Shown piece by piece: positions 1 through 57,837 of a stretch of 57,837 nucleotides of DNA. Position 1 is the first letter of the stretch, and the number at the start of each line of letters is the position of its first letter. Made by a program: the position numbers and the translations under genes. Below the pieces are notes generated by a model. That model had not been told where the DNA came from and made no database searches. It saw nothing but the letters and a program-made list of their open reading frames with translations. Source of the DNA: an uncultured Fibrobacter sp. (GTDB taxonomy: Bacteria; Fibrobacterota; Fibrobacteria; Fibrobacterales; Fibrobacteraceae); assembly GCF_947305105.1 (NCBI RefSeq), contig NZ_CAMZCS010000020.1, forward strand, positions 1 through 57,837. Direction: 5' to 3'.

Positions 1-1154
1 GTGCCCCAGTGCGGGTGTTCGCCCTGGCGCGGGTCGGCGTGCTCGTAGCAGGCGGTGCCGTCAAAGCGGCCGAGTGCGTGCGCATCCTTGGGGAAATGCG
101 CGGGGACCCAGTCGAGAATCACGCCGATTTCGGCCTGGTGGCACAGGTCCACGAAATGCCTGAACTGGTCGGGGGTGCCGTAGCGGCTGGTGGGGGAATA
201 GTAGCCCGTCACCTGGTAGCCCCAGGATTCGTCGAGCGGGTGTTCGGCGAGCGGCAGGAATTCTACGTGGGTGTAGCCCATTTCTTTGAGGTAGGGGATG
301 AGCCTTTCGGAGAGTTCGTCCCAGTTGAGGAAACGGTCGGGGTTGGCCGGGTCGCGGCGCCAGGAACCGGCGTGGACTTCGTAGATGTTCATGGGCGAGC
401 CGAAAACCTTGGTTGCCCAGTGAGTCTTCATGTAAAGGTCGTCGCCCCATTCGTAGCCGTCGAGGTGCGTGGTGATGGAGGCGGTTGCCGGGCGGACTTC
501 GCTGAGTTTCGCGAGCGGGTCCACTTTCACGTGGAGGTTTCCGTCGGCGCCGTGGACTTCGAAGCGGTAGAGTTCGCCTTCGCCGAGGTTCGGGATGAAG
601 ATTTCCCAGATGCCGGAACTGCCGAGCATGCGCATCTGGTGGCGACGTCCGTCCCAGCTGTTGAAACTGCCGACGACAGAAACGGCCTTGGCGTTGGGGG
701 CCCATACGGCGAACTGCACGCCCTTGAAACCCTGGTGTTCTACGAGGTTCGCGCCGAGTTTGCGGTAGAGTTCGTAGTGCGTGCCCGTGGCGATGAGGTG
801 CCTGTCGAATTCGGAGAGGACCGGCTGGAATGCGTACGGGTCGGTGAGCTTGTACTCGTTGCCGTCGTCCTGCTTGATGACGAGGTTGTAGAAGAAAGGC
901 TTGAATTCGATGTCGAGGATGGCCTCGAAGAACCCGGTGTCGCCGAGCTTGACGAAATCGAACTCGATTTCGCCGTCGATGGATTCACCGCGGACGAATC
1001 TCGCTTGCGGCTGGTACGTGCGTATGGCGGTCTTGATACCCCGATCCGTCTCGAGCGGGTGGATGCCCAGCACGTCAAACGGGTCTTTGCAGTAAAAGTC
1101 CCAGATGGGGAGCATCTGCTCCCTAGTCAAGCTTGTAAAATCGGTCCATTCCAT
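1..1154 (-). CDS. glgB: 1,4-alpha-glucan branching enzyme GlgB, N-terminal part (runs off window)
   Basis: Transfers alpha-1,4 chains to alpha-1,6 positions in glycogen synthesis. About 384 codons are present, starting at the ATG at 1152-1154, preceded by GAGAGA. An N-terminal carbohydrate-binding region (about residues 1-125) precedes a CBM48-like domain with FAVWAPNAKAVSVVG and FNSWDG (about 145-180). The GH13 barrel then begins with NIYEVHAGSWRR, YTHVEFLPLAEHPLDESWGYQ and ILDWVPAHFPKD, all classic GlgB signatures. The catalytic Asp/Glu residues lie beyond the window edge. It is divergent from the cytochrome cluster that starts at 1234. Identity is firm; the gene is cut only by the window. 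Confidence 0.95.
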   Translation of the reverse strand, partial: MEWTDFTSLTREQMLPIWDFYCKDPFDVLGIHPLETDRGIKTAIRTYQPQARFVRGESIDGEIEFDFVKLGDTGFFEAILDIEFKPFFYNLVIKQDDGNEYKLTDPYAFQPVLSEFDRHLIATGTHYELYRKLGANLVEHQGFKGVQFAVWAPNAKAVSVVGSFNSWDGRRHQMRMLGSSGIWEIFIPNLGEGELYRFEVHGADGNLHVKVDPLAKLSEVRPATASITTHLDGYEWGDDLYMKTHWATKVFGSPMNIYEVHAGSWRRDPANPDRFLNWDELSERLIPYLKEMGYTHVEFLPLAEHPLDESWGYQVTGYYSPTSRYGTPDQFRHFVDLCHQAEIGVILDWVPAHFPKDAHALGRFDGTACYEHADPRQGEHPHWG

Positions 1155-1233
1155 ACGGCTCTCTCTCTTGTGTGTTTCTTTGTTAAAAATATAAATATAT
1201 TTACATAGTATCCGAGTTTTCAAGGGAATTTCT

Positions 1234-1605
1234 TTGACAAAGGTATCAAGGACATACTGGCTGGTTCTCCTGCTCGCCTGCGGGATTTTTGCCGTGGACG
1301 TGTTCGTGCTGCCCGACGTGACGCCGGAACTCAAGTCCAGCGCATCCGAGTTCTTCAATAACGAGTGCAAGGGGTGTCACCGGTGGGCGCGCAAGTTCGC
1401 AGCCCCGCCCATGCGCGACAATGTGCAGCACTATGCCAGCGACCCCGCCGCGATGGTCGAATACCTTAAACACCCGACTCCGCAGCATCCGGACGAATGG
1501 CCCGCGATGGAAATTACTCCGCTGACGGAGGAGCAGGCGAAGATGATGACCGCCTGGCTTTTGTACATCCTCAAGAACCCGGACGATCCGGGGAGGCCGA
1601 AATAG
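1234..1605 (+). CDS. Membrane-anchored monoheme cytochrome c
   Basis: A 123-residue c-type cytochrome. Residues about 8-27 form an uncleaved-looking signal anchor, followed by one CKGCH heme motif (about residues 45-49) and a likely distal Met in WPAMEITPL. The TTG start at 1234 is chosen because AAGGGA lies six bases upstream and no ATG is available in frame. It leads a plus-strand cluster (pentaheme cytochrome, Fe-S protein, NrfD-type protein). By analogy with monoheme subunits of alternative complex III, it probably passes electrons within that complex or onward to a periplasmic acceptor; that role is inference. Confidence 0.8.
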   Translation: MTKVSRTYWLVLLLACGIFAVDVFVLPDVTPELKSSASEFFNNECKGCHRWARKFAAPPMRDNVQHYASDPAAMVEYLKHPTPQHPDEWPAMEITPLTEEQAKMMTAWLLYILKNPDDPGRPK

Positions 1606-1615
1606 GGATGGCGCC

Positions 1616-2140
1616 ATGAAGTGGTCCCTTGTTGCCCTCGTTGCGCTTATGTGTGCCTTTTTCCTCGCGGATTTGTTGATGAACCGCGTCGCGGAACCGA
1701 CGCGTCGCGGTGACGGTTCCGCCGTACCTTTTATGCACGCGATGCACGGGGATTCCATCGGGCTCTCGTGCAGCGCCTGCCATACGGGCGCTTATGCCGC
1801 TGCTAGGGCGTATCTGCCCTCCAAGGCGGAATGTATGGACTGCCACCGGTTGCCGCTTACCGAGAGCGCCGGTATCGAGGCGCTTGATTCGGCCTTGGCG
1901 AAGGCTCCGGAACATCCCTGGTCGAAGAAGTCCTCTTTGCCCGAACACGTGGTGTTCCACCACGGTGTCCACCATAGCGCCGGTGTGGCCTGTGCAGATT
2001 GCCACGGCACCGGCTATGGGGCGGACGTTTACGGGGGAGAGCGCTTTGACATGCGGACCTGCTTGGACTGCCACCGCGGAAAGACTTTCAAGGACAAGAA
2101 TTTTAAGGCTGCGGTGTATTGCGCGGCGTGTCATCGGTAG
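1616..2140 (+). CDS. Pentaheme cytochrome c (ActA/NrfB-like)
   Basis: A 174-residue protein with an N-terminal membrane anchor (about residues 4-22) and five CXXCH motifs: CSACH, CMDCH, CADCH, CLDCH and CAACH, the last at the extreme C-terminus. Extra histidines (HAMH, HHGVHH) can serve as distal ligands. Five hemes plus one anchor fit ActA of alternative complex III. NrfB is also pentaheme but soluble. It lies 10 bp after the monoheme cytochrome gene and just ahead of the Fe-S gene, so it should be the electron exit of the complex. The heme count is read directly; the family choice is inference from the neighbours. Confidence 0.85.
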   Translation: MKWSLVALVALMCAFFLADLLMNRVAEPTRRGDGSAVPFMHAMHGDSIGLSCSACHTGAYAAARAYLPSKAECMDCHRLPLTESAGIEALDSALAKAPEHPWSKKSSLPEHVVFHHGVHHSAGVACADCHGTGYGADVYGGERFDMRTCLDCHRGKTFKDKNFKAAVYCAACHR

Positions 2141-2145
2141 GGATT

Positions 2146-3021
2146 ATGGGAATGGATCGGCGTGAATTTATCAAGTGGTGTTCCTTGCTGGCCGTGGGCT
2201 CGATGCTCGGCGGTTGTCGCAAGCTGCCCTTTGTGGGTGATGCCGCGAAGAAGGATCTGCCCTCGCTCAAGATGTTCGAGGCCGAGGTCCGGCGTGCCAT
2301 GTCGAAGCCTTCGCGAAGGATGGAACTGGTGCGCGTTCCGATGCCCGGCCGCCTGAAAACTCCGGGAGCGTCGTTAGAAAACCGATTTGGGATGGCTATT
2401 GACCTTGATGCCTGCGACGGATGCGGCAAGTGCATTTTGGCTTGCATCCAAGAAAACAACATCCCGCTAGTGACCGAAGACGAGGCCGCGAAGGGACGGT
2501 TCATGCACTGGATAGAGATGCGCGGCGGAGTGCCGTTCATGTGTGCCCATTGCGGGAATGCCCCTTGTGAACGGGCTTGCCCGACGGGGGCGGCGAACCA
2601 TACGCCCGACGGCTTGAGTGCCATGATGTACAAGCGCTGCACCGGGAGCCGTTACTGTGGCGCGAACTGCCCGGAGCATGCGCGCAAGTTCAATTTTAAC
2701 GATGCTGTGCAGCAGGGGCTTTCGCTGAAGTTCAACGACAAGGTACCCGTTCGCAGTAAGGGCGTCATGGAAAAATGTTCGCTCTGCTTGCACAGGTTGC
2801 AAGACGACCGCCTGGAAGTCAAGGCGGCTGGTGGTGTCTGGCGTGGTCGTGGCGTGAATACGGCTTGTGCCGAGGCCTGCCCCAAGAAAGCCATCGTATT
2901 CGGCAACTGGCTCGACCCGGATTCTCCACTCGTGAAGGTGGCGCGCCGCCGCGACTTGTACGCTCCGGCAGACCTTGCGGGCTTTGATCCCTCGATTGTC
3001 TACATGATGGGGGGTAAGTAG
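2146..3021 (+). CDS. Tat-exported four-cluster ferredoxin subunit (ActB/NrfC-type)
   Basis: Iron-sulfur subunit of a membrane quinol oxidoreductase. The N-terminus MGMDRREFIKW carries a Tat-like twin arginine and then a hydrophobic stretch ending LGGC, a possible lipobox. Four cysteine sets follow: CDGCGKCILAC, CAHCGNAPCERAC, CTGSRYCGANCPEHARKFNF and CSLCLHR with CAEACPKK. The third set has the spacing seen in ActB/HybA-type proteins. The ATG at 2146 is preferred over an upstream in-frame ATG because it follows the previous stop and a GGTAGGGA ribosome site. Unlike full ActB there is no molybdopterin-like domain. Its stop codon overlaps the start of the next gene by one base, suggesting translational coupling. 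Confidence 0.88.
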   Translation: MGMDRREFIKWCSLLAVGSMLGGCRKLPFVGDAAKKDLPSLKMFEAEVRRAMSKPSRRMELVRVPMPGRLKTPGASLENRFGMAIDLDACDGCGKCILACIQENNIPLVTEDEAAKGRFMHWIEMRGGVPFMCAHCGNAPCERACPTGAANHTPDGLSAMMYKRCTGSRYCGANCPEHARKFNFNDAVQQGLSLKFNDKVPVRSKGVMEKCSLCLHRLQDDRLEVKAAGGVWRGRGVNTACAEACPKKAIVFGNWLDPDSPLVKVARRRDLYAPADLAGFDPSIVYMMGGK

Positions 3022-4778
3022 TGGTCCGCATCCTCTTCATCGTCTTCCTCTGCCTGCTTGCCCCGGGGCTTGTGTCCATGGGGTATTCGCTGTGGCAGGG
3101 GCCTGCGGCGTGGTCCGTGGATTCCGGCGTGTTCTGGGGCATGCCCATAAGTTTGTTTGTGTTCTGGATTGGCCTTGCCCACGCGGGAACGCTGATTTCG
3201 GCAATTTTCCTCGTTCTCGATGTCAAGATGGAACGTCGCACATCCATTCTCGCCGAACTTGCGACGCTGTGCGCGTTAGTCGTGGCGGTCATCTTCCCGT
3301 TGATGCACCTCGGTGTCATCCAGAATTTTTACATGGTTGCCCCGTACATGGAATCCCGCGGGAGCATGGCCAACGTGTGCTCCCCGCTGGTATGGGATTT
3401 CTGCTGCATTCTGGCTTACGGGCTCTTATCCGTTGTCTATCTAGTTGTCCATGTGCTTGCGGACAAGTCGGCTGTAGCGGCCTCGATTCACCGTCCCTTG
3501 GCTTGGCTCCTTTTCCCCATGGTCCTCTGGGTGCATACGATTGTGAGCCTTGATTTCGCGGCAACGTTTGTCCCGGCGTGGCGCGGTGCATTTTTCCCCA
3601 TTTACTTTATCGTAGGGGCCGTGTTCTCGGGGCTTGCGATGGTGAACATCATGCTCTGTGCCGAGGGCTACCGGATGCGCCAACTGGAAAAGCTCATGCT
3701 GGTGGGCTCGTGGTTCTTGGGTGCGTTCCTGCTGTGGGACTTTGCTTTGAAGGGCAACTTGAGCGTCACGGTGCTCGTATTCGCGGTCTTGCTCCCGCAA
3801 CTCATGTTCGTCTCTGTTGTTCGCGAGTCGACGTTGGGCCGTGTTTTGGTCTCGTCTTCTATCATTGTCGGGTTGCTCCTTGAACGCGTTTTCCTCGTCT
3901 TCCCGTCGGGCGTGGTGGGGTTCGGTTGGGTCGACCTAGGGTTGATTTGTTTTGGCTTCGGCCTGTTCGGTGTGATTTTCTTGGTGGCGCGTCTCAAGCT
4001 TTCCCGCGTTATTGAGGGCGAAGAAGTCTTGATGGGTGAAGTGGAAGACACCGTGCCGAAACGCCCTGCGACGGGCCGGTTCTCCTATTTTGCTCCGCTG
4101 ACAACTCCCGAATTCAGAATGTTGCGGTTCCCGCTCTTGCTGGGGATTATCGCATGTACATTGTTCTTGGTTTGGGTCGTCGGTTGCTTGGAAGAGAACG
4201 GTATCGCATTCTCGGATGTGAATCTTGTTCCACTGACATGCCCCATCATTACGACCGTGGCCGGAATCGTACTTTGCCTGCGTCCGCTGGTGATGCACAT
4301 CGGCAAAGTCGGCGGTGCTGTGATGGTTGCGTTGGCTGCTCTCTTGGGAGTCTTAGCTGGAATGGTTTACGGGGGTGTAACGTCGGTTCCGTCGGGTGCT
4401 GTGGTCAGCAGCACGGGGGATATGCTTGACGTTGGAACTTTGCCCGATTCTACATCCACATTGGATTCTGTGGCTGTAATCCACACGAAGGCTGTGTTCG
4501 AGGCGCGTTGCGCTGGGTGCCATGGTACCGATGGACGCCTGAACGAAAAGTTTGTCCGTGAATACTATCCGGTCCCGCAGAATTTGGACGTTTCCCGCAT
4601 AGATGCCCTCGGGGAAGATTCATTGGTAAATGTTATCCTAAATGGCAGAACGAACATGAATCCCTATGCGGGGCGAATCAGCCCGCAGATGGCTCGTGGC
4701 TTGATTCGTTACATGCGACTGCTTGCGGAAACTCCCGCAGCAGACAATACTACACGGAACGAGGGAGGTGACGAATGA
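3021..4778 (+). CDS. NrfD/ActC-type quinol-oxidising membrane protein fused to a C-terminal cytochrome c domain
   Basis: A 585-residue protein starting with GTG, overlapping the preceding TAG by one base. About ten membrane segments occupy residues 1-450. The signatures FWIGLAHAGTLISAI, SPLVWDFCCI and HTIVSLDFA with FFPIYFIVGAVFSG match ActC more closely than NrfD, as far as I recall those families. After a periplasmic linker, a single CAGCH heme motif (about residue 493) and a likely distal Met in TNMNPYAG form a fused cytochrome c domain. It probably oxidises quinol in the membrane and hands electrons to the Fe-S and heme subunits. The fusion is the unusual part. The next gene overlaps by ATGA. 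Confidence 0.85.
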   Translation: MVRILFIVFLCLLAPGLVSMGYSLWQGPAAWSVDSGVFWGMPISLFVFWIGLAHAGTLISAIFLVLDVKMERRTSILAELATLCALVVAVIFPLMHLGVIQNFYMVAPYMESRGSMANVCSPLVWDFCCILAYGLLSVVYLVVHVLADKSAVAASIHRPLAWLLFPMVLWVHTIVSLDFAATFVPAWRGAFFPIYFIVGAVFSGLAMVNIMLCAEGYRMRQLEKLMLVGSWFLGAFLLWDFALKGNLSVTVLVFAVLLPQLMFVSVVRESTLGRVLVSSSIIVGLLLERVFLVFPSGVVGFGWVDLGLICFGFGLFGVIFLVARLKLSRVIEGEEVLMGEVEDTVPKRPATGRFSYFAPLTTPEFRMLRFPLLLGIIACTLFLVWVVGCLEENGIAFSDVNLVPLTCPIITTVAGIVLCLRPLVMHIGKVGGAVMVALAALLGVLAGMVYGGVTSVPSGAVVSSTGDMLDVGTLPDSTSTLDSVAVIHTKAVFEARCAGCHGTDGRLNEKFVREYYPVPQNLDVSRIDALGEDSLVNVILNGRTNMNPYAGRISPQMARGLIRYMRLLAETPAADNTTRNEGGDE

Positions 4779-5221
4779 CTCCCTTGATGTCTTCCCTTGC
4801 GTGTGTGATGGCCTTGGCCCAGGCATTTTTCCTGTGGCGCGGAAAAATGCACATTCTTAAAGAAGGTCTGTTGCTGTTTGGGTTCTTCTGCATTTCGTGT
4901 GTGTTTACTTTACTTGTAGGTTCGCCGGACGATCCGCAGATTGAACACTATCCGCTGCGCATGCTTGCTCTGTGCCTATGTTTCTCGACCACGTCGTTGC
5001 CGCGCTACCGCAGGCGTTATCTAGTAATGGCGCAGGCGTTTTGGCTCTGGGTGGAACTGTTCGGCGGCATTGCGCTTGCCTACCGTGGTATCGAATTCGC
5101 GTGGGCCCGCTCTCTGGCTATATTCCTGCTGTGTTGCTGCAGTACGCTGCTTTCCCGGATTTCGAAAGAAATGGAATTCTGCCTGATGGTATTCTGGATT
5201 GCCATCTGGATATTGTTCTAA
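4775..5221 (+). CDS. Small polytopic membrane protein of the cytochrome cluster
   Basis: A 148-residue protein, almost entirely hydrophobic, with about four membrane segments and a basic loop (RYRRRY) in the middle. It overlaps the NrfD-type gene by four bases (ATGA), so it is very likely co-translated and part of the same complex. I do not recognise the family; small accessory membrane subunits (ActD/ActF-like) would be the expected role. It contains several Cys residues in the membrane segments but no heme motif. Function unknown. Confidence 0.7.
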   Translation: MTPLMSSLACVMALAQAFFLWRGKMHILKEGLLLFGFFCISCVFTLLVGSPDDPQIEHYPLRMLALCLCFSTTSLPRYRRRYLVMAQAFWLWVELFGGIALAYRGIEFAWARSLAIFLLCCCSTLLSRISKEMEFCLMVFWIAIWILF

Positions 5222-5250
5222 ACTTAGGTGAGTTTTTTAATTAATCATAA

Positions 5251-5433
5251 GAAACCCTATTTTTTTGGACGTTCCAAACGGAATTGTTCAAGTACTTGAC
5301 GGAAAGTTCAAAAGTGTCTAAATTCAGTAAAGAAGAATTCGAGGCTTACCAGAAAGTGTATCACGAAAAATGGGACCATAACGTCATGGTGAAGGTTTTC
5401 GGCTTCACCATAGAAGAAATCGCTAAGCTTTAG
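5251..5433 (+). pseudogene. Relic of an Rpn/PD-(D/E)XK nuclease-transposase C-terminus
   Basis: An open stretch with no good start, bounded upstream by a stop at 5248. It reads ELFKYLTESSKVSKFSKEEF and continues EAYQKVYHEKWD before ending at 5433. This resembles the C-terminal part of the Rpn-type recombination-promoting nuclease family, where a short lysine-rich helix of the kind LTEEE..AYEKS is typical. The nuclease domain is absent. A GTG at 5314 could start a 39-residue peptide, but I see no convincing ribosome site. I read it as a decayed fragment; the family assignment is from memory. Confidence 0.45.
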
Positions 5434-5441
5434 CCTCCAAT

Positions 5442-5460
5442 GCGTACAAATGTACGCTTT
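5442..5460 (+). terminator. Putative intrinsic terminator
   Basis: Six-pair stem GCGTAC/GTACGC around an AAAT loop, followed by TTTCTAG. It lies after the Rpn relic and before the lipoprotein gene at 5486. The T-tract is short, so its strength is uncertain. Confidence 0.45.
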
Positions 5461-5485
5461 CTAGCAATTTTGTATATATTATGAC

Positions 5486-6088
5486 ATGATGGGAAATCTT
5501 TTGATAAAAAAAAGGATATTTCTGCTATGTGCAATCCTGCTTCTTTCGGGGTGTTTTTTCCCTTGTTTAAATAGAAGTTTTGGTGCGGATGAAGGGGATA
5601 GACAGACTCCGGTCATCGATAATTGGGTGGCATATTTTTGGATCCATAGTAAGGATTATTGTTCAAGATCGGATTCAGCCTCTTGTGAAGTTATGCTCGT
5701 GATAGATGGAAAGTATCTGGATGAAGATTCTTTAAAAAATGTAGCGGTACATTTTGATTCGTTATACTTGGAGTTCGGGGAACGTGTGTATAAGCGTATA
5801 AACGAAGATAGTAGCTTTAGTCATGCTGAAAAACCAATTTGGAGATATAAACACCCACCTCCTGTGCGTCATGATGCCAAATATTTTTCCATAGTTAATT
5901 CTAAATCTCGAGAAACAATGCGGTGGCCATTAATTCCCAAAGAGGTCAAGGCTGTTGACGTAACGCTTTTCGTGTCGTTTATGTATCCTAATGATGGCCA
6001 TATTGAATCGGTAATGGTAAGAAAGAGACTATACGAGAGAAAAGTCTTAGTCTTTGCATCCTATGATAACTGGAAAGACCTTGAATAA
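5486..6088 (+). CDS. Hypothetical lipoprotein
   Basis: A 200-residue protein with a signal peptide and the lipobox-like LLLSGC (about residues 18-23), so probably a lipoprotein. The mature part shows no family I recognise. It is rich in Tyr, Lys and Ser and contains an isolated pair of Cys. Its AT content is clearly higher than that of the cytochrome cluster upstream, which together with the adjacent Rpn relic suggests a locally acquired segment. An AT-rich TATATT element sits about 12 bp before the start. It is convergent with the YciO-like gene at 6116. Confidence 0.6.
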   Translation: MMGNLLIKKRIFLLCAILLLSGCFFPCLNRSFGADEGDRQTPVIDNWVAYFWIHSKDYCSRSDSASCEVMLVIDGKYLDEDSLKNVAVHFDSLYLEFGERVYKRINEDSSFSHAEKPIWRYKHPPPVRHDAKYFSIVNSKSRETMRWPLIPKEVKAVDVTLFVSFMYPNDGHIESVMVRKRLYERKVLVFASYDNWKDLE

Positions 6089-6115
6089 GAAAACGGGGCA
6101 ACCACGAAAGAGTTT

Positions 6116-6703
6116 TTATTGCAGTTCTCCGCGGAGCACTTCGATGTCGCCGTTGACGAGGCTCACGATATTCGTCGGGTTGATTTCGATATTGCCGCAG
6201 TCCACCATCATGTCGACGGAATGTTGGAAAGTCTTCCAGAGTTCGTCTACTTCGTAGATGTCCTCCTCGCTTAGCTTTGCTGCTGTGCTCAGGATGGGCT
6301 TGTCAAAGTGCTGGAATAGTTCTTTGAAGAAGGGGTGCGTGGGCATACGGATGCCGATTTCGGGGCGCTTGACGTCGAGCCGCCTTGCGATGTGCGGGGC
6401 CGCCGGCAAGATGAACGTGTACGGGCCCGGGACGCGGGGCTTCATGATGTTGAATGCGAAGTTGTCGATGCGGGCGTAGTCCGTCGCTGCACGGATGTCG
6501 GGGACGATGAGCGCCATGAAGAACTTCTTCATCGGCTTTTTGAGGGCATAAAGCTTGTGGATTGCCTTCGGGGATTCCGCGCTGCACCCAATGGCGTAGC
6601 CAGACTCGGTCGGGTAGAGGACAAGGGCATCGTCTTCGAGCGCTGCTGCGGCAAGCTTGACGATGCGGGCTTGCGGGTTGTCTGGATGTACTTCAAATCG
6701 CAT
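6116..6703 (-). CDS. YciO/Sua5/YrdC-family protein
   Basis: A 195-residue protein of the YrdC superfamily, whose TsaC/Sua5 members make threonylcarbamoyl-AMP for the tRNA t6A modification. Signatures are LYPTESGYAIGCSA, KKPMKKFFMALIV, PGPYTFILPA, IGIRMPTHPF and PILSTAAKLS. The length and lack of a Sua5 C-terminal domain fit the YciO subgroup. Whether it makes t6A or is the paralogue of unknown role cannot be told here. It is cytoplasmic, with no signal peptide. No clear ribosome site was found before the ATG. Confidence 0.8.
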   Translation of the reverse strand: MRFEVHPDNPQARIVKLAAAALEDDALVLYPTESGYAIGCSAESPKAIHKLYALKKPMKKFFMALIVPDIRAATDYARIDNFAFNIMKPRVPGPYTFILPAAPHIARRLDVKRPEIGIRMPTHPFFKELFQHFDKPILSTAAKLSEEDIYEVDELWKTFQHSVDMMVDCGNIEINPTNIVSLVNGDIEVLRGELQ

Positions 6704-6748
6704 GCTGGAAATGTAGCAAAAAGATGGTGAAAACCCTAGGGTTCGCCA

Positions 6749-7198
6749 CTAGCACTTCGGGATGACTTGCGAGCATTCGAATGCGTTTTTGAAGTGTTCG
6801 AACTGCAATGGTCGATGGTAGGCTCTCGTGCTCAAGACATCGAAGCGGCAGGGCTGATCGAATCCTTTGGGGGCGACGTCTTTGCGCGTGTACAAAAAAT
6901 GACATGCCGTCTGCCATATTTTGTATTGCTTCTTGGCGTTCACTCTCGCTGCTGGGTTCCCTTGCTGGTTGTTCCAGACTGATTTGACTTCGACGAAGAC
7001 GATGGTTTCCCCTTCGCGGGCAACGATGTCGAGCTCTCCGCCGCGGTAGGCGTAGTTGCGGGCGAGGATTTCGTAGCCTTCGCGCTTCAGGTGTTCTGCA
7101 GCAAGCGTTTCGATGTAATTGCCTTTGGGCTTGTTCTGCTGCTTGCCTGTTGTTGTCCCGTTTGCGCCATATTGTGCGCTGTACGTCGAGTAGTTCAT
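6749..7198 (-). CDS. YraN-family endonuclease-like protein (UPF0102)
   Basis: A 149-residue protein. After a short variable N-terminus comes AAEHLKREGYEILARNYAY, then RGGELDIVAREGETIVFVEVK, the E-D-ExK restriction-endonuclease-like core of UPF0102/YraN. The C-terminal half has the usual VNAKKQYKIWQTACHF helix. A strong AAGGAGG ribosome site precedes the ATG. Biological role of the family is unsettled; DNA processing is presumed from the fold. The last 40 residues diverge and include two Cys. Confidence 0.85.
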   Translation of the reverse strand: MNYSTYSAQYGANGTTTGKQQNKPKGNYIETLAAEHLKREGYEILARNYAYRGGELDIVAREGETIVFVEVKSVWNNQQGNPAARVNAKKQYKIWQTACHFLYTRKDVAPKGFDQPCRFDVLSTRAYHRPLQFEHFKNAFECSQVIPKC

Positions 7199-7208
7199 GT
7201 GTCCTCCT

Positions 7209-7245
7209 TTTTAAAAAGAAGGAACGTGCGGATTTCGCACGTTCC
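7209..7245 (-). terminator. Intrinsic terminator of the kinase/FHA-ABC operon
   Basis: Ten-pair stem GGAACGTGCG/CGCACGTTCC with a five-base loop at 7221-7245. Read on the minus strand it is followed by TTCTTTTT. It lies between the kinase stop (7285) and the yraN ribosome site. Confidence 0.85.
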
Positions 7246-7284
7246 TCAATAAGATTGTCGTGAGCGCTTTGCGCCCGGTTTACA

Positions 7285-8787
7285 TTACAGTTCCATGCCG
7301 AACAGCCGGATTTCCGAGATAGCGAAGTCGTTGCTTTCGGCTTCGAATACGTCATCGAGATAGACCTTGATTTCGCTTGTCTCTATAGCCTGAATGTTCG
7401 GGTATTGCACGCCTTTGATATTTTCAAGTTTGATTTTCTGCTTGAATCCGTTGTTTGTTTCGATGGTGAGCGTTCGTGGTTTTTTGAATATGCGGAAGCG
7501 GTCGCCGTACGGGTCATCGACGGATTTCTGGTAACCGGTTGCGATGCCGAAATGGGTGACGAGTACGGGGCTGTCAAAGAACAGCGTGAGAATCGGGTTT
7601 TGCGGTTTTTGCGGCATGGTGTAGAGCCATGCGGTGCGCAGGTCGCCGTCTTCTAAGTTCGAAAGTGGGTAACCTTTGGTCTCGTCGCCTTCCATGCTAG
7701 TTTGCTCGAAGTTGCCGAGAGCCTCCGACCATTCGAGTTGCTGCATCATGTTGCTTGGCTTGTGCGTGAACATGAGCAGCACAAGGAGGATGATGATAAG
7801 CGGGAACAGCGAGAGCGCAATGGCTGTGAGCTTGAGGCGAATCTTGTTCGCTTGCGAAGGGAATCTCGTGGCCGCGTCGGCGAATGAACGCTTGCCGAAG
7901 CGTAAAAGTGACTGCTTTTTCGGAAATGCCGATGTGGAACCGTCTTTTTGCGGGAATACCAAATCGCAGGCATCCAGAAATTCCTGCATGTCGTGGAAAC
8001 GTTCGTTGAGCTTTTTCTTGAGGCACTTGAGAATGAGTTCGGCAAGTCCCGGCGGCATGTCGGGCCGGAACTGTCGCGGGTCGGGGGGCAGTTCCTGCAC
8101 GTGCTTGAGCGCGATTTCGATGGGGCGATTCCCGTTGAAGGGCAACTTGCCACATGTCATTTCGTACAAGATAACGCCCATGCTGTAAATGTCGGACTGG
8201 ATGGTGACTTCGTCGCCGTGGCACTGCTCTGGGCTCATGTACTCCGGCGTTCCCATCGTCATGCCCGTCTTGGTGAGGTGTTCCTTTTCCATCTCTTGGA
8301 TGTACGAGATGCCGAAATCCATGATGTACACGCGGTTGTCGTGCGTAATCATGATGTTCGAGGGTTTCACGTCGCGGTGGATGATGTTCTTGGAGTGCGC
8401 GTAGAGCAGACCTCTTGCAATCTGCTTGATGATGATTTCAATGGCTTCAAACGGGAGCTTGTTCTGCTTTTCGAGAATGTCGGCGAGCGAAATTCCCTTG
8501 ACGTAGGTCATCGCGATGAACAACTGTCCGTTCTGTTCTCCGAAATCGAACACATGGACGACGTTCTGGTGGTCCATCTCCTTCATGGCCTGGGCTTCGA
8601 GGTAGAAACGCTGGATGGCTTCGTTGTCGGAGGACTTGTCCAAAACCTTGAGCGCGACTTCGCGTTTCAGCTTTTTGTCGAGCGCCTTATAGACGCAGCC
8701 CATGCCGCCCTTGCCGAGCGTGTCGAGGATGTCGTAGTTCTCGTTGAACGGACGGGGTGCTTTTCCGTCCTGTGCAGATGCTTTCAT
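7285..8787 (-). CDS. Transmembrane Ser/Thr protein kinase with C-terminal discoidin-like domain
   Basis: A 500-residue Hanks-type kinase. Residues about 18-290 show the glycine loop GKGGMG, the lysine in VALKVL, HRDVKPSN (catalytic loop), DFG and GTPEYMSPEQ (activation segment). One membrane helix follows at about 315-340 (SLFPLIIILLVLLMF). The extracytoplasmic tail (about 345-500) is all-beta, with LSNLEDGDLRTAWLY, FDSPVLVTHFGIATGY and IAISEIRLFG-type strands, like F5/8 or 'NADase-type' glycan-binding domains. The ATG overlaps the stop of the FHA-ABC gene (ATGA), so the two are co-translated, and the kinase may phosphorylate or sense through that partner. No PASTA repeats. Confidence 0.9.
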   Translation of the reverse strand: MKASAQDGKAPRPFNENYDILDTLGKGGMGCVYKALDKKLKREVALKVLDKSSDNEAIQRFYLEAQAMKEMDHQNVVHVFDFGEQNGQLFIAMTYVKGISLADILEKQNKLPFEAIEIIIKQIARGLLYAHSKNIIHRDVKPSNIMITHDNRVYIMDFGISYIQEMEKEHLTKTGMTMGTPEYMSPEQCHGDEVTIQSDIYSMGVILYEMTCGKLPFNGNRPIEIALKHVQELPPDPRQFRPDMPPGLAELILKCLKKKLNERFHDMQEFLDACDLVFPQKDGSTSAFPKKQSLLRFGKRSFADAATRFPSQANKIRLKLTAIALSLFPLIIILLVLLMFTHKPSNMMQQLEWSEALGNFEQTSMEGDETKGYPLSNLEDGDLRTAWLYTMPQKPQNPILTLFFDSPVLVTHFGIATGYQKSVDDPYGDRFRIFKKPRTLTIETNNGFKQKIKLENIKGVQYPNIQAIETSEIKVYLDDVFEAESNDFAISEIRLFGMEL

Positions 8788-10859
8788 TTCGCTCTCTTAG
8801 AGTAAGTGAGAATCAGTATGGCTATAATATAAAAACCCGCGGCCAAGGCGAGTGGCGCGACGATGTTCAGGATGTCGTCTTTGCGTTCGAGAAACACGTT
8901 GAGTAGGGATGCCTGGTTGTAGCGCGACCAGATGACGGCAGAAAGAGCCCTGCCGATTTGTTGCATTTGGTCGAGAGGGACGAGTGCTCCGGCGAGTGCC
9001 ACTTGTGGAATGATGAGAAGGGGGAGGAATGCGTTCGCTTGCCCAGCGTTTTTGGCGAGGGAACTCACCATGATGCCGATAGCGACCGCAGGGGCGACGG
9101 TACAAGCGAATGCAGCGGTCACGAGCGCCACGGAGGGTTGCGTTGCGAGCCGGAATGCACAACATGCGTAGGTTATGCCGATTTGCAGGAGTGCTGCGAT
9201 AAAAGGGAGCCCCATCTTGGCAGAAACGACTGCGAAAATGCCGGAACCTTTGCGGAATTCACTGGCAAGAATCTTCTTTTCTTGGACAATTTCGCGGATA
9301 GAAAGCGAAAGAGCGAACCAGTTGGCACAAAGGATGAGCGCGAAGGCGGCAATCCCGAGCGGGGTCTGCTTGGAGAAAATTTGCGAAAGCAGGAACCCGA
9401 TGATGACCGGCTGCAAGAGCATTGCTGCGAGCTTACCTTTGTCGCGGGCCCACTGCTTGGCAGAAAGCCCGAGCGTGTAGAAGAATGAGGCGGGGCGTTT
9501 GGTGCGCGGGAAGTAGTAATGCGAGTAGTGCGTGGCTTCGGCGCTTGAAAGTTTTGTCCCGGATTTTTCCCAGCGATCGTTTGTTTCGTCGTCCAGGTTG
9601 TTCAAAATTTCTTCGGCATCGTTTGTCTTGAAATATTGGAAAGCGCCTTGCGTGGTGCCGAAGAATCCCTGACGGCCCCTGTGCAAAAGCAGGACCTTGT
9701 TCGCGATGCGCAACGCCTCGTAGCTGTGTGTCGTGAGGATGACGGTGTGGCCGAGGAACGCGAGTTGCTTGAGGTGGTTGCAGAGAATCTTGGAGTTGTA
9801 GGGATCAAGGCCGGAAAGTGGCTCGTCGAGCAGGATAAGCCCCGGGGTTCCCATGAGTTCCTGGGCGAGGGCGGCGCGGCGGGTCTCGCCGCCGCTGAGC
9901 GTCGCGACACGGTTATCGAGTCGCGCGCTCAGCCCGAAAAGTTCTGCGAACTTTTCGAGCCGCCCTTGGGCCTTTTCTCGGAAATCCTTCTTGTCCATCG
10001 AAACGCGTCCCCCGTTTACGAGCGTCTCGCGGACGGTCAGGTCTTTGCGGAGTTCCGGGTCTTGCGGGAGTATCGCAATCCTCTGCCTTACGTCTTTATT
10101 CCTGTAGTCAATTCCGCCGATACGCACTTCCGAGCCCTTTTGTGCCCGATGCAAGCCTTCGAGCAGGCGGAGCAGTGTTGACTTCCCTTGTCCGGATTGC
10201 CCGATGATGGCGAGAATTTCACCGGCGGGTAAATCGAAGTTGATATCCTTGAGCAGTGTCTTTTTGCCGGCGCGGACTTCGAGGTCCTTCACGTGAACAT
10301 CGTAGCCAACGGGCGCTTTTTGTGAATAAAGTATTCCATCCCTGTACGAGATGTCGCTCCAGGGAAAACGCACATGTTCGCCGTTCTTGAGCGTAATGCG
10401 CTTGAGCCTTTTTCCAGACTCGTCGGTGACGGAGTGGGGCAGGAGGAGTTCCCCTTTGCTGTCTGCTACGCGCACCTTCGTCTTTTCAAAACGGTTCTCG
10501 CTCTCGCCGAGAGGGACCGTTTCCCAATTTTCCGAGAGTTGTGCTTGCAACGGGATATCGTTCAGTTCCAGCACGATGAGCGAAAGACGCCCGTCCTTCA
10601 TGATGGCGCGGAGCTGGTGCGGCCCGATGTGGATGACGTCGCCGTCGTTGATTTCGGCCTCGTCAATCGGGGCGTCGTTCAGTTCGGTGATGCTATTCTG
10701 CGTGAGGTTCTTGAGGAACCATTTGCCTTCGCAGTATTCAATGACGGCATGCTGGCGCGAGACGAGCATATCCTGGATGCACAGGGAATTTTCCTGCTTG
10801 CGCCCGATGGTGAACGGGACTTCCGGATCCGGGTATGCAATCTGGAACGCTTCGGTCAT
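8784..10859 (-). CDS. FHA-domain ABC transporter, ATPase fused to permease (ABCG-type)
   Basis: A 691-residue protein. Residues about 17-90 form an FHA phosphothreonine-binding domain (FTIGRKQEN, VSRQHAVIE, NDGDVIHIG). Residues about 185-420 are an ABC ATPase with Walker A GQSGQGKST, signature LSGGETRRAALAQ and Walker B LILLDEP. The C-terminal 230 residues are an ABC2-type permease with about six membrane segments. ATPase before permease on one chain is the ABCG 'half-transporter' order. A GGAG ribosome site precedes the ATG. The adjoining kinase makes a phosphorylation-gated transporter plausible. Substrate unknown. Confidence 0.9.
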   Translation of the reverse strand: MTEAFQIAYPDPEVPFTIGRKQENSLCIQDMLVSRQHAVIEYCEGKWFLKNLTQNSITELNDAPIDEAEINDGDVIHIGPHQLRAIMKDGRLSLIVLELNDIPLQAQLSENWETVPLGESENRFEKTKVRVADSKGELLLPHSVTDESGKRLKRITLKNGEHVRFPWSDISYRDGILYSQKAPVGYDVHVKDLEVRAGKKTLLKDINFDLPAGEILAIIGQSGQGKSTLLRLLEGLHRAQKGSEVRIGGIDYRNKDVRQRIAILPQDPELRKDLTVRETLVNGGRVSMDKKDFREKAQGRLEKFAELFGLSARLDNRVATLSGGETRRAALAQELMGTPGLILLDEPLSGLDPYNSKILCNHLKQLAFLGHTVILTTHSYEALRIANKVLLLHRGRQGFFGTTQGAFQYFKTNDAEEILNNLDDETNDRWEKSGTKLSSAEATHYSHYYFPRTKRPASFFYTLGLSAKQWARDKGKLAAMLLQPVIIGFLLSQIFSKQTPLGIAAFALILCANWFALSLSIREIVQEKKILASEFRKGSGIFAVVSAKMGLPFIAALLQIGITYACCAFRLATQPSVALVTAAFACTVAPAVAIGIMVSSLAKNAGQANAFLPLLIIPQVALAGALVPLDQMQQIGRALSAVIWSRYNQASLLNVFLERKDDILNIVAPLALAAGFYIIAILILTYSKRAK

Positions 10860-10871
10860 GTGCGCTCCGTG

Positions 10872-12068
10872 CTATTTCAGGGATTGCAGTCCGCGTTTGA
10901 ATCTTTCGCAAGCCTGTTGCAGTGTGCTGTCGCTAGCCGCATAGGAGAAACGGACACAGTTGTCGTCGCCGAATGCTGCGCCGGGCACGATGGCGAGCCC
11001 CTCGGATTCGAGGAGATAGGAGCAGAGTTCGACGGAACCGCCGATAACCTTGCCACTCGCTGTGGACTTGCCGTAGAACGCGCTCACGGGGGCGAACAGG
11101 TAGAATGCGCCCTCCGGGGGGCGTACCGGTTCGGGCACGATTTCGCTGACCTGAGAGACCATGTAGTCCCTGCGGCGCTTGAAGGCGGCGAGCATTTCGT
11201 TTACGTGGCTCTTGTTCATCTGCAGTGCGCCTAGTGCCGCGTACTGCGCGACGTTGCTCGGATGGTGCGTCGCCTGTCCTTGGATTTTTCCGATAATCTT
11301 CGCGATGGGGGCGGGTGCCGCGTCGTAGCCAATGCGCCAGCCGGTCATGCAGTGCGACTTGGAAAAACCGTTCACGACGATGGTGCGTTCCGGCATGCCG
11401 GGGAATGCGGCGGCGGAGCAAAATTCTGTGTTGTAGACAAAGTATTCGTACACTTCGTCCGAGATGCAGTAGATGTCTTTTTCAACGATGACTTCGGCGA
11501 GCCCAGCCAGTTCCTGCTTTGTGTACGTGGCTCCGGTCGGGTTACACGGATTGTTCAGGATGATGGCCTTGGTCTTGCCGGTGCAGGCGTTGCGCAGGGC
11601 CTCGGGACTGAGTTTGAACCCGCTTTCGATAGTCGTGTTTACGATGACGGGGGTACCACCGAGCCATTTGACAAGTTCGGGGTAGGTGACCCAGTAAGGG
11701 GAGGGAATGATGATTTCGTCGCCTGGGTTGATGAGTGCTGCGAGCGCGTTGAATATGGCGTGCTTTGCACCGCTAGTCATGATGATTTGCGACGGTTCGT
11801 ATTCAATGGCGTTTTCGGTGCGGAGCTTGTTTGCCACGGCTTCGCGGACTTCGAGAATGCCCACGGGGGCGGTATAGCGTGTCTTGCCGTCGTTTATGGC
11901 CTTGCATGCGGCTTCGCGGATAGGTTCCGGTGTCGGGAAGTCCGGTTCCCCGGCACCTAGGCTTACGACGTCCTTGCCATCGGCGATCATTTGTTTTGCC
12001 ATCGTGTCGATGGCGACGGTGAGGGAGGCGGCTATGTTTTGCGTTCTAGTGGAAATGGGCTTTGTCAT
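10872..12068 (-). CDS. aspC: Pyridoxal-phosphate aspartate aminotransferase
   Basis: Class I aminotransferase of the AAT-Ib (AspC/AspB) type, interconverting aspartate and oxaloacetate with 2-oxoglutarate. Seen: SLGAGEPDFPTPEPI, ILNNPCNPTGATY, CISDEVYEYF and the PLP lysine in VVNGFSKSHCMTGWRIGY. The C-terminus has FSYAAS, where this family has the substrate-binding Arg in CVRFSY. I start it at the ATG at 12068 (398 residues, MTKPISTRTQ), the usual family start, rather than the longer frame from 12116. This overlaps the end of the RND gene by 23 bp. It is 12 bp ahead of the FHA-ABC gene, so likely in the same transcript. Confidence 0.92.
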   Translation of the reverse strand: MTKPISTRTQNIAASLTVAIDTMAKQMIADGKDVVSLGAGEPDFPTPEPIREAACKAINDGKTRYTAPVGILEVREAVANKLRTENAIEYEPSQIIMTSGAKHAIFNALAALINPGDEIIIPSPYWVTYPELVKWLGGTPVIVNTTIESGFKLSPEALRNACTGKTKAIILNNPCNPTGATYTKQELAGLAEVIVEKDIYCISDEVYEYFVYNTEFCSAAAFPGMPERTIVVNGFSKSHCMTGWRIGYDAAPAPIAKIIGKIQGQATHHPSNVAQYAALGALQMNKSHVNEMLAAFKRRRDYMVSQVSEIVPEPVRPPEGAFYLFAPVSAFYGKSTASGKVIGGSVELCSYLLESEGLAIVPGAAFGDDNCVRFSYAASDSTLQQACERFKRGLQSLK

Positions 12069-14514
12069 AAATCTTTTTTTTCTTGCGAATTCTGTAATTG
12101 TCAAGTGCTCCGGCAATTAGCGGGAATATGGTGAGCTGGGCTGCGAAAATGCAGAGAAGCCCGATAAGCGAGAGAACTCCAATGCTCCGGAGCCCTGGGT
12201 GCGAAGAGATGAGAAGCCCGTAGGTTCCCACGAGGCATGCCATCTGAGAAATCACGATTCCTGTGAACTTGCGCTGGAGTACGATAAGTGCAGTGCCGCC
12301 TTGTTTCTCGTAGAATGAGGCCCAGAGTTGCAGTGAACCGTCGACGCTTGCGCCGATGAGGAACACGAAGGCGATGGCGCTGTATATGGAAATCTCGATG
12401 TTCAAGAACTTGAGGGCAATGAGAAGCCAGCTCATGGCAAAGCATGAGGGGAGGACCGTGAATGTCGCTCGGCTTAAGTTGTTGTAGAATACCAGGAGCA
12501 AGAAGCACACGATGATGCTGCCGAAGATAATGGACTTGTACAGGTTTGGGAAAATCTTGTCTAAAATCGTCGCTCGGAGAATCGGCGTGCCGCTCATTTT
12601 CAGGGAACCATCGATGACACCATCAAAATTCTTGAGGTCCTTTACAAGACGGCGGCATTCCAGGCCGTTGTTGGGGTCGATGTTGGGGAAGATGAATGCG
12701 AATACGCCAAGGTTCCCTTCGGTGTCGCTGAATTTCTGACGCAGAGCTTGCGTGAATTCTGTCTCTTCAAAGGATTGTACGTTGAGGCTTTGGACTATGC
12801 GCTGGATTGTCGTCTTTTCTGATGGAGCGAGATTCTCGATGACGATGTTGTCCGAAATCATCGATTCCAGCTTTTCCAATTTTTTCCGCTTTTCGGGTTG
12901 CAAAGTCGGAGAAATCTGTGAAAGGGTGAGAATCTTGTCGATGGTTTTTGCGAGGCCCTTTTTCTTGAGCCGTTGGAAATTGTTTACCAGCGAGTCGCCT
13001 GCTATGGCGTTGGGGAGCTGTACGATGATGGGGTCGTACTGCGGGAATTCTGTCTGCGTGACGAGTGAATCGGCTATGGATTTCTTGTGTTGCAGTTCGG
13101 TCCGGCTGAAATCGTAGAACACGCGAAGGCTTGTCCCGCCAAAGAACAGCGCGACAAGGCTTACGACGATGACGGCGATGAGCATGATGGAGTTTGTCTT
13201 GAACGACACCAACGTGAAGCGGTACTTGTATTTGAAATTGAATTTTGGAATTTTGAAGGGACGTTTTTTCTGGAGCAAACGGAGAAGTGTAGCGACGAGC
13301 GTGGAGCAGATTCCCCAGTTCAAGAGGCTTCCGATGGCTCCTAGTACACCGAGTTCTTTGATTCCCGCCAGCGGGATAAACGAGAGCCCTGCAAAAATCA
13401 GTGCCATCATCAGTGCCGATGCCGCAGTGGAAGGGCCAATTCCGAGGATGGCGCTCTCAATGCAGAGATCAGGACTCAGGTTGTGGGCGCGTTCCTTGAA
13501 ATAACGGGTGAGGATGTGCGTGATGGTTTGACTGGCAAGCCCAGGCAGGAACAGCACGAGCGCGAGCGAGAACAAGTTGATTCGGCCGTAGAGAATCTGG
13601 GCGATGGAGAGTACGAATAGTAGCGGAATGGCGATGGGGATTGCCGAGACGAGAATTAATTGCGGTTGCTTGCGGAAATTGATGATAAGGAGAATCAGGA
13701 TGAGAACCGCCATGATCTTGCCCGCATTCTTTGCTTCGGGAAGAATGGCTCGCCCGGTTTGGATGACATCGTAGACCTTGCCCGTGTAGTACACGTCAAT
13801 TCCCTTTGAACCCACCGTGTTCCCGATGCAGCGTTTGACTGTGGAAACAAGTTCGCGGCTGGCATAGAGATCCGCTATTGAATGGGTCGGGTAAATGTCG
13901 ATGATGCGTATGGTTCCGTCGCTGTTGGAATGGCTGCGCTTGAGTTTGTCAAAGTATTTTTGTTCGATGTCTTCCAAGTGGAAGTTTGCGAATGCGCTTG
14001 CTGCTGTGTCGCCTTGTACTTGGGAACTGTCCTGGGCTACAGATTGTGCGTGGTTGGAGTCCGATAGATCAACGAAAAGAGGGTTGTACTTGAGTATGTG
14101 GGTGCTACGCAGCGTCTCGACCCGGTTGATAATCGTGTCGAGGTCGTCGTTGTTGATGTAGAAGAACTTGTATTTCTCGTAGAAGTTAATGTCTGTCTCG
14201 AACTCGACAAAATGGATGAGATCCTTGTACGTCATGAGCTGGTTCGCGACGTTCTTTGCCAAGGTGTAGTTGGCGAGGCTATCTGCTGACTGGAGTACGA
14301 CCGTAAGGCTCCCGAGCCCGCCGAAAGACTTCTCGATAGATTCAAGGTCTTGGCTAACCGTGTCTTCCTTTTCCAAGATGTCCTGGAGCTGCAATTCCCA
14401 TCTCAAGTTCGAGATGAAATACGGGCAGATACAAAGGAAAAGAATCGTTAATGCTATGACGGCTTTGGGAAATCTCGATAGATGTCGAATAGTTTTTGCG
14501 AGAAAAGAAAACAT
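12046..14514 (-). CDS. RND-superfamily (MmpL/HpnN-like) exporter
   Basis: An 822-residue inner-membrane protein with the duplicated RND plan. There is one membrane helix near residues 15-35, a large periplasmic loop, five helices at about 265-410, a second single helix near 440, a second loop, and a last block of helices at about 650-810. The sequence SAIAFVFLIGASVDGSLQLW sits at the position of the MMPL/SSD motif. It is divergent from an Omp85-like barrel gene with only 32 bp between, which suggests export of lipid or a hydrophobic compound across both membranes. Substrate unknown. No convincing ribosome site. Confidence 0.82.
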   Translation of the reverse strand: MFSFLAKTIRHLSRFPKAVIALTILFLCICPYFISNLRWELQLQDILEKEDTVSQDLESIEKSFGGLGSLTVVLQSADSLANYTLAKNVANQLMTYKDLIHFVEFETDINFYEKYKFFYINNDDLDTIINRVETLRSTHILKYNPLFVDLSDSNHAQSVAQDSSQVQGDTAASAFANFHLEDIEQKYFDKLKRSHSNSDGTIRIIDIYPTHSIADLYASRELVSTVKRCIGNTVGSKGIDVYYTGKVYDVIQTGRAILPEAKNAGKIMAVLILILLIINFRKQPQLILVSAIPIAIPLLFVLSIAQILYGRINLFSLALVLFLPGLASQTITHILTRYFKERAHNLSPDLCIESAILGIGPSTAASALMMALIFAGLSFIPLAGIKELGVLGAIGSLLNWGICSTLVATLLRLLQKKRPFKIPKFNFKYKYRFTLVSFKTNSIMLIAVIVVSLVALFFGGTSLRVFYDFSRTELQHKKSIADSLVTQTEFPQYDPIIVQLPNAIAGDSLVNNFQRLKKKGLAKTIDKILTLSQISPTLQPEKRKKLEKLESMISDNIVIENLAPSEKTTIQRIVQSLNVQSFEETEFTQALRQKFSDTEGNLGVFAFIFPNIDPNNGLECRRLVKDLKNFDGVIDGSLKMSGTPILRATILDKIFPNLYKSIIFGSIIVCFLLLVFYNNLSRATFTVLPSCFAMSWLLIALKFLNIEISIYSAIAFVFLIGASVDGSLQLWASFYEKQGGTALIVLQRKFTGIVISQMACLVGTYGLLISSHPGLRSIGVLSLIGLLCIFAAQLTIFPLIAGALDNYRIRKKKKIYDKAHFH

Positions 14515-14546
14515 CGATAATAATATAATTATAAATTGTATCGGAA
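14515..14546. promoter_or_regulatory. Divergent promoter region, RND exporter / Omp85-like gene
   Basis: The 32-bp gap between two divergent start codons is almost pure A/T (ATAATAATATAATTATAAAT). Both promoters must be packed here or extend into the coding ends, so the genes are likely co-regulated. Confidence 0.4.
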
Positions 14547-16037
14547 ATGTTTTGTTTTTTTGGCAAATTTGACTTCTTGCGCATGTTGAAGATGGGCCCC
14601 TTGGTTCTCTCGCTGGCGGTATATGCTGCTATGCCCGTTTTTGCCGAAGAAGCCGATAAAACGGAAAATGTGGCGGCGGACTCAACAGACGATTCTAACC
14701 CGCTCTCTTGGTTCTTTGACAACATGGTCCAGCCAGTTTTCAATGCGGCGATTTGGCCTGTATCTCAGCCGTTACATTACGCATTTGATAATGGTGTCTT
14801 TGAAACGTTCCAGGACCTCATTACGTTTGGTGAAAACCGCAATATCTTTATTTATCCCGCATTCAATTTTAGACCGGGTTCGTCGACGCTAATCGGGTTC
14901 AACTATCGCCATCGCAACGTAATCCTGGGTCAAGATTACTATGTCCTTAGTTCAAATTTTTACGCCAACGGGGATATCTCTTTTGATACGCACTACAGCA
15001 AGAGCGGTATATGGGGGACGCCGCTTTCTTGGGAGGTGAAATATGCGCTGGAATTGAATCGCGATGCCAAGTTTACGAGGCCCAGTTCGTGGGACCCTTA
15101 TGTGCAGCCAGACTCCACTTACAAGATTGATGGAAATATCGGCTTCCCCTTGAATTCGTCTAGAACGCTTTCCATGCGTTTTAATTTTGGGTATAGGTAT
15201 ATTGACGCAAGTGTTCCTAATATTGCCGAAGACACAATCTATGTCGGGGATGATTTCTGGATTCAGGACAGGGGCCTTTACCAGAAGCATGGTCAATATC
15301 CGCTAGGCTTGTCGTTTACTTTTAACAACCTGGATTTCCCTTATGTTCCATCTAGGGGCTTCCGAATCCTTTTGAGTGGCAATTACAATATTGTTAAAAA
15401 ATATAGTGGAGTTCGTTATCGTTCACTTGGTCTAGAAGGGGACTACGAAGACGAAGTTATGGAAGATAACGGAGCAAATCATGACTACATCAATGGTGAA
15501 TTCGTAATACAACGTTATTTCTATTTGGGCAAGGCTCGGCAGTACGTGATGTCGGCAAGTGAAGGGCGCCAGAACAGGAAGTTCTACACGGACTTTTCGT
15601 TAGACGAGGCGGCGCGCGTATGGAACCCTGAAAACATGAAGGAAAACCTGTTTGAACGCCGTGTGATTGCGCTGCAGTACAGGCTTCTTACCATCCATGA
15701 GATGGAGGAAGGCAATGCTCCGTTTAATGCGTATCCGGTCCTGAACGCCCGCTATCCGTTGCGTGGCTACGGAGCCTTCCTTATGTCGAAAAATATAATG
15801 GGCCTAAGTGCGGAATATCGCTGGCCTGTAGATCGCTATGTGGATGGCGTTATCTTTGACGAGTATGTTCTTTATTCCGAAGAGATTGACGATTGGTCTT
15901 TTGGAAGGTTCTTGAATTCTTGGGGCTTCGGTGTTCGCGTGCGGCGGCCGGACATGTATTTCTTCCGAATCCAGTTCGGGTTCCACGGACTCCAAGGAAT
16001 CCAGATGGTGATGACTGTCGCTCCGGAATTCAGATAG
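14547..16037 (+). CDS. Outer-membrane beta-barrel of Omp85/D15 type
   Basis: A 496-residue protein with a signal peptide (to about residue 33, cleavage after VFA). The rest is an alternating beta-strand pattern with many aromatic girdle residues. Near the end, PVLNARYPLRGYGAFLM carries the RGY motif of the Omp85/D15 barrel loop 6, and the last strand ends in a barrel-type terminus (MVMTVAPEFR). POTRA domains are absent, so it is a barrel-only D15 protein. Alternative starts exist at 14583 and 14592. It is divergent from the RND exporter gene and could be its outer-membrane partner, which is inference. Confidence 0.75.
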   Translation: MFCFFGKFDFLRMLKMGPLVLSLAVYAAMPVFAEEADKTENVAADSTDDSNPLSWFFDNMVQPVFNAAIWPVSQPLHYAFDNGVFETFQDLITFGENRNIFIYPAFNFRPGSSTLIGFNYRHRNVILGQDYYVLSSNFYANGDISFDTHYSKSGIWGTPLSWEVKYALELNRDAKFTRPSSWDPYVQPDSTYKIDGNIGFPLNSSRTLSMRFNFGYRYIDASVPNIAEDTIYVGDDFWIQDRGLYQKHGQYPLGLSFTFNNLDFPYVPSRGFRILLSGNYNIVKKYSGVRYRSLGLEGDYEDEVMEDNGANHDYINGEFVIQRYFYLGKARQYVMSASEGRQNRKFYTDFSLDEAARVWNPENMKENLFERRVIALQYRLLTIHEMEEGNAPFNAYPVLNARYPLRGYGAFLMSKNIMGLSAEYRWPVDRYVDGVIFDEYVLYSEEIDDWSFGRFLNSWGFGVRVRRPDMYFFRIQFGFHGLQGIQMVMTVAPEFR

Positions 16038-16047
16038 ATTATCTAGG

Positions 16048-16647
16048 CTAAAAATTTGGGTAGCCGTCCTTGAGGGACTCGTCGTAATGGGCGCGTTCGC
16101 CGCCGATGAATTTCGGGCGCGTGCGCGCTGCAATCAGGATTGCCTTGCCGATATGCGTTAGCTGCATGTGAACAGGTACCGCGACTTCTTTCAGGTGCAT
16201 GCCGATGAGTGTACCGCCGATATCTAATCCGGCGTCTGCCTTGATATGTTCAATGGCGACAGGTTGTTCAAAAGCGCTATAGCAGGCGGTGGCGAACGAG
16301 CCGCCGGCCTTGGGTTGCGGTACCACGTTCACGATTTCGGCGTTCGGTACGGCCTTGTGCTCGACGATGATGGCTCGGTTCAAGTGCTCGCAGCACTGCG
16401 CCGCGATGTAGATGCCGAGCGGCTTGAAAACGGACTGCAAACCTTCGAAAATGGCCTTGCCGACTTCGGGCACGGAGTGGCTGCCGATGTCGTTTCCGAG
16501 CGTGGAACTCGTGCTGCAACCGATGACTACGATATTGCCCGCCGTAAGGCGCGCCTTTTCCACAAGTTCCTTAGCGGCGTTCATCGCGTCGTTACGAATC
16601 TGTTCGACAACGTTCTTGTCGTCTATTTCGTATGTAATGCCTGCCAA
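16048..16647 (-). CDS. YwlG/TIGR01440-family protein (UPF0340)
   Basis: A 199-residue protein. Signatures are VVIGCSTSSTLGNDIGSHSV, GIYIAAQCCEHLNRAIIVE, VNVVPQPKAGGSFATACYSAF and DAGLDIGGTLIGMHLK, which I recognise as the TIGR01440/YwlG family of unknown function. The chosen start is the TTG at 16647, since the conserved N-terminus begins MAGITYEIDD; there is no nearby ATG. The bases just upstream are the tandem repeat at 16652-16692, so the leader is repeat-derived. It lies on the far side of the transposon from guaA and was probably its direct downstream neighbour before the insertion. Confidence 0.85.
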   Translation of the reverse strand: MAGITYEIDDKNVVEQIRNDAMNAAKELVEKARLTAGNIVVIGCSTSSTLGNDIGSHSVPEVGKAIFEGLQSVFKPLGIYIAAQCCEHLNRAIIVEHKAVPNAEIVNVVPQPKAGGSFATACYSAFEQPVAIEHIKADAGLDIGGTLIGMHLKEVAVPVHMQLTHIGKAILIAARTRPKFIGGERAHYDESLKDGYPNF

Positions 16648-16651
16648 CTTT

Positions 16652-16703
16652 CTACTGCCTACCGTCTACTGTCTACTGTCTACTGTCTACTGCGGCGAAG
16701 CCG
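16652..16703. repeat. Tandem 'CTACTGT' repeat and half of a split hairpin
   Basis: Five to six copies of a seven-base word (CTACTGT, with variants) run from about 16652 to 16692. GCGGCGAAGCCG follows. Before the transposon inserted, this joined the base after AGCCG at 25295 to give GCGGC-GAA-GCCGC, a perfect hairpin immediately beyond guaA. Confidence 0.75.
16699..16703. repeat. Target-site duplication AGCCG, left copy
   Basis: AGCCG directly precedes the TGT end of the element and is repeated exactly at 25290-25294. Five bases is the length made by Tn7-family transposases. Confidence 0.9.
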
Positions 16704-17019
16704 TGTACCTTTGTAACCTTCGTTCCAACATGTGTAATCGTTCGTTCCAACCAGGTTTGCACCCTTCGTTTGCAACTTTGTTTTCAACGTCATCCCGAAC
16801 CATCGTTGCCAGCTCGTTGCAAAAAGAAGGCCCCTTTGGTTCTAACAATCGCTTCAAACCCTGTTGTAATCTGGGCTAGAGCCTGGTTGCAAACCTTGTT
16901 TCAAACCCTGTTTCAAACCCGTTGCAAACAAAAAAAACACCGAGATTGACTCTCGGTGTTCGCAAACTTGGTTTGGAACCGTGGTTCACACAAAGTGGAA
17001 CGGGCGGTGCAAAGTTACA
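16704..17019. repeat. 316-bp terminal direct repeat, left copy
   Basis: Identical base for base, by eye, to 24974-25289 (offset 8270). It starts TGTACCTTTGTAAC and ends GTTACA. Read inward from its other end it gives TGTAACTTTGCACC, so each copy alone has imperfect inverted TGT/ACA termini. Inside is an array of 11-12-base units of the type GTTTCAAACCCT (for example starting at 16886, 16898, 16910 and 16921) and an intrinsic terminator. The units are plausible TnsB-binding sites. Confidence 0.92.
16928..16960 (-). terminator. Intrinsic terminator in left repeat copy
   Basis: Ten-pair stem AACACCGAGA/TCTCGGTGTT (16936-16945 with 16951-16960). On the minus strand it is followed by eight T. It stops minus-strand transcription of the transposon genes before it reaches the YwlG-family gene. 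Confidence 0.85.
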
Positions 17020-17197
17020 TAGAGAGTTTTCTTTCGAAGCTCAATATACCTTTTTGACGAAACTTAAGCAAGTAGAAAACTCACAAAAATATTGGTTTAT
17101 GATGTAAAATTGAGAAAACCCTTCCCAACAGGGACATCCACATGGATATTGCCGCTGGGGTAGATTTTGGTTGATTCAACGCTTTAGAACGACTGCC

Positions 17198-17803
17198 TTA
17201 TCCACACGTGGACCGTCCTTGATGATTCGTACGGCAGTGTTTTTTTTTGCGATGGGATTTTTTTTGTTGGTCTTCAAACCGTTTTCTGGTCTCGTCCTCA
17301 ATCAACTGCATCATCTCTGGGAATAGTTTTTCTGCATATATTTCGGCGATGTGTTCGAGTTTGATTACTTCTTCTTTAGCAGCATCATCCATCTCCAAAT
17401 TCCAATAATTCTCTGCGTAGCAGCAATATTCATAAGTCCATGAATGAACGATTCCATCACGGATTGCATCTTCAAGGGTGGATTCATTTACGTCTTTAAC
17501 ACCTTCAATCATATCCTTGACTGTTTCAACAAAAATTCGTGGGTTATCGCATTGTTCGAGCGTTGGGTAGCCTGCACAATTTAGGATTGCATTTCTTTTG
17601 GTTCCCGTTGCTGAAATTGGTCCGAATTGTGCTTCGCATAGTACGTCGCTTATGAGTCCATCGCAAGCATCTTCGTCGGATAGTATTTTGATGATTTTTT
17701 TCTTCACGTCATTGACAACGGCTATTTTCTGGAGGTCGATATCGTGGCTAAATTCTTCTGAATAGGTTTCGGCGATGTGTTCTATTTTTTCTTGGTTTTT
17801 CAT
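17198..17803 (-). CDS. Transposon-borne hypothetical protein with a probable C-terminal frameshift
   Basis: A 201-residue acidic protein with a basic tail. No family recognised. A repeated IEHIAE(T/I)Y phrase occurs near residues 8-15 and again near 148-155, suggesting two related helical segments. The last 16 residues (KKKHCRTNHQ...) look unnatural. In another frame, after the A8 run (17262-17269) and through the A9 run (about 17239-17247), the DNA reads NTAVRIIKDGPRVDKAVVLK and stops at 17176. So the original protein probably ended there, 22 bp further on. An AAGGA ribosome site precedes the ATG. Cargo of the Tn7-like element. Confidence 0.55.
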   Translation of the reverse strand: MKNQEKIEHIAETYSEEFSHDIDLQKIAVVNDVKKKIIKILSDEDACDGLISDVLCEAQFGPISATGTKRNAILNCAGYPTLEQCDNPRIFVETVKDMIEGVKDVNESTLEDAIRDGIVHSWTYEYCCYAENYWNLEMDDAAKEEVIKLEHIAEIYAEKLFPEMMQLIEDETRKRFEDQQKKSHRKKKHCRTNHQGRSTCG

Positions 17804-17836
17804 AGTTTTTTCCTTTTGTTTTTTGGTTCACTAGGT

Positions 17837-18196
17837 TTATTCTGGTTGGTGAATAGACCCAACCTTTTTAATTTTCGTTGGCCTTGAGAGTTTGGCGTCT
17901 AATTCGATAGGCTTATAGACATCCGTTCGATATCCTTGATATCCTTTTAAGTAGGTGTTCACTCTGGCTTCGAATTGTAAGATGTCACCCTGTTTAAGAT
18001 TGGCCTGGCAAAATCCTTTTGTTAGATTAAACCATAGATGGTCTGTAATTTTATCGCCATCGGTATCACGTATGTCGGTTAACAACACTGTTGTTTCCGT
18101 TCGCCCTTTCCAGCCACGTTTCATGCCGAAACGTTCAAAGACACCTTTAAAAGTGAGGCGTTCTTCAGAGCCAATGTTCATTAGTTCAGTTCTCAT
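17837..18196 (-). CDS. OB-fold-like small protein on the transposon
   Basis: A 119-residue protein. TTVLLTDIRDTDGDKITDHLWFN, LTKGF, LKQGDILQFEARVNTYLKGY and YRTDVYKPIEL give a strand pattern like an OB-fold nucleic-acid-binding module. Similar proteins occur, as I recall, in conjugative elements and phages of Firmicutes. An AAGGA ribosome site lies eight bases before the ATG. It is 33 bp upstream of the 201-residue protein gene, so the two are co-transcribed. A single-strand-binding role beside a primase-like protein would make sense but is inference. Confidence 0.6.
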   Translation of the reverse strand: MRTELMNIGSEERLTFKGVFERFGMKRGWKGRTETTVLLTDIRDTDGDKITDHLWFNLTKGFCQANLKQGDILQFEARVNTYLKGYQGYRTDVYKPIELDAKLSRPTKIKKVGSIHQPE

Positions 18197-18303
18197 ATTT
18201 TATATCCTTTTTTGTGTGTTTGGGTAAGAGTCCCCTATAGGGCTATCTTGTGGACAGTCCTTGGTTGAGCCCTTGTGGGGCGCTTTTTGATTGATGTACA
18301 GTC

Positions 18304-18450
18304 CTAGGTCACAAAGACCTCGTGTGGAATAAGGCCATCATAGGCCATTCCTTCCATACGGGAGAAGATGTTGCGGAAGCGTTTTTCAAGATTGTTCTTT
18401 GCGGTTTCTCCTTTAGTTGATAACAGTTTTCTGGTCAAGTTCCTGAGCAT
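18304..18450 (-). CDS. Possible 48-residue peptide overlapping the preceding gene
   Basis: An open frame from the ATG at 18450 to the TAG at 18304, overlapping the end of the 160-residue gene by 38 bp. It reads NNLEKRFRNIFSRMEGMAY and then DGLIPHEVFVT, which looks like genuine protein (amphipathic helix, coherent codons), but I see no ribosome site at the start. It could be a small gene or the remains of a longer C-terminus of the upstream protein in a shifted frame. Confidence 0.3.
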   Translation of the reverse strand: MLRNLTRKLLSTKGETAKNNLEKRFRNIFSRMEGMAYDGLIPHEVFVT

Positions 18451-18895
18451 ATTTGATGGCTTCATATTCACTGAGAGATACACCCCATGTTACAAGTATT
18501 TCCTCCATAGGTATACGGAGCCATGACTGTAAAGAGTCTACGAGCGCACGGTGTTTCCATGCGTCATGTATGTCACACCATGTATTGTCTTTCTGCATGT
18601 AACGGTATGCATGGCGGAAGAAACCGCACGTTTCGCATTCTGGACGCTTCCATTCCTTGATTGTCTCGAATGCTCCGTAAAGAATTGATTCAAGGGAATC
18701 GCCTTTGTCAATTAAATCAGGGTCATTCTCGGAAAGTGCTTCGATGTTTACATGTTCACGCCAGTACTTGTCATGTTCAGCATCATAGAAGAGGACGCCA
18801 AGAACCCTGATTTCCTTTACCGCCGAGAAAAAGTTATCCATCGTTAGACTTCTTGCTGCTTCCTCTATTTCTTTTTCTGTAATTTTTCTTTTCAT
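18413..18895 (-). CDS. Transposon-borne hypothetical protein with CxxC/CxxH motifs
   Basis: A 160-residue, mainly helical, acidic protein of no recognised family. CETCGFFRHAYRY and WCDIHDAWKHR place two Cys pairs and His residues close together (about residues 93-117), which may bind a metal. It starts at an ATG with AAGGAG seven bases upstream. The promoter region about 100 bp upstream contains the 13-bp palindrome shared with the ribbon-helix-helix gene, so it is probably controlled by that regulator. Confidence 0.6.
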   Translation of the reverse strand: MKRKITEKEIEEAARSLTMDNFFSAVKEIRVLGVLFYDAEHDKYWREHVNIEALSENDPDLIDKGDSLESILYGAFETIKEWKRPECETCGFFRHAYRYMQKDNTWCDIHDAWKHRALVDSLQSWLRIPMEEILVTWGVSLSEYEAIKYAQELDQKTVIN

Positions 18896-18966
18896 GGTTT
18901 GCTCCTTTTTAATTTAAGTCTCACGGTTCTCATGTTCAGATTCCCATTTTTCGTACTTTTTTTGAT

Positions 18967-19009
18967 TGGTTATTCTATAATTGTTGTTGACATGCATTGT
19001 CAATGACAA
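18967..19009 (-). promoter_or_regulatory. Promoter with overlapping 13-bp operator palindrome
   Basis: On the minus strand TTGACA (-35) is followed 18 bases later by TATAGA (-10). The -35 lies inside the palindrome TTGTCATTGACAA (18997-19009). The same 13 bases occur at 19543-19555 in front of the regulator gene. It probably drives the 160-residue protein and the genes after it. Confidence 0.55.
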
Positions 19010-19086
19010 ATTTTTGCCTGAATAAAGACGACTTGGGCTGGCCTTGTCGTCTATTTCAATCGACTATAGGTTTTAACAATTAAATG

Positions 19087-19503
19087 CTAACATAACTCAA
19101 TATTGAACCCCTGAGATTTGATTTCATTCACGGTTTCGAGAACGAGTCCATACTCTTCACGAGCATTACCTACGAAACCTTTTTTTATGCCGATATCTAA
19201 GGCGATGCTGGTATTTTTCGTTTTACCTAGTCCATGGATAATAAAATCGTATTTATGGTGGTCTTTCCGTTCGTTCATTCCCAGACGCCGAACAAATAGT
19301 TGATGCTTGTCAACAATATCCTTGATTGTGCTGTATTGAGAGGTTAGAACATCGTCCACGTCCATTTGGGAGAATTGCTCTTGAATCCACTCAGACAAGC
19401 CCCTGGTCATCTGGATGTATTCTAGCTGTGGACGTAGTTCAGGCGGCAAACTGAAGGAACAGGTGATAGCAATGCGTCTTCTTGGTTTAGTAGTCTTTCC
19501 CAT
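19087..19503 (-). CDS. Ribbon-helix-helix-type regulator on the transposon
   Basis: A 138-residue protein. The N-terminus, with a basic stretch (KTTKPRRRIAITCSF) and then SLPPELRPQLEYI and GLSEWIQEQF, has the strand-helix-helix pattern of a CopG/Arc-like DNA-binding domain (about residues 5-45). The C-terminal two thirds (VRRLGMNERKDHHKYDF...) are unrecognised. The start at 19503 is preferred to an in-frame ATG at 19539 because GAGG lies nine bases upstream and the -10 region overlaps the longer form. A 13-bp palindrome at 19543-19555 upstream suggests autoregulation. Confidence 0.55.
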   Translation of the reverse strand: MGKTTKPRRRIAITCSFSLPPELRPQLEYIQMTRGLSEWIQEQFSQMDVDDVLTSQYSTIKDIVDKHQLFVRRLGMNERKDHHKYDFIIHGLGKTKNTSIALDIGIKKGFVGNAREEYGLVLETVNEIKSQGFNIELC

Positions 19504-19542
19504 TGTATGTAACCTCAAGCGATAACTATAATATAACAAATT

Positions 19543-19555
19543 TTGTCAATGACAA
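19543..19555. promoter_or_regulatory. Operator palindrome upstream of the RHH regulator
   Basis: TTGTCAATGACAA, symmetric around one base, is identical to 18997-19009. It sits 40 bp before the regulator's start codon in an AT-rich promoter-like region (TATATTATAG on the minus strand). Confidence 0.5.
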
Positions 19556-19595
19556 CAAGTGGTTTTGACAAAAAAGTTGTTTTTTTTTCAAAATG

Positions 19596-19620
19596 CCCCC
19601 AAATGACATCCATGAGGGGG
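19596..19620. repeat. GC-rich inverted repeat downstream of the primase-like gene
   Basis: CCCCC...GGGGG arms around a 15-base loop that contains CATCCATGA. A related hairpin containing CTTCCATGA flanks the other side of the primase-like gene (21632-21664). The T9 run lies on the other side, at 19580-19588. Confidence 0.4.
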
Positions 19621-19741
19621 TTATTACCCAAAGCGAGTGGTTTTTCGTACGTATGGCGGAAATACAGTAGTTAAAACCTGTTTTGGGTCTCTGGAGGGGT
19701 CGTTTTCCCTCCATGTCGCCTTAGCTAGTGTGTGTAGCTTC

Positions 19742-21595
19742 TTACGCCTTGCTAGGCGCCTTTTGCGGGGGTTTCATCAGCAAAGGGACCTTACACATGT
19801 TTCGCCTTGTTCTGGGCCTATGGGCTTGTTTTTGGGCGATTCCGGCCTTCCTCCATAAACCGTTGAAAACGGCTTTTGAAATTCTCCATTTTGCATTTGC
19901 AGCCTTGAAACATTCTTCTTTGGTAGAAGAATCGGAACTGCATAGCTGCTCAAATTCGCTGATGTTTATATCCCAATTCGGGACGATTCGTTTGTCCATT
20001 CTCATCAGTGAGGTAGATAGCGCCTTGGTCATTTCTTCCGTTGTGGCGACAAAGAGCCAATGATAAACTTTTTGGGCTATCCAGGTAAAGTCCATTGGGT
20101 TTCGCTCATCAGCTCCAGAAAGCTCCGTTGTCCTTTGGACAATCCAGTTGACTTGCCTGATGATTCCGTCATAGGATAGCGTAGAATCTGTGTCTAAATC
20201 AATGTCGAAATAGGTTGCCAATGCACGGGCGTTGTAGCACAGAGCTATGATTTGAAGGTCAACTCTCTTGTGCCTTGCCCCAACCTTGATTGGTCTTTGC
20301 AAGTTTTGATTCAGGTAAATGTTGCCCCAGTGGGCTATTGGGTAACTTGCTTCCCGAGGCAAATTCCTTTTATCTACGATTTCCATAAGAATCCTTGATG
20401 AGGACATCAGAATAAAAGGGGCGTCAGAATACTTTTCCCGTTTACTAAACCATGTTTTGAAGTCAGCTGTATCTTGCTGCTGTTTAATATGTGTGAGGGG
20501 GGAGGGAGGAGGGAGTTCGGCATCCACAGGGGGATTATAGGGAGGATTTACTTGCGGGTTCGCTTTGGGGTTGTCGTAGTTTTCTTCTAGGGAAATTTCT
20601 GCTATATCTTGCTGCTGTTTAATATGTGTGAGGGGGGGCTTGGGGAAGGAGAGGAGAGGCTCGACGGTTACGCATTCAGCTAATCCCTTGAAAATGGAGG
20701 GGAAATCGTTCAATGTGTACACAAGGCCGATTTCTCTTTCTGCCTGGTATGCGAGGTGAAAGCGTTCGGGGTATTTGTCTAGAAGGGCTGAGTTAAGGAC
20801 CGAAAACGTTTTCTGCGTCACGTAGGCGGCCTGGGGGTCCCAGGCGGTTTCAAGGGCGTATTTATCATCGTATGTTAGGGGGAGACCCTCCTCCAGTTTC
20901 TTTCTTGCTTCTTTGGCTGTGTTTATAACCTCGTGGCCAAATATGTAGCCTGTCTCTTCGGTGACTTTTTGTCTCAAGGTTTCGTTGTCGTAGTTGAAAG
21001 GGGCTGTTTTTAGGAATACATGGAACTTAGTCTTGCCGTTGATGTCTTCCGCCACAAATCGCCCGATGTTGTCGCCAAATTCTTCGATATACTCCTCTTC
21101 ATAATAAAAAACAGTTTCATTAGAGGATGATTCAATGACGAAACATGTATTCGCATTGTCATAATCGCATTTCTTGAGTTCAGCGCCCGTTTGAATGCCC
21201 AAATCATCGAAATCTACAAGAATAAAGTTTGATGGGTGGTAGTTTTCACCAGTTTCTTCATTCCTATACCACCATCTGTTCCTCATCCAGGTCAGACCGT
21301 AATCAGAAAGAAGTAACATAAGCTCAAAGAATCGATAAACGTTCCCCTTGAAGTGGACCTTGTAAATCTTTGAAGAACCGTTCTTCTTTAACTTAGGAGT
21401 ATGCGAAATGAATCTGTTCACGTACTTGTGGAACTTGCCATCCTTGTCAGTGTAGCCCTTCTGGAACTTTGTGAACTTTTTTGTGGGGCAAGCATTGAAA
21501 ACGATGAGTTCTTCCTCGAAAACGGGGATAGGTGGAGGAGGTGGGGGGCAGTAGTTGAGGTCAAGGTGCTGGGTCATGTTTTGGTTCATATTCAT
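19742..21595 (-). CDS. Large transposon protein with primase-polymerase-like motifs (unknown function)
   Basis: A 617-residue protein just after tnsC, where tnsD/tniQ normally sits. The N-terminal half has FILVDFDDLG (about residue 130) and KTKFHVFLKTAPF (about 200), then DPQAAYV (about 270). Together these resemble the DxD, sxH and third acidic motifs of archaeo-eukaryotic primase-like replication proteins. A Pro/Asn-rich linker (about 330-385) is bounded by two copies of LTHIKQQQD encoded by a 32-bp direct repeat. The C-terminal half is helical and unrecognised. I start it at the ATG at 21595, eight bases after GGAAGGA. No TniQ zinc-finger features. The primase reading is inference and needs a profile search. 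Confidence 0.6.
   Translation of the reverse strand: MNMNQNMTQHLDLNYCPPPPPPIPVFEEELIVFNACPTKKFTKFQKGYTDKDGKFHKYVNRFISHTPKLKKNGSSKIYKVHFKGNVYRFFELMLLLSDYGLTWMRNRWWYRNEETGENYHPSNFILVDFDDLGIQTGAELKKCDYDNANTCFVIESSSNETVFYYEEEYIEEFGDNIGRFVAEDINGKTKFHVFLKTAPFNYDNETLRQKVTEETGYIFGHEVINTAKEARKKLEEGLPLTYDDKYALETAWDPQAAYVTQKTFSVLNSALLDKYPERFHLAYQAEREIGLVYTLNDFPSIFKGLAECVTVEPLLSFPKPPLTHIKQQQDIAEISLEENYDNPKANPQVNPPYNPPVDAELPPPSPLTHIKQQQDTADFKTWFSKREKYSDAPFILMSSSRILMEIVDKRNLPREASYPIAHWGNIYLNQNLQRPIKVGARHKRVDLQIIALCYNARALATYFDIDLDTDSTLSYDGIIRQVNWIVQRTTELSGADERNPMDFTWIAQKVYHWLFVATTEEMTKALSTSLMRMDKRIVPNWDINISEFEQLCSSDSSTKEECFKAANAKWRISKAVFNGLWRKAGIAQKQAHRPRTRRNMCKVPLLMKPPQKAPSKA
20471..20637. repeat. 32-bp direct repeat inside the primase-like gene
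   Basis: 20471-20502 and 20606-20637 are identical over 32 bases (starting ATCTTGCTGCTG). They encode the two LTHIKQQQD phrases that bracket the Pro-rich linker. Recombination between them would delete 135 bp in frame. Confidence 0.85.
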
Positions 21596-21631
21596 AGTAA
21601 ACATCCTTCCGAAAAGCATTCGGAGTTATAT

Positions 21632-21675
21632 CCCCCCATGGGAGTTCCCGACTTCCATGAGGGGTCTTGTTTTTC
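21632..21675 (+). terminator. GC-rich hairpin upstream of the primase-like gene, terminator-like on the plus strand
   Basis: CCCCCATGG pairs with CCATGAGGGG (one mismatch) around a short loop, followed by TCTTGTTTTT. No plus-strand gene precedes it, so its job may be other than termination, for example as a leader structure for the minus-strand gene starting at 21595. Confidence 0.4.
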
Positions 21676-21819
21676 CCAATAAAAGTACGCTTTTTGAAGG
21701 CTACTCTAACATTTTTTTTTTAGAAGCCCTGTTTTGATGCAAAAAAGTTGCCGTAAAGGCTCTTAAACCCCTGTTTTCGACCTCCAAAAGAAGAAAAAGG
21801 GAAGGTCTGGCCTATCCTT

Positions 21820-22626
21820 TCATTTCGACGGGAACGGCTGCGATTGCTTGCGAATTGCAGAGTCTGTCAAGGGAGGCGCCTGGGTAAAGAAGTCTAGGCA
21901 TTCGTTTGTTCCTACGAGCAGAACAGATATGCAGCTTGTATTTATCAGTTGTAAAATCATCTGATAAAGCAATTTTCCTGACTTGCTTTCCACAATAAAT
22001 TGTATTTCATCTATGATAAGAGTCCCCACATACAAATGGCAAATTTGGCAAACCATCCCAAGTATTTGCTGCGAGTTCATCTTGCTTTTTTCGCTACGTT
22101 CGTAGTAGTGTGTTTCCAGGATTTCGTCGATGCTAATGAGAATTTGGCATAGTAGGCCTTTATAGCTACAGTCGAATGGGCAAGATACCATCAGGACGGG
22201 GATTATCCTGTGAATGTTGTCGTCACTTTCGATGACTGGTCCAAGTAATTTGGTGGCGTATTGAATGGCCGAAGTTTTCCCAATTCCGCTGGAGCCAATG
22301 ACCGTGCTGCTTGTGGCGCCTGTAATAACTCCCTGAAATTCACCACCGTGCGCCCACTTGTACGTGGCGTTTCTTTGCTTGATGGAATCGATGGACCCTT
22401 TTTGCTGGAGCGACATTGAGACCATCATATAGAGTTTCTGATAGATTTCAAAGGTCATTGAAGAGGGTATAAAGACCTTATAGATGTCTGTAAGCTTTAG
22501 CAGGCGTTCGCTTGCGGACATGCTTTTTATTGCAGCTCGGTCATAATGGGGGAGCCTGGTAAGGGCTAGACTTAAATCATCCCCAAGCAAAAGCTTTGGT
22601 AGCTTTGAGCTAATGTTAGTTGTCAT
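21820..22626 (-). CDS. tnsC: TnsC/TniB-like AAA+ ATPase
   Basis: A 268-residue transposition regulator that links target choice to the transposase. Walker A GSSGIGKTSA is at about residue 115, Walker B TLIIDEIQ at about 205, and the sensor-like VLLVGTNE at about 236. Its start overlaps the tnsB end by 11 bp. The C-terminus stops soon after the sensor region (LTDSAIRKQSQPFPSK), shorter than Tn7 TnsC and nearer TniB size. I cannot tell natural shortness from truncation. The family is clear; the gene symbol is by analogy. Confidence 0.82.
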   Translation of the reverse strand: MTTNISSKLPKLLLGDDLSLALTRLPHYDRAAIKSMSASERLLKLTDIYKVFIPSSMTFEIYQKLYMMVSMSLQQKGSIDSIKQRNATYKWAHGGEFQGVITGATSSTVIGSSGIGKTSAIQYATKLLGPVIESDDNIHRIIPVLMVSCPFDCSYKGLLCQILISIDEILETHYYERSEKSKMNSQQILGMVCQICHLYVGTLIIDEIQFIVESKSGKLLYQMILQLINTSCISVLLVGTNECLDFFTQAPPLTDSAIRKQSQPFPSK

Positions 22627-24439
22627 TCTTTGCCTCCGTGATGATGTCTTTATGGGTTTCGTATTTCTCGATTCGTCGGTTTTCCCCGATGGCTTTGAGA
22701 CATTTTTTAGGCTTTATGGCGCCCTGTTCGACGATTGTCTGGATGTGGGAGATTAGGTTGATTCGGCCTTGCATGGATTCTTCGTAAAAATGTTTGACAT
22801 GCTCCTTTTGTGCTGTTTTTGCTTGGTTCACGCTGTCTAGCTTGGCCCCGTCAAATTGTGTGTCGATAAGTTCAAACCGTCTGAAATTCTCATCGACTAG
22901 GTACACATAGGTGACATTATCGGGATTAAAAGCGACATTGACTTTGTTACCCTTGAGGAAACGTTCTACAAATCCATCTGAACCGTAACGGAGGCCGTTC
23001 ACAATTAAACCTTTTCGGGTGAAATGCCCCGTAGTTCTAGGCAACAGGAGCGCTGTGATGGTCTCGGGTGATGCAAAGATGAGATTCCCTAATCCATGTT
23101 TCTTTTGAAATCCCCAAATGCTGGCAGAGTACGGAGGCGTTTTCTCATCAAGCATTTGGGCTGTATAGGGGAAATTTTTGAGGACTCTTTTGGTGTTATG
23201 GAAAATGATTGCATGGATGATGATGGTCTCAAAATCATGCAATGAGATACAGGCGTCTTTCCTGTAATCGTGACCACCACGTTTTTGAAAATCTGATTCG
23301 ATGACGCCTTTTCCCTTCAAATAGGGCTTATAGGCATTCTGAATCAAGTCAAAGAATTTTTCGACACGCCCCTTGAGTTCTGGACGAAATGGTGGAAGGT
23401 TTATGATTGTTACCCCCAGTTCTGCCAGCTGTTCAAAATTAAAGCTTGCATATTCTGAGCCCCTATCTGTTACCATGATGGAGGGCAATTCCTTGCAGGG
23501 CCAGTCTTCGTCCTTTATCTCGATTCCGAAAGCTTTACAGAGTTCAGTCTTGTCTGCGATGATATTCAAAATCAATTCCCGAACACTGTACATTCCTCCC
23601 TCCCAACCAAGATAATAGCCGCAACAAAGCCCGCTGTAGCCGTCAATGCAGGCTGTGAGAATCGGCCTTCCTATGACAATCCCTTGGCTATTGCATAAGT
23701 AAATGTCGCATATAGTGGAATCCAGCATTCCCGTTCCGATACACGGAGCAAATTCCTGAACGCCACTTCCAAGCAAAGGTCTATGGTTCATTTGATAGTC
23801 TTTTAGACCGCCTCTGCTGATGAGCTCCGTTTGGATTTTTCGGTTTCTATAAAAGAAGTAGCGAAATTGGTGAATCGAAGGCCTGTCGGCCTTTATTTGA
23901 CCGTCGGGTTCACAGTATCGTTCCTTAATTAGGGAATAATACGTATCAGTTAGACTTTTACCATGTCTGGTGTAGAAAAACTTGTTTAATGCCCAGCGGA
24001 AGTTCTTTTGGTCTGGGGTAAGTTCTTTTTGTTGTGCCTTTTTTGGGGCTAGGATTGCCTTGTTCTGGAATGCGAGGTATCTGTAGAGCCATTTCTTGAC
24101 TCCACGGATACTGTAACCGTTAAGTTTGGCTATCTGTCGAAGCATGGAACAGCGTTCCTGAGAGTCGCCTATTATTGGGATTATTCCGCTTATGAGTGTA
24201 TATCTTTTGTTTGTTTCTGCCAGTTCCTTTTCATTTAAGTCTGTTCTTAGCTCAATTTTTGCTCTGGCTTGGAGTTCGTCTTCAGTTATTTGTTTGGCGC
24301 CTTCGAATTGCTCTTTTAGAATGAACATGGGATTGCATTGACGAATACAGTTGATAACCAATAGACCGTTGTTATCATCGTTTTCTAGGATACGGTAAAT
24401 TGTGCCGTTTTTATCCCATAGAGAATTTGTGCTATACAT
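22616..24439 (-). CDS. tnsB: TnsB/TniA-like DDE transposase
   Basis: A 607-residue Mu/Tn7-type transposase that cuts and joins element ends. The N-terminal part is helical DNA-binding sequence (about 60-190). The rve catalytic core shows Asp in GMLDSTICD (about 238), Asp in TDRGSEYASF (about 321) and Glu in KGRVEKFFD (about 356). A Mu-transposase C-terminal barrel follows (GLRYGSDGFVERF, FNPDNVTYVYLVD). The start has a perfect AGGAG eight bases upstream and overlaps the tnsA stop by eight bases. All catalytic residues are present, so the transposase is probably active. Confidence 0.92.
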   Translation of the reverse strand: MYSTNSLWDKNGTIYRILENDDNNGLLVINCIRQCNPMFILKEQFEGAKQITEDELQARAKIELRTDLNEKELAETNKRYTLISGIIPIIGDSQERCSMLRQIAKLNGYSIRGVKKWLYRYLAFQNKAILAPKKAQQKELTPDQKNFRWALNKFFYTRHGKSLTDTYYSLIKERYCEPDGQIKADRPSIHQFRYFFYRNRKIQTELISRGGLKDYQMNHRPLLGSGVQEFAPCIGTGMLDSTICDIYLCNSQGIVIGRPILTACIDGYSGLCCGYYLGWEGGMYSVRELILNIIADKTELCKAFGIEIKDEDWPCKELPSIMVTDRGSEYASFNFEQLAELGVTIINLPPFRPELKGRVEKFFDLIQNAYKPYLKGKGVIESDFQKRGGHDYRKDACISLHDFETIIIHAIIFHNTKRVLKNFPYTAQMLDEKTPPYSASIWGFQKKHGLGNLIFASPETITALLLPRTTGHFTRKGLIVNGLRYGSDGFVERFLKGNKVNVAFNPDNVTYVYLVDENFRRFELIDTQFDGAKLDSVNQAKTAQKEHVKHFYEESMQGRINLISHIQTIVEQGAIKPKKCLKAIGENRRIEKYETHKDIITEAKNDN

Positions 24440-24788
24440 TAGGTTTCTCCTGGTTGGTTACGATGCCCCAGTTGGAGATACCCCTTTTATTCCAAAATTC
24501 CCTAGATGCATCGAGCAAGGCAATGGTCATTGGTTTAGCCAGGAATTTTCTCTCGACACATTCCCTGACAAGGAATGAACCATCTTTGCATTTGCATAAG
24601 AAATCGCTGGTGTAGGCGCCTACACTAAGTCCATCAAGGGGGACGTTGCACTGGATGGTTTCTATTGAGTCCGTCTTTTGCAAGATGTCCAGGTAGACTG
24701 ATTGGAGCTTGCTATATAGGCGGCACACAGAAGCTGCCTTAGTCACACTCCGTTTCTCACATTTACATTTGGGGTCTTTGCGCATCAT
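24432..24788 (-). CDS. tnsA: TnsA-like endonuclease (N-terminal domain only)
   Basis: A 118-residue protein. SKLQSVYLDILQKTDSIETI, YTSDFLCKCKDG, FLVRECVERK and REFWNKRGISNWGIVTNQE follow the layout of the TnsA nuclease core. The catalytic Asp is in SDFL, but the first Glu position is Gln (SKLQ) and the usual EVK is ECV. The RECVxRK form recurs, as I recall, in TnsA-like proteins of Firmicutes elements. The start at 24788 is supported by AAGGAA nine bases upstream. A longer frame reaching 25127 would run into the terminal repeat and is rejected. The TnsA C-terminal domain that contacts TnsC is absent. Confidence 0.78.
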   Translation of the reverse strand: MMRKDPKCKCEKRSVTKAASVCRLYSKLQSVYLDILQKTDSIETIQCNVPLDGLSVGAYTSDFLCKCKDGSFLVRECVERKFLAKPMTIALLDASREFWNKRGISNWGIVTNQEKPNV

Positions 24789-24812
24789 AGAGAGATTTTC
24801 CTTGTTTCCCAG

Positions 24813-24951
24813 TTTCCCGAAAAAGGCATGGTTTTTCCCGATTTCGGGAAAATTTTGCGGAATTCGGGCCGAAATTCGGGAAACCGATAAGTGGTCTTTG
24901 CAGAAAACCCTTGAAATTTGCTCAAAAAAGCCATTCCCGAAATCCCGAAAA
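24813..24951. promoter_or_regulatory. Cluster of TTCCCGAAA iterons upstream of tnsA
   Basis: About seven copies of TTCCCGAAA or its complement lie in 139 bp: 24813, 24834, 24844, 24861 (partial), 24874, 24933 and 24942. Two form a perfect 8-bp-arm inverted repeat at 24834-24851 (TTTCCCGA-TT-TCGGGAAA). They lie between the tnsA ribosome site and the right-hand repeat copy. They look like protein-binding sites that control the tns operon or act as replication iterons. Confidence 0.7.
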
Positions 24952-24973
24952 TGGGGTGAGCTGATTTCCTCTA

Positions 24974-25289
24974 TGTACCTTTGTAACCTTCGTTCCAACA
25001 TGTGTAATCGTTCGTTCCAACCAGGTTTGCACCCTTCGTTTGCAACTTTGTTTTCAACGTCATCCCGAACCATCGTTGCCAGCTCGTTGCAAAAAGAAGG
25101 CCCCTTTGGTTCTAACAATCGCTTCAAACCCTGTTGTAATCTGGGCTAGAGCCTGGTTGCAAACCTTGTTTCAAACCCTGTTTCAAACCCGTTGCAAACA
25201 AAAAAAACACCGAGATTGACTCTCGGTGTTCGCAAACTTGGTTTGGAACCGTGGTTCACACAAAGTGGAACGGGCGGTGCAAAGTTACA
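24974..25289. repeat. 316-bp terminal direct repeat, right copy
   Basis: Exact copy of 16704-17019. Its ACA end is separated from the guaA stop codon by the 5-bp duplication plus one base. The bases just inside the two copies are complementary (TAGAG after the left copy, CTCTA before the right copy), extending the inverted symmetry at the inner junctions to TACATAGAG. Confidence 0.92.
25198..25230 (-). terminator. Intrinsic terminator in right repeat copy, now serving guaA
   Basis: Same stem as the left copy (25206-25215 with 25221-25230) followed on the minus strand by eight T. Being 66 bp past the guaA stop, it is the first terminator guaA transcripts meet. Confidence 0.85.
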
Positions 25290-25294
25290 AGCCG
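25290..25294. repeat. Target-site duplication AGCCG, right copy
   Basis: Exact match to 16699-16703, directly after the ACA end of the element. Confidence 0.9.
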
Positions 25295-25295
25295 C

Positions 25296-27131
25296 TTATT
25301 CCCACTCGATGGTTCCGGGCGGCTTGTGCGTCACGTCGTACCACAGGCTGCCAGCACCTTCGGCTTCGAACTTGCGCCAGAGACCGGCGAGCAATCCCTG
25401 ATCGATTTCGGCGAAGTTTGCGGTCATGGCTTCGGTGGAGTTCACCGGGCGCATCACGATGCAGGGCTTGTTTGCTGTGCGGAGCGGGACGAGCACGACC
25501 GGCATCTGCCAAATTTTTTCGTACAGGTCGTTGGCCTGCAGGAATTCGGTGCAGATGTTGTCGAACTTGCGGAGCGTATCGAAGTTTTCGCGGGTGGCGA
25601 ACTGTTCCACGAGTTTCGGATCTTCGTCGGCGACGCTGCCAATCTGGTAAATCACGCGGTTGATGGCCTTGAAGCGGTTGGCGAGTTCTGTCGAGAACTT
25701 TTCGCAATCCTTCCAGGAGAGGCCCGGAGTGGTAATGAGGAACGGCTGTGCGTAAGTACGGCCATCGCCCTGCACGCCCACGCTCTTGATGGGGAGCAGG
25801 CGGCCTGCAATGTTGTTCGCCTTCAGGTAGTCGGCGAGGGACTGACCGGCGGTATCCTTCACGTCTTCAAACTTCACCATGTCGCTGGCGAGCACGCCAT
25901 CGCTGCAGAGCAGGCGTACGCCGAGGCCCGGACCCGGGAACGGGTGGCGCCACACGAGGTTGTGCGGGATGCCGAGTTCTTCGCCCAATGCGCGGACTTC
26001 GTCCTTGTACAGGTCGGCGAGCGGTTCGAGCACGAGGCCCTTTTCCATGAGGTCCAAAACTTCTTGAACGCGGTTGTGGTGCGTCTTGATTTTGTCGGCG
26101 TTCTTGGTGCCGCCGCTTTCGATGGTGTCGGGGTAGATGGTGCCTTGCGCCATCATCCACTGGTTCGGATCGAGGTTGAGCTTCGCCATTTCCTCGTCCT
26201 TCACCGTCAGGAATTCCTTGCCGATGATGCCGCGCTTGGTTTCCGGCGCAGTCATGCCCTTGAGCTTCGCGAGGAAGTGCTCGCTTGCGTCACGCACCTT
26301 CAAGTTGTTCATGCCTTCCTTCGTGAGGAAATCCATAATCTTCTGGGATTCGCCGAGGCGCATCATGCCGTTGTCCACGTGCAGGCCGAGGACCTTTTCC
26401 GGTCCGAGTACGCGGTTCAGGAGCACGAATGCCACGGTAGAGTCCACGCCGCCGGAGACGAGCAGGAACACCTTGCGGTCCTTGACCTGGTCCTTGATGC
26501 GCTGCGTGATGAGCGGCAGGTAGCTCTTCATGTTCCAGGTCTTCTTCGCGCCGGTGAAGTCGATGAAGTTTTCGAGCAACTTCATGCCGAACTTGCTGTG
26601 CGTGACTTCGGGGTGGAACTGGATACCGAAAATCTGGCGTTCGGGCTTGTCACTGTCGAAGGCGACGGCCGCGATTTCGCAGTCCTTGGTGCTGGCCACA
26701 ATCTTGTAGCCCTCGGGGAGCTTCGTGACTTGGTCGCCGTGGCTCATCCACATGGGGGAGGCCTTCGGGAGGTCCTTCAAAATCGGGCACTTTTCGTCGC
26801 CCACAATCAGGTCGGCGATGCCGTATTCCTTGACCTTGCCCGGTTCCACGTGACCGCCCAGCTGCTGGGCAATGAGCTGGTGTCCGTAGCAGATGCCGAG
26901 TTTCGGCACCGGGAGGTTCAAAATTTCGGGATTGTATTCCGGGGCGTCCGCGGCGTACACGCTGGAGGGGCCGCCACTGTAAATGATTCCCTTCACGCCT
27001 TCCAGTTCGCTGACGGGAGCGGCGGGGGAGTGGATTTCGGTAAACACGCCCAGGCGGCGCACGCGGTTAGCAATCAGGTGGGCGTACTGCCCGCCAAAGT
27101 CCAAAACTGCAATCGTATCAACGTTCTTCAT
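25296..27131 (-). CDS. guaA: GMP synthase (glutamine-hydrolysing), long form
   Basis: Converts XMP to GMP with ATP and glutamine. Residues 1-205 are a class I glutamine amidotransferase (catalytic Cys in GICYGHQL, His and Glu in FHPEVTHS). The ATP-pyrophosphatase has LVSGGVDSTVAF (about 225), and the C-terminus is the hallmark KPPGTIEWE. At 611 residues it is about 90 longer than the common bacterial enzyme. The extra sequence is in the dimerisation region, between VGVQGDGRTYAQPF and EKIWQMPVVLVPLR, as in the eukaryote-like long form. Its stop codon is one base from the transposon's target duplication, making this the candidate attachment gene. Confidence 0.96.
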   Translation of the reverse strand: MKNVDTIAVLDFGGQYAHLIANRVRRLGVFTEIHSPAAPVSELEGVKGIIYSGGPSSVYAADAPEYNPEILNLPVPKLGICYGHQLIAQQLGGHVEPGKVKEYGIADLIVGDEKCPILKDLPKASPMWMSHGDQVTKLPEGYKIVASTKDCEIAAVAFDSDKPERQIFGIQFHPEVTHSKFGMKLLENFIDFTGAKKTWNMKSYLPLITQRIKDQVKDRKVFLLVSGGVDSTVAFVLLNRVLGPEKVLGLHVDNGMMRLGESQKIMDFLTKEGMNNLKVRDASEHFLAKLKGMTAPETKRGIIGKEFLTVKDEEMAKLNLDPNQWMMAQGTIYPDTIESGGTKNADKIKTHHNRVQEVLDLMEKGLVLEPLADLYKDEVRALGEELGIPHNLVWRHPFPGPGLGVRLLCSDGVLASDMVKFEDVKDTAGQSLADYLKANNIAGRLLPIKSVGVQGDGRTYAQPFLITTPGLSWKDCEKFSTELANRFKAINRVIYQIGSVADEDPKLVEQFATRENFDTLRKFDNICTEFLQANDLYEKIWQMPVVLVPLRTANKPCIVMRPVNSTEAMTANFAEIDQGLLAGLWRKFEAEGAGSLWYDVTHKPPGTIEWE

Positions 27132-27216
27132 ATTCGCTTTCTCGTGAAAAACGGAATTTTTAAACTGTCATTCCCGGCTTGGCCGGGAATCTCCTTTCCC
27201 GAACAAAGATAGAAAT

Positions 27217-28683
27217 TTACTCGGCAGCGCTCATTTCGCGAGCAAGCTCGATAAGTGTCTGCACGCCGAATCCGGTCGCACCGTATTCGGTGTATTTCCA
27301 CTTCTTGTCGACGAAGGCGGTTCCCGCGATGTCCCAGTGGGCCCAGGCGGTGTCTTCGGGTACGAATTCCTGCAAGAAGAGGGCGGCGGAGATGGCTCCC
27401 GCATCGCTTCCGGTGTTCTTGAGGTCGGCGAACTTGTCTTTGAGCGCATCGGCGTATTCTTCTTCGAGCGGCATGCTCCAGAACTTTTCGCAGCAGGCTT
27501 CGCCGCAGTTGATGACCTTGAGTCCGAGGTCGTCGTCGTTGCTGAAGAACCCGGCGACGGCGTAGCCGAGGGCGCGGACCATGGCGCCCGTGAGGGTGGC
27601 GAGGTCTACGATGTGCGTTGCTCCGATTTCACCTGCTTCGGCAAGTCCGTCGGAGAGAACCAGGCGGCCTTCGGCGTCTGTGTTGTCGACCATGACGGTC
27701 TTGCCGTTCTTGGCCTTGAAAATGTCTCCCGGCAATACGGACTTGTTGCCGATGGCGTTTTCGGCAAGGCAGCAGACAGCGCTTACGTGGATCGGGAGCT
27801 TGAGTGTTGCGATGGCCTGGATGGCGGCAAGTGCGGTGGCCGCACCGCTCATGTCGCTAATCATTTCGGGCATGGATTTGGGCGGTTTTAGACAAAGTCC
27901 GCCGGTGTCGAACGTGAGACCCTTGCCGACGATGACGAGGTGGTCCTTGGATGTGCGCTTGGCGGGCTTGTAGTCAAGCGTAATCATGTAGGGCTCGCGG
28001 GAACTGCCCTTGCCGACGGTCACGTGGCCCATGAAACCTTCTTTTTCAAGCTGCTTCATGTCGCGCACCTTGATGGAAAGCCCCGGCGTGTACTTGGCAA
28101 TCGTCTTTGCGTTCTCGACGAATTCGGCGGGGTAGAGGTCTGCGGCACAAGTGTTGATGAGGTTCTTCGCAAGGGTCACCGCCTTCTGTTCGACGGCGAC
28201 TTCTTCGGCGATTTTCTTGAATGCGGCGACGTGTTCACCGGCGATAATTTCGTAGGTGACCTGGAAATTCGGCTTTTGCTTGCTCTTGTAGGCGTCGAAC
28301 TTGTAGTTCGCGTAATGTAGACCGTGGACGATGGCCTTGAACTGTTCGTCGGCGGCGTCGGCGAGGAATATACTCACGCAGGGAATCTGCTTTTTCATGG
28401 CGCGGCCGGCGAGGCGGTAGGCGGCCATGCGCAGGTGGTCGAGGTTCGATAGCCCGCGTTCCTTGGCGGCGTCGACAAACAGGGTGTTGTCTCCGTCGAT
28501 TTCCAAAAGTTCAAGGTCTTCGAAGGGTCCGTCCTTCATGCCTTCGAGGACGGATTCCACTTGGGCGCTACCGGCTTCGGTAAGCACCTTGGAAAATTGG
28601 ACGGACTGCTTGACAAAAAATAGAGCGTAGGCCTTGTTTTCTTGGGCCTTTGCGGATTCGGAAGAAATAATATTGAGTTTCAT
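27217..28683 (-). CDS. pepA: Leucyl aminopeptidase (M17)
   Basis: Cytosolic two-metal aminopeptidase. The M17 signature NTDAEGRLVLSDGL is at about residue 331. The metal-binding Lys/Asp block is VGKGLTFDTGGLCLK and DMSGAATALA. The length of 488 is normal. The N-terminal domain is divergent, as usual. The start at 28683 has only a weak ribosome site. Separate from guaA by 85 bp of largely unstructured sequence. Confidence 0.93.
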   Translation of the reverse strand: MKLNIISSESAKAQENKAYALFFVKQSVQFSKVLTEAGSAQVESVLEGMKDGPFEDLELLEIDGDNTLFVDAAKERGLSNLDHLRMAAYRLAGRAMKKQIPCVSIFLADAADEQFKAIVHGLHYANYKFDAYKSKQKPNFQVTYEIIAGEHVAAFKKIAEEVAVEQKAVTLAKNLINTCAADLYPAEFVENAKTIAKYTPGLSIKVRDMKQLEKEGFMGHVTVGKGSSREPYMITLDYKPAKRTSKDHLVIVGKGLTFDTGGLCLKPPKSMPEMISDMSGAATALAAIQAIATLKLPIHVSAVCCLAENAIGNKSVLPGDIFKAKNGKTVMVDNTDAEGRLVLSDGLAEAGEIGATHIVDLATLTGAMVRALGYAVAGFFSNDDDLGLKVINCGEACCEKFWSMPLEEEYADALKDKFADLKNTGSDAGAISAALFLQEFVPEDTAWAHWDIAGTAFVDKKWKYTEYGATGFGVQTLIELAREMSAAE

Positions 28684-28796
28684 ACGTCCAAAATTTAGAA
28701 TAAAAGTGTATTCAGGGCGTTTTTTAGCGGTGCAGAGTCGCTTTTTTTGTTTGATAATTGCTATAATAATCGTGTGTAATAAAAATGGAGTGAATT

Positions 28797-29861
28797 ATGA
28801 ATATAAAAATCAAGTCCATTGTAGCTATTCTTTCGTTGTCCGCGTTCGCTTTTGCCGCTGAACCTGCGGCACCGACCGCAGTCCGTGCCGCCGATGCTGC
28901 TGCTCCTGTGGCTCAAGCCCCTGCCGCTGCACCCGCTGCCGAAGCCGCACCCGCGGCTGCTCCCGCTCCCGAGGCGCAGGCCCCTGCCGCCCCGGCCGAA
29001 GAACCTGTTGTTGAACCGGTTGCCCCGACGGCCGTCCGCGCCGCCGATGCTGCCGCTCCTGTCGCTCAAACCCCTGCTCCGGCAGAACCGGCCCCCGTGG
29101 CCTCGGCCCCTGCTCCTACGCAGCAGCGCCGTATCGATCCCGATACGCTCCAGCCGGCTGTTGTCTATCGCACCACCACAGTTCCTGTCAAGACAGTTTA
29201 TGTGGCTGAAAGGTCTGGCGAAGATACGGTCACGCTCGATGAACTTCGCGGCTTGTTCCCTCTGAGATTCACCGTTGGTGCCCAGGCTTTCCTCGGTGGG
29301 TATTTCTTGAACGACTACGGGTATTACGACAACTCCTTTGACGATTTCACATGGCGAGTCGGTCTTTCGTCTGTCTTGCCGTTGAATAAGTACACCGTGG
29401 CCATGAAAATTGGTGTCCTTTATGAGCAGAGCTTGGCCGGTGGTACGTTGCACTACGACGACCGCAATACGCGTACTGTGACAGTCTACAATCTGGAATT
29501 CAAACAGCGCAAGATCGATGTCCCGGTGCTGTTCTCCATCAAGGCTCCCAATTCTGGCCTCATGTTTGATTTTGGTGTCCAGGCGTCTTTCGCCGTGTAT
29601 GACAAGTTTGAACTTTCTTCTTCGAAGGATGGCGGACGTAAGCATGAAGAACGCATCGACATGCTTGACGAAGGTTATCGCAAAAATATGGGCTGGGACC
29701 TGGCGTTCGGCATAGAATACTGGGCTACCAAGCACATTGCTCTAAACGTTCGTGTTGACGCGGGCTTCACCGACCTGTATGATTCCTTCAACGACGATGT
29801 CATCAAGCTGAGCGACCTCTCGTCGTCTGCTTTCCTCATAGGTCTTTCTTACTACCTGTAA
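28797..29861 (+). CDS. Outer-membrane barrel protein with Ala/Pro-rich linker
   Basis: A 354-residue protein. A signal peptide ends at FAFAA (about residue 20). Residues 21-110 are an Ala/Pro-rich periplasmic linker containing a repeat (APTAVRAADAAAPVAQ twice, about 50 residues apart). From about 145 the pattern is beta-barrel: LRFTVGAQAFLGGYF, WRVGLSSVLPLN, VPVLFSIKAP and a terminal strand LIGLSYYL. Porin-like or PorT-like outer-membrane family. The Ala/Pro linker may cross the peptidoglycan. GGAG precedes the ATG and TATAAT is at about 28761. No substrate can be inferred. Confidence 0.75.
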   Translation: MNIKIKSIVAILSLSAFAFAAEPAAPTAVRAADAAAPVAQAPAAAPAAEAAPAAAPAPEAQAPAAPAEEPVVEPVAPTAVRAADAAAPVAQTPAPAEPAPVASAPAPTQQRRIDPDTLQPAVVYRTTTVPVKTVYVAERSGEDTVTLDELRGLFPLRFTVGAQAFLGGYFLNDYGYYDNSFDDFTWRVGLSSVLPLNKYTVAMKIGVLYEQSLAGGTLHYDDRNTRTVTVYNLEFKQRKIDVPVLFSIKAPNSGLMFDFGVQASFAVYDKFELSSSKDGGRKHEERIDMLDEGYRKNMGWDLAFGIEYWATKHIALNVRVDAGFTDLYDSFNDDVIKLSDLSSSAFLIGLSYYL

Positions 29862-29864
29862 TAG

Positions 29865-30866
29865 ATGCTCCTCCCTATAGTTGCTGTTGTTCTTGGCCTT
29901 GCCGTCCTGGTCTGGAGCGCGGATAAATTTGTGGATGGCGCTGTGGGCGTGGCTCGTTTCTTTGGAATGAGCACGCTCCTTATCGGGATGGTTATCGTTG
30001 GCTTCGGGACCTCTGCTCCCGAAATGGTCGTGTCGGCCTTGTCAGCGATGGAAAACGCACCTGAACTCGCTCTAGGTAACGCATACGGCAGCAACATTGC
30101 GAATATCGCTCTTATTCTCGGCGTCACGGCGCTGATTTCTCCAGTCATCGTCAAACGTGACGCATTGAAGCGCGACGTTCCGATTTTGATTGGGGTGACG
30201 GCTGTTGCCATCATCGAGGCGGCAGATGGTTCCATCAGTCGCATGGATGGCGTCGTACTGCTCATGCTTTTTGCCGGAATCATGGGCTTCAATATCTGGA
30301 GCGAACTTCGGGCGAAAAAGAAGGCTTCGGCGCAAGAAATGGATGCCGATGACGGTGATGAGTCCGGGAAGGCTTCGCTGCCGAAATCCATTGCCTGGCT
30401 TTTGCTCGGCCTTACTTTGCTTGTGCTGAGTTCGAGGTGCCTTGTCTGGGGTGCCGTGGAAATTGCTCAGGCACTCGGCGTGAGCGACCTTTTGATTGGC
30501 CTTACCATCGTGGCCGTGGGAACATCCCTGCCGGAATTGGCAAGCTCCATTGCCGCTGCCCGTAAGGGCGAAAATGATTTGGCTTTTGGCAATATCGTCG
30601 GGTCTAACTTGTTCAATACGCTTACGGTCGTGGGTATCGCGTCGACGATTTCTCCGATGCACACAGTTGATCCGCTGGTGTTCAGCCGCGACTTGCCCGT
30701 GGTGGCCGTGTTGACGGTGTTGTTGCTATTGTTCGGGCTGCCGGTGCGCAAGAAGCGCCTGGATGCGAACGGACTGCGAATCGGGCGAATCAACCGCCTC
30801 GAAGGAACGACCTTCCTCGCCATTTACGTAGGATACATTGGGTTCTTGATAGCACAAGCGGTGTAG
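29865..30866 (+). CDS. Calcium/sodium antiporter (CaCA family, YrbG-like)
   Basis: A 333-residue inner-membrane exchanger with ten or so membrane helices in two homologous halves. The alpha repeats are plain: GFGTSAPEMVVSALSA with GNAYGSNIANIALILG (first half), and AVGTSLPELASSIAAA with GNIVGSNLFNTL (second half). An acidic cytoplasmic loop (DADDGDESG) joins them. It begins three bases after the barrel gene's stop and may be translated from the same message. Confidence 0.93.
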   Translation: MLLPIVAVVLGLAVLVWSADKFVDGAVGVARFFGMSTLLIGMVIVGFGTSAPEMVVSALSAMENAPELALGNAYGSNIANIALILGVTALISPVIVKRDALKRDVPILIGVTAVAIIEAADGSISRMDGVVLLMLFAGIMGFNIWSELRAKKKASAQEMDADDGDESGKASLPKSIAWLLLGLTLLVLSSRCLVWGAVEIAQALGVSDLLIGLTIVAVGTSLPELASSIAAARKGENDLAFGNIVGSNLFNTLTVVGIASTISPMHTVDPLVFSRDLPVVAVLTVLLLLFGLPVRKKRLDANGLRIGRINRLEGTTFLAIYVGYIGFLIAQAV

Positions 30867-31011
30867 GTAGTGAGAGGCTAGAGACTAGAGAATAGAGGCT
30901 AGTGCATAAGAATCACGCACTTCGTGCGTCAATAACATACGGCGAAGCCGTGACATTTTTCTCTAGATTCTAGCCCCTAGATCCTAACCCCTAGATCCTA
31001 GTCTCTAATCA
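30867..31011. repeat. Intergenic repeat mosaic between antiporter and SpmAB genes
   Basis: Words of the type TAGAGACTAGAGAATAGAGG and CTAGATCCTAACCC alternate. They bracket two hairpins, ACGCAC-TTC-GTGCGT (about 30911-30930) and ACGGC-GAA-GCCGT (about 30940-30953). The convergent genes may use the hairpins as terminators. Confidence 0.6.
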
Positions 31012-32256
31012 CTATACCGGCGGGAAGAACAAATACGCTATCGCTATCGCCGCTATTACTCCGACGGCGTCGGCGATGAGTGCGCAGGTGACGGCGTGGC
31101 GAGTCTTCTTTACGCCTACAGAACCGAAGTACACCGCGATGATGTAGAACGTGGTGTCGGCGGCTCCCTGGAACATGCAACTGAGGCGGCCGGCAAAACT
31201 GTCGGGACCGAGCGCCTTCATGGCGTCGATCATCATGCCGCGGGCACCGCTCCCGCTTAAGGGCTTCATGAATGCGGTGGGGAGCGCGGGGACAACGTCG
31301 TTACCGACACCGAATAGCCCAAGCACCCAGGAAATCCCGTTCATGAGCAAATCCATCGCGCCGCTCGCGCGGAACACGGCGACACCCACGAGGATGGCGA
31401 CGAGGTTCGGGATAATCATTACGGCGGTGTGGAAACCGTCCTTAGCGCCTTCGACAAAAGCTTCGTAGGCCTGCACTTTCTTGTACACCGCGAGCCCGAG
31501 GAACGCAACGATGATGCCGAATAGCACGATGCCGCTGATGAAGAGGCTCGTGGTGCCGATAGCTTCGGCGGTGAGGTGGCTGAAGTAGAACATGATGGCG
31601 ATGACGCAGGCCGAAAGCCCGCCGAGCCAAGCGACCGTCACCGGGTCCTTGAGCTTGACCTTCTGGAAAAAGCTAAGCGCGAAGATACCCGCCATGGTGC
31701 TGAAGAACGTCGAAAGCAGGAGGGGGAGGAAAATGTCGCTCGGGTTTGCCGCCCCAAGCTGTGCGCGGTAAGTCATGATGCTGACCGGGATGAGCGTAAG
31801 CCCGCTTGCGTTCAGCACGAGGAACATGATTTGCGAGTTACTTGCGACGGTCTTGTCTTCGTTCGGGTTGAGCTCCTGCAACTGCTTCATCGCCTGCAGG
31901 CCCATCGGTGTGGCCGCGTTATCGAGGCCCAGCATGTTCGCACTGATGTTCATGAGCATCGTGCCCACGACCGGGTGGTTCTTCGGAATTTCGGGGAACA
32001 GGCGGCTGAACAGCGGGGAGACGATTTTTGCGAGAATCTGGACGGCGCCTGCCTTCTCGCCAATTTTCATGATGCCGAGCCAGAGGGAAAGAATGCCCGT
32101 GAGGCCGAGGGCGATTTCGAACGCGGTCTTCGACATGTCGAACGCGCCGAGGATGGCCTTGTTGAAGATTCCGGTATCGCCGAAGGCGAGCCACTGCACC
32201 ATGCACGCGACAAACGCGCCAAAGAAGAATATAAGCCAGATGACGTTTAGAACCAT
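31012..32256 (-). CDS. Fused SpmA-SpmB nucleoside-recognition (Gate) membrane protein
   Basis: A 414-residue polytopic membrane protein made of two Gate domains. The N-terminal half matches SpmA (FSRLFPEIPKNHPVVGTMLMN, NMLGLDNAATPMGLQAMK, ASGLTLIPVSIMTYRA). The C-terminal half matches SpmB (MDLLMNGISWVLG, LPTAFMKPLSGSGARGM, DTTFYIIAVYFGSVG). Such fusions occur in many non-sporulating bacteria. Transport role unknown. No evident ribosome site. Confidence 0.88.
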   Translation of the reverse strand: MVLNVIWLIFFFGAFVACMVQWLAFGDTGIFNKAILGAFDMSKTAFEIALGLTGILSLWLGIMKIGEKAGAVQILAKIVSPLFSRLFPEIPKNHPVVGTMLMNISANMLGLDNAATPMGLQAMKQLQELNPNEDKTVASNSQIMFLVLNASGLTLIPVSIMTYRAQLGAANPSDIFLPLLLSTFFSTMAGIFALSFFQKVKLKDPVTVAWLGGLSACVIAIMFYFSHLTAEAIGTTSLFISGIVLFGIIVAFLGLAVYKKVQAYEAFVEGAKDGFHTAVMIIPNLVAILVGVAVFRASGAMDLLMNGISWVLGLFGVGNDVVPALPTAFMKPLSGSGARGMMIDAMKALGPDSFAGRLSCMFQGAADTTFYIIAVYFGSVGVKKTRHAVTCALIADAVGVIAAIAIAYLFFPPV

Positions 32257-32313
32257 GTTGAAAATTTAAATAAAAAAAGTCGGAACCAGTCCTTAATAAG
32301 TTATCTTTCGTCC

Positions 32314-35064
32314 ATGATGGCTGTCAAGAATTTCGTATTTCCTGTTCTTTTGTTTCTTTTGGGATGCCTTGTTTCGTGTTCCAATAGCAGCATGTACAGT
32401 TCGTCTGATGATGGAAAAGTTCAGTTCGAAGCACCCCGTGGAATGGTCTATGTTGCCGCACATGGGAAGTCCGTGTTTCTAGGAACTTCTGCCGAAGGAG
32501 CCTCCGTCAAGGAATCTCCGGCGATGCGAGTCAATTTTACTTATGATTTTGCAATGGGCAAAAGCGAAGTGACCCGTGGTGAATTCTATAAATTGCTGAA
32601 AAGGCCTGCGGATGCGTTCGTTGACGATTCTCTCCCCGTGACAAGCGTGACTTATTTTGATGCGATTCTCTTTGCCAATGCAAAAAGCCGCTCCGAGTCG
32701 CTAGATACGGCTTACACGTACACGGCTGCACAATTCGATTCCTTGGGAAACTGCATGAGTTTGGAAGGTCTGGAATTCCATCCCGAAGTTCAAGCTTATA
32801 GGTTGCCGACCGAGGCGGAATGGGTGTTTGCCGCATCGGACGGATGGAATGTGGAAAATAGCTGGAGCGGCGGAAATTCCGGTTACGAGATACACAAGGT
32901 CTGTTCTCGACAGAAAAACGGCCTGGGACTTTGTGACATGGAAGGCAACGTGGTCGAGTGGGTGCAGGATTGGTTCTCCTATTTTGCCGATACGGTTTAC
33001 ACGAATTTCGTGGGTGGCAAAGACGGTGGTCGCTTGGGCGAACGGATTGTGAAGGGTGGCTACTACGGAAGCGATCCGCAGCATGTCAGCGTGGTTTCTC
33101 GCAGCGATGTCTATACCGTGTTTTCGGCGAACCGCTATGCCCATTTGGGGTTTAGGCTTTGTTACGGAAGCATTCCCGATGCGGAATGGAGTGGCCTGTC
33201 CAGTGCCGATGCGTTGTCCAATATTAAGGTTGTTGCCTCGGGAACCTCGCTCAGGCCTATTACGGGCACATTCAACATGCGGCTTGCTTTCCGGAACGAT
33301 ATGACAGGGAACCTAGTGCTTGTCAATTTCGCTGCCGACGGGCAGACGTATTTCGAAATTCAAGATACGATTGACGTCTATCATCCTGAAATTTCACCTG
33401 ACGGGAATTGGGTCGCTTTTTGCACACAGTACGAGGGTTCTTCAGGGAAGTCTAGTTTGTATGTGCGCTCCATGAACGAAGACAGTACGAAGGTGTTCCG
33501 GCTAGATATGGAATCGGCGGCGGTTCCCCGGTGGAGAATTTTGCCCTCGGGTGATACAGTTATTGTGTATGTGACCAATGCCGGAATTAATAGTGATGAA
33601 ACGGTTTGGAATGAGGCTTCTACATGGCAAGTAGCCTGGTCTGGTGGAAAATTCAAGAAGCCGGAAAAGCTTTTTGATGGCGCTTACCGTGATGGGGTTT
33701 CGTCGGAGAATTCCTTGGCTGTGAGTGGGGCTAGGCTCCTTCGGGTACGGGTAGACGGGAAAGATACAGTGTGGTTTGACGGGGCGCAGGCCTGCAATGC
33801 GTCGCTCTCGGGAGATGGATCGAATCGCGTCTTGTTCCTGGATTTTGACGGTGCCATCGGGAAAGAAATTGTCGGGCAAAAATATGGAACACACGGATAC
33901 GTCCTCGTTGCCGATAGCACGGGAGCCCTAGTCCAGTATGCCAAGGCACCGGACGGGTATGCGTTTGACCATACAGAATGGGCTTACAAGTCGGGCATGG
34001 TTGTTGCGACACTGACGAACGTGAACGGGGCGCATTCCAGGATTGTCCTTGTCGATTTATCGACAAATAAGGTGACTGATCTCGTTACAGGGACCGAAAT
34101 ATGGCATCCCAGTTTTTGGATGCAAAAAATTGAATCTTCGGGGAATGGCGAATTTGTTCTAAATCCGGACAGTGCGGGTGTTTACTACGTAGAAAATGGC
34201 AGTTCGGCCGCTTCGATACTGCGTGAAAAAATGGAAATGTTTTGGCGCTATAGGGATTCCGTGAATCTTATCATTCTTGGCTCGTCGCGCCCCTCGTCTG
34301 GCTTGGATCCGTTCGTGTTTAGCGACAGCATTTTCGCCTTCAATATGTCGTGCATTCCAGACAATATGGAACTGAATCGCTTCTTGTTCGAGAACTATGT
34401 GCTGAACCACATGTCCCGATTAAAGTATGTGGTCGTTTCGCTTGATATTGATTTGTGGTGGCGCACCGAAGACGATGTGGACAGTTACTTCTTTGCTTAC
34501 GAATACAAGTCTTATCCAGGATTCGTGTACGACGAAAATCATGATTTCTGGAAGGACGGCTACCCGGAAAATCTCTTGGAATATACGGAAAACAACCTCT
34601 ATGTGGCCCTCGACAAAACTGTACATTCAAAAAATCGCGGGTTGCAGTGGCTCCTGAGCGGCATGGGCTGGTTTGAAGACCCTCCTGTGGAACATGACAG
34701 CACGTGGCTAGATACTTATCCGCAGTATTACAAAAAGAATCTGGAAGCACTGAAACGCCTGATTGGCCTTGCAAAACTCCATGACGTGAACGTGGTGGGG
34801 ATTGTGTTCCCGCAGAGCCCCGGATACAGGAAAACGGGCTCTTTTGGCCGTTACGGCATTAGGCGGAGCGAAGCTGACAGCCTCTTGAATGAACTCAAGG
34901 ATTTGGAAAATGTCTACGGCAATTTCCGTTTTATGGACGAGAACAAGATGGGCCTGCATGACTATCCCGATTCACTTGCGTACAACCAGGATCATTTGCT
35001 GAACGAAGCTGCGGCCATTATGGTCCCGCGGATAGAAAATGTCTTAAAGCAATTTAGCCGATAG
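32314..35064 (+). CDS. TIGR02171-type Fibrobacter lipoprotein (SUMF1-like, propeller-like and SGNH-like regions)
   Basis: A 916-residue protein with signal peptide and lipobox-like LGCLVSC. Residues about 40-285 resemble the formylglycine-generating enzyme fold (MGKSEVTRGEFYKLL, YRLPTEAEWVFAA, GNVVEWVQDW). Residues about 320-620 have propeller-like repeats (ISPDGNWVAFCTQ). Residues about 650-916 look SGNH-hydrolase-like: GSSRPSSGLDP near the start and DSLAYNQDHL near the end, giving a Ser and an Asp-x-x-His-like set. Length and order fit the Fibrobacter paralogous family TIGR02171, whose function is unknown. The SGNH reading is mine. Confidence 0.75.
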   Translation: MMAVKNFVFPVLLFLLGCLVSCSNSSMYSSSDDGKVQFEAPRGMVYVAAHGKSVFLGTSAEGASVKESPAMRVNFTYDFAMGKSEVTRGEFYKLLKRPADAFVDDSLPVTSVTYFDAILFANAKSRSESLDTAYTYTAAQFDSLGNCMSLEGLEFHPEVQAYRLPTEAEWVFAASDGWNVENSWSGGNSGYEIHKVCSRQKNGLGLCDMEGNVVEWVQDWFSYFADTVYTNFVGGKDGGRLGERIVKGGYYGSDPQHVSVVSRSDVYTVFSANRYAHLGFRLCYGSIPDAEWSGLSSADALSNIKVVASGTSLRPITGTFNMRLAFRNDMTGNLVLVNFAADGQTYFEIQDTIDVYHPEISPDGNWVAFCTQYEGSSGKSSLYVRSMNEDSTKVFRLDMESAAVPRWRILPSGDTVIVYVTNAGINSDETVWNEASTWQVAWSGGKFKKPEKLFDGAYRDGVSSENSLAVSGARLLRVRVDGKDTVWFDGAQACNASLSGDGSNRVLFLDFDGAIGKEIVGQKYGTHGYVLVADSTGALVQYAKAPDGYAFDHTEWAYKSGMVVATLTNVNGAHSRIVLVDLSTNKVTDLVTGTEIWHPSFWMQKIESSGNGEFVLNPDSAGVYYVENGSSAASILREKMEMFWRYRDSVNLIILGSSRPSSGLDPFVFSDSIFAFNMSCIPDNMELNRFLFENYVLNHMSRLKYVVVSLDIDLWWRTEDDVDSYFFAYEYKSYPGFVYDENHDFWKDGYPENLLEYTENNLYVALDKTVHSKNRGLQWLLSGMGWFEDPPVEHDSTWLDTYPQYYKKNLEALKRLIGLAKLHDVNVVGIVFPQSPGYRKTGSFGRYGIRRSEADSLLNELKDLENVYGNFRFMDENKMGLHDYPDSLAYNQDHLLNEAAAIMVPRIENVLKQFSR

Positions 35065-35692
35065 TTTGGCTAGCGAGTTCGCAACCGTCATTGAGCCTGT
35101 GAATGCTGAACTTGGCGGGGGATGTTCCGCTTGCGCTCTCGTAAAGCCCGAAGGTAGGCGGGTTGCCGCCCTTGGGGAGGCTCGTGGAGCCCGGATTCAC
35201 CAGCAGGACATCCTTGAAATTCTTTTCGAGTTTCCAGATGTGTGTGTGGCCGTACAGGTAGGCGTCGATTTTCGGGTACGGATTCTCTTTTTCGAGGTCC
35301 AGCGCATACGGGGCGAGGCTCTGGAGCGCGTCGGCGGGGAAACATTCCGGCGTGTAGATGTGACCGTGGCTCAAAAAGAGGTGGCAAGATGCACCATTCT
35401 CGTTGGCGTCTTCCACGACGGTGTAGCTGTCCTCGACAGGGAAATCGAGCATCATCAAGTCCACGTCGGCGTCGCAGTTGCCGCGCACGGCGGTGATGCA
35501 TTCCTTGTACGGTGCCAGCGCTTCGACGACGCCCATAGGGCCGTGCCCTGCAGGGAGCGGATTGCGCGGGCCGTGGTAGAGCGTGTCGCCCAGCAAAAAG
35601 ATGCGGTCGCAGCGGAACTTTTCAAAGAAGGAAAGCGCCTGCCTCGCGGCAATCGCAGAACCATGAATATCGGAGAGAATAAGGGATTTCAT
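35054..35692 (-). CDS. YfcE-like metallophosphodiesterase
   Basis: A 212-residue calcineurin-like phosphoesterase. Metal ligands are in LILSDIHGS, FLLGDTLYHG, VRGNCDAD, LFLSHGHIY and YGHTH. YfcE-type enzymes cleave phosphodiesters in vitro; physiological substrate unclear. It is convergent with the TIGR02171 gene and overlaps its end by 11 bp. The upstream region is repeat mosaic. Confidence 0.88.
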   Translation of the reverse strand: MKSLILSDIHGSAIAARQALSFFEKFRCDRIFLLGDTLYHGPRNPLPAGHGPMGVVEALAPYKECITAVRGNCDADVDLMMLDFPVEDSYTVVEDANENGASCHLFLSHGHIYTPECFPADALQSLAPYALDLEKENPYPKIDAYLYGHTHIWKLEKNFKDVLLVNPGSTSLPKGGNPPTFGLYESASGTSPAKFSIHRLNDGCELASQTIG

Positions 35693-36031
35693 TGTAGGCT
35701 CGAGGCTCCAGGTTCGAGGTAAATTTATTATGAATTTGAATTGACATGGTAGATGGCTGTGTGGTGACAGGTTACTGGCGGAGATTGCTTCAGGGCTTCG
35801 CCCCTCGCAATGACAATTTTTTCCTTTCGTCTCACCTACAGGCTCCAGGTTCGAGGCTCGAGCAATGGGCAGTGAGCAATGAGCAGTGAGTTTTCAGGTG
35901 ATTAGTAAGCAGTTAAAGGACAAACTCGGAATACACCCCCTAACCCCTAACCACCAACCACTAACCACTAACCACTATCTACCTCATACCTCAAAGGCGC
36001 TTGCGCCGACCTCATAGCTCACACCTCATCG
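35693..36031. repeat. Intergenic repeat mosaic (339 bp, no gene)
   Basis: No plausible gene. Contents in order: GAGGCTCCAGGTTCGAGG words, an AT-rich stretch, a dispersed-type repeat at 35781-35816 (GAGATTGCTTC...TCGCAATGACA around a GGGC-TTC-GCCC hairpin), the same GAGGCTC words again, GAGCAATGAGCAGTGAG words, CTAACCACTAACCAC words, and CCTCATACCTCA words around GGCGC-TT-GCGCC. It separates yfcE (5' side) from the 3' end of the TPR lipoprotein gene. Confidence 0.65.
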
Positions 36032-39000
36032 CTACTTCACCACAATCATCGGGCTCGTTTCGCTCAGCAGGTAGTTCCACTCGGCGCGGATTTTCTCGTA
36101 TTCGGCGGGGTCCGCGTACAGGGCGAATGTCGTCCAGCGGATGGAGGTGCCGGCGCTTGTCCCGCTGGTGGATTCCTTACCTTTTTCGTAGCTCACGTAG
36201 TCCGGCGTTTTCGGGTACGGCTTGGGCGGTGTAACCGTCACGGTGTGGCCGCTCGGGGCGGTGACCTTGAGCGTGTAGCTGAACTGCGTCTCGTGCGGCA
36301 TGCGGATGGGGTGGTGGCGCTTGGAAACCTTCGGAATCTTGAACAGGCTGCGTTCCCACACGTTCGGGAAGCGGCCCTTGAGCTCGGAACCGCCCTGGCC
36401 GAAGTATCCCTTGGAGGCGTAGGTGTTCACGATGATCAGCGGCTTGTTGAACTCGTTCAAGTTCTCGATTCTTACGTTGCCGATGCTCACGTCGGGGACT
36501 CCGCTCGCGAGGAAGTCCTCGAGCAGGGTTTCCTGTTCCTTGACGTCGTGGCTGAAGAACTTATTGCGGATGGCCGATGCGAACTTGCCCTGCAGCGTGA
36601 CGGAATCGCGGAATTCGCAGGCTCCGTCGGTGCCGATGTGGAGGCGGTGCTCTATGGCAATCTGGTGTTCCTGATTGTCTTCGAGGATAGGCGTCGTCAC
36701 GACCTTGCTGTTGTCATCGTCGATGATTAGCGCGACCTTGCCTTCCATGTCGAGCGGCACGGGGCGGTCGTTGCCCGTCTTGTCGGTCGCGTCGATCCAG
36801 CGCTCGCTAATCTTGTCTTGCTTGGGGATGTAGAGAATCATGTGGTTGAACTGCTGGATGGTCGGCAGCTGTTCGAACCCTTCTTCGGTGAGGTGGATGG
36901 CCACGAGGTGGCTCTTGACCCCGATGGCCTCGAGCATTTCCTTGAGCAACAGGGCCATGTCCTTGCAGTCGCCACGACGCTCCTTGAGCGTCACTTCGGC
37001 GGTCTGCGGGATAAGGCTATGACCGCCGAAGCGGACATCGCGATAGCGGATGTCGTGGCGCACGAAGTTGACAATCGCCTTCACGGCCTCGTCGCCGATA
37101 CGGCTGCCGCGCACCTCGAATGCCTTCTCGCGCACACTCACGGCCTGCTTGAACTGGTGCTTGATGAGGTTCTGGTAATCTTCGCCTACGTTCTTCCATT
37201 CCTGCTTGCCGGTGAGCATGAGGCCCGCGCCAAAGTCGCGGTACACCGGCATGTACATTTCCTTGCGCACGATGACCGGGTTCTCGATGCTCCATTCCAC
37301 GCCGCCCTTGAACGTCTTCTTCTCGAGCGGGCCGTATTCTTCGGTCACGAAGCGGTTCGGGTCGGCATAGATGCGGAAGATGCTCTTGCCCACGGGCACG
37401 TCGCTGCTGCTTACGTAGTCGGTGTAGGGAATCATGCCCTTGTTCTCGATGTTGGTGCGGCTGAACTGCACGTAGATAAAGTCGCCCGGCTCGAGTTCCT
37501 GCAGCGGGAAGTGCGCCGTCTGGCTCTCGTTTCCGCCGCCGATTTCTGTGGCGTAGGTGATGTAGGCCCCGTTCAGGCCGACTTTCTGCTTCAGGTTCCA
37601 GTTGCTGTCGTAGACTTCGAGCGCGTTGATGTAGATGCGGTCAAAACCGGGCAAGAAGTCGAAGGTGAACTCGCGGTAGATGGCCGTGCCGCGCAGGTCG
37701 AGGATTTCCATGAGCATCTCGTCGGTGCGGACCCAGTTGGAACCCTTCTCGGCCTTGAGCGCTTCTTTGTGGTAATGCACGACGGCGGGGAAGTCGCCCT
37801 CGGTTCCGGCCTTCTTCGCGGCGGGAGAGAGCAGACCCTTGATGCTTGCCGTGCGCTCTTCGACTGGGGTGATGGGCTTTTGCAGCGTGCGGTTGTCGGC
37901 CTTGCCGAGGAACGCCTTGGTGGCGCTCAAGAAGCTCTTGGCGTCTTCGTTGTCGGGCTTGAGCGAAAGCGCCTTGGTGAGCGACTTTTCGGCTTCGCGG
38001 TAGTTCCTGCTATAGAAGAGGATCTTGCCCTGGGTTGTCCATGTCTTGTAGTTGTTGCGGTCCTTGGCGATGGTCTCTTCGCTGATGGCGCGGGCTTCCT
38101 CGTAGCGGCCGAGGAACACGAGCGCGTCCATGAGGGTAGAACCGAGGTCCACGCTCATTCCGAATCGTCCGCGTACGCCATAGAGCACGTCGACGGCTTC
38201 GGCGTACTGGTCAAGGCCCATGTAAGTCTTGGCGAGGTAGACGCCCAGGCGGCTGCTGGGCTGCGTGTCGTACAGGCGCTGCACCACGATGAGCGACTGG
38301 TTGCGCTGTCCGAGTCCCCAGAGCGCGTCACTCAGGTTGATGACGTATTCCGGGTTGTTCGGCGTGTAGCGGAGCGCCCCTTCGGCGCATTCGCGGGCGT
38401 GACCGTAGTCGAACAGCGCCTCGTACATTTCGCCCAGAATGGAGAGCAGCTTGCCGTTCTTGCGCACGAGATCCATCTGGCTCGTGAAATAGCTGATGCC
38501 CGGCCCGTAGAGTTCCTTGAGCTGGTACACGAAACCGCAGTTGATGAGGTACAGCGGTTCTTCGGGGTCCATCTTGTTCGCGCGTTCAAAATAGCTGAGC
38601 GCGACGAGCGGCTGGTTTTCCATGAGGCGTAACAGGCCGACCTGGCTCATGATGGCCGCGTTGAACTTCGCCTGCTTCTTGTCGTTGGCGAGGCTCGGCT
38701 TTGCACCGACCTTGAGGCCTTCGACGGCGTTGTCCATGATTTTCTCGTACTTTTTCTTGTTGATGCCCTGCGTCCAGCTGACCACGAGGATGCCGCGGCC
38801 GTCGTCGTAGAAATAGCGGCCCTTGTAGTAGAAGTCGAACTTGTTCACTACGTGTGTGAGCGTGAATTCCTGGGCGTAGCGGTCGCCGACCTTGACTCGG
38901 CGGACATCCATGCTCGGTTCATTCGGGTCGACGCCGAGGCGGGTGAGGAGCACCTTGAACATGTCGGATTGGCTGACTTCGTCGCTGGGGACCATGGCGC

Positions 39001-39856
39001 CGTACACGAACATCGAAATGTCTTCGTCCTTGTTGCTGAGCACCAGATCCGGGTCTTCGTTCTGGCGGGCGACGCCGTTCCAGATGTGCCAGAAGTTGTC
39101 CTTGACTTCCCAGCGGTAGCCCAGAGCGTCGCTGCTGTGTTCGCGGATGGTTTCCGGGGAGAGTTCCGGGCCCGATTCCTGCGTGGTTTCCTTCATCGCG
39201 AAGGAGGCGAAAAATTCCTTCCATTCCTGCTTGAGCGCCCCTGCGGGTAGCGTCACGTCGGTGGCCGAGAGCGTGAGCGTGTAGACCTTGCCGCCGGAGC
39301 CGGTGACAAGCCCGACCGCCTCGTAGGGCGTTTCGTAGCGCTTGCCGGCCACGTCGAAGAATGCGCCCGTGACCCCGAAAGCCTCCTCGGGGTAGGTCTC
39401 GGCGAGAGTCGCCTTCTTGCCGCTGGACTCGAAGCTCTGCATTTCCATCTGGGCGCGATCCATCAGGCGCATCGGTTCGCCCTGGGGGAGCTCCACCTCT
39501 ACGAGCACGGCGCGGCGGCCCGTTTCGGCGTTGTAGAATTCGTAGGGGGCGCCGTCTTCGCCGCCGATGATGGACCAGTTCCCTGCAGGAGGCTCAAAGC
39601 GGTAGCCCGGTGCATCTATGACCCCATTCTTGAGGGAAATGCCTGCGGAACTGTTCCCGCTTGCCGGGAGGGATGAACCGTCAAAGTCGGCTGTGTAGTC
39701 GTCGCTGTAGTAGCTGCTTGCGTTGGAGCTGCCCTGTTGCGCTTCGGGCTCGGTGGTGGGAGCCGGGTTCCCGGCACAAGAAACCAGGACGGAAAAACCG
39801 AGCAGGGAAGTACAAAAACGGACAATGTGACGTGAAATTTTAGACGAATCGCTCAT
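36032..39856 (-). CDS. Large TPR / DUF3857 / transglutaminase-like lipoprotein
   Basis: A 1274-residue protein. A signal peptide with VLVSCAGN makes it a lipoprotein. A Ser/Asn-rich spacer is followed by a unique N-terminal domain (about 60-385), TPR-like helices (about 395-650; LALSYFERANKMDPEEPLY, ALRYTPNNPEYVINLSDAL, SLTKALSLKPDNEDA), and a DUF3857 region (about 690-900). A transglutaminase-like core follows with Cys in RRGDCKDMALL (about 955), His in FNHMILYIP and Asp in WIDATD. The triad looks complete. A cell-envelope protein of unknown target; a peptidase or cross-linking role is possible. Confidence 0.82.
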   Translation of the reverse strand: MSDSSKISRHIVRFCTSLLGFSVLVSCAGNPAPTTEPEAQQGSSNASSYYSDDYTADFDGSSLPASGNSSAGISLKNGVIDAPGYRFEPPAGNWSIIGGEDGAPYEFYNAETGRRAVLVEVELPQGEPMRLMDRAQMEMQSFESSGKKATLAETYPEEAFGVTGAFFDVAGKRYETPYEAVGLVTGSGGKVYTLTLSATDVTLPAGALKQEWKEFFASFAMKETTQESGPELSPETIREHSSDALGYRWEVKDNFWHIWNGVARQNEDPDLVLSNKDEDISMFVYGAMVPSDEVSQSDMFKVLLTRLGVDPNEPSMDVRRVKVGDRYAQEFTLTHVVNKFDFYYKGRYFYDDGRGILVVSWTQGINKKKYEKIMDNAVEGLKVGAKPSLANDKKQAKFNAAIMSQVGLLRLMENQPLVALSYFERANKMDPEEPLYLINCGFVYQLKELYGPGISYFTSQMDLVRKNGKLLSILGEMYEALFDYGHARECAEGALRYTPNNPEYVINLSDALWGLGQRNQSLIVVQRLYDTQPSSRLGVYLAKTYMGLDQYAEAVDVLYGVRGRFGMSVDLGSTLMDALVFLGRYEEARAISEETIAKDRNNYKTWTTQGKILFYSRNYREAEKSLTKALSLKPDNEDAKSFLSATKAFLGKADNRTLQKPITPVEERTASIKGLLSPAAKKAGTEGDFPAVVHYHKEALKAEKGSNWVRTDEMLMEILDLRGTAIYREFTFDFLPGFDRIYINALEVYDSNWNLKQKVGLNGAYITYATEIGGGNESQTAHFPLQELEPGDFIYVQFSRTNIENKGMIPYTDYVSSSDVPVGKSIFRIYADPNRFVTEEYGPLEKKTFKGGVEWSIENPVIVRKEMYMPVYRDFGAGLMLTGKQEWKNVGEDYQNLIKHQFKQAVSVREKAFEVRGSRIGDEAVKAIVNFVRHDIRYRDVRFGGHSLIPQTAEVTLKERRGDCKDMALLLKEMLEAIGVKSHLVAIHLTEEGFEQLPTIQQFNHMILYIPKQDKISERWIDATDKTGNDRPVPLDMEGKVALIIDDDNSKVVTTPILEDNQEHQIAIEHRLHIGTDGACEFRDSVTLQGKFASAIRNKFFSHDVKEQETLLEDFLASGVPDVSIGNVRIENLNEFNKPLIIVNTYASKGYFGQGGSELKGRFPNVWERSLFKIPKVSKRHHPIRMPHETQFSYTLKVTAPSGHTVTVTPPKPYPKTPDYVSYEKGKESTSGTSAGTSIRWTTFALYADPAEYEKIRAEWNYLLSETSPMIVVK

Positions 39857-39895
39857 AGGGCGAAAAATAAAAAATTAAGGAAGAATGTAACGAAA

Positions 39896-39920
39896 GAGCC
39901 CCCCGTCGGGAGGCTCTTTG
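39896..39920 (-). terminator. Intrinsic terminator between the small gene and the TPR lipoprotein gene
   Basis: AAAGAGCC/GGCTCTTT stem extended by CCCG/CGGG with mismatches around a short loop. The T-tract is the stem's own CTTT. It follows the 50-residue gene at 39927 on the minus strand. Confidence 0.6.
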
Positions 39921-39926
39921 CTATAA

Positions 39927-40079
39927 TCATGCAGATGCAAAATCCTTTGAGGCTTGCGCCCTCAACTTGAGGACCTTTTCTTTGGGTAACTTGGTGATAT
40001 CGGTATACCCTTCTAAAGATACATCTTTTGCAAAGTCCTTGTCAAGCAGTTTCTTTAGCCTGTCTTCATTGCGGTTCAT
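39927..40079 (-). CDS. Small hypothetical protein, 50 residues
   Basis: A short open frame with a good ribosome site (GGGAG seven bases before the ATG) and its own downstream terminator. The peptide is Lys-rich and helical (NEDRLKKLLDKDFAKDV, LPKEKVLKLRAQASKD). No signal peptide and no family recognised. The combination of ribosome site, coding-like sequence and terminator supports a real gene. Confidence 0.6.
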   Translation of the reverse strand: MNRNEDRLKKLLDKDFAKDVSLEGYTDITKLPKEKVLKLRAQASKDFASA

Positions 40080-40246
40080 AACGTTTCTCCCTATTGATAA
40101 TAAATGAGTCTAGATTCTGGCCCCTAATCCTCTATAGACGTTTTTGCCGACTTTTTTTCCGATTTTTTTTTATCTGTTATTTTTTTTACAATGCGGAGGC
40201 GAAGGGAAGATTCTATATTCAATGACGGTTTGGACCGCGGGGTAAA

Positions 40247-41361
40247 ATGAAGCGATTGTGTGATTTTATGGCTGGAGCGAAAGGCCTTACGCTGGTAGGG
40301 CTCCTTGCATTAACCATTCTTGCCGCCTGCGATAGCGGTGGCTCTGCAGTTGCTGATTCCAGTAGCGACACGGAACTCAAGGACTCTGAGCTTGCCGAAA
40401 TGTCTGACCTGGTTGTATCTTCTTTCGATGATTTGCCGGTATGCACCGATGCGCGCGAAAGTACGACCGCTTACGTGAAAGACGAGAAAAAGGCCTACGC
40501 CTGCGATGGCGCTGACTGGGCCGTGGACGCCGCGTTGACGGAGTCCATTCGGAAAATCCGCGATAAAAAAAATGAGTCTACTAAGAGCAAGTCGGGCAAA
40601 GGGAAAGGTATTTCTGCAGACAGCATTTACGATGCGGAAAACAATACTTTGACGGACCTTCGCGATGGACATGTTTATAGGACTGTGACGATTGGTGACC
40701 AGATATGGATGGCCGAAAATCTAAACTATGCTTACCCTGGAAAGACGTTTGAACTGGATTCGTCCAGTTTTTGCGAAAGTGATCCTGGTGAATATGTTTG
40801 CGATAAGTATGGACGTCTATACCTGTGGAGCTCGGCATTTGACAGCGCTGGATTTTTTTCTACAAATAGCAAAGGGTGCGGAGTTGGGAAGATTTGTACG
40901 CCTAGAGATCCTGTACGCGGAACCTGTCCTAAAGGCTGGCATTTGCCGATGAATGCTGAATGGGGTGTTTTGCTTTCAACGGTAGCTGGTGATACTCAAT
41001 TCGGTAGCCATCCTTGGTATGTTGATATGTATACGGCTCACGTGCTTAAGTCTGTTGATGGTTGGAATGGTAAAGGCACTGATGATTTTGGCTTTTCTGC
41101 TACTGGTTCTTTTATTCGTTGTATCAAGGATTCAGAGTCAGAAATGGCTTTTGATGGTGCCCCGGAGCTTCCTGATATTGTTGATAAAATGGATGTTACA
41201 ACGAATTTGGCTGGACCTTGCAAAACAGATAGTACTGATGATTGCGAATACGGCATATTGATAGACGATCGCGATGGTAAAACCTACAAGACGGTAACTA
41301 TCGGAGCTTATACCTGGATGGCAGAAAACCTAGATTATGAGACCGAGAATATAAAGGATAT

Positions 41362-41377
<16 letters not shown>
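40247..41377 (+). CDS. FISUMP-type lipoprotein with two eroded domains
   Basis: A 376-residue protein with signal peptide and LAACDSGGS lipobox. Two copies of the Fibrobacter major paralogous domain (TIGR02145-like) are visible: TVTIGDQIWMAENLNYA (about residue 147) and TVTIGAYTWMAENLDYE (about 346). The first keeps CPKGWHLPMNAEWG but jumps from DDFGFSATG straight to SFIRCIKD, lacking the usual central part. The second stops after about 20 residues at 41377. The family's normal terminus ([10 protein letters not shown]) is found 8-18 codons later in another frame. Function of the domain unknown; surface lectin-like roles are only guessed. Confidence 0.8.
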
Positions 41378-42587
<1,210 letters not shown>

Positions 42588-42675
42588 TTGATTTCTGCTA
42601 AGCGTTAGTGGCGCGGACGTAACAGCCTCCGGGCAACCTGATTTCCGCGCTTCCGCTTGAAATCTTTTACAAAGA

Positions 42676-42710
42676 AACCCCGCTCGCTTGAGCGGGGTTC
42701 TCTTTTTTTT
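42676..42710 (+). terminator. Intrinsic terminator of gap
   Basis: Perfect ten-pair stem AACCCCGCTC/GAGCGGGGTT with a GCTT loop, followed by CTCTTTTTTTT. Confidence 0.95.
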
Positions 42711-42788
42711 GGAATAAAAGAAAAAAAATCTCCTTTTTTGATTTTTTTTAATTACGTTTAGTTTGTAAACAAAAAAAAGGAGATTTCT

Positions 42789-43793
42789 GTGAAAATGTCT
42801 TTCAAAGCCTATTCGGCCCTGTTCTGCGCCTTCGTGGGTGCCTTAACCTTTGCCGCTTGCAGCGACGACAACGGAACCAATGCGAGTTCTAGCTTTGGCT
42901 CGAGCGGGGGAGACGGCTCGTATGAAACCTACAGGATCTCCGTGAACAAGAAAGAGCAGACTGTTACAATCTATTTGTCCGAATCGAGTGTGAATTTATG
43001 TATCTGGGATGGCGAGTCGGTGGGGTGGAAAAACGTGAAGACGGAGCCCGAAACCATGCGTGCGATGTACCGTTTTGTAGGGGACACTCTTGTTTATTCC
43101 TTCTGGAGCGAAGAATACGGTAAATATGGAAGAGAGGGCAGAATGTTTGTTGGTGGCCATTCCGGCGATATCACTGGCACTTGGACGATTATTCCCTGCA
43201 CGTACTATATGGACGCCGATAGAACCTCTTGCGATGAGGATGCCGATTCTGAATATTACCAGAAATATGCCGACAAGATGATCATTTCGTCAAATTCAGT
43301 TTCCGTGTCTTATGTAGACGACGAGTATACTCGAAACCGCAAGTACGAAACAAGCTATTATAGAATGATGTTCTATCGTGCCATGTCAAGCGATGGGGCT
43401 GACCGTTTCCCTGTGGCAAAGACTCTGTTCCAATCCACAAGTGACAATGATTATGAAACGCGTTTCCCCGCCGTCACCTCTTCCGATTTTTCCTCAAATG
43501 GCGAAACCCTTAGCGCTGGCGACAAGACGGTCAGCGTGAACATCAAGAAATTCAGTATAGGCCAAGATGTCGAAGTAATCGTCGATGTCAGCAGTAACGG
43601 AAAAAACTGTACTAGCGAATTTAAGAGCGTCCAAAATGTAACCAAGGACCTTTGCAAGGCCGAAAACAAGGATTATCTCCATTTTGATAACGAGGAAGTG
43701 GACGCCAACGGCGATGAAATCATCTATGCGTATAGCTACGAGTACGACAACGATGACGAATTCAACCAGTGCATGCAGACACTTTTCCCCTAG
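42789..43793 (+). CDS. Hypothetical lipoprotein
   Basis: A 334-residue protein with signal peptide and lipobox (TFAACSDD) followed by a short Ser/Gly linker. The mature part is rich in Tyr, Asp and Ser and contains four or so Cys (for example in NLCIWDG, IIPCTYYMD, KNCTSEF), probably disulfides. No family recognised. The GTG at 42789 lies seven bases after AGGAG; an ATG at 42795 is the alternative. It is convergent with the cyclase gene. Confidence 0.65.
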   Translation: MKMSFKAYSALFCAFVGALTFAACSDDNGTNASSSFGSSGGDGSYETYRISVNKKEQTVTIYLSESSVNLCIWDGESVGWKNVKTEPETMRAMYRFVGDTLVYSFWSEEYGKYGREGRMFVGGHSGDITGTWTIIPCTYYMDADRTSCDEDADSEYYQKYADKMIISSNSVSVSYVDDEYTRNRKYETSYYRMMFYRAMSSDGADRFPVAKTLFQSTSDNDYETRFPAVTSSDFSSNGETLSAGDKTVSVNIKKFSIGQDVEVIVDVSSNGKNCTSEFKSVQNVTKDLCKAENKDYLHFDNEEVDANGDEIIYAYSYEYDNDDEFNQCMQTLFP

Positions 43794-43808
43794 TTGACGT
43801 AGCTTTCG

Positions 43809-46800
43809 CTATTTCTCGGTCGCAGTGAACACTCCGTCCCAGACTTCGCCTTCGGCGACGGGCGGAGTGATTTTGTATTGCTCGCAGCGCTGGATATAGA
43901 CATGCGACGGGGTGGTTTTGCTGCCGGGGTCGCGGTCGGGGTGGTGGGGCTCGAAATCGAGGCAGAGCGTGAACATCTTGATGGCCTCGTCCCATTGCAT
44001 GTTGAGGTAGAGTTCTCGGGCCTTTTCCCATATTTCGACGAGTTTCGTCAGCACGGGTTCGTCCTTGTCCCCGATTTTGCCGAGCAGTTCGAATGTCTTG
44101 ACGGGCTGGCTCTTGCCTATGACGCGGATGGTGTCGAGCGAGCGGTAAATGAAGAATCCCGGTTTGAGCAGCGCCTGCGTGTCTTCGCTAATCTGTATAT
44201 AGGCACCGTACTGCTTGGCCGCACTTTCCAGGCGCGCGGCGAGGTTCACGGCGTCGCCCATCATGGTGTAGTTCTTGCGCATGGTTGAACCCATGTTGCC
44301 CGTGACGATGTCACCCGAGTTGATACCGATGCGCATGTGCATTTCGTGGACGGCTGTGGGCCACTTGTCGCCCTCGTTTTTCCACTTCTGGCGCAGTTCT
44401 CCCAGTTTCTGCTGCATATCCACTGCCGTTTCGCAGGCGCTCTGGGCGTGGTTTTCGAGCGGCATGGGCGCCCCGAAGAAGGCGATGATGGCGTCGCCTT
44501 CGTACTTGTCGAGCGTTCCCTTGTTGTGGATGAGCGTGTCGGTCATTGCGGTCAGGTATTCGTTCAGCAGGTCCACGAGTCGGCTCGGGTCGCCGATTTT
44601 CTCGGAGAACGTGGAGAAACTGCCGATGTCGGTGAAGTAGGCGGTAATGTTCGACTTTTCGCCGCCGAGGGTCGGCATAATTTCGTTGTTCACCATTTCG
44701 TCGATCAGTTCGGGGGAAATGTACTGCTTGAACGCGTTGTCGAGGAATCTCTTTTCGCGGGATTCGTAGTAGAACTGCACAATCAGCGCAATGACGTTTG
44801 TCGCTAAGATGGCGATGAGCTGCCTTGCCACTCCGATATAGGTGCCCGCCTCGAAATATCTGTATGCTACGAAGGTGTAGATGATGGCGATGAGGACGGA
44901 AATGCCGATAGACCAGTAACTCTTGAGGTAAAGCCCGAGGAGCATGCAGATGATGGCGAGTAGGACGATGATGGCTTTTTGATGGCGTTCGGCCAGCACC
45001 ACCATGTAGCTGTCGTTGAGGATGTTCTTGATGATGGTGGCGTGGATGAGCACGGCGGGGTTGTTTTCTTCGTGGGGGCCGGGCACAAAGTCGAATAGTG
45101 CCGGGGCCGCAGACCCGAGGATGAATATCTTCCCTTGGTAGAATGCCGGATCGAGGCGGTTCTTGGTCACGTCGTAGTAGGAGAGGTGCTGGAAGGCGCG
45201 GTTGATGTCGGCGGTGTTGTAGCGGCCTTGGTAGTTGACGAGGAATTTGCCGGACCGGTCGATGGGGACGCGCTTCACGTTGCCAAAACGCAGTTCTTCG
45301 CCGGCCTTGAGCCTGTTGATGACGGAGTCGGGTGTGGCCTGGATGTCGCGGATGACGTTGTCCGAGAGGATGATGTTGTTCGAATACCACTTGTTGGTGG
45401 CCTTGTCGTAGCGGATATCCAGGTCCATGGAAAGGTGGACTGGGTGGTTTACCGGCATGCGCGCAATGGAATCGCGGAAGAACTGGATGGTGCTCAGGAT
45501 ATACGGGGAAATGACGGCTTCTTCGTCTTCTTGGTTGTCGTGCAGGAGGAATCTCCCGTCACCGTCTTCGTCGTGCTTGAGCGTGATGTCCCCGCCCAGG
45601 TCGAGTTCTTCTTCTGGTTTCAGGTGTTCCAGCGTCTCGAGCGTGAGCTTCATGAGCGTCTTGGAAAGCCTAGGCGTAAGGAGCTGCCCCTCAAAAATTT
45701 CAAACGAGAAATCGCCTTCTTGGGTTTTCGTGACGATTATCTTGGAAGAAATGTCGATGAATTGTTCCTGGTCTGCTTCGATATTGCTTGCGAACTTGAG
45801 CTTGTTGTAGAGCGAGAGGAACATCGGGTAGCTGAATCCCGGATATGTCGTGTGGTAGCCCCCGTTGGAGTCCCTGTATATGCCGAAAGGCTTGCCAAGG
45901 TCGATGTACTTGCCCAACTTGATGACTACGTTTTCGGGCTTTTGGTGGAACAAGTGCAAGACAGTCATGAGCGACATTGTCGAATAGATATGCGGCGTGA
46001 CATCGGGGTAGAGTTCCGGGTTGGGGAACCTGTAGAGCAGCGATACGCGGCGCACCACGCCGTCTTCGTCGGGGTAGGCGTTGACGGAGCCGATTTGTGC
46101 AGAAGCCTGGGCCAGTTCGGGGAAGATGTTGTCGAGGAGGTCTTTGGGTTCGATGTTGTTGGCCGAGTCGGCTTGGTCGAGGCGGAATGTGGAGCTGTAG
46201 CCCAGCGCGTCGGCGCGTTCGGTCGTGCTGAGCGGCCTCCACTGGGTCTCGTGCTTGTACGACTTGCTTTCATCAAACATCAGGCACGATATGGCGTTCC
46301 CGCTTTCTTTGACCGCTTTGACAAGTAGGGAATCGTAGTTGAAGCTTTCCTTGATGGCCGAATAGAGGGAATCCCACATGTTTTCCGGGTACAGCCTCTT
46401 GAGGACTCCCAGCATCTGGTTCGCTTTTTGCTGGCCGAAATCTGCATTCTTGAAGAGAATATCGAAACCTATGGCGGCAGCGCCCCCTGCGGTGAGGTTG
46501 CGCACCACGTTCGCGTGGATAGAACGGTCCCATTCGTTGTAGTTGCCGAGCTTGGCGAGCGAGGGCTCGTCGATGTCGACAATGAGGATGTTGGGGTCGT
46601 ACCCCTTGGATACGGAGACTTTGTCGTTGGAGTAGTTTTCTTCTTCGTCGACGCTGGTCACTGCCTTGAAAAAGAGGTCGTAGAAGTTGTTTTCTATAGT
46701 GTCGGCACCGCTGTGCGTGATGTTGAAAAGATCGTTCTGCGAACTGGCGAATAGGAAAATGGCGATAGTGGTGACTGTGGCACCGATTAATCCCGCAATG

Positions 46801-46835
46801 AGTTTCTTGGATCCTTTAGATAGCTTCGTTCGCAT
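43809..46835 (-). CDS. CHASE2-domain class III adenylate/guanylate cyclase
   Basis: A 1008-residue membrane cyclase. One N-terminal helix (about 12-30) precedes a large periplasmic CHASE2 sensor (about 60-590; ILIVDIDEPSL, AAAIGFDILF, GKIFILGSAAPALFD). Three helices follow at about 605-700, then the cyclase domain (about 720-900) with metal Asp in FTDIGSF and KYEGDAIIAFFGAP, and GDAVNLAARLE. A helical, TPR-like tail ends the protein. Nucleotide choice (cAMP or cGMP) is not settled by eye. A GGGGA ribosome site lies close to the ATG. It senses an extracellular signal; ligand unknown. Confidence 0.92.
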   Translation of the reverse strand: MRTKLSKGSKKLIAGLIGATVTTIAIFLFASSQNDLFNITHSGADTIENNFYDLFFKAVTSVDEEENYSNDKVSVSKGYDPNILIVDIDEPSLAKLGNYNEWDRSIHANVVRNLTAGGAAAIGFDILFKNADFGQQKANQMLGVLKRLYPENMWDSLYSAIKESFNYDSLLVKAVKESGNAISCLMFDESKSYKHETQWRPLSTTERADALGYSSTFRLDQADSANNIEPKDLLDNIFPELAQASAQIGSVNAYPDEDGVVRRVSLLYRFPNPELYPDVTPHIYSTMSLMTVLHLFHQKPENVVIKLGKYIDLGKPFGIYRDSNGGYHTTYPGFSYPMFLSLYNKLKFASNIEADQEQFIDISSKIIVTKTQEGDFSFEIFEGQLLTPRLSKTLMKLTLETLEHLKPEEELDLGGDITLKHDEDGDGRFLLHDNQEDEEAVISPYILSTIQFFRDSIARMPVNHPVHLSMDLDIRYDKATNKWYSNNIILSDNVIRDIQATPDSVINRLKAGEELRFGNVKRVPIDRSGKFLVNYQGRYNTADINRAFQHLSYYDVTKNRLDPAFYQGKIFILGSAAPALFDFVPGPHEENNPAVLIHATIIKNILNDSYMVVLAERHQKAIIVLLAIICMLLGLYLKSYWSIGISVLIAIIYTFVAYRYFEAGTYIGVARQLIAILATNVIALIVQFYYESREKRFLDNAFKQYISPELIDEMVNNEIMPTLGGEKSNITAYFTDIGSFSTFSEKIGDPSRLVDLLNEYLTAMTDTLIHNKGTLDKYEGDAIIAFFGAPMPLENHAQSACETAVDMQQKLGELRQKWKNEGDKWPTAVHEMHMRIGINSGDIVTGNMGSTMRKNYTMMGDAVNLAARLESAAKQYGAYIQISEDTQALLKPGFFIYRSLDTIRVIGKSQPVKTFELLGKIGDKDEPVLTKLVEIWEKARELYLNMQWDEAIKMFTLCLDFEPHHPDRDPGSKTTPSHVYIQRCEQYKITPPVAEGEVWDGVFTATEK

Positions 46836-46944
46836 GTTTCCCCTATTCTTCGACTAGTTTCAATTTATAAAAAAAAGCCCGGAGTTGTCACAACGTGACA
46901 TGGATTAATAATTATATTATGCCGTAGACGATAAGGAGGCCAGA

Positions 46945-49857
46945 TTGGCGACCCAAAAGAAAAATAGCTCCAAGAAATCAACCAAGTCCAAGTCCGGTGC
47001 CGCAGCGGAGAACGTTCAAGATTCTCCGTTCTTCTGGGTGGTTGTCGGTTGGCTTATTGCGGCCATCGGGGCCCTGATTCTCCTGGGGAGCATCACCTCC
47101 GCATGTACCGCAGGCCATGAAAATTGGCTCGGGCCTTATCTCGGCGATCTTCTTCCGAGTTTGTCCACCTACGTTTTTGGCCGCGTCGGGGCGATTTTCC
47201 TTTCTTTCTCGCTCATGTTCTGGGGCATCTGTATCGCATTGCCTGCATTGCGCGCAAAACTCCTCCGCTTTGCCATCGGGTGTTCCTTGCTCACGTTCGA
47301 TCTGAGTTTCTTGCTTGCCCTCAAGTCTTATGGCGAATCGCTGCCGTCTAGCGAGGCGCTGTCGATGGGCGGGGGTGCTGTCGGGCATTTCTTTAGCCAG
47401 TATGTGCTGTTGCCGTTTTTTGGTCCGGCGTCTATCCTTGCTCCGTTAATCGTGTTGCTCACAGGCCTTGCTCTCATTTTGGTGCTTTCGTTTGGCCTGC
47501 GTCCTCGGCATTTCCGCTTTTTAGCCCAGACAATGCGCTGGTTCCTGTCGCTCTTTGGGCGTCGGACGAATGCTCCTGCGGCAGAAGTGGATAACGATGG
47601 GGAATCCTCCGACGACGAAGATACTGTGGTGAACCGTCGCGGTGTTTCCATGATGAGCGATGAGACTCTTCTCGGGAACATTAACGATTACAAGATTTTG
47701 CGCAAGAACAAGGTGAAGCCTTTCAGCGGGCGCAATAACTGGCTCGAAGGCGAGGCGGACTTTACGGCTCCTGCTGAAAACGTTCCGGTCCAAGATGCAC
47801 GCCCGTTGCCGCCGGACGAGAATACTTTGAATACGCCGCCGGTCGCAGAACCCCCTGCGGTTGCCGATGGCGAAGATCCGGAAATCGCCCGCCTCGAGGA
47901 AGAACTCCGCCGCAACGAAGGGCGCATGAACGCGCTTGAAATTATGGAAATCAAGGACCGGATTGCCGCGCTACGCCGCGCCCGCGACTTGATTAATTGG
48001 GAGAAGGCTCACCCGAGTCGCTTGGTGGTGAAGGGTGCCGTGCGCGGTGGCTCGAATACCCGCGAGGTGGAAACCGTGGAGGTGCCGCCGGTGCCGCCGC
48101 ATGTGACCGAAGCGCAGACGGTTGTCGCGGGCAAACCCGATTTCGAAAATGACCCGACGGTTGCTCCGAAGTTGCTTGGTGAAGATTTGATGGGAAGCGA
48201 TGGAACCCGCTTTGATGAACCCGTCGCTGACGATGACGAGACATTCTACCCGGAGGTTGTGAGTGCCGACGAAGTGGGCCGCGACCCGACTTACGTGCCG
48301 CCCAACAGGATAGGGACCGCCGAGTCGACGGGCATCCCTCAGCCCGACCCGACGCAGCATTACGACGAATACAAGATTCCTACGGTCGACGAGATTTTGG
48401 ATACGCACGACCCGCAGCCTGCCGACTATACCGAAGAGGAACTGAACGAGATTGGCCGCATGCTCGAGGAAAAGCTCGAAAACTTCAAGGTGAAGGGCAA
48501 GGTGGTCGGTTGCGAGACTGGCCCCGTGATTACCCGCTTCGAGGTGGAACCGGGCCCGGGCGTGAAGGTGAACCAGTTCAGCTCTCTACAAGATGACCTC
48601 GCGATGGCCTTGAAGGCGACATCCATCCGCATTTTGACGCCGATTCCGGGCAAGGGCGCTGTGGGTATCGAAATCCCGAACAGGAAGACGCAGACGATTT
48701 ACGGTCGCGACATCTTCGAAAGTGCCGCGTTCAAGCCGAGTCCCGACAAGATCGTGATGGCGCTCGGCAAGGATATTTCGGGCGAGCCGTTCGCGATGGA
48801 TTTGGCGAAGGCTCCGCACTTGATGATTGCGGGCCAGACGGGTTCTGGTAAGTCCGTCTGCATCAACGCACTCATGGCGAGCATGTTGCTCAGCAAGACT
48901 CCCGACGAACTTCGCATGATTCTCGTGGACCCGAAGGCCGTGGAACTCAAGATGTACGAGAACATCCCGCACCTTTTGGCTCCCGTGATTACCAAGCCGG
49001 AAGTCGCTATCCAGGCGCTGCAGTGGCTCTGCTACGAGATGGACCGCCGTACCGAGGTGCTTGCGAAGGCGAAGGTACGCAACCTCAATGGTTTCAACGA
49101 AAAATTCGATGCCGGCGAGCTGCCGGATGATGTTCCCGAAGAGGACCGCAGCCACCGTATGGCGTTCATCGTCGTGATTATCGACGAAATGGCCGATTTG
49201 ATGATGGTCGCGGGCAAGGAAATCGAGAAGAACGTTAGCCGCCTCGCCGCAAAGGCTCGTGCCGTGGGTATCCATCTGGTGCTTGCGACGCAGCGCCCGT
49301 CGGTGAAGGTGATTACCGGTAACATCAAGGCGAACTTGCCGACGCGTATCAGCTTCAAGGTGGCCTCGCAGGTGGACGCCCGCACGGTGATGGACCATGC
49401 CGGTGCCGAAAAGTTGCTGGGCCGTGGCGACATGCTGTACAAGGCCGTGAACGCACCAGACCCGATTCGCCTGCATGGCGCATTCCTCAGCGACGAGGAA
49501 GCCGAAAAGCTTGCCGATGCCTGCAGTAACCAGAACGTCTGCTATCCGCAGCTCGAGAGTTTTGACGTGGTGGAAGATGGTGCCGGAGACGAAGAAGATG
49601 GCAATGCAGCCATGAACGAAAAGAAGGACAAACTGCTTTTCGAAGTCGCCAAGTGGGCTATTGAATGCGGCAACGGCCTTTCGACCTCGGCGGTGCAGCG
49701 CCACTTCAGCGTGGGCTACAGCCGCGCGGGCAAGATTGTGGACCAGCTTTACGGCATGGGGCTGTGCGCTCGCAGTACGGGCAACTCCAAACCCCGCGCC
49801 ATGCTCATTGACATGGACCAACTCATGCAACTCGAACGCTCCGGCGCGTTCAGGTAG
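46945..49857 (+). CDS. ftsK: DNA translocase FtsK/SpoIIIE
   Basis: A 970-residue septal DNA pump for chromosome segregation. Four membrane helices lie in residues 30-190, followed by an acidic linker (about 195-500). The motor has CETGPVITRFEVEPGPGVKV, Walker A GQTGSGKSV (about 632) and Walker B FIVVIIDEMADLM (about 735). A winged-helix gamma domain (about 890-965; LSTSAVQRHFSVGYSRAG) reads polarity sequences. It starts with TTG at 46945, six bases after GGAGG. Length is typical. Confidence 0.96.
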   Translation: MATQKKNSSKKSTKSKSGAAAENVQDSPFFWVVVGWLIAAIGALILLGSITSACTAGHENWLGPYLGDLLPSLSTYVFGRVGAIFLSFSLMFWGICIALPALRAKLLRFAIGCSLLTFDLSFLLALKSYGESLPSSEALSMGGGAVGHFFSQYVLLPFFGPASILAPLIVLLTGLALILVLSFGLRPRHFRFLAQTMRWFLSLFGRRTNAPAAEVDNDGESSDDEDTVVNRRGVSMMSDETLLGNINDYKILRKNKVKPFSGRNNWLEGEADFTAPAENVPVQDARPLPPDENTLNTPPVAEPPAVADGEDPEIARLEEELRRNEGRMNALEIMEIKDRIAALRRARDLINWEKAHPSRLVVKGAVRGGSNTREVETVEVPPVPPHVTEAQTVVAGKPDFENDPTVAPKLLGEDLMGSDGTRFDEPVADDDETFYPEVVSADEVGRDPTYVPPNRIGTAESTGIPQPDPTQHYDEYKIPTVDEILDTHDPQPADYTEEELNEIGRMLEEKLENFKVKGKVVGCETGPVITRFEVEPGPGVKVNQFSSLQDDLAMALKATSIRILTPIPGKGAVGIEIPNRKTQTIYGRDIFESAAFKPSPDKIVMALGKDISGEPFAMDLAKAPHLMIAGQTGSGKSVCINALMASMLLSKTPDELRMILVDPKAVELKMYENIPHLLAPVITKPEVAIQALQWLCYEMDRRTEVLAKAKVRNLNGFNEKFDAGELPDDVPEEDRSHRMAFIVVIIDEMADLMMVAGKEIEKNVSRLAAKARAVGIHLVLATQRPSVKVITGNIKANLPTRISFKVASQVDARTVMDHAGAEKLLGRGDMLYKAVNAPDPIRLHGAFLSDEEAEKLADACSNQNVCYPQLESFDVVEDGAGDEEDGNAAMNEKKDKLLFEVAKWAIECGNGLSTSAVQRHFSVGYSRAGKIVDQLYGMGLCARSTGNSKPRAMLIDMDQLMQLERSGAFR

Positions 49858-49957
49858 GTCCGAGGCTCGAGCCCCCTAACCACCAATCACCAACCACTAA
49901 CCACTAACCACTGTCTACTTCCTACTTCCTACTTCCTACTTCCTACTTCCTACTCCT
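49858..49957. repeat. Repeat mosaic forming the ispE leader
   Basis: GAGGCTCGAGCCCC, then CTAACCACCAATCACC-type words, then CTACTTC words repeated about six times. It runs to within a few bases of the ispE ATG, leaving no recognisable ribosome site. Confidence 0.7.
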
Positions 49958-50881
49958 ATGAAAGAATACGCTCCCTCAAAAATCAACCTCTTTCTTGATG
50001 TCATTCGCAAGCGCGAGGACGGTTATCACGACTTGGGTACGCTTTTCCAGACGGTGGATGTTGGCGACACGGTTTCGGCAGAGCTCCGGGACGACGGCGT
50101 GGTGACACTCGAGTACAGTGTGCCGCAGGACTACCCCAAGGAGTCCGACCTCGTGTACAGGGCGGCGCTCGCTTTGAAGGACTATGCCGAGGTGGCTGCG
50201 TCCGGTTCCGGTGTCGCGGAAAGTGAAAAGGCCCGCGTGGCGAAGCTGGGAGCCGATTTGTTCTTGGAGAAAGTCATGCCTCTCGGTGCTGGTTTGGGCG
50301 GGGGGAGTGCCGATGCCGCAGCAACCCTCCGGTTGCTGAACCGCCTCTGGAACTTGAATTTCGAGGCCACGGTTTTGGAAGAAATCGGGGCAAAGCTCGG
50401 GGCCGATGTGCCCTTCCTTGTCAGAGGCGGCTCGGCTTTCGCCGAGGGCATCGGCGAACGTTTGAGCTTTATTCCTCCGCTTGACCTTCCGGCAGGGGAG
50501 GTCCTGCTGATTGCGACCCCGCTCGATGCTGTCCCGACCAAGGATGCCTATGCGGGCGTCCCCAAGTCCGGTCCGGACCGCTGGGAGGCGTACAAGGCCG
50601 CTTGGGCTGGCGGGACCGATGCAGAAAAGGCCTTCGGTTGCCATCTGCTTGACTCGGGTTCTTTCTTTAACGCCTTCGAGGTGTCCGTGTTCCCGAAGCA
50701 CCCGCTTGTTGAGGCGATGAAGGACAAAATCCTCGACCTCGGGGCGCGGGTCGCCCTCATGAGCGGGTCCGGTGCGTCCGTATTCGGGATTTTTGCGGAC
50801 AAGGCAACGGCCGAAGCCGCCGCCACCGCCCTCAAACCCGACACCCGCTACCTCGCCCTCACCAAATTCTGGCATAAGTAG
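49958..50881 (+). CDS. ispE: 4-diphosphocytidyl-2-C-methyl-D-erythritol kinase
   Basis: GHMP kinase of the MEP isoprenoid pathway, phosphorylating CDP-methylerythritol. Seen: SKINLFLDVIRKREDGYH at the start, the ATP loop MPLGAGLGGGSADAAA (about 108) and LMSGSGASVFGIF near the end. 307 residues is normal. There is no ribosome site; the leader is a repeat mosaic that directly follows ftsK. Confidence 0.95.
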   Translation: MKEYAPSKINLFLDVIRKREDGYHDLGTLFQTVDVGDTVSAELRDDGVVTLEYSVPQDYPKESDLVYRAALALKDYAEVAASGSGVAESEKARVAKLGADLFLEKVMPLGAGLGGGSADAAATLRLLNRLWNLNFEATVLEEIGAKLGADVPFLVRGGSAFAEGIGERLSFIPPLDLPAGEVLLIATPLDAVPTKDAYAGVPKSGPDRWEAYKAAWAGGTDAEKAFGCHLLDSGSFFNAFEVSVFPKHPLVEAMKDKILDLGARVALMSGSGASVFGIFADKATAEAAATALKPDTRYLALTKFWHK

Positions 50882-51035
50882 TCTGTATTAAAAATCTGAA
50901 TACAAAAGGCATAAACTCACAGAGATGCCTGTAAAAGGGCATTCCCTTAGTAAATGCGAGATATTCGTTTAGTCATTGAGAAAGAAGGAAAACGGGTTGT
51001 TAAAAGGAGCGTCGGCCAAGGATGGGGAGGGTGCA

Positions 51036-51082
51036 GGGAGGGGCCCGTGCGGCCTTCGCAACTCTGAGCTGGGGCCCCTCCC
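51036..51082. repeat. Strong GC-rich hairpin between ispE and tRNA-Gln
   Basis: Perfect 11-bp arms GGGAGGGGCCC/GGGCCCCTCCC with a 25-base loop that contains a second small stem (TGCG/CGCA). It is not followed by a T-tract. The rest of the ~300-bp gap (50882-51177) shows no gene. Confidence 0.6.
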
Positions 51083-51177
51083 GCTTAAATTTTATAACAA
51101 GGAAAGCTGTTTAATCCCTCAAAAGATTCCTCTCCCCTTTAAAAAATCCCAAATTTTGTTATATTTGCCCGCACCAT

Positions 51178-51249
51178 TGGGGTATCGTCAAGTGGTAAGA
51201 CAACGGATTTTGATTCCGTTATTCGTTGGTTCGAATCCAGCTACCCCAA
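51178..51249 (+). tRNA. tRNA-Gln (anticodon UUG)
   Basis: A 72-nt cloverleaf. The acceptor arms TGGGGTA/TACCCCA are perfect. The D-arm is around AGTGGTAAGAC, the anticodon stem ACGGA/TCCGT holds loop TTTTGAT (anticodon TTG), and the T-arm contains GGTTCGAATCC. The 3' CCA is not encoded. TATATT about 15 bp upstream is a likely -10. Confidence 0.97.
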
Positions 51250-51285
51250 TGAAATTTTTTCTTAATCCAAATGGAGATAAATAAA

Positions 51286-51915
51286 ATGGAACTCACAACG
51301 CTCAAAGCTACCTCGAGAGTGCTAGTTGCAAACCGCGATAACGCCCGTTTGCGCAAGGCTGGTCAGATTCCGGCCGTCTATTATGGTAAGGGTATGGAAG
51401 CGCTGAACATCACCGTAAGCGATATCGACTTGCGCAAGGTTCTCGCTCCGGGCAAGCGTTACACGCTTCTTGACCTCGAAATCGATGGCAAGGCTGGTAA
51501 CCCGGCCGTCATCTACAACTACCAGAAGGATGCCATCTCTCAGAAGATCATCCACATCGACTTCCTCAAGATTGCTGAGGATTCCATGGTCAAGGTTCGC
51601 GTTCCGGTCAAGCTGTCCGGTCTTCCGATTGGTGTGAAGGCTCAGGGCGGTCTTTTCTCTCAGGAAACCCGCTACCTGATGCTCGCTGCCAAGCCGGCTT
51701 GCATTCCGACCATCCTCGACATGGATATCTCCGATTTCGGCACCAACATCACTTTCTACGCCAAGGACTTCAAGCTCCCGGAAGGCGTGGAACTCGCTTC
51801 TGGTCCGCGTACCGTGATCTTCACGATTACGTCCAAGTCCAAGAAGAAGGACGATGCTGCTGACGCCGCTGCCGCTCCTGCTGCAGCCGCTGCTCCGGCC
51901 GCCGAAGCCAAGTAA
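51286..51915 (+). CDS. rplY: 50S ribosomal protein L25 (CTC form)
   Basis: A 209-residue 5S-rRNA-binding protein of the long CTC type. N-terminal L25 domain: ARLRKAGQIPAVYYGKG, DLRKVL. C-terminal TL5 domain: KVRVPVKLSGLPIGVKAQGG. An Ala-rich tail ends it. The ATG at 51286 has GGAG nine bases upstream; an in-frame ATG at 51271 overlaps that ribosome site and is rejected. tRNA-Gln lies 36 bp ahead. Confidence 0.95.
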   Translation: MELTTLKATSRVLVANRDNARLRKAGQIPAVYYGKGMEALNITVSDIDLRKVLAPGKRYTLLDLEIDGKAGNPAVIYNYQKDAISQKIIHIDFLKIAEDSMVKVRVPVKLSGLPIGVKAQGGLFSQETRYLMLAAKPACIPTILDMDISDFGTNITFYAKDFKLPEGVELASGPRTVIFTITSKSKKKDDAADAAAAPAAAAAPAAEAK

Positions 51916-51936
51916 TTGCTTTAAGCAAGCGAAATT

Positions 51937-51972
51937 GAACCTGTCTGCCCAGCGCAGGCAGGTTCTTTTTTT
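51937..51972 (+). terminator. Intrinsic terminator of rplY
   Basis: Stem GAACCTGTCTGC/GCAGGCAGGTTC with one G-T pair, loop CCAGC, followed by TTTTTTTG. Confidence 0.93.
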
Positions 51973-51975
51973 GCG

Positions 51976-52196
51976 ATGAGGCCCGAGGTTCGAGGCACGA
52001 GGCACGAGCAGTGAGTCATGAGCAGTGAGCGATGAGCAATGAGCGGCGACAAATTCGCTTATCTCCTAACCACTGTTTACTGTCTACTGTCTACTTCCTA
52101 CTTACCTCACACCTCAAAGGCGCAACGCGCCGACCTCATACCTCATAGCTTTTTCTATATTAGCACTAACCACTAACCACCAACCACTACTCACTA
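51976..52196. repeat. Repeat mosaic forming the pth leader
   Basis: GAGGTTCGAGGCACGAGG words, GAGCAGTGAGTCATGAGC words, CTACTGT words, CCTCATACCTCA words bracketing GGCGC-AAC-GCGCC, then CTAACCACCAACCAC words reaching the pth ATG. The order resembles 35830-36025. No gene seen. Confidence 0.65.
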
Positions 52197-52751
52197 ATGT
52201 ACATCATCGCCGGTCTCGGAAATCCTGGTACGCAATATTCCAACACCCACCACAACGCGGGCTTCATGGCTGTCGAAAAACTCGCCGACCCGAACAAGGA
52301 CTGGAAAAGCGAACACAAGGCGCTCACTATGAAGGTGAACATCGCAGGCGAGGAATGCCTGCTTGCAAAACCGCAGACTTACATGAACCTCTCGGGCGAG
52401 GCAGTACAGGCATTGATGACGTGGTACAAGGTGAAGACCGACCACTTGCTCGTCTTCAGCGACGACGTTAATTTGGACGTAGGCCGCATCCGTTGCCGCA
52501 AGGACGGCAGCCACGGCGGGCAGAACGGACTTCGGAACATCATTGAACACGTGGGCGACAAGTTCCCGCGCATCCGTTTTGGCGTGGGAAAGTGCCCTCC
52601 GAAATTCGACCTGAGCAACTGGGTGCTGGCCAAGTTCCCGCCCGAAGACCGCCCCGTTTTCGAAGAGGCAATCGCCAAGGTCCCTGCGCTTGTGGAATGC
52701 TACTTCAAGTTCGGTATCGAGAAGTGCATGGAACGCTACAACGGGAAGTAG
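52197..52751 (+). CDS. pth: Peptidyl-tRNA hydrolase
   Basis: Recycles peptidyl-tRNA by hydrolysing the ester bond. IIAGLGNPGTQYSNTHHNAGF holds the catalytic His and conserved Asn. KPQTYMNLSGEAV, FSDDVNLDVGRIR and GSHGGQNGLRNII complete the family signature. 184 residues is standard. It starts directly after a repeat mosaic with no ribosome site. Translation-related neighbours: rplY and tRNA-Gln. Confidence 0.96.
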   Translation: MYIIAGLGNPGTQYSNTHHNAGFMAVEKLADPNKDWKSEHKALTMKVNIAGEECLLAKPQTYMNLSGEAVQALMTWYKVKTDHLLVFSDDVNLDVGRIRCRKDGSHGGQNGLRNIIEHVGDKFPRIRFGVGKCPPKFDLSNWVLAKFPPEDRPVFEEAIAKVPALVECYFKFGIEKCMERYNGK

Positions 52752-52866
52752 CCACATACCCCGCGGAATATGATACGCGGCGAGTGTTTTTTTCCTAAAA
52801 AAGTCTGGCCCGTATTGCATCGACGTGCCGTTTTATATACTTTATATGGGTTGACCGTGGGGGTAT

Positions 52867-54672
52867 ATGAAACGGCTTTATCTCATCAGCATCCTTTCGC
52901 TTCTTGCCGTATTTGCGGGGTGCGATAGTAGTCAGGTCGATGATCCCCTTGATTTATCTGCAGAAGAGGATTTTTCCAGCAGCTCTTTTTCTAGCAGCAA
53001 CGCATCCAGCAGCAGCGATGCATTGAGTAGCAGTGTTTCTAGTAGCAGCGCGGTTTCTAGCAGCAGTTATGGGGGTATAGGCAAGCCTAAGACGATTCAT
53101 GGCTTTGCACAGAAGGGACCGCTGGTGGATAAGGCCCAGGTCAAGGTGGTTTTCTTGGACGAGTCTACTCTGGATTCGATGGGCAAGGCCTATTATGGCA
53201 AGATTGAAGGGGACTACGGCGAATATTCTGTCCAGATTGATTCCGTTAAATCAAGGTATGTGCAAGTTACGGTTTCTGGGAAAAGTTCGTCGAAAATTTC
53301 CGTGATTGCCGTTGCGAACGATATCGATTTGAATGCCATTGCGGATATCGGGACCCTGGATTCGATTAATTTGAACTTGTTTACGCATCTGGAAACCGGA
53401 CGCGTGCGGGAACTGGTCCGCAACCAGCACCTCTCTTTTGACGAGGCCAAGGCTCAGTCCCGGAAAGAAATTGTCGATATGTTCCATACTTCGTTTACGA
53501 CGAAGAGCGGCAAGCCGAGTGACGGCAAATCTCCTGAAACATGGGGCTTTTATACGAATGAGCCTGATGACATCTTTCTGATGGCGGGGTCTTACCTATT
53601 GGGGTGGATTCCGGAAGGCCTTGCGGGCCCTGTTTTTAAAAAACTCCTGGAAGATTTTGCGAAGGAAGGTAAATGCCTAAACGATTCCGCGGTATACCAA
53701 ATGGCAAAATCGTGTTTCTATAATGAACTCGATACGATGGTAAACGGTGGCGTCATCGACCGTTCTATGGCTGGTTCCGATATCGATCCGTGGAGGAAAA
53801 AGCGCGACTCTACGGAAATTTATCTTTCCGGTGTTGTTGAAAAGAAAATCAATTCCATATTTAACGTTTTCTGGGAACGCGAACTTGATCTTGGCGATTG
53901 TTCGCTTAACTACGACGAAGTAAAGAAAACACAGTATGGCGATTATTTTACTTGTGGTTTTAGCGGTATTATGATGTCGGGAGAAGGCGTGAGGATAGAT
54001 GTGTTCGATGGCTACGTGGGTCCCCGTACCCGGTGGATGCCGGCAAGAAGAAAGGACAGAAATACGTATGGAATAAAATGCGAGATAAACGACTTGTTTG
54101 TGACGGCTGATAATCCGGACAGTATTTCGTACTTGTGCAAGTTCCGCTCGTGGCGCGAGGCTCTGGATATCGAGGAAAAAGTCGGCGTGTGTGACGAAGA
54201 GATGGAGCGCACTTTCCAGGAATCGGACAAGTATGGTTATATATGCGAAAAGAAAGAATGGGTCGCCATTACCGATACGCTCGAAGACGTTCGCGACGGG
54301 ACACGTTACGCATTCCGTAAGGCGGCCGGTCTTTTTTGGTTGCTCGGTGATTTGCGCGATACAGTGTTTACGTGGGACGAGGCTGACCAATGTCCCGAAG
54401 GTTGGCGGCTCCCGACTTCAGCGGAATGGGAACGGCTTTTTGAACAGTTTTACACGTTCCTCGAAAATGCTTCGCCATTGAATATTACCGAAGATTCCGG
54501 CCCATGGTGGAGCTCGACGGAGCAAGATGAAGGCCATGCCGTAAGCGCATCCCTTGTTCCTTGGTCTACAACTGCCGACCTGCCTTGGCCTATGAGCAGA
54601 GTGAGAATTGGATACGATTTGAATAGTGTTGGAAAGGACGAAGTCGCCCGTGTCCGCTGCGTGAAGGAGTGA
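52867..54672 (+). CDS. Poly-Ser lipoprotein with C-terminal FISUMP-like domain (tandem paralogue 1)
   Basis: A 601-residue protein with a signal peptide and lipobox (VFAGCDSS), then a poly-Ser linker (about residues 35-70). The middle region (GIGKPKTIHGFAQKGPLVDKA, LFTHLETGRVRELV, FDEAKAQSRKEI) is unrecognised but nearly identical in layout to the next gene. The end has CPEGWRLPTSAEWERLF, PWWSSTEQDEGHA and VARVRCVKE, the C-terminal part of the FISUMP (TIGR02145-like) domain. Function unknown; surface exposure is likely. Confidence 0.78.
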   Translation: MKRLYLISILSLLAVFAGCDSSQVDDPLDLSAEEDFSSSSFSSSNASSSSDALSSSVSSSSAVSSSSYGGIGKPKTIHGFAQKGPLVDKAQVKVVFLDESTLDSMGKAYYGKIEGDYGEYSVQIDSVKSRYVQVTVSGKSSSKISVIAVANDIDLNAIADIGTLDSINLNLFTHLETGRVRELVRNQHLSFDEAKAQSRKEIVDMFHTSFTTKSGKPSDGKSPETWGFYTNEPDDIFLMAGSYLLGWIPEGLAGPVFKKLLEDFAKEGKCLNDSAVYQMAKSCFYNELDTMVNGGVIDRSMAGSDIDPWRKKRDSTEIYLSGVVEKKINSIFNVFWERELDLGDCSLNYDEVKKTQYGDYFTCGFSGIMMSGEGVRIDVFDGYVGPRTRWMPARRKDRNTYGIKCEINDLFVTADNPDSISYLCKFRSWREALDIEEKVGVCDEEMERTFQESDKYGYICEKKEWVAITDTLEDVRDGTRYAFRKAAGLFWLLGDLRDTVFTWDEADQCPEGWRLPTSAEWERLFEQFYTFLENASPLNITEDSGPWWSSTEQDEGHAVSASLVPWSTTADLPWPMSRVRIGYDLNSVGKDEVARVRCVKE

Positions 54673-54677
54673 TTTTT

Positions 54678-57837
<3,160 letters not shown>

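Follow-up and report, generated by a model that had tools for sequence, protein, structure and literature searches.

A Tn7-like element beside guaA in Fibrobacter, bounded by two complete copies of a block carrying both transposon ends, and its probable integration from a circular donor

The window, by which we mean the whole stretch of 57,837 nucleotides of DNA analysed here, carries, immediately 3' of the guaA stop codon, an insertion of 8.59 kb with the pentamer AGCCG on either side (Table 1). An earlier note on this DNA had placed a Tn7-like element with a true 5-bp target-site duplication (TSD) next to guaA, at 16699-25294, and both the coordinates and the assignment stand. The empty site that the note proposed to look for in related genomes is in fact found clean in three of them (G008, G018 on contig 101, and G047), where guaA is followed by TAAGCGGCTTCGCCGCAG, that is, by both flanks of the window joined through a single CGGCT/AGCCG. 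As was also claimed, tnsA, tnsB and tnsC follow one another in this order on the minus strand, overlapping by about 8 and 11 bp, and the DDE residues of TnsB are all present (D240, D325 and E360, invariant in our alignment). The TGT...ACA ends described in the note are real as outer termini, but they give an incomplete model of the element, each end being a whole 316-bp block, here called E, that opens with TGTACCTTTGTAACC and closes with GGTGCAAAGTTACA, and hence holds both the left (L) and the right (R) transposon terminus. Read along the window, the order is AGCCG-E-TAGAG...genes...CTCTA-E-AGCCG; no TSD lies on the inner side of either E, where the inverted pair TAGAG/CTCTA is found instead and lengthens the termini of E (52-nt inverted repeat I1). 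A search of the genome returned just these two copies of E. The 316-bp direct repeats at the ends, the truncation of tnsC and the loss of tniQ through an internal deletion had escaped the earlier note.

Table 1. Coordinates of the features of the element and its insertion site in the window.
Feature	Position	Strand	Remarks
Target-site duplication, left copy, AGCCG	16699..16703		Bounds TGTACC...; one copy only in empty sites
E copy 1, at the far end; 316 bp with both L and R	16704..17019		Identical to 24974-25289, same orientation
Terminator hairpin in E copy 1	16936..16960	-	Inverted repeat I2; about -18 kcal/mol, with T-run
Inner flank TAGAG	17020..17024		Inverted partner of CTCTA; same pentamer in G046, G021, G027
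Promoter-like TTGCTT-17-TATATT aimed through E	17043..17071	-	Position and spacing kept in 8 of 9 far ends
201-aa protein, no assigned function	17198..17803	-	Identical in G027
119-aa protein, no assigned function	17837..18196	-	Identical in G027
160-aa protein, no assigned function	18413..18895	-	Identical in G027
150-aa protein, no assigned function	19087..19539	-	Identical in G027
625-aa protein, no assigned function	19742..21619	-	Relatives near far end of G127, G021 and G046 elements
Deletion junction	21820..21874		tnsC homology stops at 21875; ardC-downstream homology starts at 21819
tnsC, truncated, 268 aa vs ~412 in Fibrobacter relatives	21820..22626	-	TniB 5e-13; alignment
tnsB, DDE transposase, 607 aa	22616..24439	-	Mu-transpos_C; family alignment
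tnsA, 118 aa from conserved start	24432..24788	-	Mechanical ORF extends to 25127; catalytic lysine position is V
Inner flank CTCTA	24969..24973		Inverted partner of TAGAG at 17020..17024
E copy 2, guaA side	24974..25289		Perfect direct repeat of 16704-17019
Terminator hairpin of E copy 2, immediately 3' of guaA	25206..25230	-	Inverted repeat
Target-site duplication, right copy, AGCCG	25290..25294		Bounds ...GTTACA
guaA, host gene, 3' end is the insertion site	25296..27131	-	Empty sites in related genomes

Profile searches, which the note had recommended for the three Tns proteins, gave the following matches: TnsB matched Mu-transpos_C (5e-6), and TnsC, of the TniB/AAA type, matched TniB (5e-13) and AAA_22. 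TnsA matched Pfam Tn7_TnsA-like_N weakly (5e-5), its 24.2 bits falling just under the cut-off of 26.5. An eight-member alignment of TnsB matched Tn7 TnsB (PDB 7pik) at 3e-66. No profile backs the "primase-like" and "OB-like" cargo proteins of the earlier note; the 625-aa protein has no relative in Pfam, PHROG, PADLOC or PDB, and its D-F-D...K-x-H pattern at most hints at a primase-type replication protein. AlphaFold2 models of TnsA (five sequences, pLDDT 38) and of the 625-aa protein (pLDDT 35) were too poor to use.

The transposon had also been called complete, and this it is not. In relatives of full length the gene order is tnsA-tnsB-tnsC-tniQ, TnsC having ~412 aa and TniQ, in the closest of them, ~440 aa; a tyrosine recombinase comes after tniQ in three Fibrobacter genomes, and restriction-modification, ArdC or other genes are present as cargo. 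Relative to these, the window element lacks the C-terminal third of TnsC, as well as tniQ, the recombinase, the cargo and ardC, and its DNA from 21819 matches the 3' end of ardC in G127 and the region downstream at 86%; this internal deletion accounts for the absence from the window genome of TniQ, which is present in the relatives. The same derivative, truncated tnsC end included, was found in another species (G027), where it also sits at guaA and where the 2.7 and 2.6 kb of backbone compared are 100% identical with one gap; the G027 assembly is without the tnsA-tnsB part of the element. The earlier note had held that finding the same element without a duplication would speak against its claim; the G027 copy has a TSD of its own, GCTCC/GGAGC, and the deleted form has therefore inserted at least twice, most simply, as it would seem, with help supplied in trans. 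The E of G027 is 93.7% identical to that of the window, and the same 16 mismatches and 4 gaps occur in both of its copies. Since the backbone is 100% identical where compared and the differences in E are paired, the simplest reading is that both E copies of an element were made from a single template E.

The architecture of 5-bp TSD-E-genes-E-TSD, in which each E has both termini, is near certain. We sampled 397 genomes of one Bacillota family and about 80 Fibrobacter genomes, and integrated E pairs with a 5-bp TSD were seen in two phyla. In addition to the window and G027 elements, in both of which the two copies are identical, they occur in the Fibrobacter succinogenes MAG RUG14609 (G046; TSD GGTTT, E about 19 kb apart, copies differing in the length of an N-run), in the Fibrobacter MAG Horse_feces21 (G021; TSD GCGGA, identical E of 302 bp, 25.5 kb apart) and in a Lachnospiraceae genome (G176; TSD AATTG, identical E of ~295 bp, 27 kb apart, after a fructose-bisphosphate aldolase gene), and less cleanly in a second Lachnospiraceae genome (G208; E of 279 bp, 95% identical, 25 kb apart, after guaA, with an imperfect terminus). 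In every one of these elements the inner flanks form an inverted pair. The copies of E match inside an element and diverge among elements, to the point that the E of G021 gives no BLAST alignment with that of the window; TnsB identity to the window goes from 64% down to about 40%. Several of the assemblies are MAGs and may have collapsed repeats, and either such collapse or gene conversion could have helped to keep the E copies identical. No E pair was found in G030, L025, L026, G393, G196 or G321, most of these contigs being short, nor in the stretch of G049 examined, whose contig terminates in E-like repeats.

The Fibrobacter and Lachnospiraceae relatives have intact tnsABC-tniQ and often a serine or tyrosine recombinase (G046, G021, G049, G018, G030, G208 and L137). 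Most elements lie after guaA, namely in six Fibrobacter genomes and three of Lachnospiraceae; in G267 and G196 tns genes directly follow guaA, and in G393 and L149 the insertion follows a gene whose C-terminus, read by eye, resembles that of pyruvate phosphate dikinase. The TSD is different in every element and is positioned past the guaA stop codon. A solo E is also found at guaA, with TSD ACCAA in G045 and with unequal flanks in G001.

In TnsA, the position of the catalytic lysine (K132 in Tn7) is occupied by V, A or C in all 16 aligned family members, the aspartate (D114 in Tn7) is retained, the first acidic residue is replaced variably (by Q, M, H or E), and an arginine two residues on from the lysine position, together with D/E/C, is invariant. 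The viral copies described below show the same motif. The full catalytic set of canonical cut-and-paste Tn7 (acidic residue, D114, K132) is thus not found, and we infer that TnsA of this family is nuclease-dead, although, given the invariant residues, it may instead be an altered yet active nuclease. The products seen have the form E-genes-E, where an active TnsA acting on a circle should mobilize E by itself, and the 5' strands are therefore presumably left uncut. Mutants of the TnsA active site yield cointegrates (PMC8188705).

Searching IMG/VR with profiles gave 13 contigs, and in three of them (L137, L139 and L148) a single E joins the far end to tnsA with no host gene in sight. Two of the three are phage-like. 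To the left of E lie ArdC and a serine recombinase in L137, NrdD, NrdG and a dUTPase of phage type in L139, and an endolysin and a possible head-decoration protein in L148. No closed circle with one E was found among the contigs, and the junction seen in these three would also arise in the middle of a tandem array. The phage contig IMGVR_UViG_2936984999_000001 (G534; 122,814 bp) has genes for a terminase, a DNA polymerase, NrdD, an endolysin and a tail fibre, with tnsABC-tniQ at one end. It is bounded exactly by two partial E, since at either extremity the contig continues for ~55 nt into E, from opposite ends of the block, and the inner flanks are TAGTA/TACTA. The 91-kb contig G533 has the same start and also a terminase. 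Based on these contigs, the tns genes and E appear to form an integration cassette of phages and plasmid-like elements; a close TnsB was present in no plasmid record searched. A pattern search of the viral collection for the junction of E and inner flank gave one phage match, which was discarded as a chance match without E.

Nine far ends have a sigma70-like promoter with 17-bp spacing directed into E, and in eight of them 21-23 bp separate the end of the -10 element from E (about 1% by chance, for each). The terminator of E is strong and faces the same direction as this promoter, with -14 to -27 kcal/mol wherever E was readable (eight elements). Pairing of the leader with the E terminator, as in antitermination, is weakly supported in five non-Fibrobacter elements (shuffle p 0.007-0.043 for each) and not at all in the Fibrobacter ones; RNA antitermination past the terminator is an idea only, suggested solely outside Fibrobacter.

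We consider it likely that these elements integrate replicatively, in the manner of a cointegrate, from a circular donor and at guaA in most cases, E playing the part of an LTR. The circle would carry one E of ~300 bp, effectively a mini-transposon with both ends, between the far end and tnsA. TniQ/TnsD, in the putative role of selector, would guide TnsB to the position immediately after the guaA stop codon, where TnsB would cut the two 3' ends of E, and no others, and join them to the target, the 5' strands remaining uncut by a TnsA devoid of its lysine; replication across E would then produce a cointegrate consisting of TSD, E, the whole circle, E and TSD. Recombination between the two copies of E, either by a recombinase of the element or by RecA, might later free the circle and leave a solo E behind. 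Once integrated, guaA transcripts would reach the terminator of E before tnsA, and this terminator, brought to guaA with the insertion, could serve guaA itself; in the circle, the far-end promoter would face tnsA across E and is predicted to drive tnsABC in that form only. The window copy, devoid of the 3' part of tnsC, of tniQ, of the recombinase and of ardC, is probably non-autonomous and would move only when helped in trans.

What favors replicative integration of a circle is that it jointly explains the outer TSDs, the complete and matching E pairs, the conserved inner junctions, the circle-type contigs, the solo E and the TnsA motif; the recombinases of several members and the conserved promoter of the far end fit it as well. 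The arrangement found, TSD-block-donor-block-TSD in direct repeat with no inner TSD, is the one by which a cointegrate is recognized. It also counts against this reading that about 90 kb of sequence downstream in G267 holds no second E, and that the termini in G208 are imperfect. All support comes from sequence, in which the architecture, the TSDs, the empty site, the recurring E pairs, the targeting of guaA, the circle-type junctions, the phage genes and the deletion are seen directly.

The outer ends and their TSD are also what a composite transposon would show, in which two MITE-like E arose once beside the tns genes and a unit of 8-26 kb has since moved by cut-and-paste through its outer ends, gene conversion holding the E copies identical. 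Paired miniature elements that mobilize DNA have a precedent in TIME-COMP (PMC4133298). In such a unit, however, the unused inner halves of E should decay, and both copies are complete in the Fibrobacter and Lachnospiraceae elements; the junctions of a single E to tnsA and a TnsA without its lysine speak against it as well, and we regard this explanation as unlikely. Likewise unlikely, in our opinion, is that the Tns proteins lay down solo E at guaA as landing pads, which a circle would then enter by recombinase-mediated or homologous recombination. Although the solo E of G045 and G001 and the recombinases of several elements would fit, a crossover would give unlike copies if the two E differed, and both copies in G027 share the same 20 differences; the window genome, furthermore, holds no other E and the window element has no recombinase.

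The truncated tnsC and the missing tniQ and recombinase could also suggest a dead relic, that is, a degenerate Tn7-like insertion whose repeats came from chance rearrangement and which has no special biology. For the family this is largely refuted by the E-pair layout common to the intact relatives, and for the deleted form it seems highly improbable, as the derivative occurs in a second species with its own TSD and so moved after the deletion. Two other arrangements were rejected. An island inserted at guaA by a tyrosine integrase needs a direct repeat of the guaA 3' end, and here the TSD varies and sits past the stop codon; in an IS-type composite or IS26 unit the transposase would be encoded by the flanking copies, and here E has no such gene and the tns genes lie between the copies. 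Islands carried by integrases are named together with guaA in many papers, and these use a different chemistry.

Going beyond replicative integration at guaA, we lean towards a new class of integration, in which a Tn7-like TnsABC-TniQ system with a nuclease-dead TnsA would integrate circular genomes site-specifically by duplicating an LTR-like non-coding block of 300 bp, the operon promoter being complete in the circle alone. Such genomes would be those of plasmid-like elements and also of tailed phages of more than 100 kb. Site-specific, non-CRISPR insertion of circles from 8 to over 100 kb would be of interest to genome engineers. We found no description in the open-access literature of a Tn7-like element at guaA or of Tn7-like integration of a phage, and the layout with its LTR-like E was not found in the open-access literature searched; the core genes are of the known Tn7-like kind, and the branch is apparently undescribed.

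An element is classed as Tn7-like when its TnsB-type DDE transposase has one or more other Tn7 core proteins as neighbours, a TniQ/TnsD target selector not being required (PMC8649781), and such neighbours are found in the window. The element shares with Tn7 and Tn7-like transposons homologous TnsA, TnsB and TnsC, a 5-bp TSD, TGT...ACA ends and insertion immediately 3' to the stop codon of a conserved gene, and the TniQ of its relatives has a TnsD-like C-terminus. It differs in that canonical Tn7 has one distinct L and one distinct R end, whereas here both ends are the same complete E and the tns genes are not enclosed by the L-R pair of either copy, in that the TnsA lysine is lost, in the use of guaA and not of glmS or other listed sites, and in its apparent use by phages. 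The predicted cointegrate pathway and the recombinase of many members recall the Tn5053/Tn402-type and type V-K elements, which have no TnsA and are replicative, although a TnsA homologue is kept here and only ~300 bp, not the whole transposon, is duplicated. In IS26 translocatable units, too, a circle with one short mobile block gives a direct repeat of block-DNA-block with outer TSD, and in TIME-COMP paired miniature elements surround passenger DNA; unlike in both, the transposase here resides in the passenger DNA and not in E, and a fixed gene is the target. Phage Mu and other transposable phages likewise integrate by a DDE transposase and an AAA+ protein, and the PHROG families for transposase and DNA-transposition protein match TnsB and TnsC of this family. 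Mu carries its genes between its own ends and has little target preference, whereas here the circle would join through E, often beside a fixed gene and with TniQ. The placement of the inserted element between two identical direct repeats, finally, is the feature in which it resembles retroviral DNA between its LTRs.

A decayed third copy (~82%) of E, the ~300-bp block directly repeated at both element ends, was found in a Lachnospiraceae-family genome (G176; L125 and L126), immediately past the E of the far end, which is the end away from tnsA, and this suggests that the same site has been used repeatedly. Both there and in G208, another genome of this bacterial family, as well as at loci L137, L139 and L148, the terminator within E has a 5' arm to which the far-end leader (ACAAGGT...) shows 8-11 bp of complementarity, an arrangement that might act as an antitermination switch.

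In the window, the insertion is adjoined by a short repeat, TCTACTGTCTACTGTCTACTG, which is scattered across other contigs of the same genome and many Fibrobacter genomes. Repeated modules are also present 3' of guaA in L088, L094, L097 and L105, with a terminal string, GTGGGAGTAG(C), similar to the guaA tail, and resemble the traces that other insertions, or duplications, would leave behind.

Two tnsABC-tniQ relatives carry a serine resolvase and ArdC (L032 and L031); at these loci guaA was not seen adjoining tnsABC-tniQ, and element ends were looked for and not found. Because the tyrosine recombinase of the tns elements also occurs without tns genes (L067 and L068), accompanied in L067 by restriction-modification genes, ArdC and the 625-aa protein family, the backbone of these elements may be an older integrative element.

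Locations of the features discussed
Feature	Location	Loci
Third E	G176, 30531-30634	L125+L126
TCTACTGTCTACTGTCTACTG	window 16645-16695	
tns with resolvase, ArdC	G030:C1, 987-992 kb	L032
tns with resolvase, ArdC	G018:C83	L031
Recombinase without tns	G127:C37	L067
Recombinase without tns	G037:C33	L068
tns on phage contigs	G534	L146, L156, L157, L161
tns on phage contigs	G533	L145, L154, L160
tns on phage contigs	others	L138, L139, L144, L148

The tnsABC-tniQ genes of this family were also located on large phage contigs of 123 kb (G534) and 91 kb (G533), plus fragments. Lysis, tail or nucleotide-metabolism genes adjoin them on the phage contigs tabulated, where they could represent a Tn7-like integration module of phages.

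Follow-up and report, generated by a model that had tools for sequence, protein, structure and literature searches.

Element map and insertion site

The window, as the whole 57,837-nt stretch that was analyzed is called here, carries a Tn7-like element between two chromosomal genes, guaA and a DUF436 gene. Features are listed in order of position.

16048-16647, minus strand: DUF436 gene, chromosomal, guaA neighbor at the empty site
16699-16703: TSD CGGCT, far side (empty site in genome G008)
16704-17019, minus strand: 316-bp terminal unit, second copy, oriented as the first copy
17198-17803, minus strand: ORF, 201 aa, identical in genome G027
17837-18196, minus strand: ORF, 119 aa, the OB-like protein of the preliminary description, no family match
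18413-18895, minus strand: ORF, 160 aa, identical in G027
19087-19539, minus strand: ORF, 150 aa, identical in G027
19742-21619, minus strand: archaeo-eukaryotic primase (AEP)-like primase-polymerase gene, 625 aa, directly after tnsC
21820-22626, minus strand: tnsC, truncated (TniB/AAA match; alignment with five relatives)
21875-21881: deletion joint with AGGCGCC microhomology (comparison with G021, G027 and G112)
22616-24439, minus strand: tnsB transposase (Mu-transpos_C)
24432-24788, minus strand: tnsA, nuclease domain only, 118 aa (relatives start here)
24974-25289, minus strand: 316-bp terminal unit, first copy, TGT...ACA with imperfect inverted ends, gene-less, 100% repeat of 16704-17019
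25290-25294: TSD CGGCT, guaA side (from the sequence; empty site TAAGCGGCTTCGCCGC in G008)
25296-27131, minus strand: guaA (GMP synthase), chromosomal (Pfam GATase and GMP synthase C-terminal domain)

The element spans 16704-25289 and is flanked by the TSD CGGCT. Its TGT end lies 6 bp past the guaA stop codon, at which a conserved edge is seen across the genus, and guaA and DUF436 are 54 bp apart in the empty site of G008. The preliminary description had judged the insertion to be specific, and the position of the TGT end, the TSD and the empty site agree with this. TnsB was 46-64% identical to relatives within the genus and 27-31% identical to TnsB of plasmid Tn7-like elements. A short GTAGACAGTAGAC-type repeat was seen at 16641-16692, and occurs at >20 other places in the genome. 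Most of the genomes compared were draft or metagenome assemblies.

The primase-polymerase-like protein

The gene after tnsC had been described as encoding 617 aa. The ORF is real and directly follows tnsC, but it is 625 aa long and the 617-aa start is internal; the phrases VDFDD, KFHVFL and DPQAA, which had suggested a primase, are present in its translation. An identical copy of the protein was found in G027 (a metagenome-assembled Fibrobacter genome), and the closest non-identical relative is in G112 (74% protein identity). Base differences between the window and G112 genes were 64/61/132 at codon positions 1/2/3, and because they concentrate at third positions (132/257), the ORF was taken as a real coding gene.

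Homologues were collected stepwise, from one relative to the next. The G021 homologue is 25% identical to the window protein over the full length, those of G046 and G049 are 36% identical to that of G021, and two further homologues are in IMG/VR phage contigs (for the first of these, identity to the proteins of G046 and G049 is 47-49%). A scan of genome contigs returned the G027 copy alone, and no close relative of the window protein was found in plasmid, phage and viral collections, the phage contigs being reached only via relatives. The AEP-like protein had no usable match in Pfam, NCBIfam, PADLOC or PHROGs. In both phage contigs (L079 and L081) the homologue sits between early and tail genes.

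Three motifs, DFD, KFH and WD, were invariant in a seven-row alignment of homologues down to ~21% identity, and correspond to D136-x-D138, K198-x-H200 and W260-D261 of the window protein. For AEP motif I (hhhDhD), the window protein reads ILVDFD, and the D-x-D, which closes a predicted strand, is invariant in all seven. For motif II (sxH), K-[FY]-H-V-F is invariant, with the His kept and a Lys instead of the small residue, and for motif III (hD), W/Y-D is found with an invariant Asp. The order matches that defined for AEPs (PMC5862659). The second half of the window protein has a helix-turn-helix-like stretch close to the C-terminus.

The AlphaFold model of the window protein had a pLDDT of 38; for a phage homologue it was about 80-90 across most of the N-terminal domain. 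When this domain was compared structurally, every row with >120 aligned residues was an AEP, at Z scores of only 3.3-4.1 (poxvirus D5/E5, Prim-PolC, LigD, Methanocella NHEJ polymerase, S-2L PrimPol, ASFV PrimPol and herpes helicase-primase), and Foldseek with the same model returned nothing below E 0.001. From the invariant motifs of seven homologues and the weak fold matches of the phage homologue, the window protein is likely a primase-polymerase-like member of the AEP superfamily, as had been proposed. Within the gene, two directly repeated 40-bp stretches (95%; 20463-20502 and 20598-20637) both encode PLTHIKQQQD.

A deletion joint in tnsC and the loss of tniQ

The window tnsC stops matching its relatives at residue ~251, leaving an ORF of 268 aa vs. 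408-415 aa. From 21805 the window matches G112 from just past ardC through the AEP gene at 78-85% identity. In G027 the identical AEP segment starts at the same base but is preceded by unrelated DNA. In G021 and G046, both with the element at guaA, tnsA-tnsB-tnsC-tniQ is followed by a tyrosine recombinase gene and cargo, and ardC and the AEP gene come 13-15 kb past tnsC; the order is unchanged in G049, where the distance from tnsC to the AEP gene is about 20 kb. Because tnsC is truncated, the joint carries the AGGCGCC microhomology, the DNA beyond it is post-ardC DNA and relatives keep tniQ, the adjacency of tnsC and the AEP gene appears to be a deletion scar. The internal deletion would have taken the end of tnsC, tniQ, the recombinase, cargo and ardC.

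No TniQ-like gene is present in the window, as had been noted, and the TniQ of a relative found no candidate in the window's genome while matching in five other genomes of the genus. The G021 TniQ matches TniQ (2.8e-19) and the TnsD C-terminus. The elements at guaA (G021, G046) have a full-length TniQ of 442 aa, and those with a short TniQ (G030, G049) are located elsewhere, a distribution that fits TniQ as the selector of guaA.

These comparisons bear on two proposals of the preliminary description, namely that the primase-like protein occupies the tnsD/tniQ position and that targeting may be done by an unrelated protein. The first does not hold as an architecture, since the adjacency is a joint in a truncated tnsC, and the second is not supported, given the TnsD-like TniQ of the guaA relatives, the window having lost tniQ by deletion. 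A target selector role for the AEP-like protein in place of TniQ would account for a genome with no TniQ of this family and for the tnsC-AEP order. It is nonetheless very improbable, given the truncation at the joint, the presence of both TniQ and AEP in relatives at guaA, the location of short-TniQ elements away from guaA, and the AEP gene of G112, where tns genes are absent. On comparison with its relatives, the window copy is a defective Tn7-like member which lost TniQ by deletion, and is probably not autonomous for targeted insertion. An odd gene order can thus be the scar of a deletion, not a new targeting system.

Distribution and context of the AEP gene

An AEP profile matched 6/391 genomes, all within the genus. 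As to linkage with tnsABC, suggested at the outset as a check, this tnsC occurs in six genomes, four of which carry the AEP gene (Fisher P = 1.4e-4, over 80 genomes and with relatedness ignored); the gene lies 13-20 kb from tnsC in the relatives. The other two, G018 and G030, have this tnsC and no AEP of this family. The gene recurs at the far end of elements, near ardC. Directly downstream of it, iteron-like repeats with a 37-91 bp spacing pattern were found in G046 (L060:14844-15071) and G049 (L061:8019-8191), and are possible candidate replication origins; none were found beside the window AEP gene. In G112 (L062, L077, L089, L090), ardC and the AEP gene share a tRNA-flanked island with restriction genes and two tyrosine recombinases, and tns genes are absent, so that the module is shared between element types.

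A serious rival, if an unlikely one, is that the AEP-like gene is cargo, e.g., for defense against incoming DNA or phage, and does not serve element replication. The elements are rich in defense-type cargo, type I restriction-modification genes among it, an AEP is absent from two elements of the family, and there is a precedent in the primase-polymerase of the Thermus element ICETh2, a protein that restricts the uptake of DNA and is not needed for the element to replicate (PMC7693054). Against this, the AEP gene recurs near ardC at the far end and not amid the changing cargo, it has also been found on phage contigs and on an island with an integrase, G046 and G049 have iteron-like repeats next to it, and PADLOC has no match for the protein. 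The same recurrence, the iteron-like repeats in two elements, the phage and integrase-island occurrences and the direct-repeat structure described below make a replication function of the element's own more plausible; it is plausible but unproven.

Identical direct units at both ends

The window element is bounded by two 316-bp units which are 100% identical, in direct orientation and gene-less; no transposase gene is inside the unit. Both units run from TGT to ACA, their ends being imperfect inverted repeats, so the outer ends of the element are TGT and ACA and each unit itself has both ends. Identical direct units were also found in G027 (TSD GGAGC; two copies on separate contigs), G021 (302 bp, TSD GCGGA), G046 (with Ns, TSD GGTTT) and G030 (342 bp, TSD TACAA; assembly in about 20 contigs), and a 99-bp repeat, cut by the contig start, in G049. 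In five elements the 5-bp TSD is outside the two units only and never inside. On the inner side, the unit is preceded by CTCTA and followed by TAGAG (TGGAG in G030). Solo units were found in G045 (near-complete, about 9 contigs), where the unit is next to guaA with its own TSD TTGGT, and in G001, without a clean TSD. A further unit copy is near a contig end in G048 (L102:5800-6137), close to DUF436. In G046, a restriction-modification island (C41, about 37980-46360; L070/L060/L071) lies between the right unit and DUF436, outside the unit-bounded element.

Within elements, 0 mismatches were counted in 1,474 bp of unit sequence, and between the five elements units are 59-94% identical. The identity within elements and the divergence between them mean that one unit was copied from its partner, either during each insertion or later. 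The structure is that of a cointegrate (pseudo-compound, LTR-like), in which the backbone of the donor is enclosed by two copies of the transposon and the TSD is found only on the outside. No description of an LTR-like, cointegrate-shaped Tn7 family was found in the literature searched, of which coverage was partial.

Two other origins were considered. Tandem insertion beside a resident solo unit was rejected: it should leave a separate right end just inside the right copy, which was not seen, and the copies are always identical. An assembly artifact is unlikely, as the outer TSDs match empty sites and G030 has the same structure.

Direct repeats might also arise with no cointegrate, either by cut-and-paste of the whole composite with gene conversion or by a circle recombining into a resident solo unit, an unlikely alternative. 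The outer ends and TSD alone would fit cut-and-paste of the whole composite as well, solo units at guaA are possible recombination targets, and the elements of G000 and G027 are in part 99-100% identical, yet their units differ by 6%. Identity of the two units in 5/5 elements, despite the divergence between elements, argues against it; moreover, recombination into a resident unit creates no new TSD, and recombination of differing units should give hybrid, unequal copies.

TnsA and recombinases

A TnsA that lacks the catalytic lysine, together with a resolvase-type recombinase, fits the cointegrate reading. The window tnsA matched the Pfam TnsA N-domain at 5e-5, below the curated cut-off, and a longer ORF of 231 aa extends into the unit. 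The position of the catalytic Lys (K132 of Tn7 TnsA) aligns to Val, in an alignment to 1f1z/1t0f that is short (E about 0.6). A VRECV motif is common to all six TnsAs, and a nearby conserved Arg/Lys might be an alternative catalytic residue. We infer from these alignments that TnsA of the family is inactive or altered. All relatives whose tns genes are intact encode either a tyrosine recombinase or a serine-recombinase-like protein; in G018 and G030 it is called a serine recombinase from its sequence only. In a Tn7-like system, a TnsA active-site mutant gave >95% cointegrates (PMC8188705), and loss of tnsA with gain of a resolvase has been taken as a sign of replicative transposition (PMC8649781).

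Proposed mechanism

The ardC-AEP segment would be a mobile-element backbone carried by the guaA-targeting Tn7-like family of the genus. The gene-less unit (about 300 bp) would be carried on a circle, X; a TnsD-like TniQ would pick the site just past guaA, and TnsB would join the 3' ends of the unit to it. With an altered TnsA there would be no 5' cleavage, and replication would copy the unit to give TSD-unit-X-unit-TSD. The two units could then recombine, through RecA or through the tyrosine or serine recombinase that the element encodes, which would free circle X carrying one unit while a solo unit stays behind. On the circle, DNA synthesis would be primed or initiated by the AEP. Searches of the collections with TnsB and AEP gave no circular form of the element.

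Taken jointly, an AEP on the mobile backbone of a guaA-targeting Tn7-like family, a tnsC adjacency made by deletion and cointegrate-type integration are given a probability of roughly 0.55. A more tentative extension, which we hold to be possible at somewhat less than even odds, is that a Tn7-like lineage became an integrative plasmid: the circle would carry the tns genes and an AEP replicon, the unit would be its portable attachment site, and the integrated form would be a reversible, stable cointegrate sited by TniQ. If the cointegrate reading is true, Tn7-type targeting is joined to a plasmid-like life cycle, LTR-like terminal repeats arise via DNA replication, the family is a natural counterpart of the laboratory TnsA active-site mutant, and a primase-polymerase has a testable role in a transposon.

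Comparison with known systems

Tn7-like transposons share with this family the TnsA, TnsB and TnsC homologues (TnsC truncated in the window), a TniQ with a TnsD-type C-terminus in the relatives, TGT...ACA ends, a 5-bp TSD and insertion just past a conserved gene. Here, in contrast, the whole element is between direct repeats, each a two-ended gene-less unit, the catalytic Lys position of TnsA is changed, an AEP gene is carried, and TniQ is lost in the window copy. Replicative transposition with a serine or tyrosine recombinase is likewise predicted for Tn5053/Tn402-type and tnsA-less Tn7-like elements; those resolve to simple insertions and have their transposition genes inside the transposon, whereas here the genes are between two units and the cointegrate shape persists.

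Pseudo-compound transposons of the IS26/IS1216 type (e.g., Tn7086, PMC13055272) have direct repeats at both ends as well, and their translocatable units resemble the predicted one-repeat circle, with a solo repeat after excision. The repeat described here differs in having no transposase gene, with Tn7-type machinery in the center and a 5-bp TSD.

The AEPs of bacterial integrated elements (PrimPol-PV1 and related families, PMC5862659) share AEP catalytic motifs with the window protein and occur on plasmids and prophages as well as on integrated elements. Integration there relies on integrases, and that paper uses neither the word Tn7 nor the word transposon; the window protein, unlike them, was unmatched by the family libraries used. 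One AEP-bearing integrated element in the same study is at the 3' end of a GMP synthase gene (PMC5862659).
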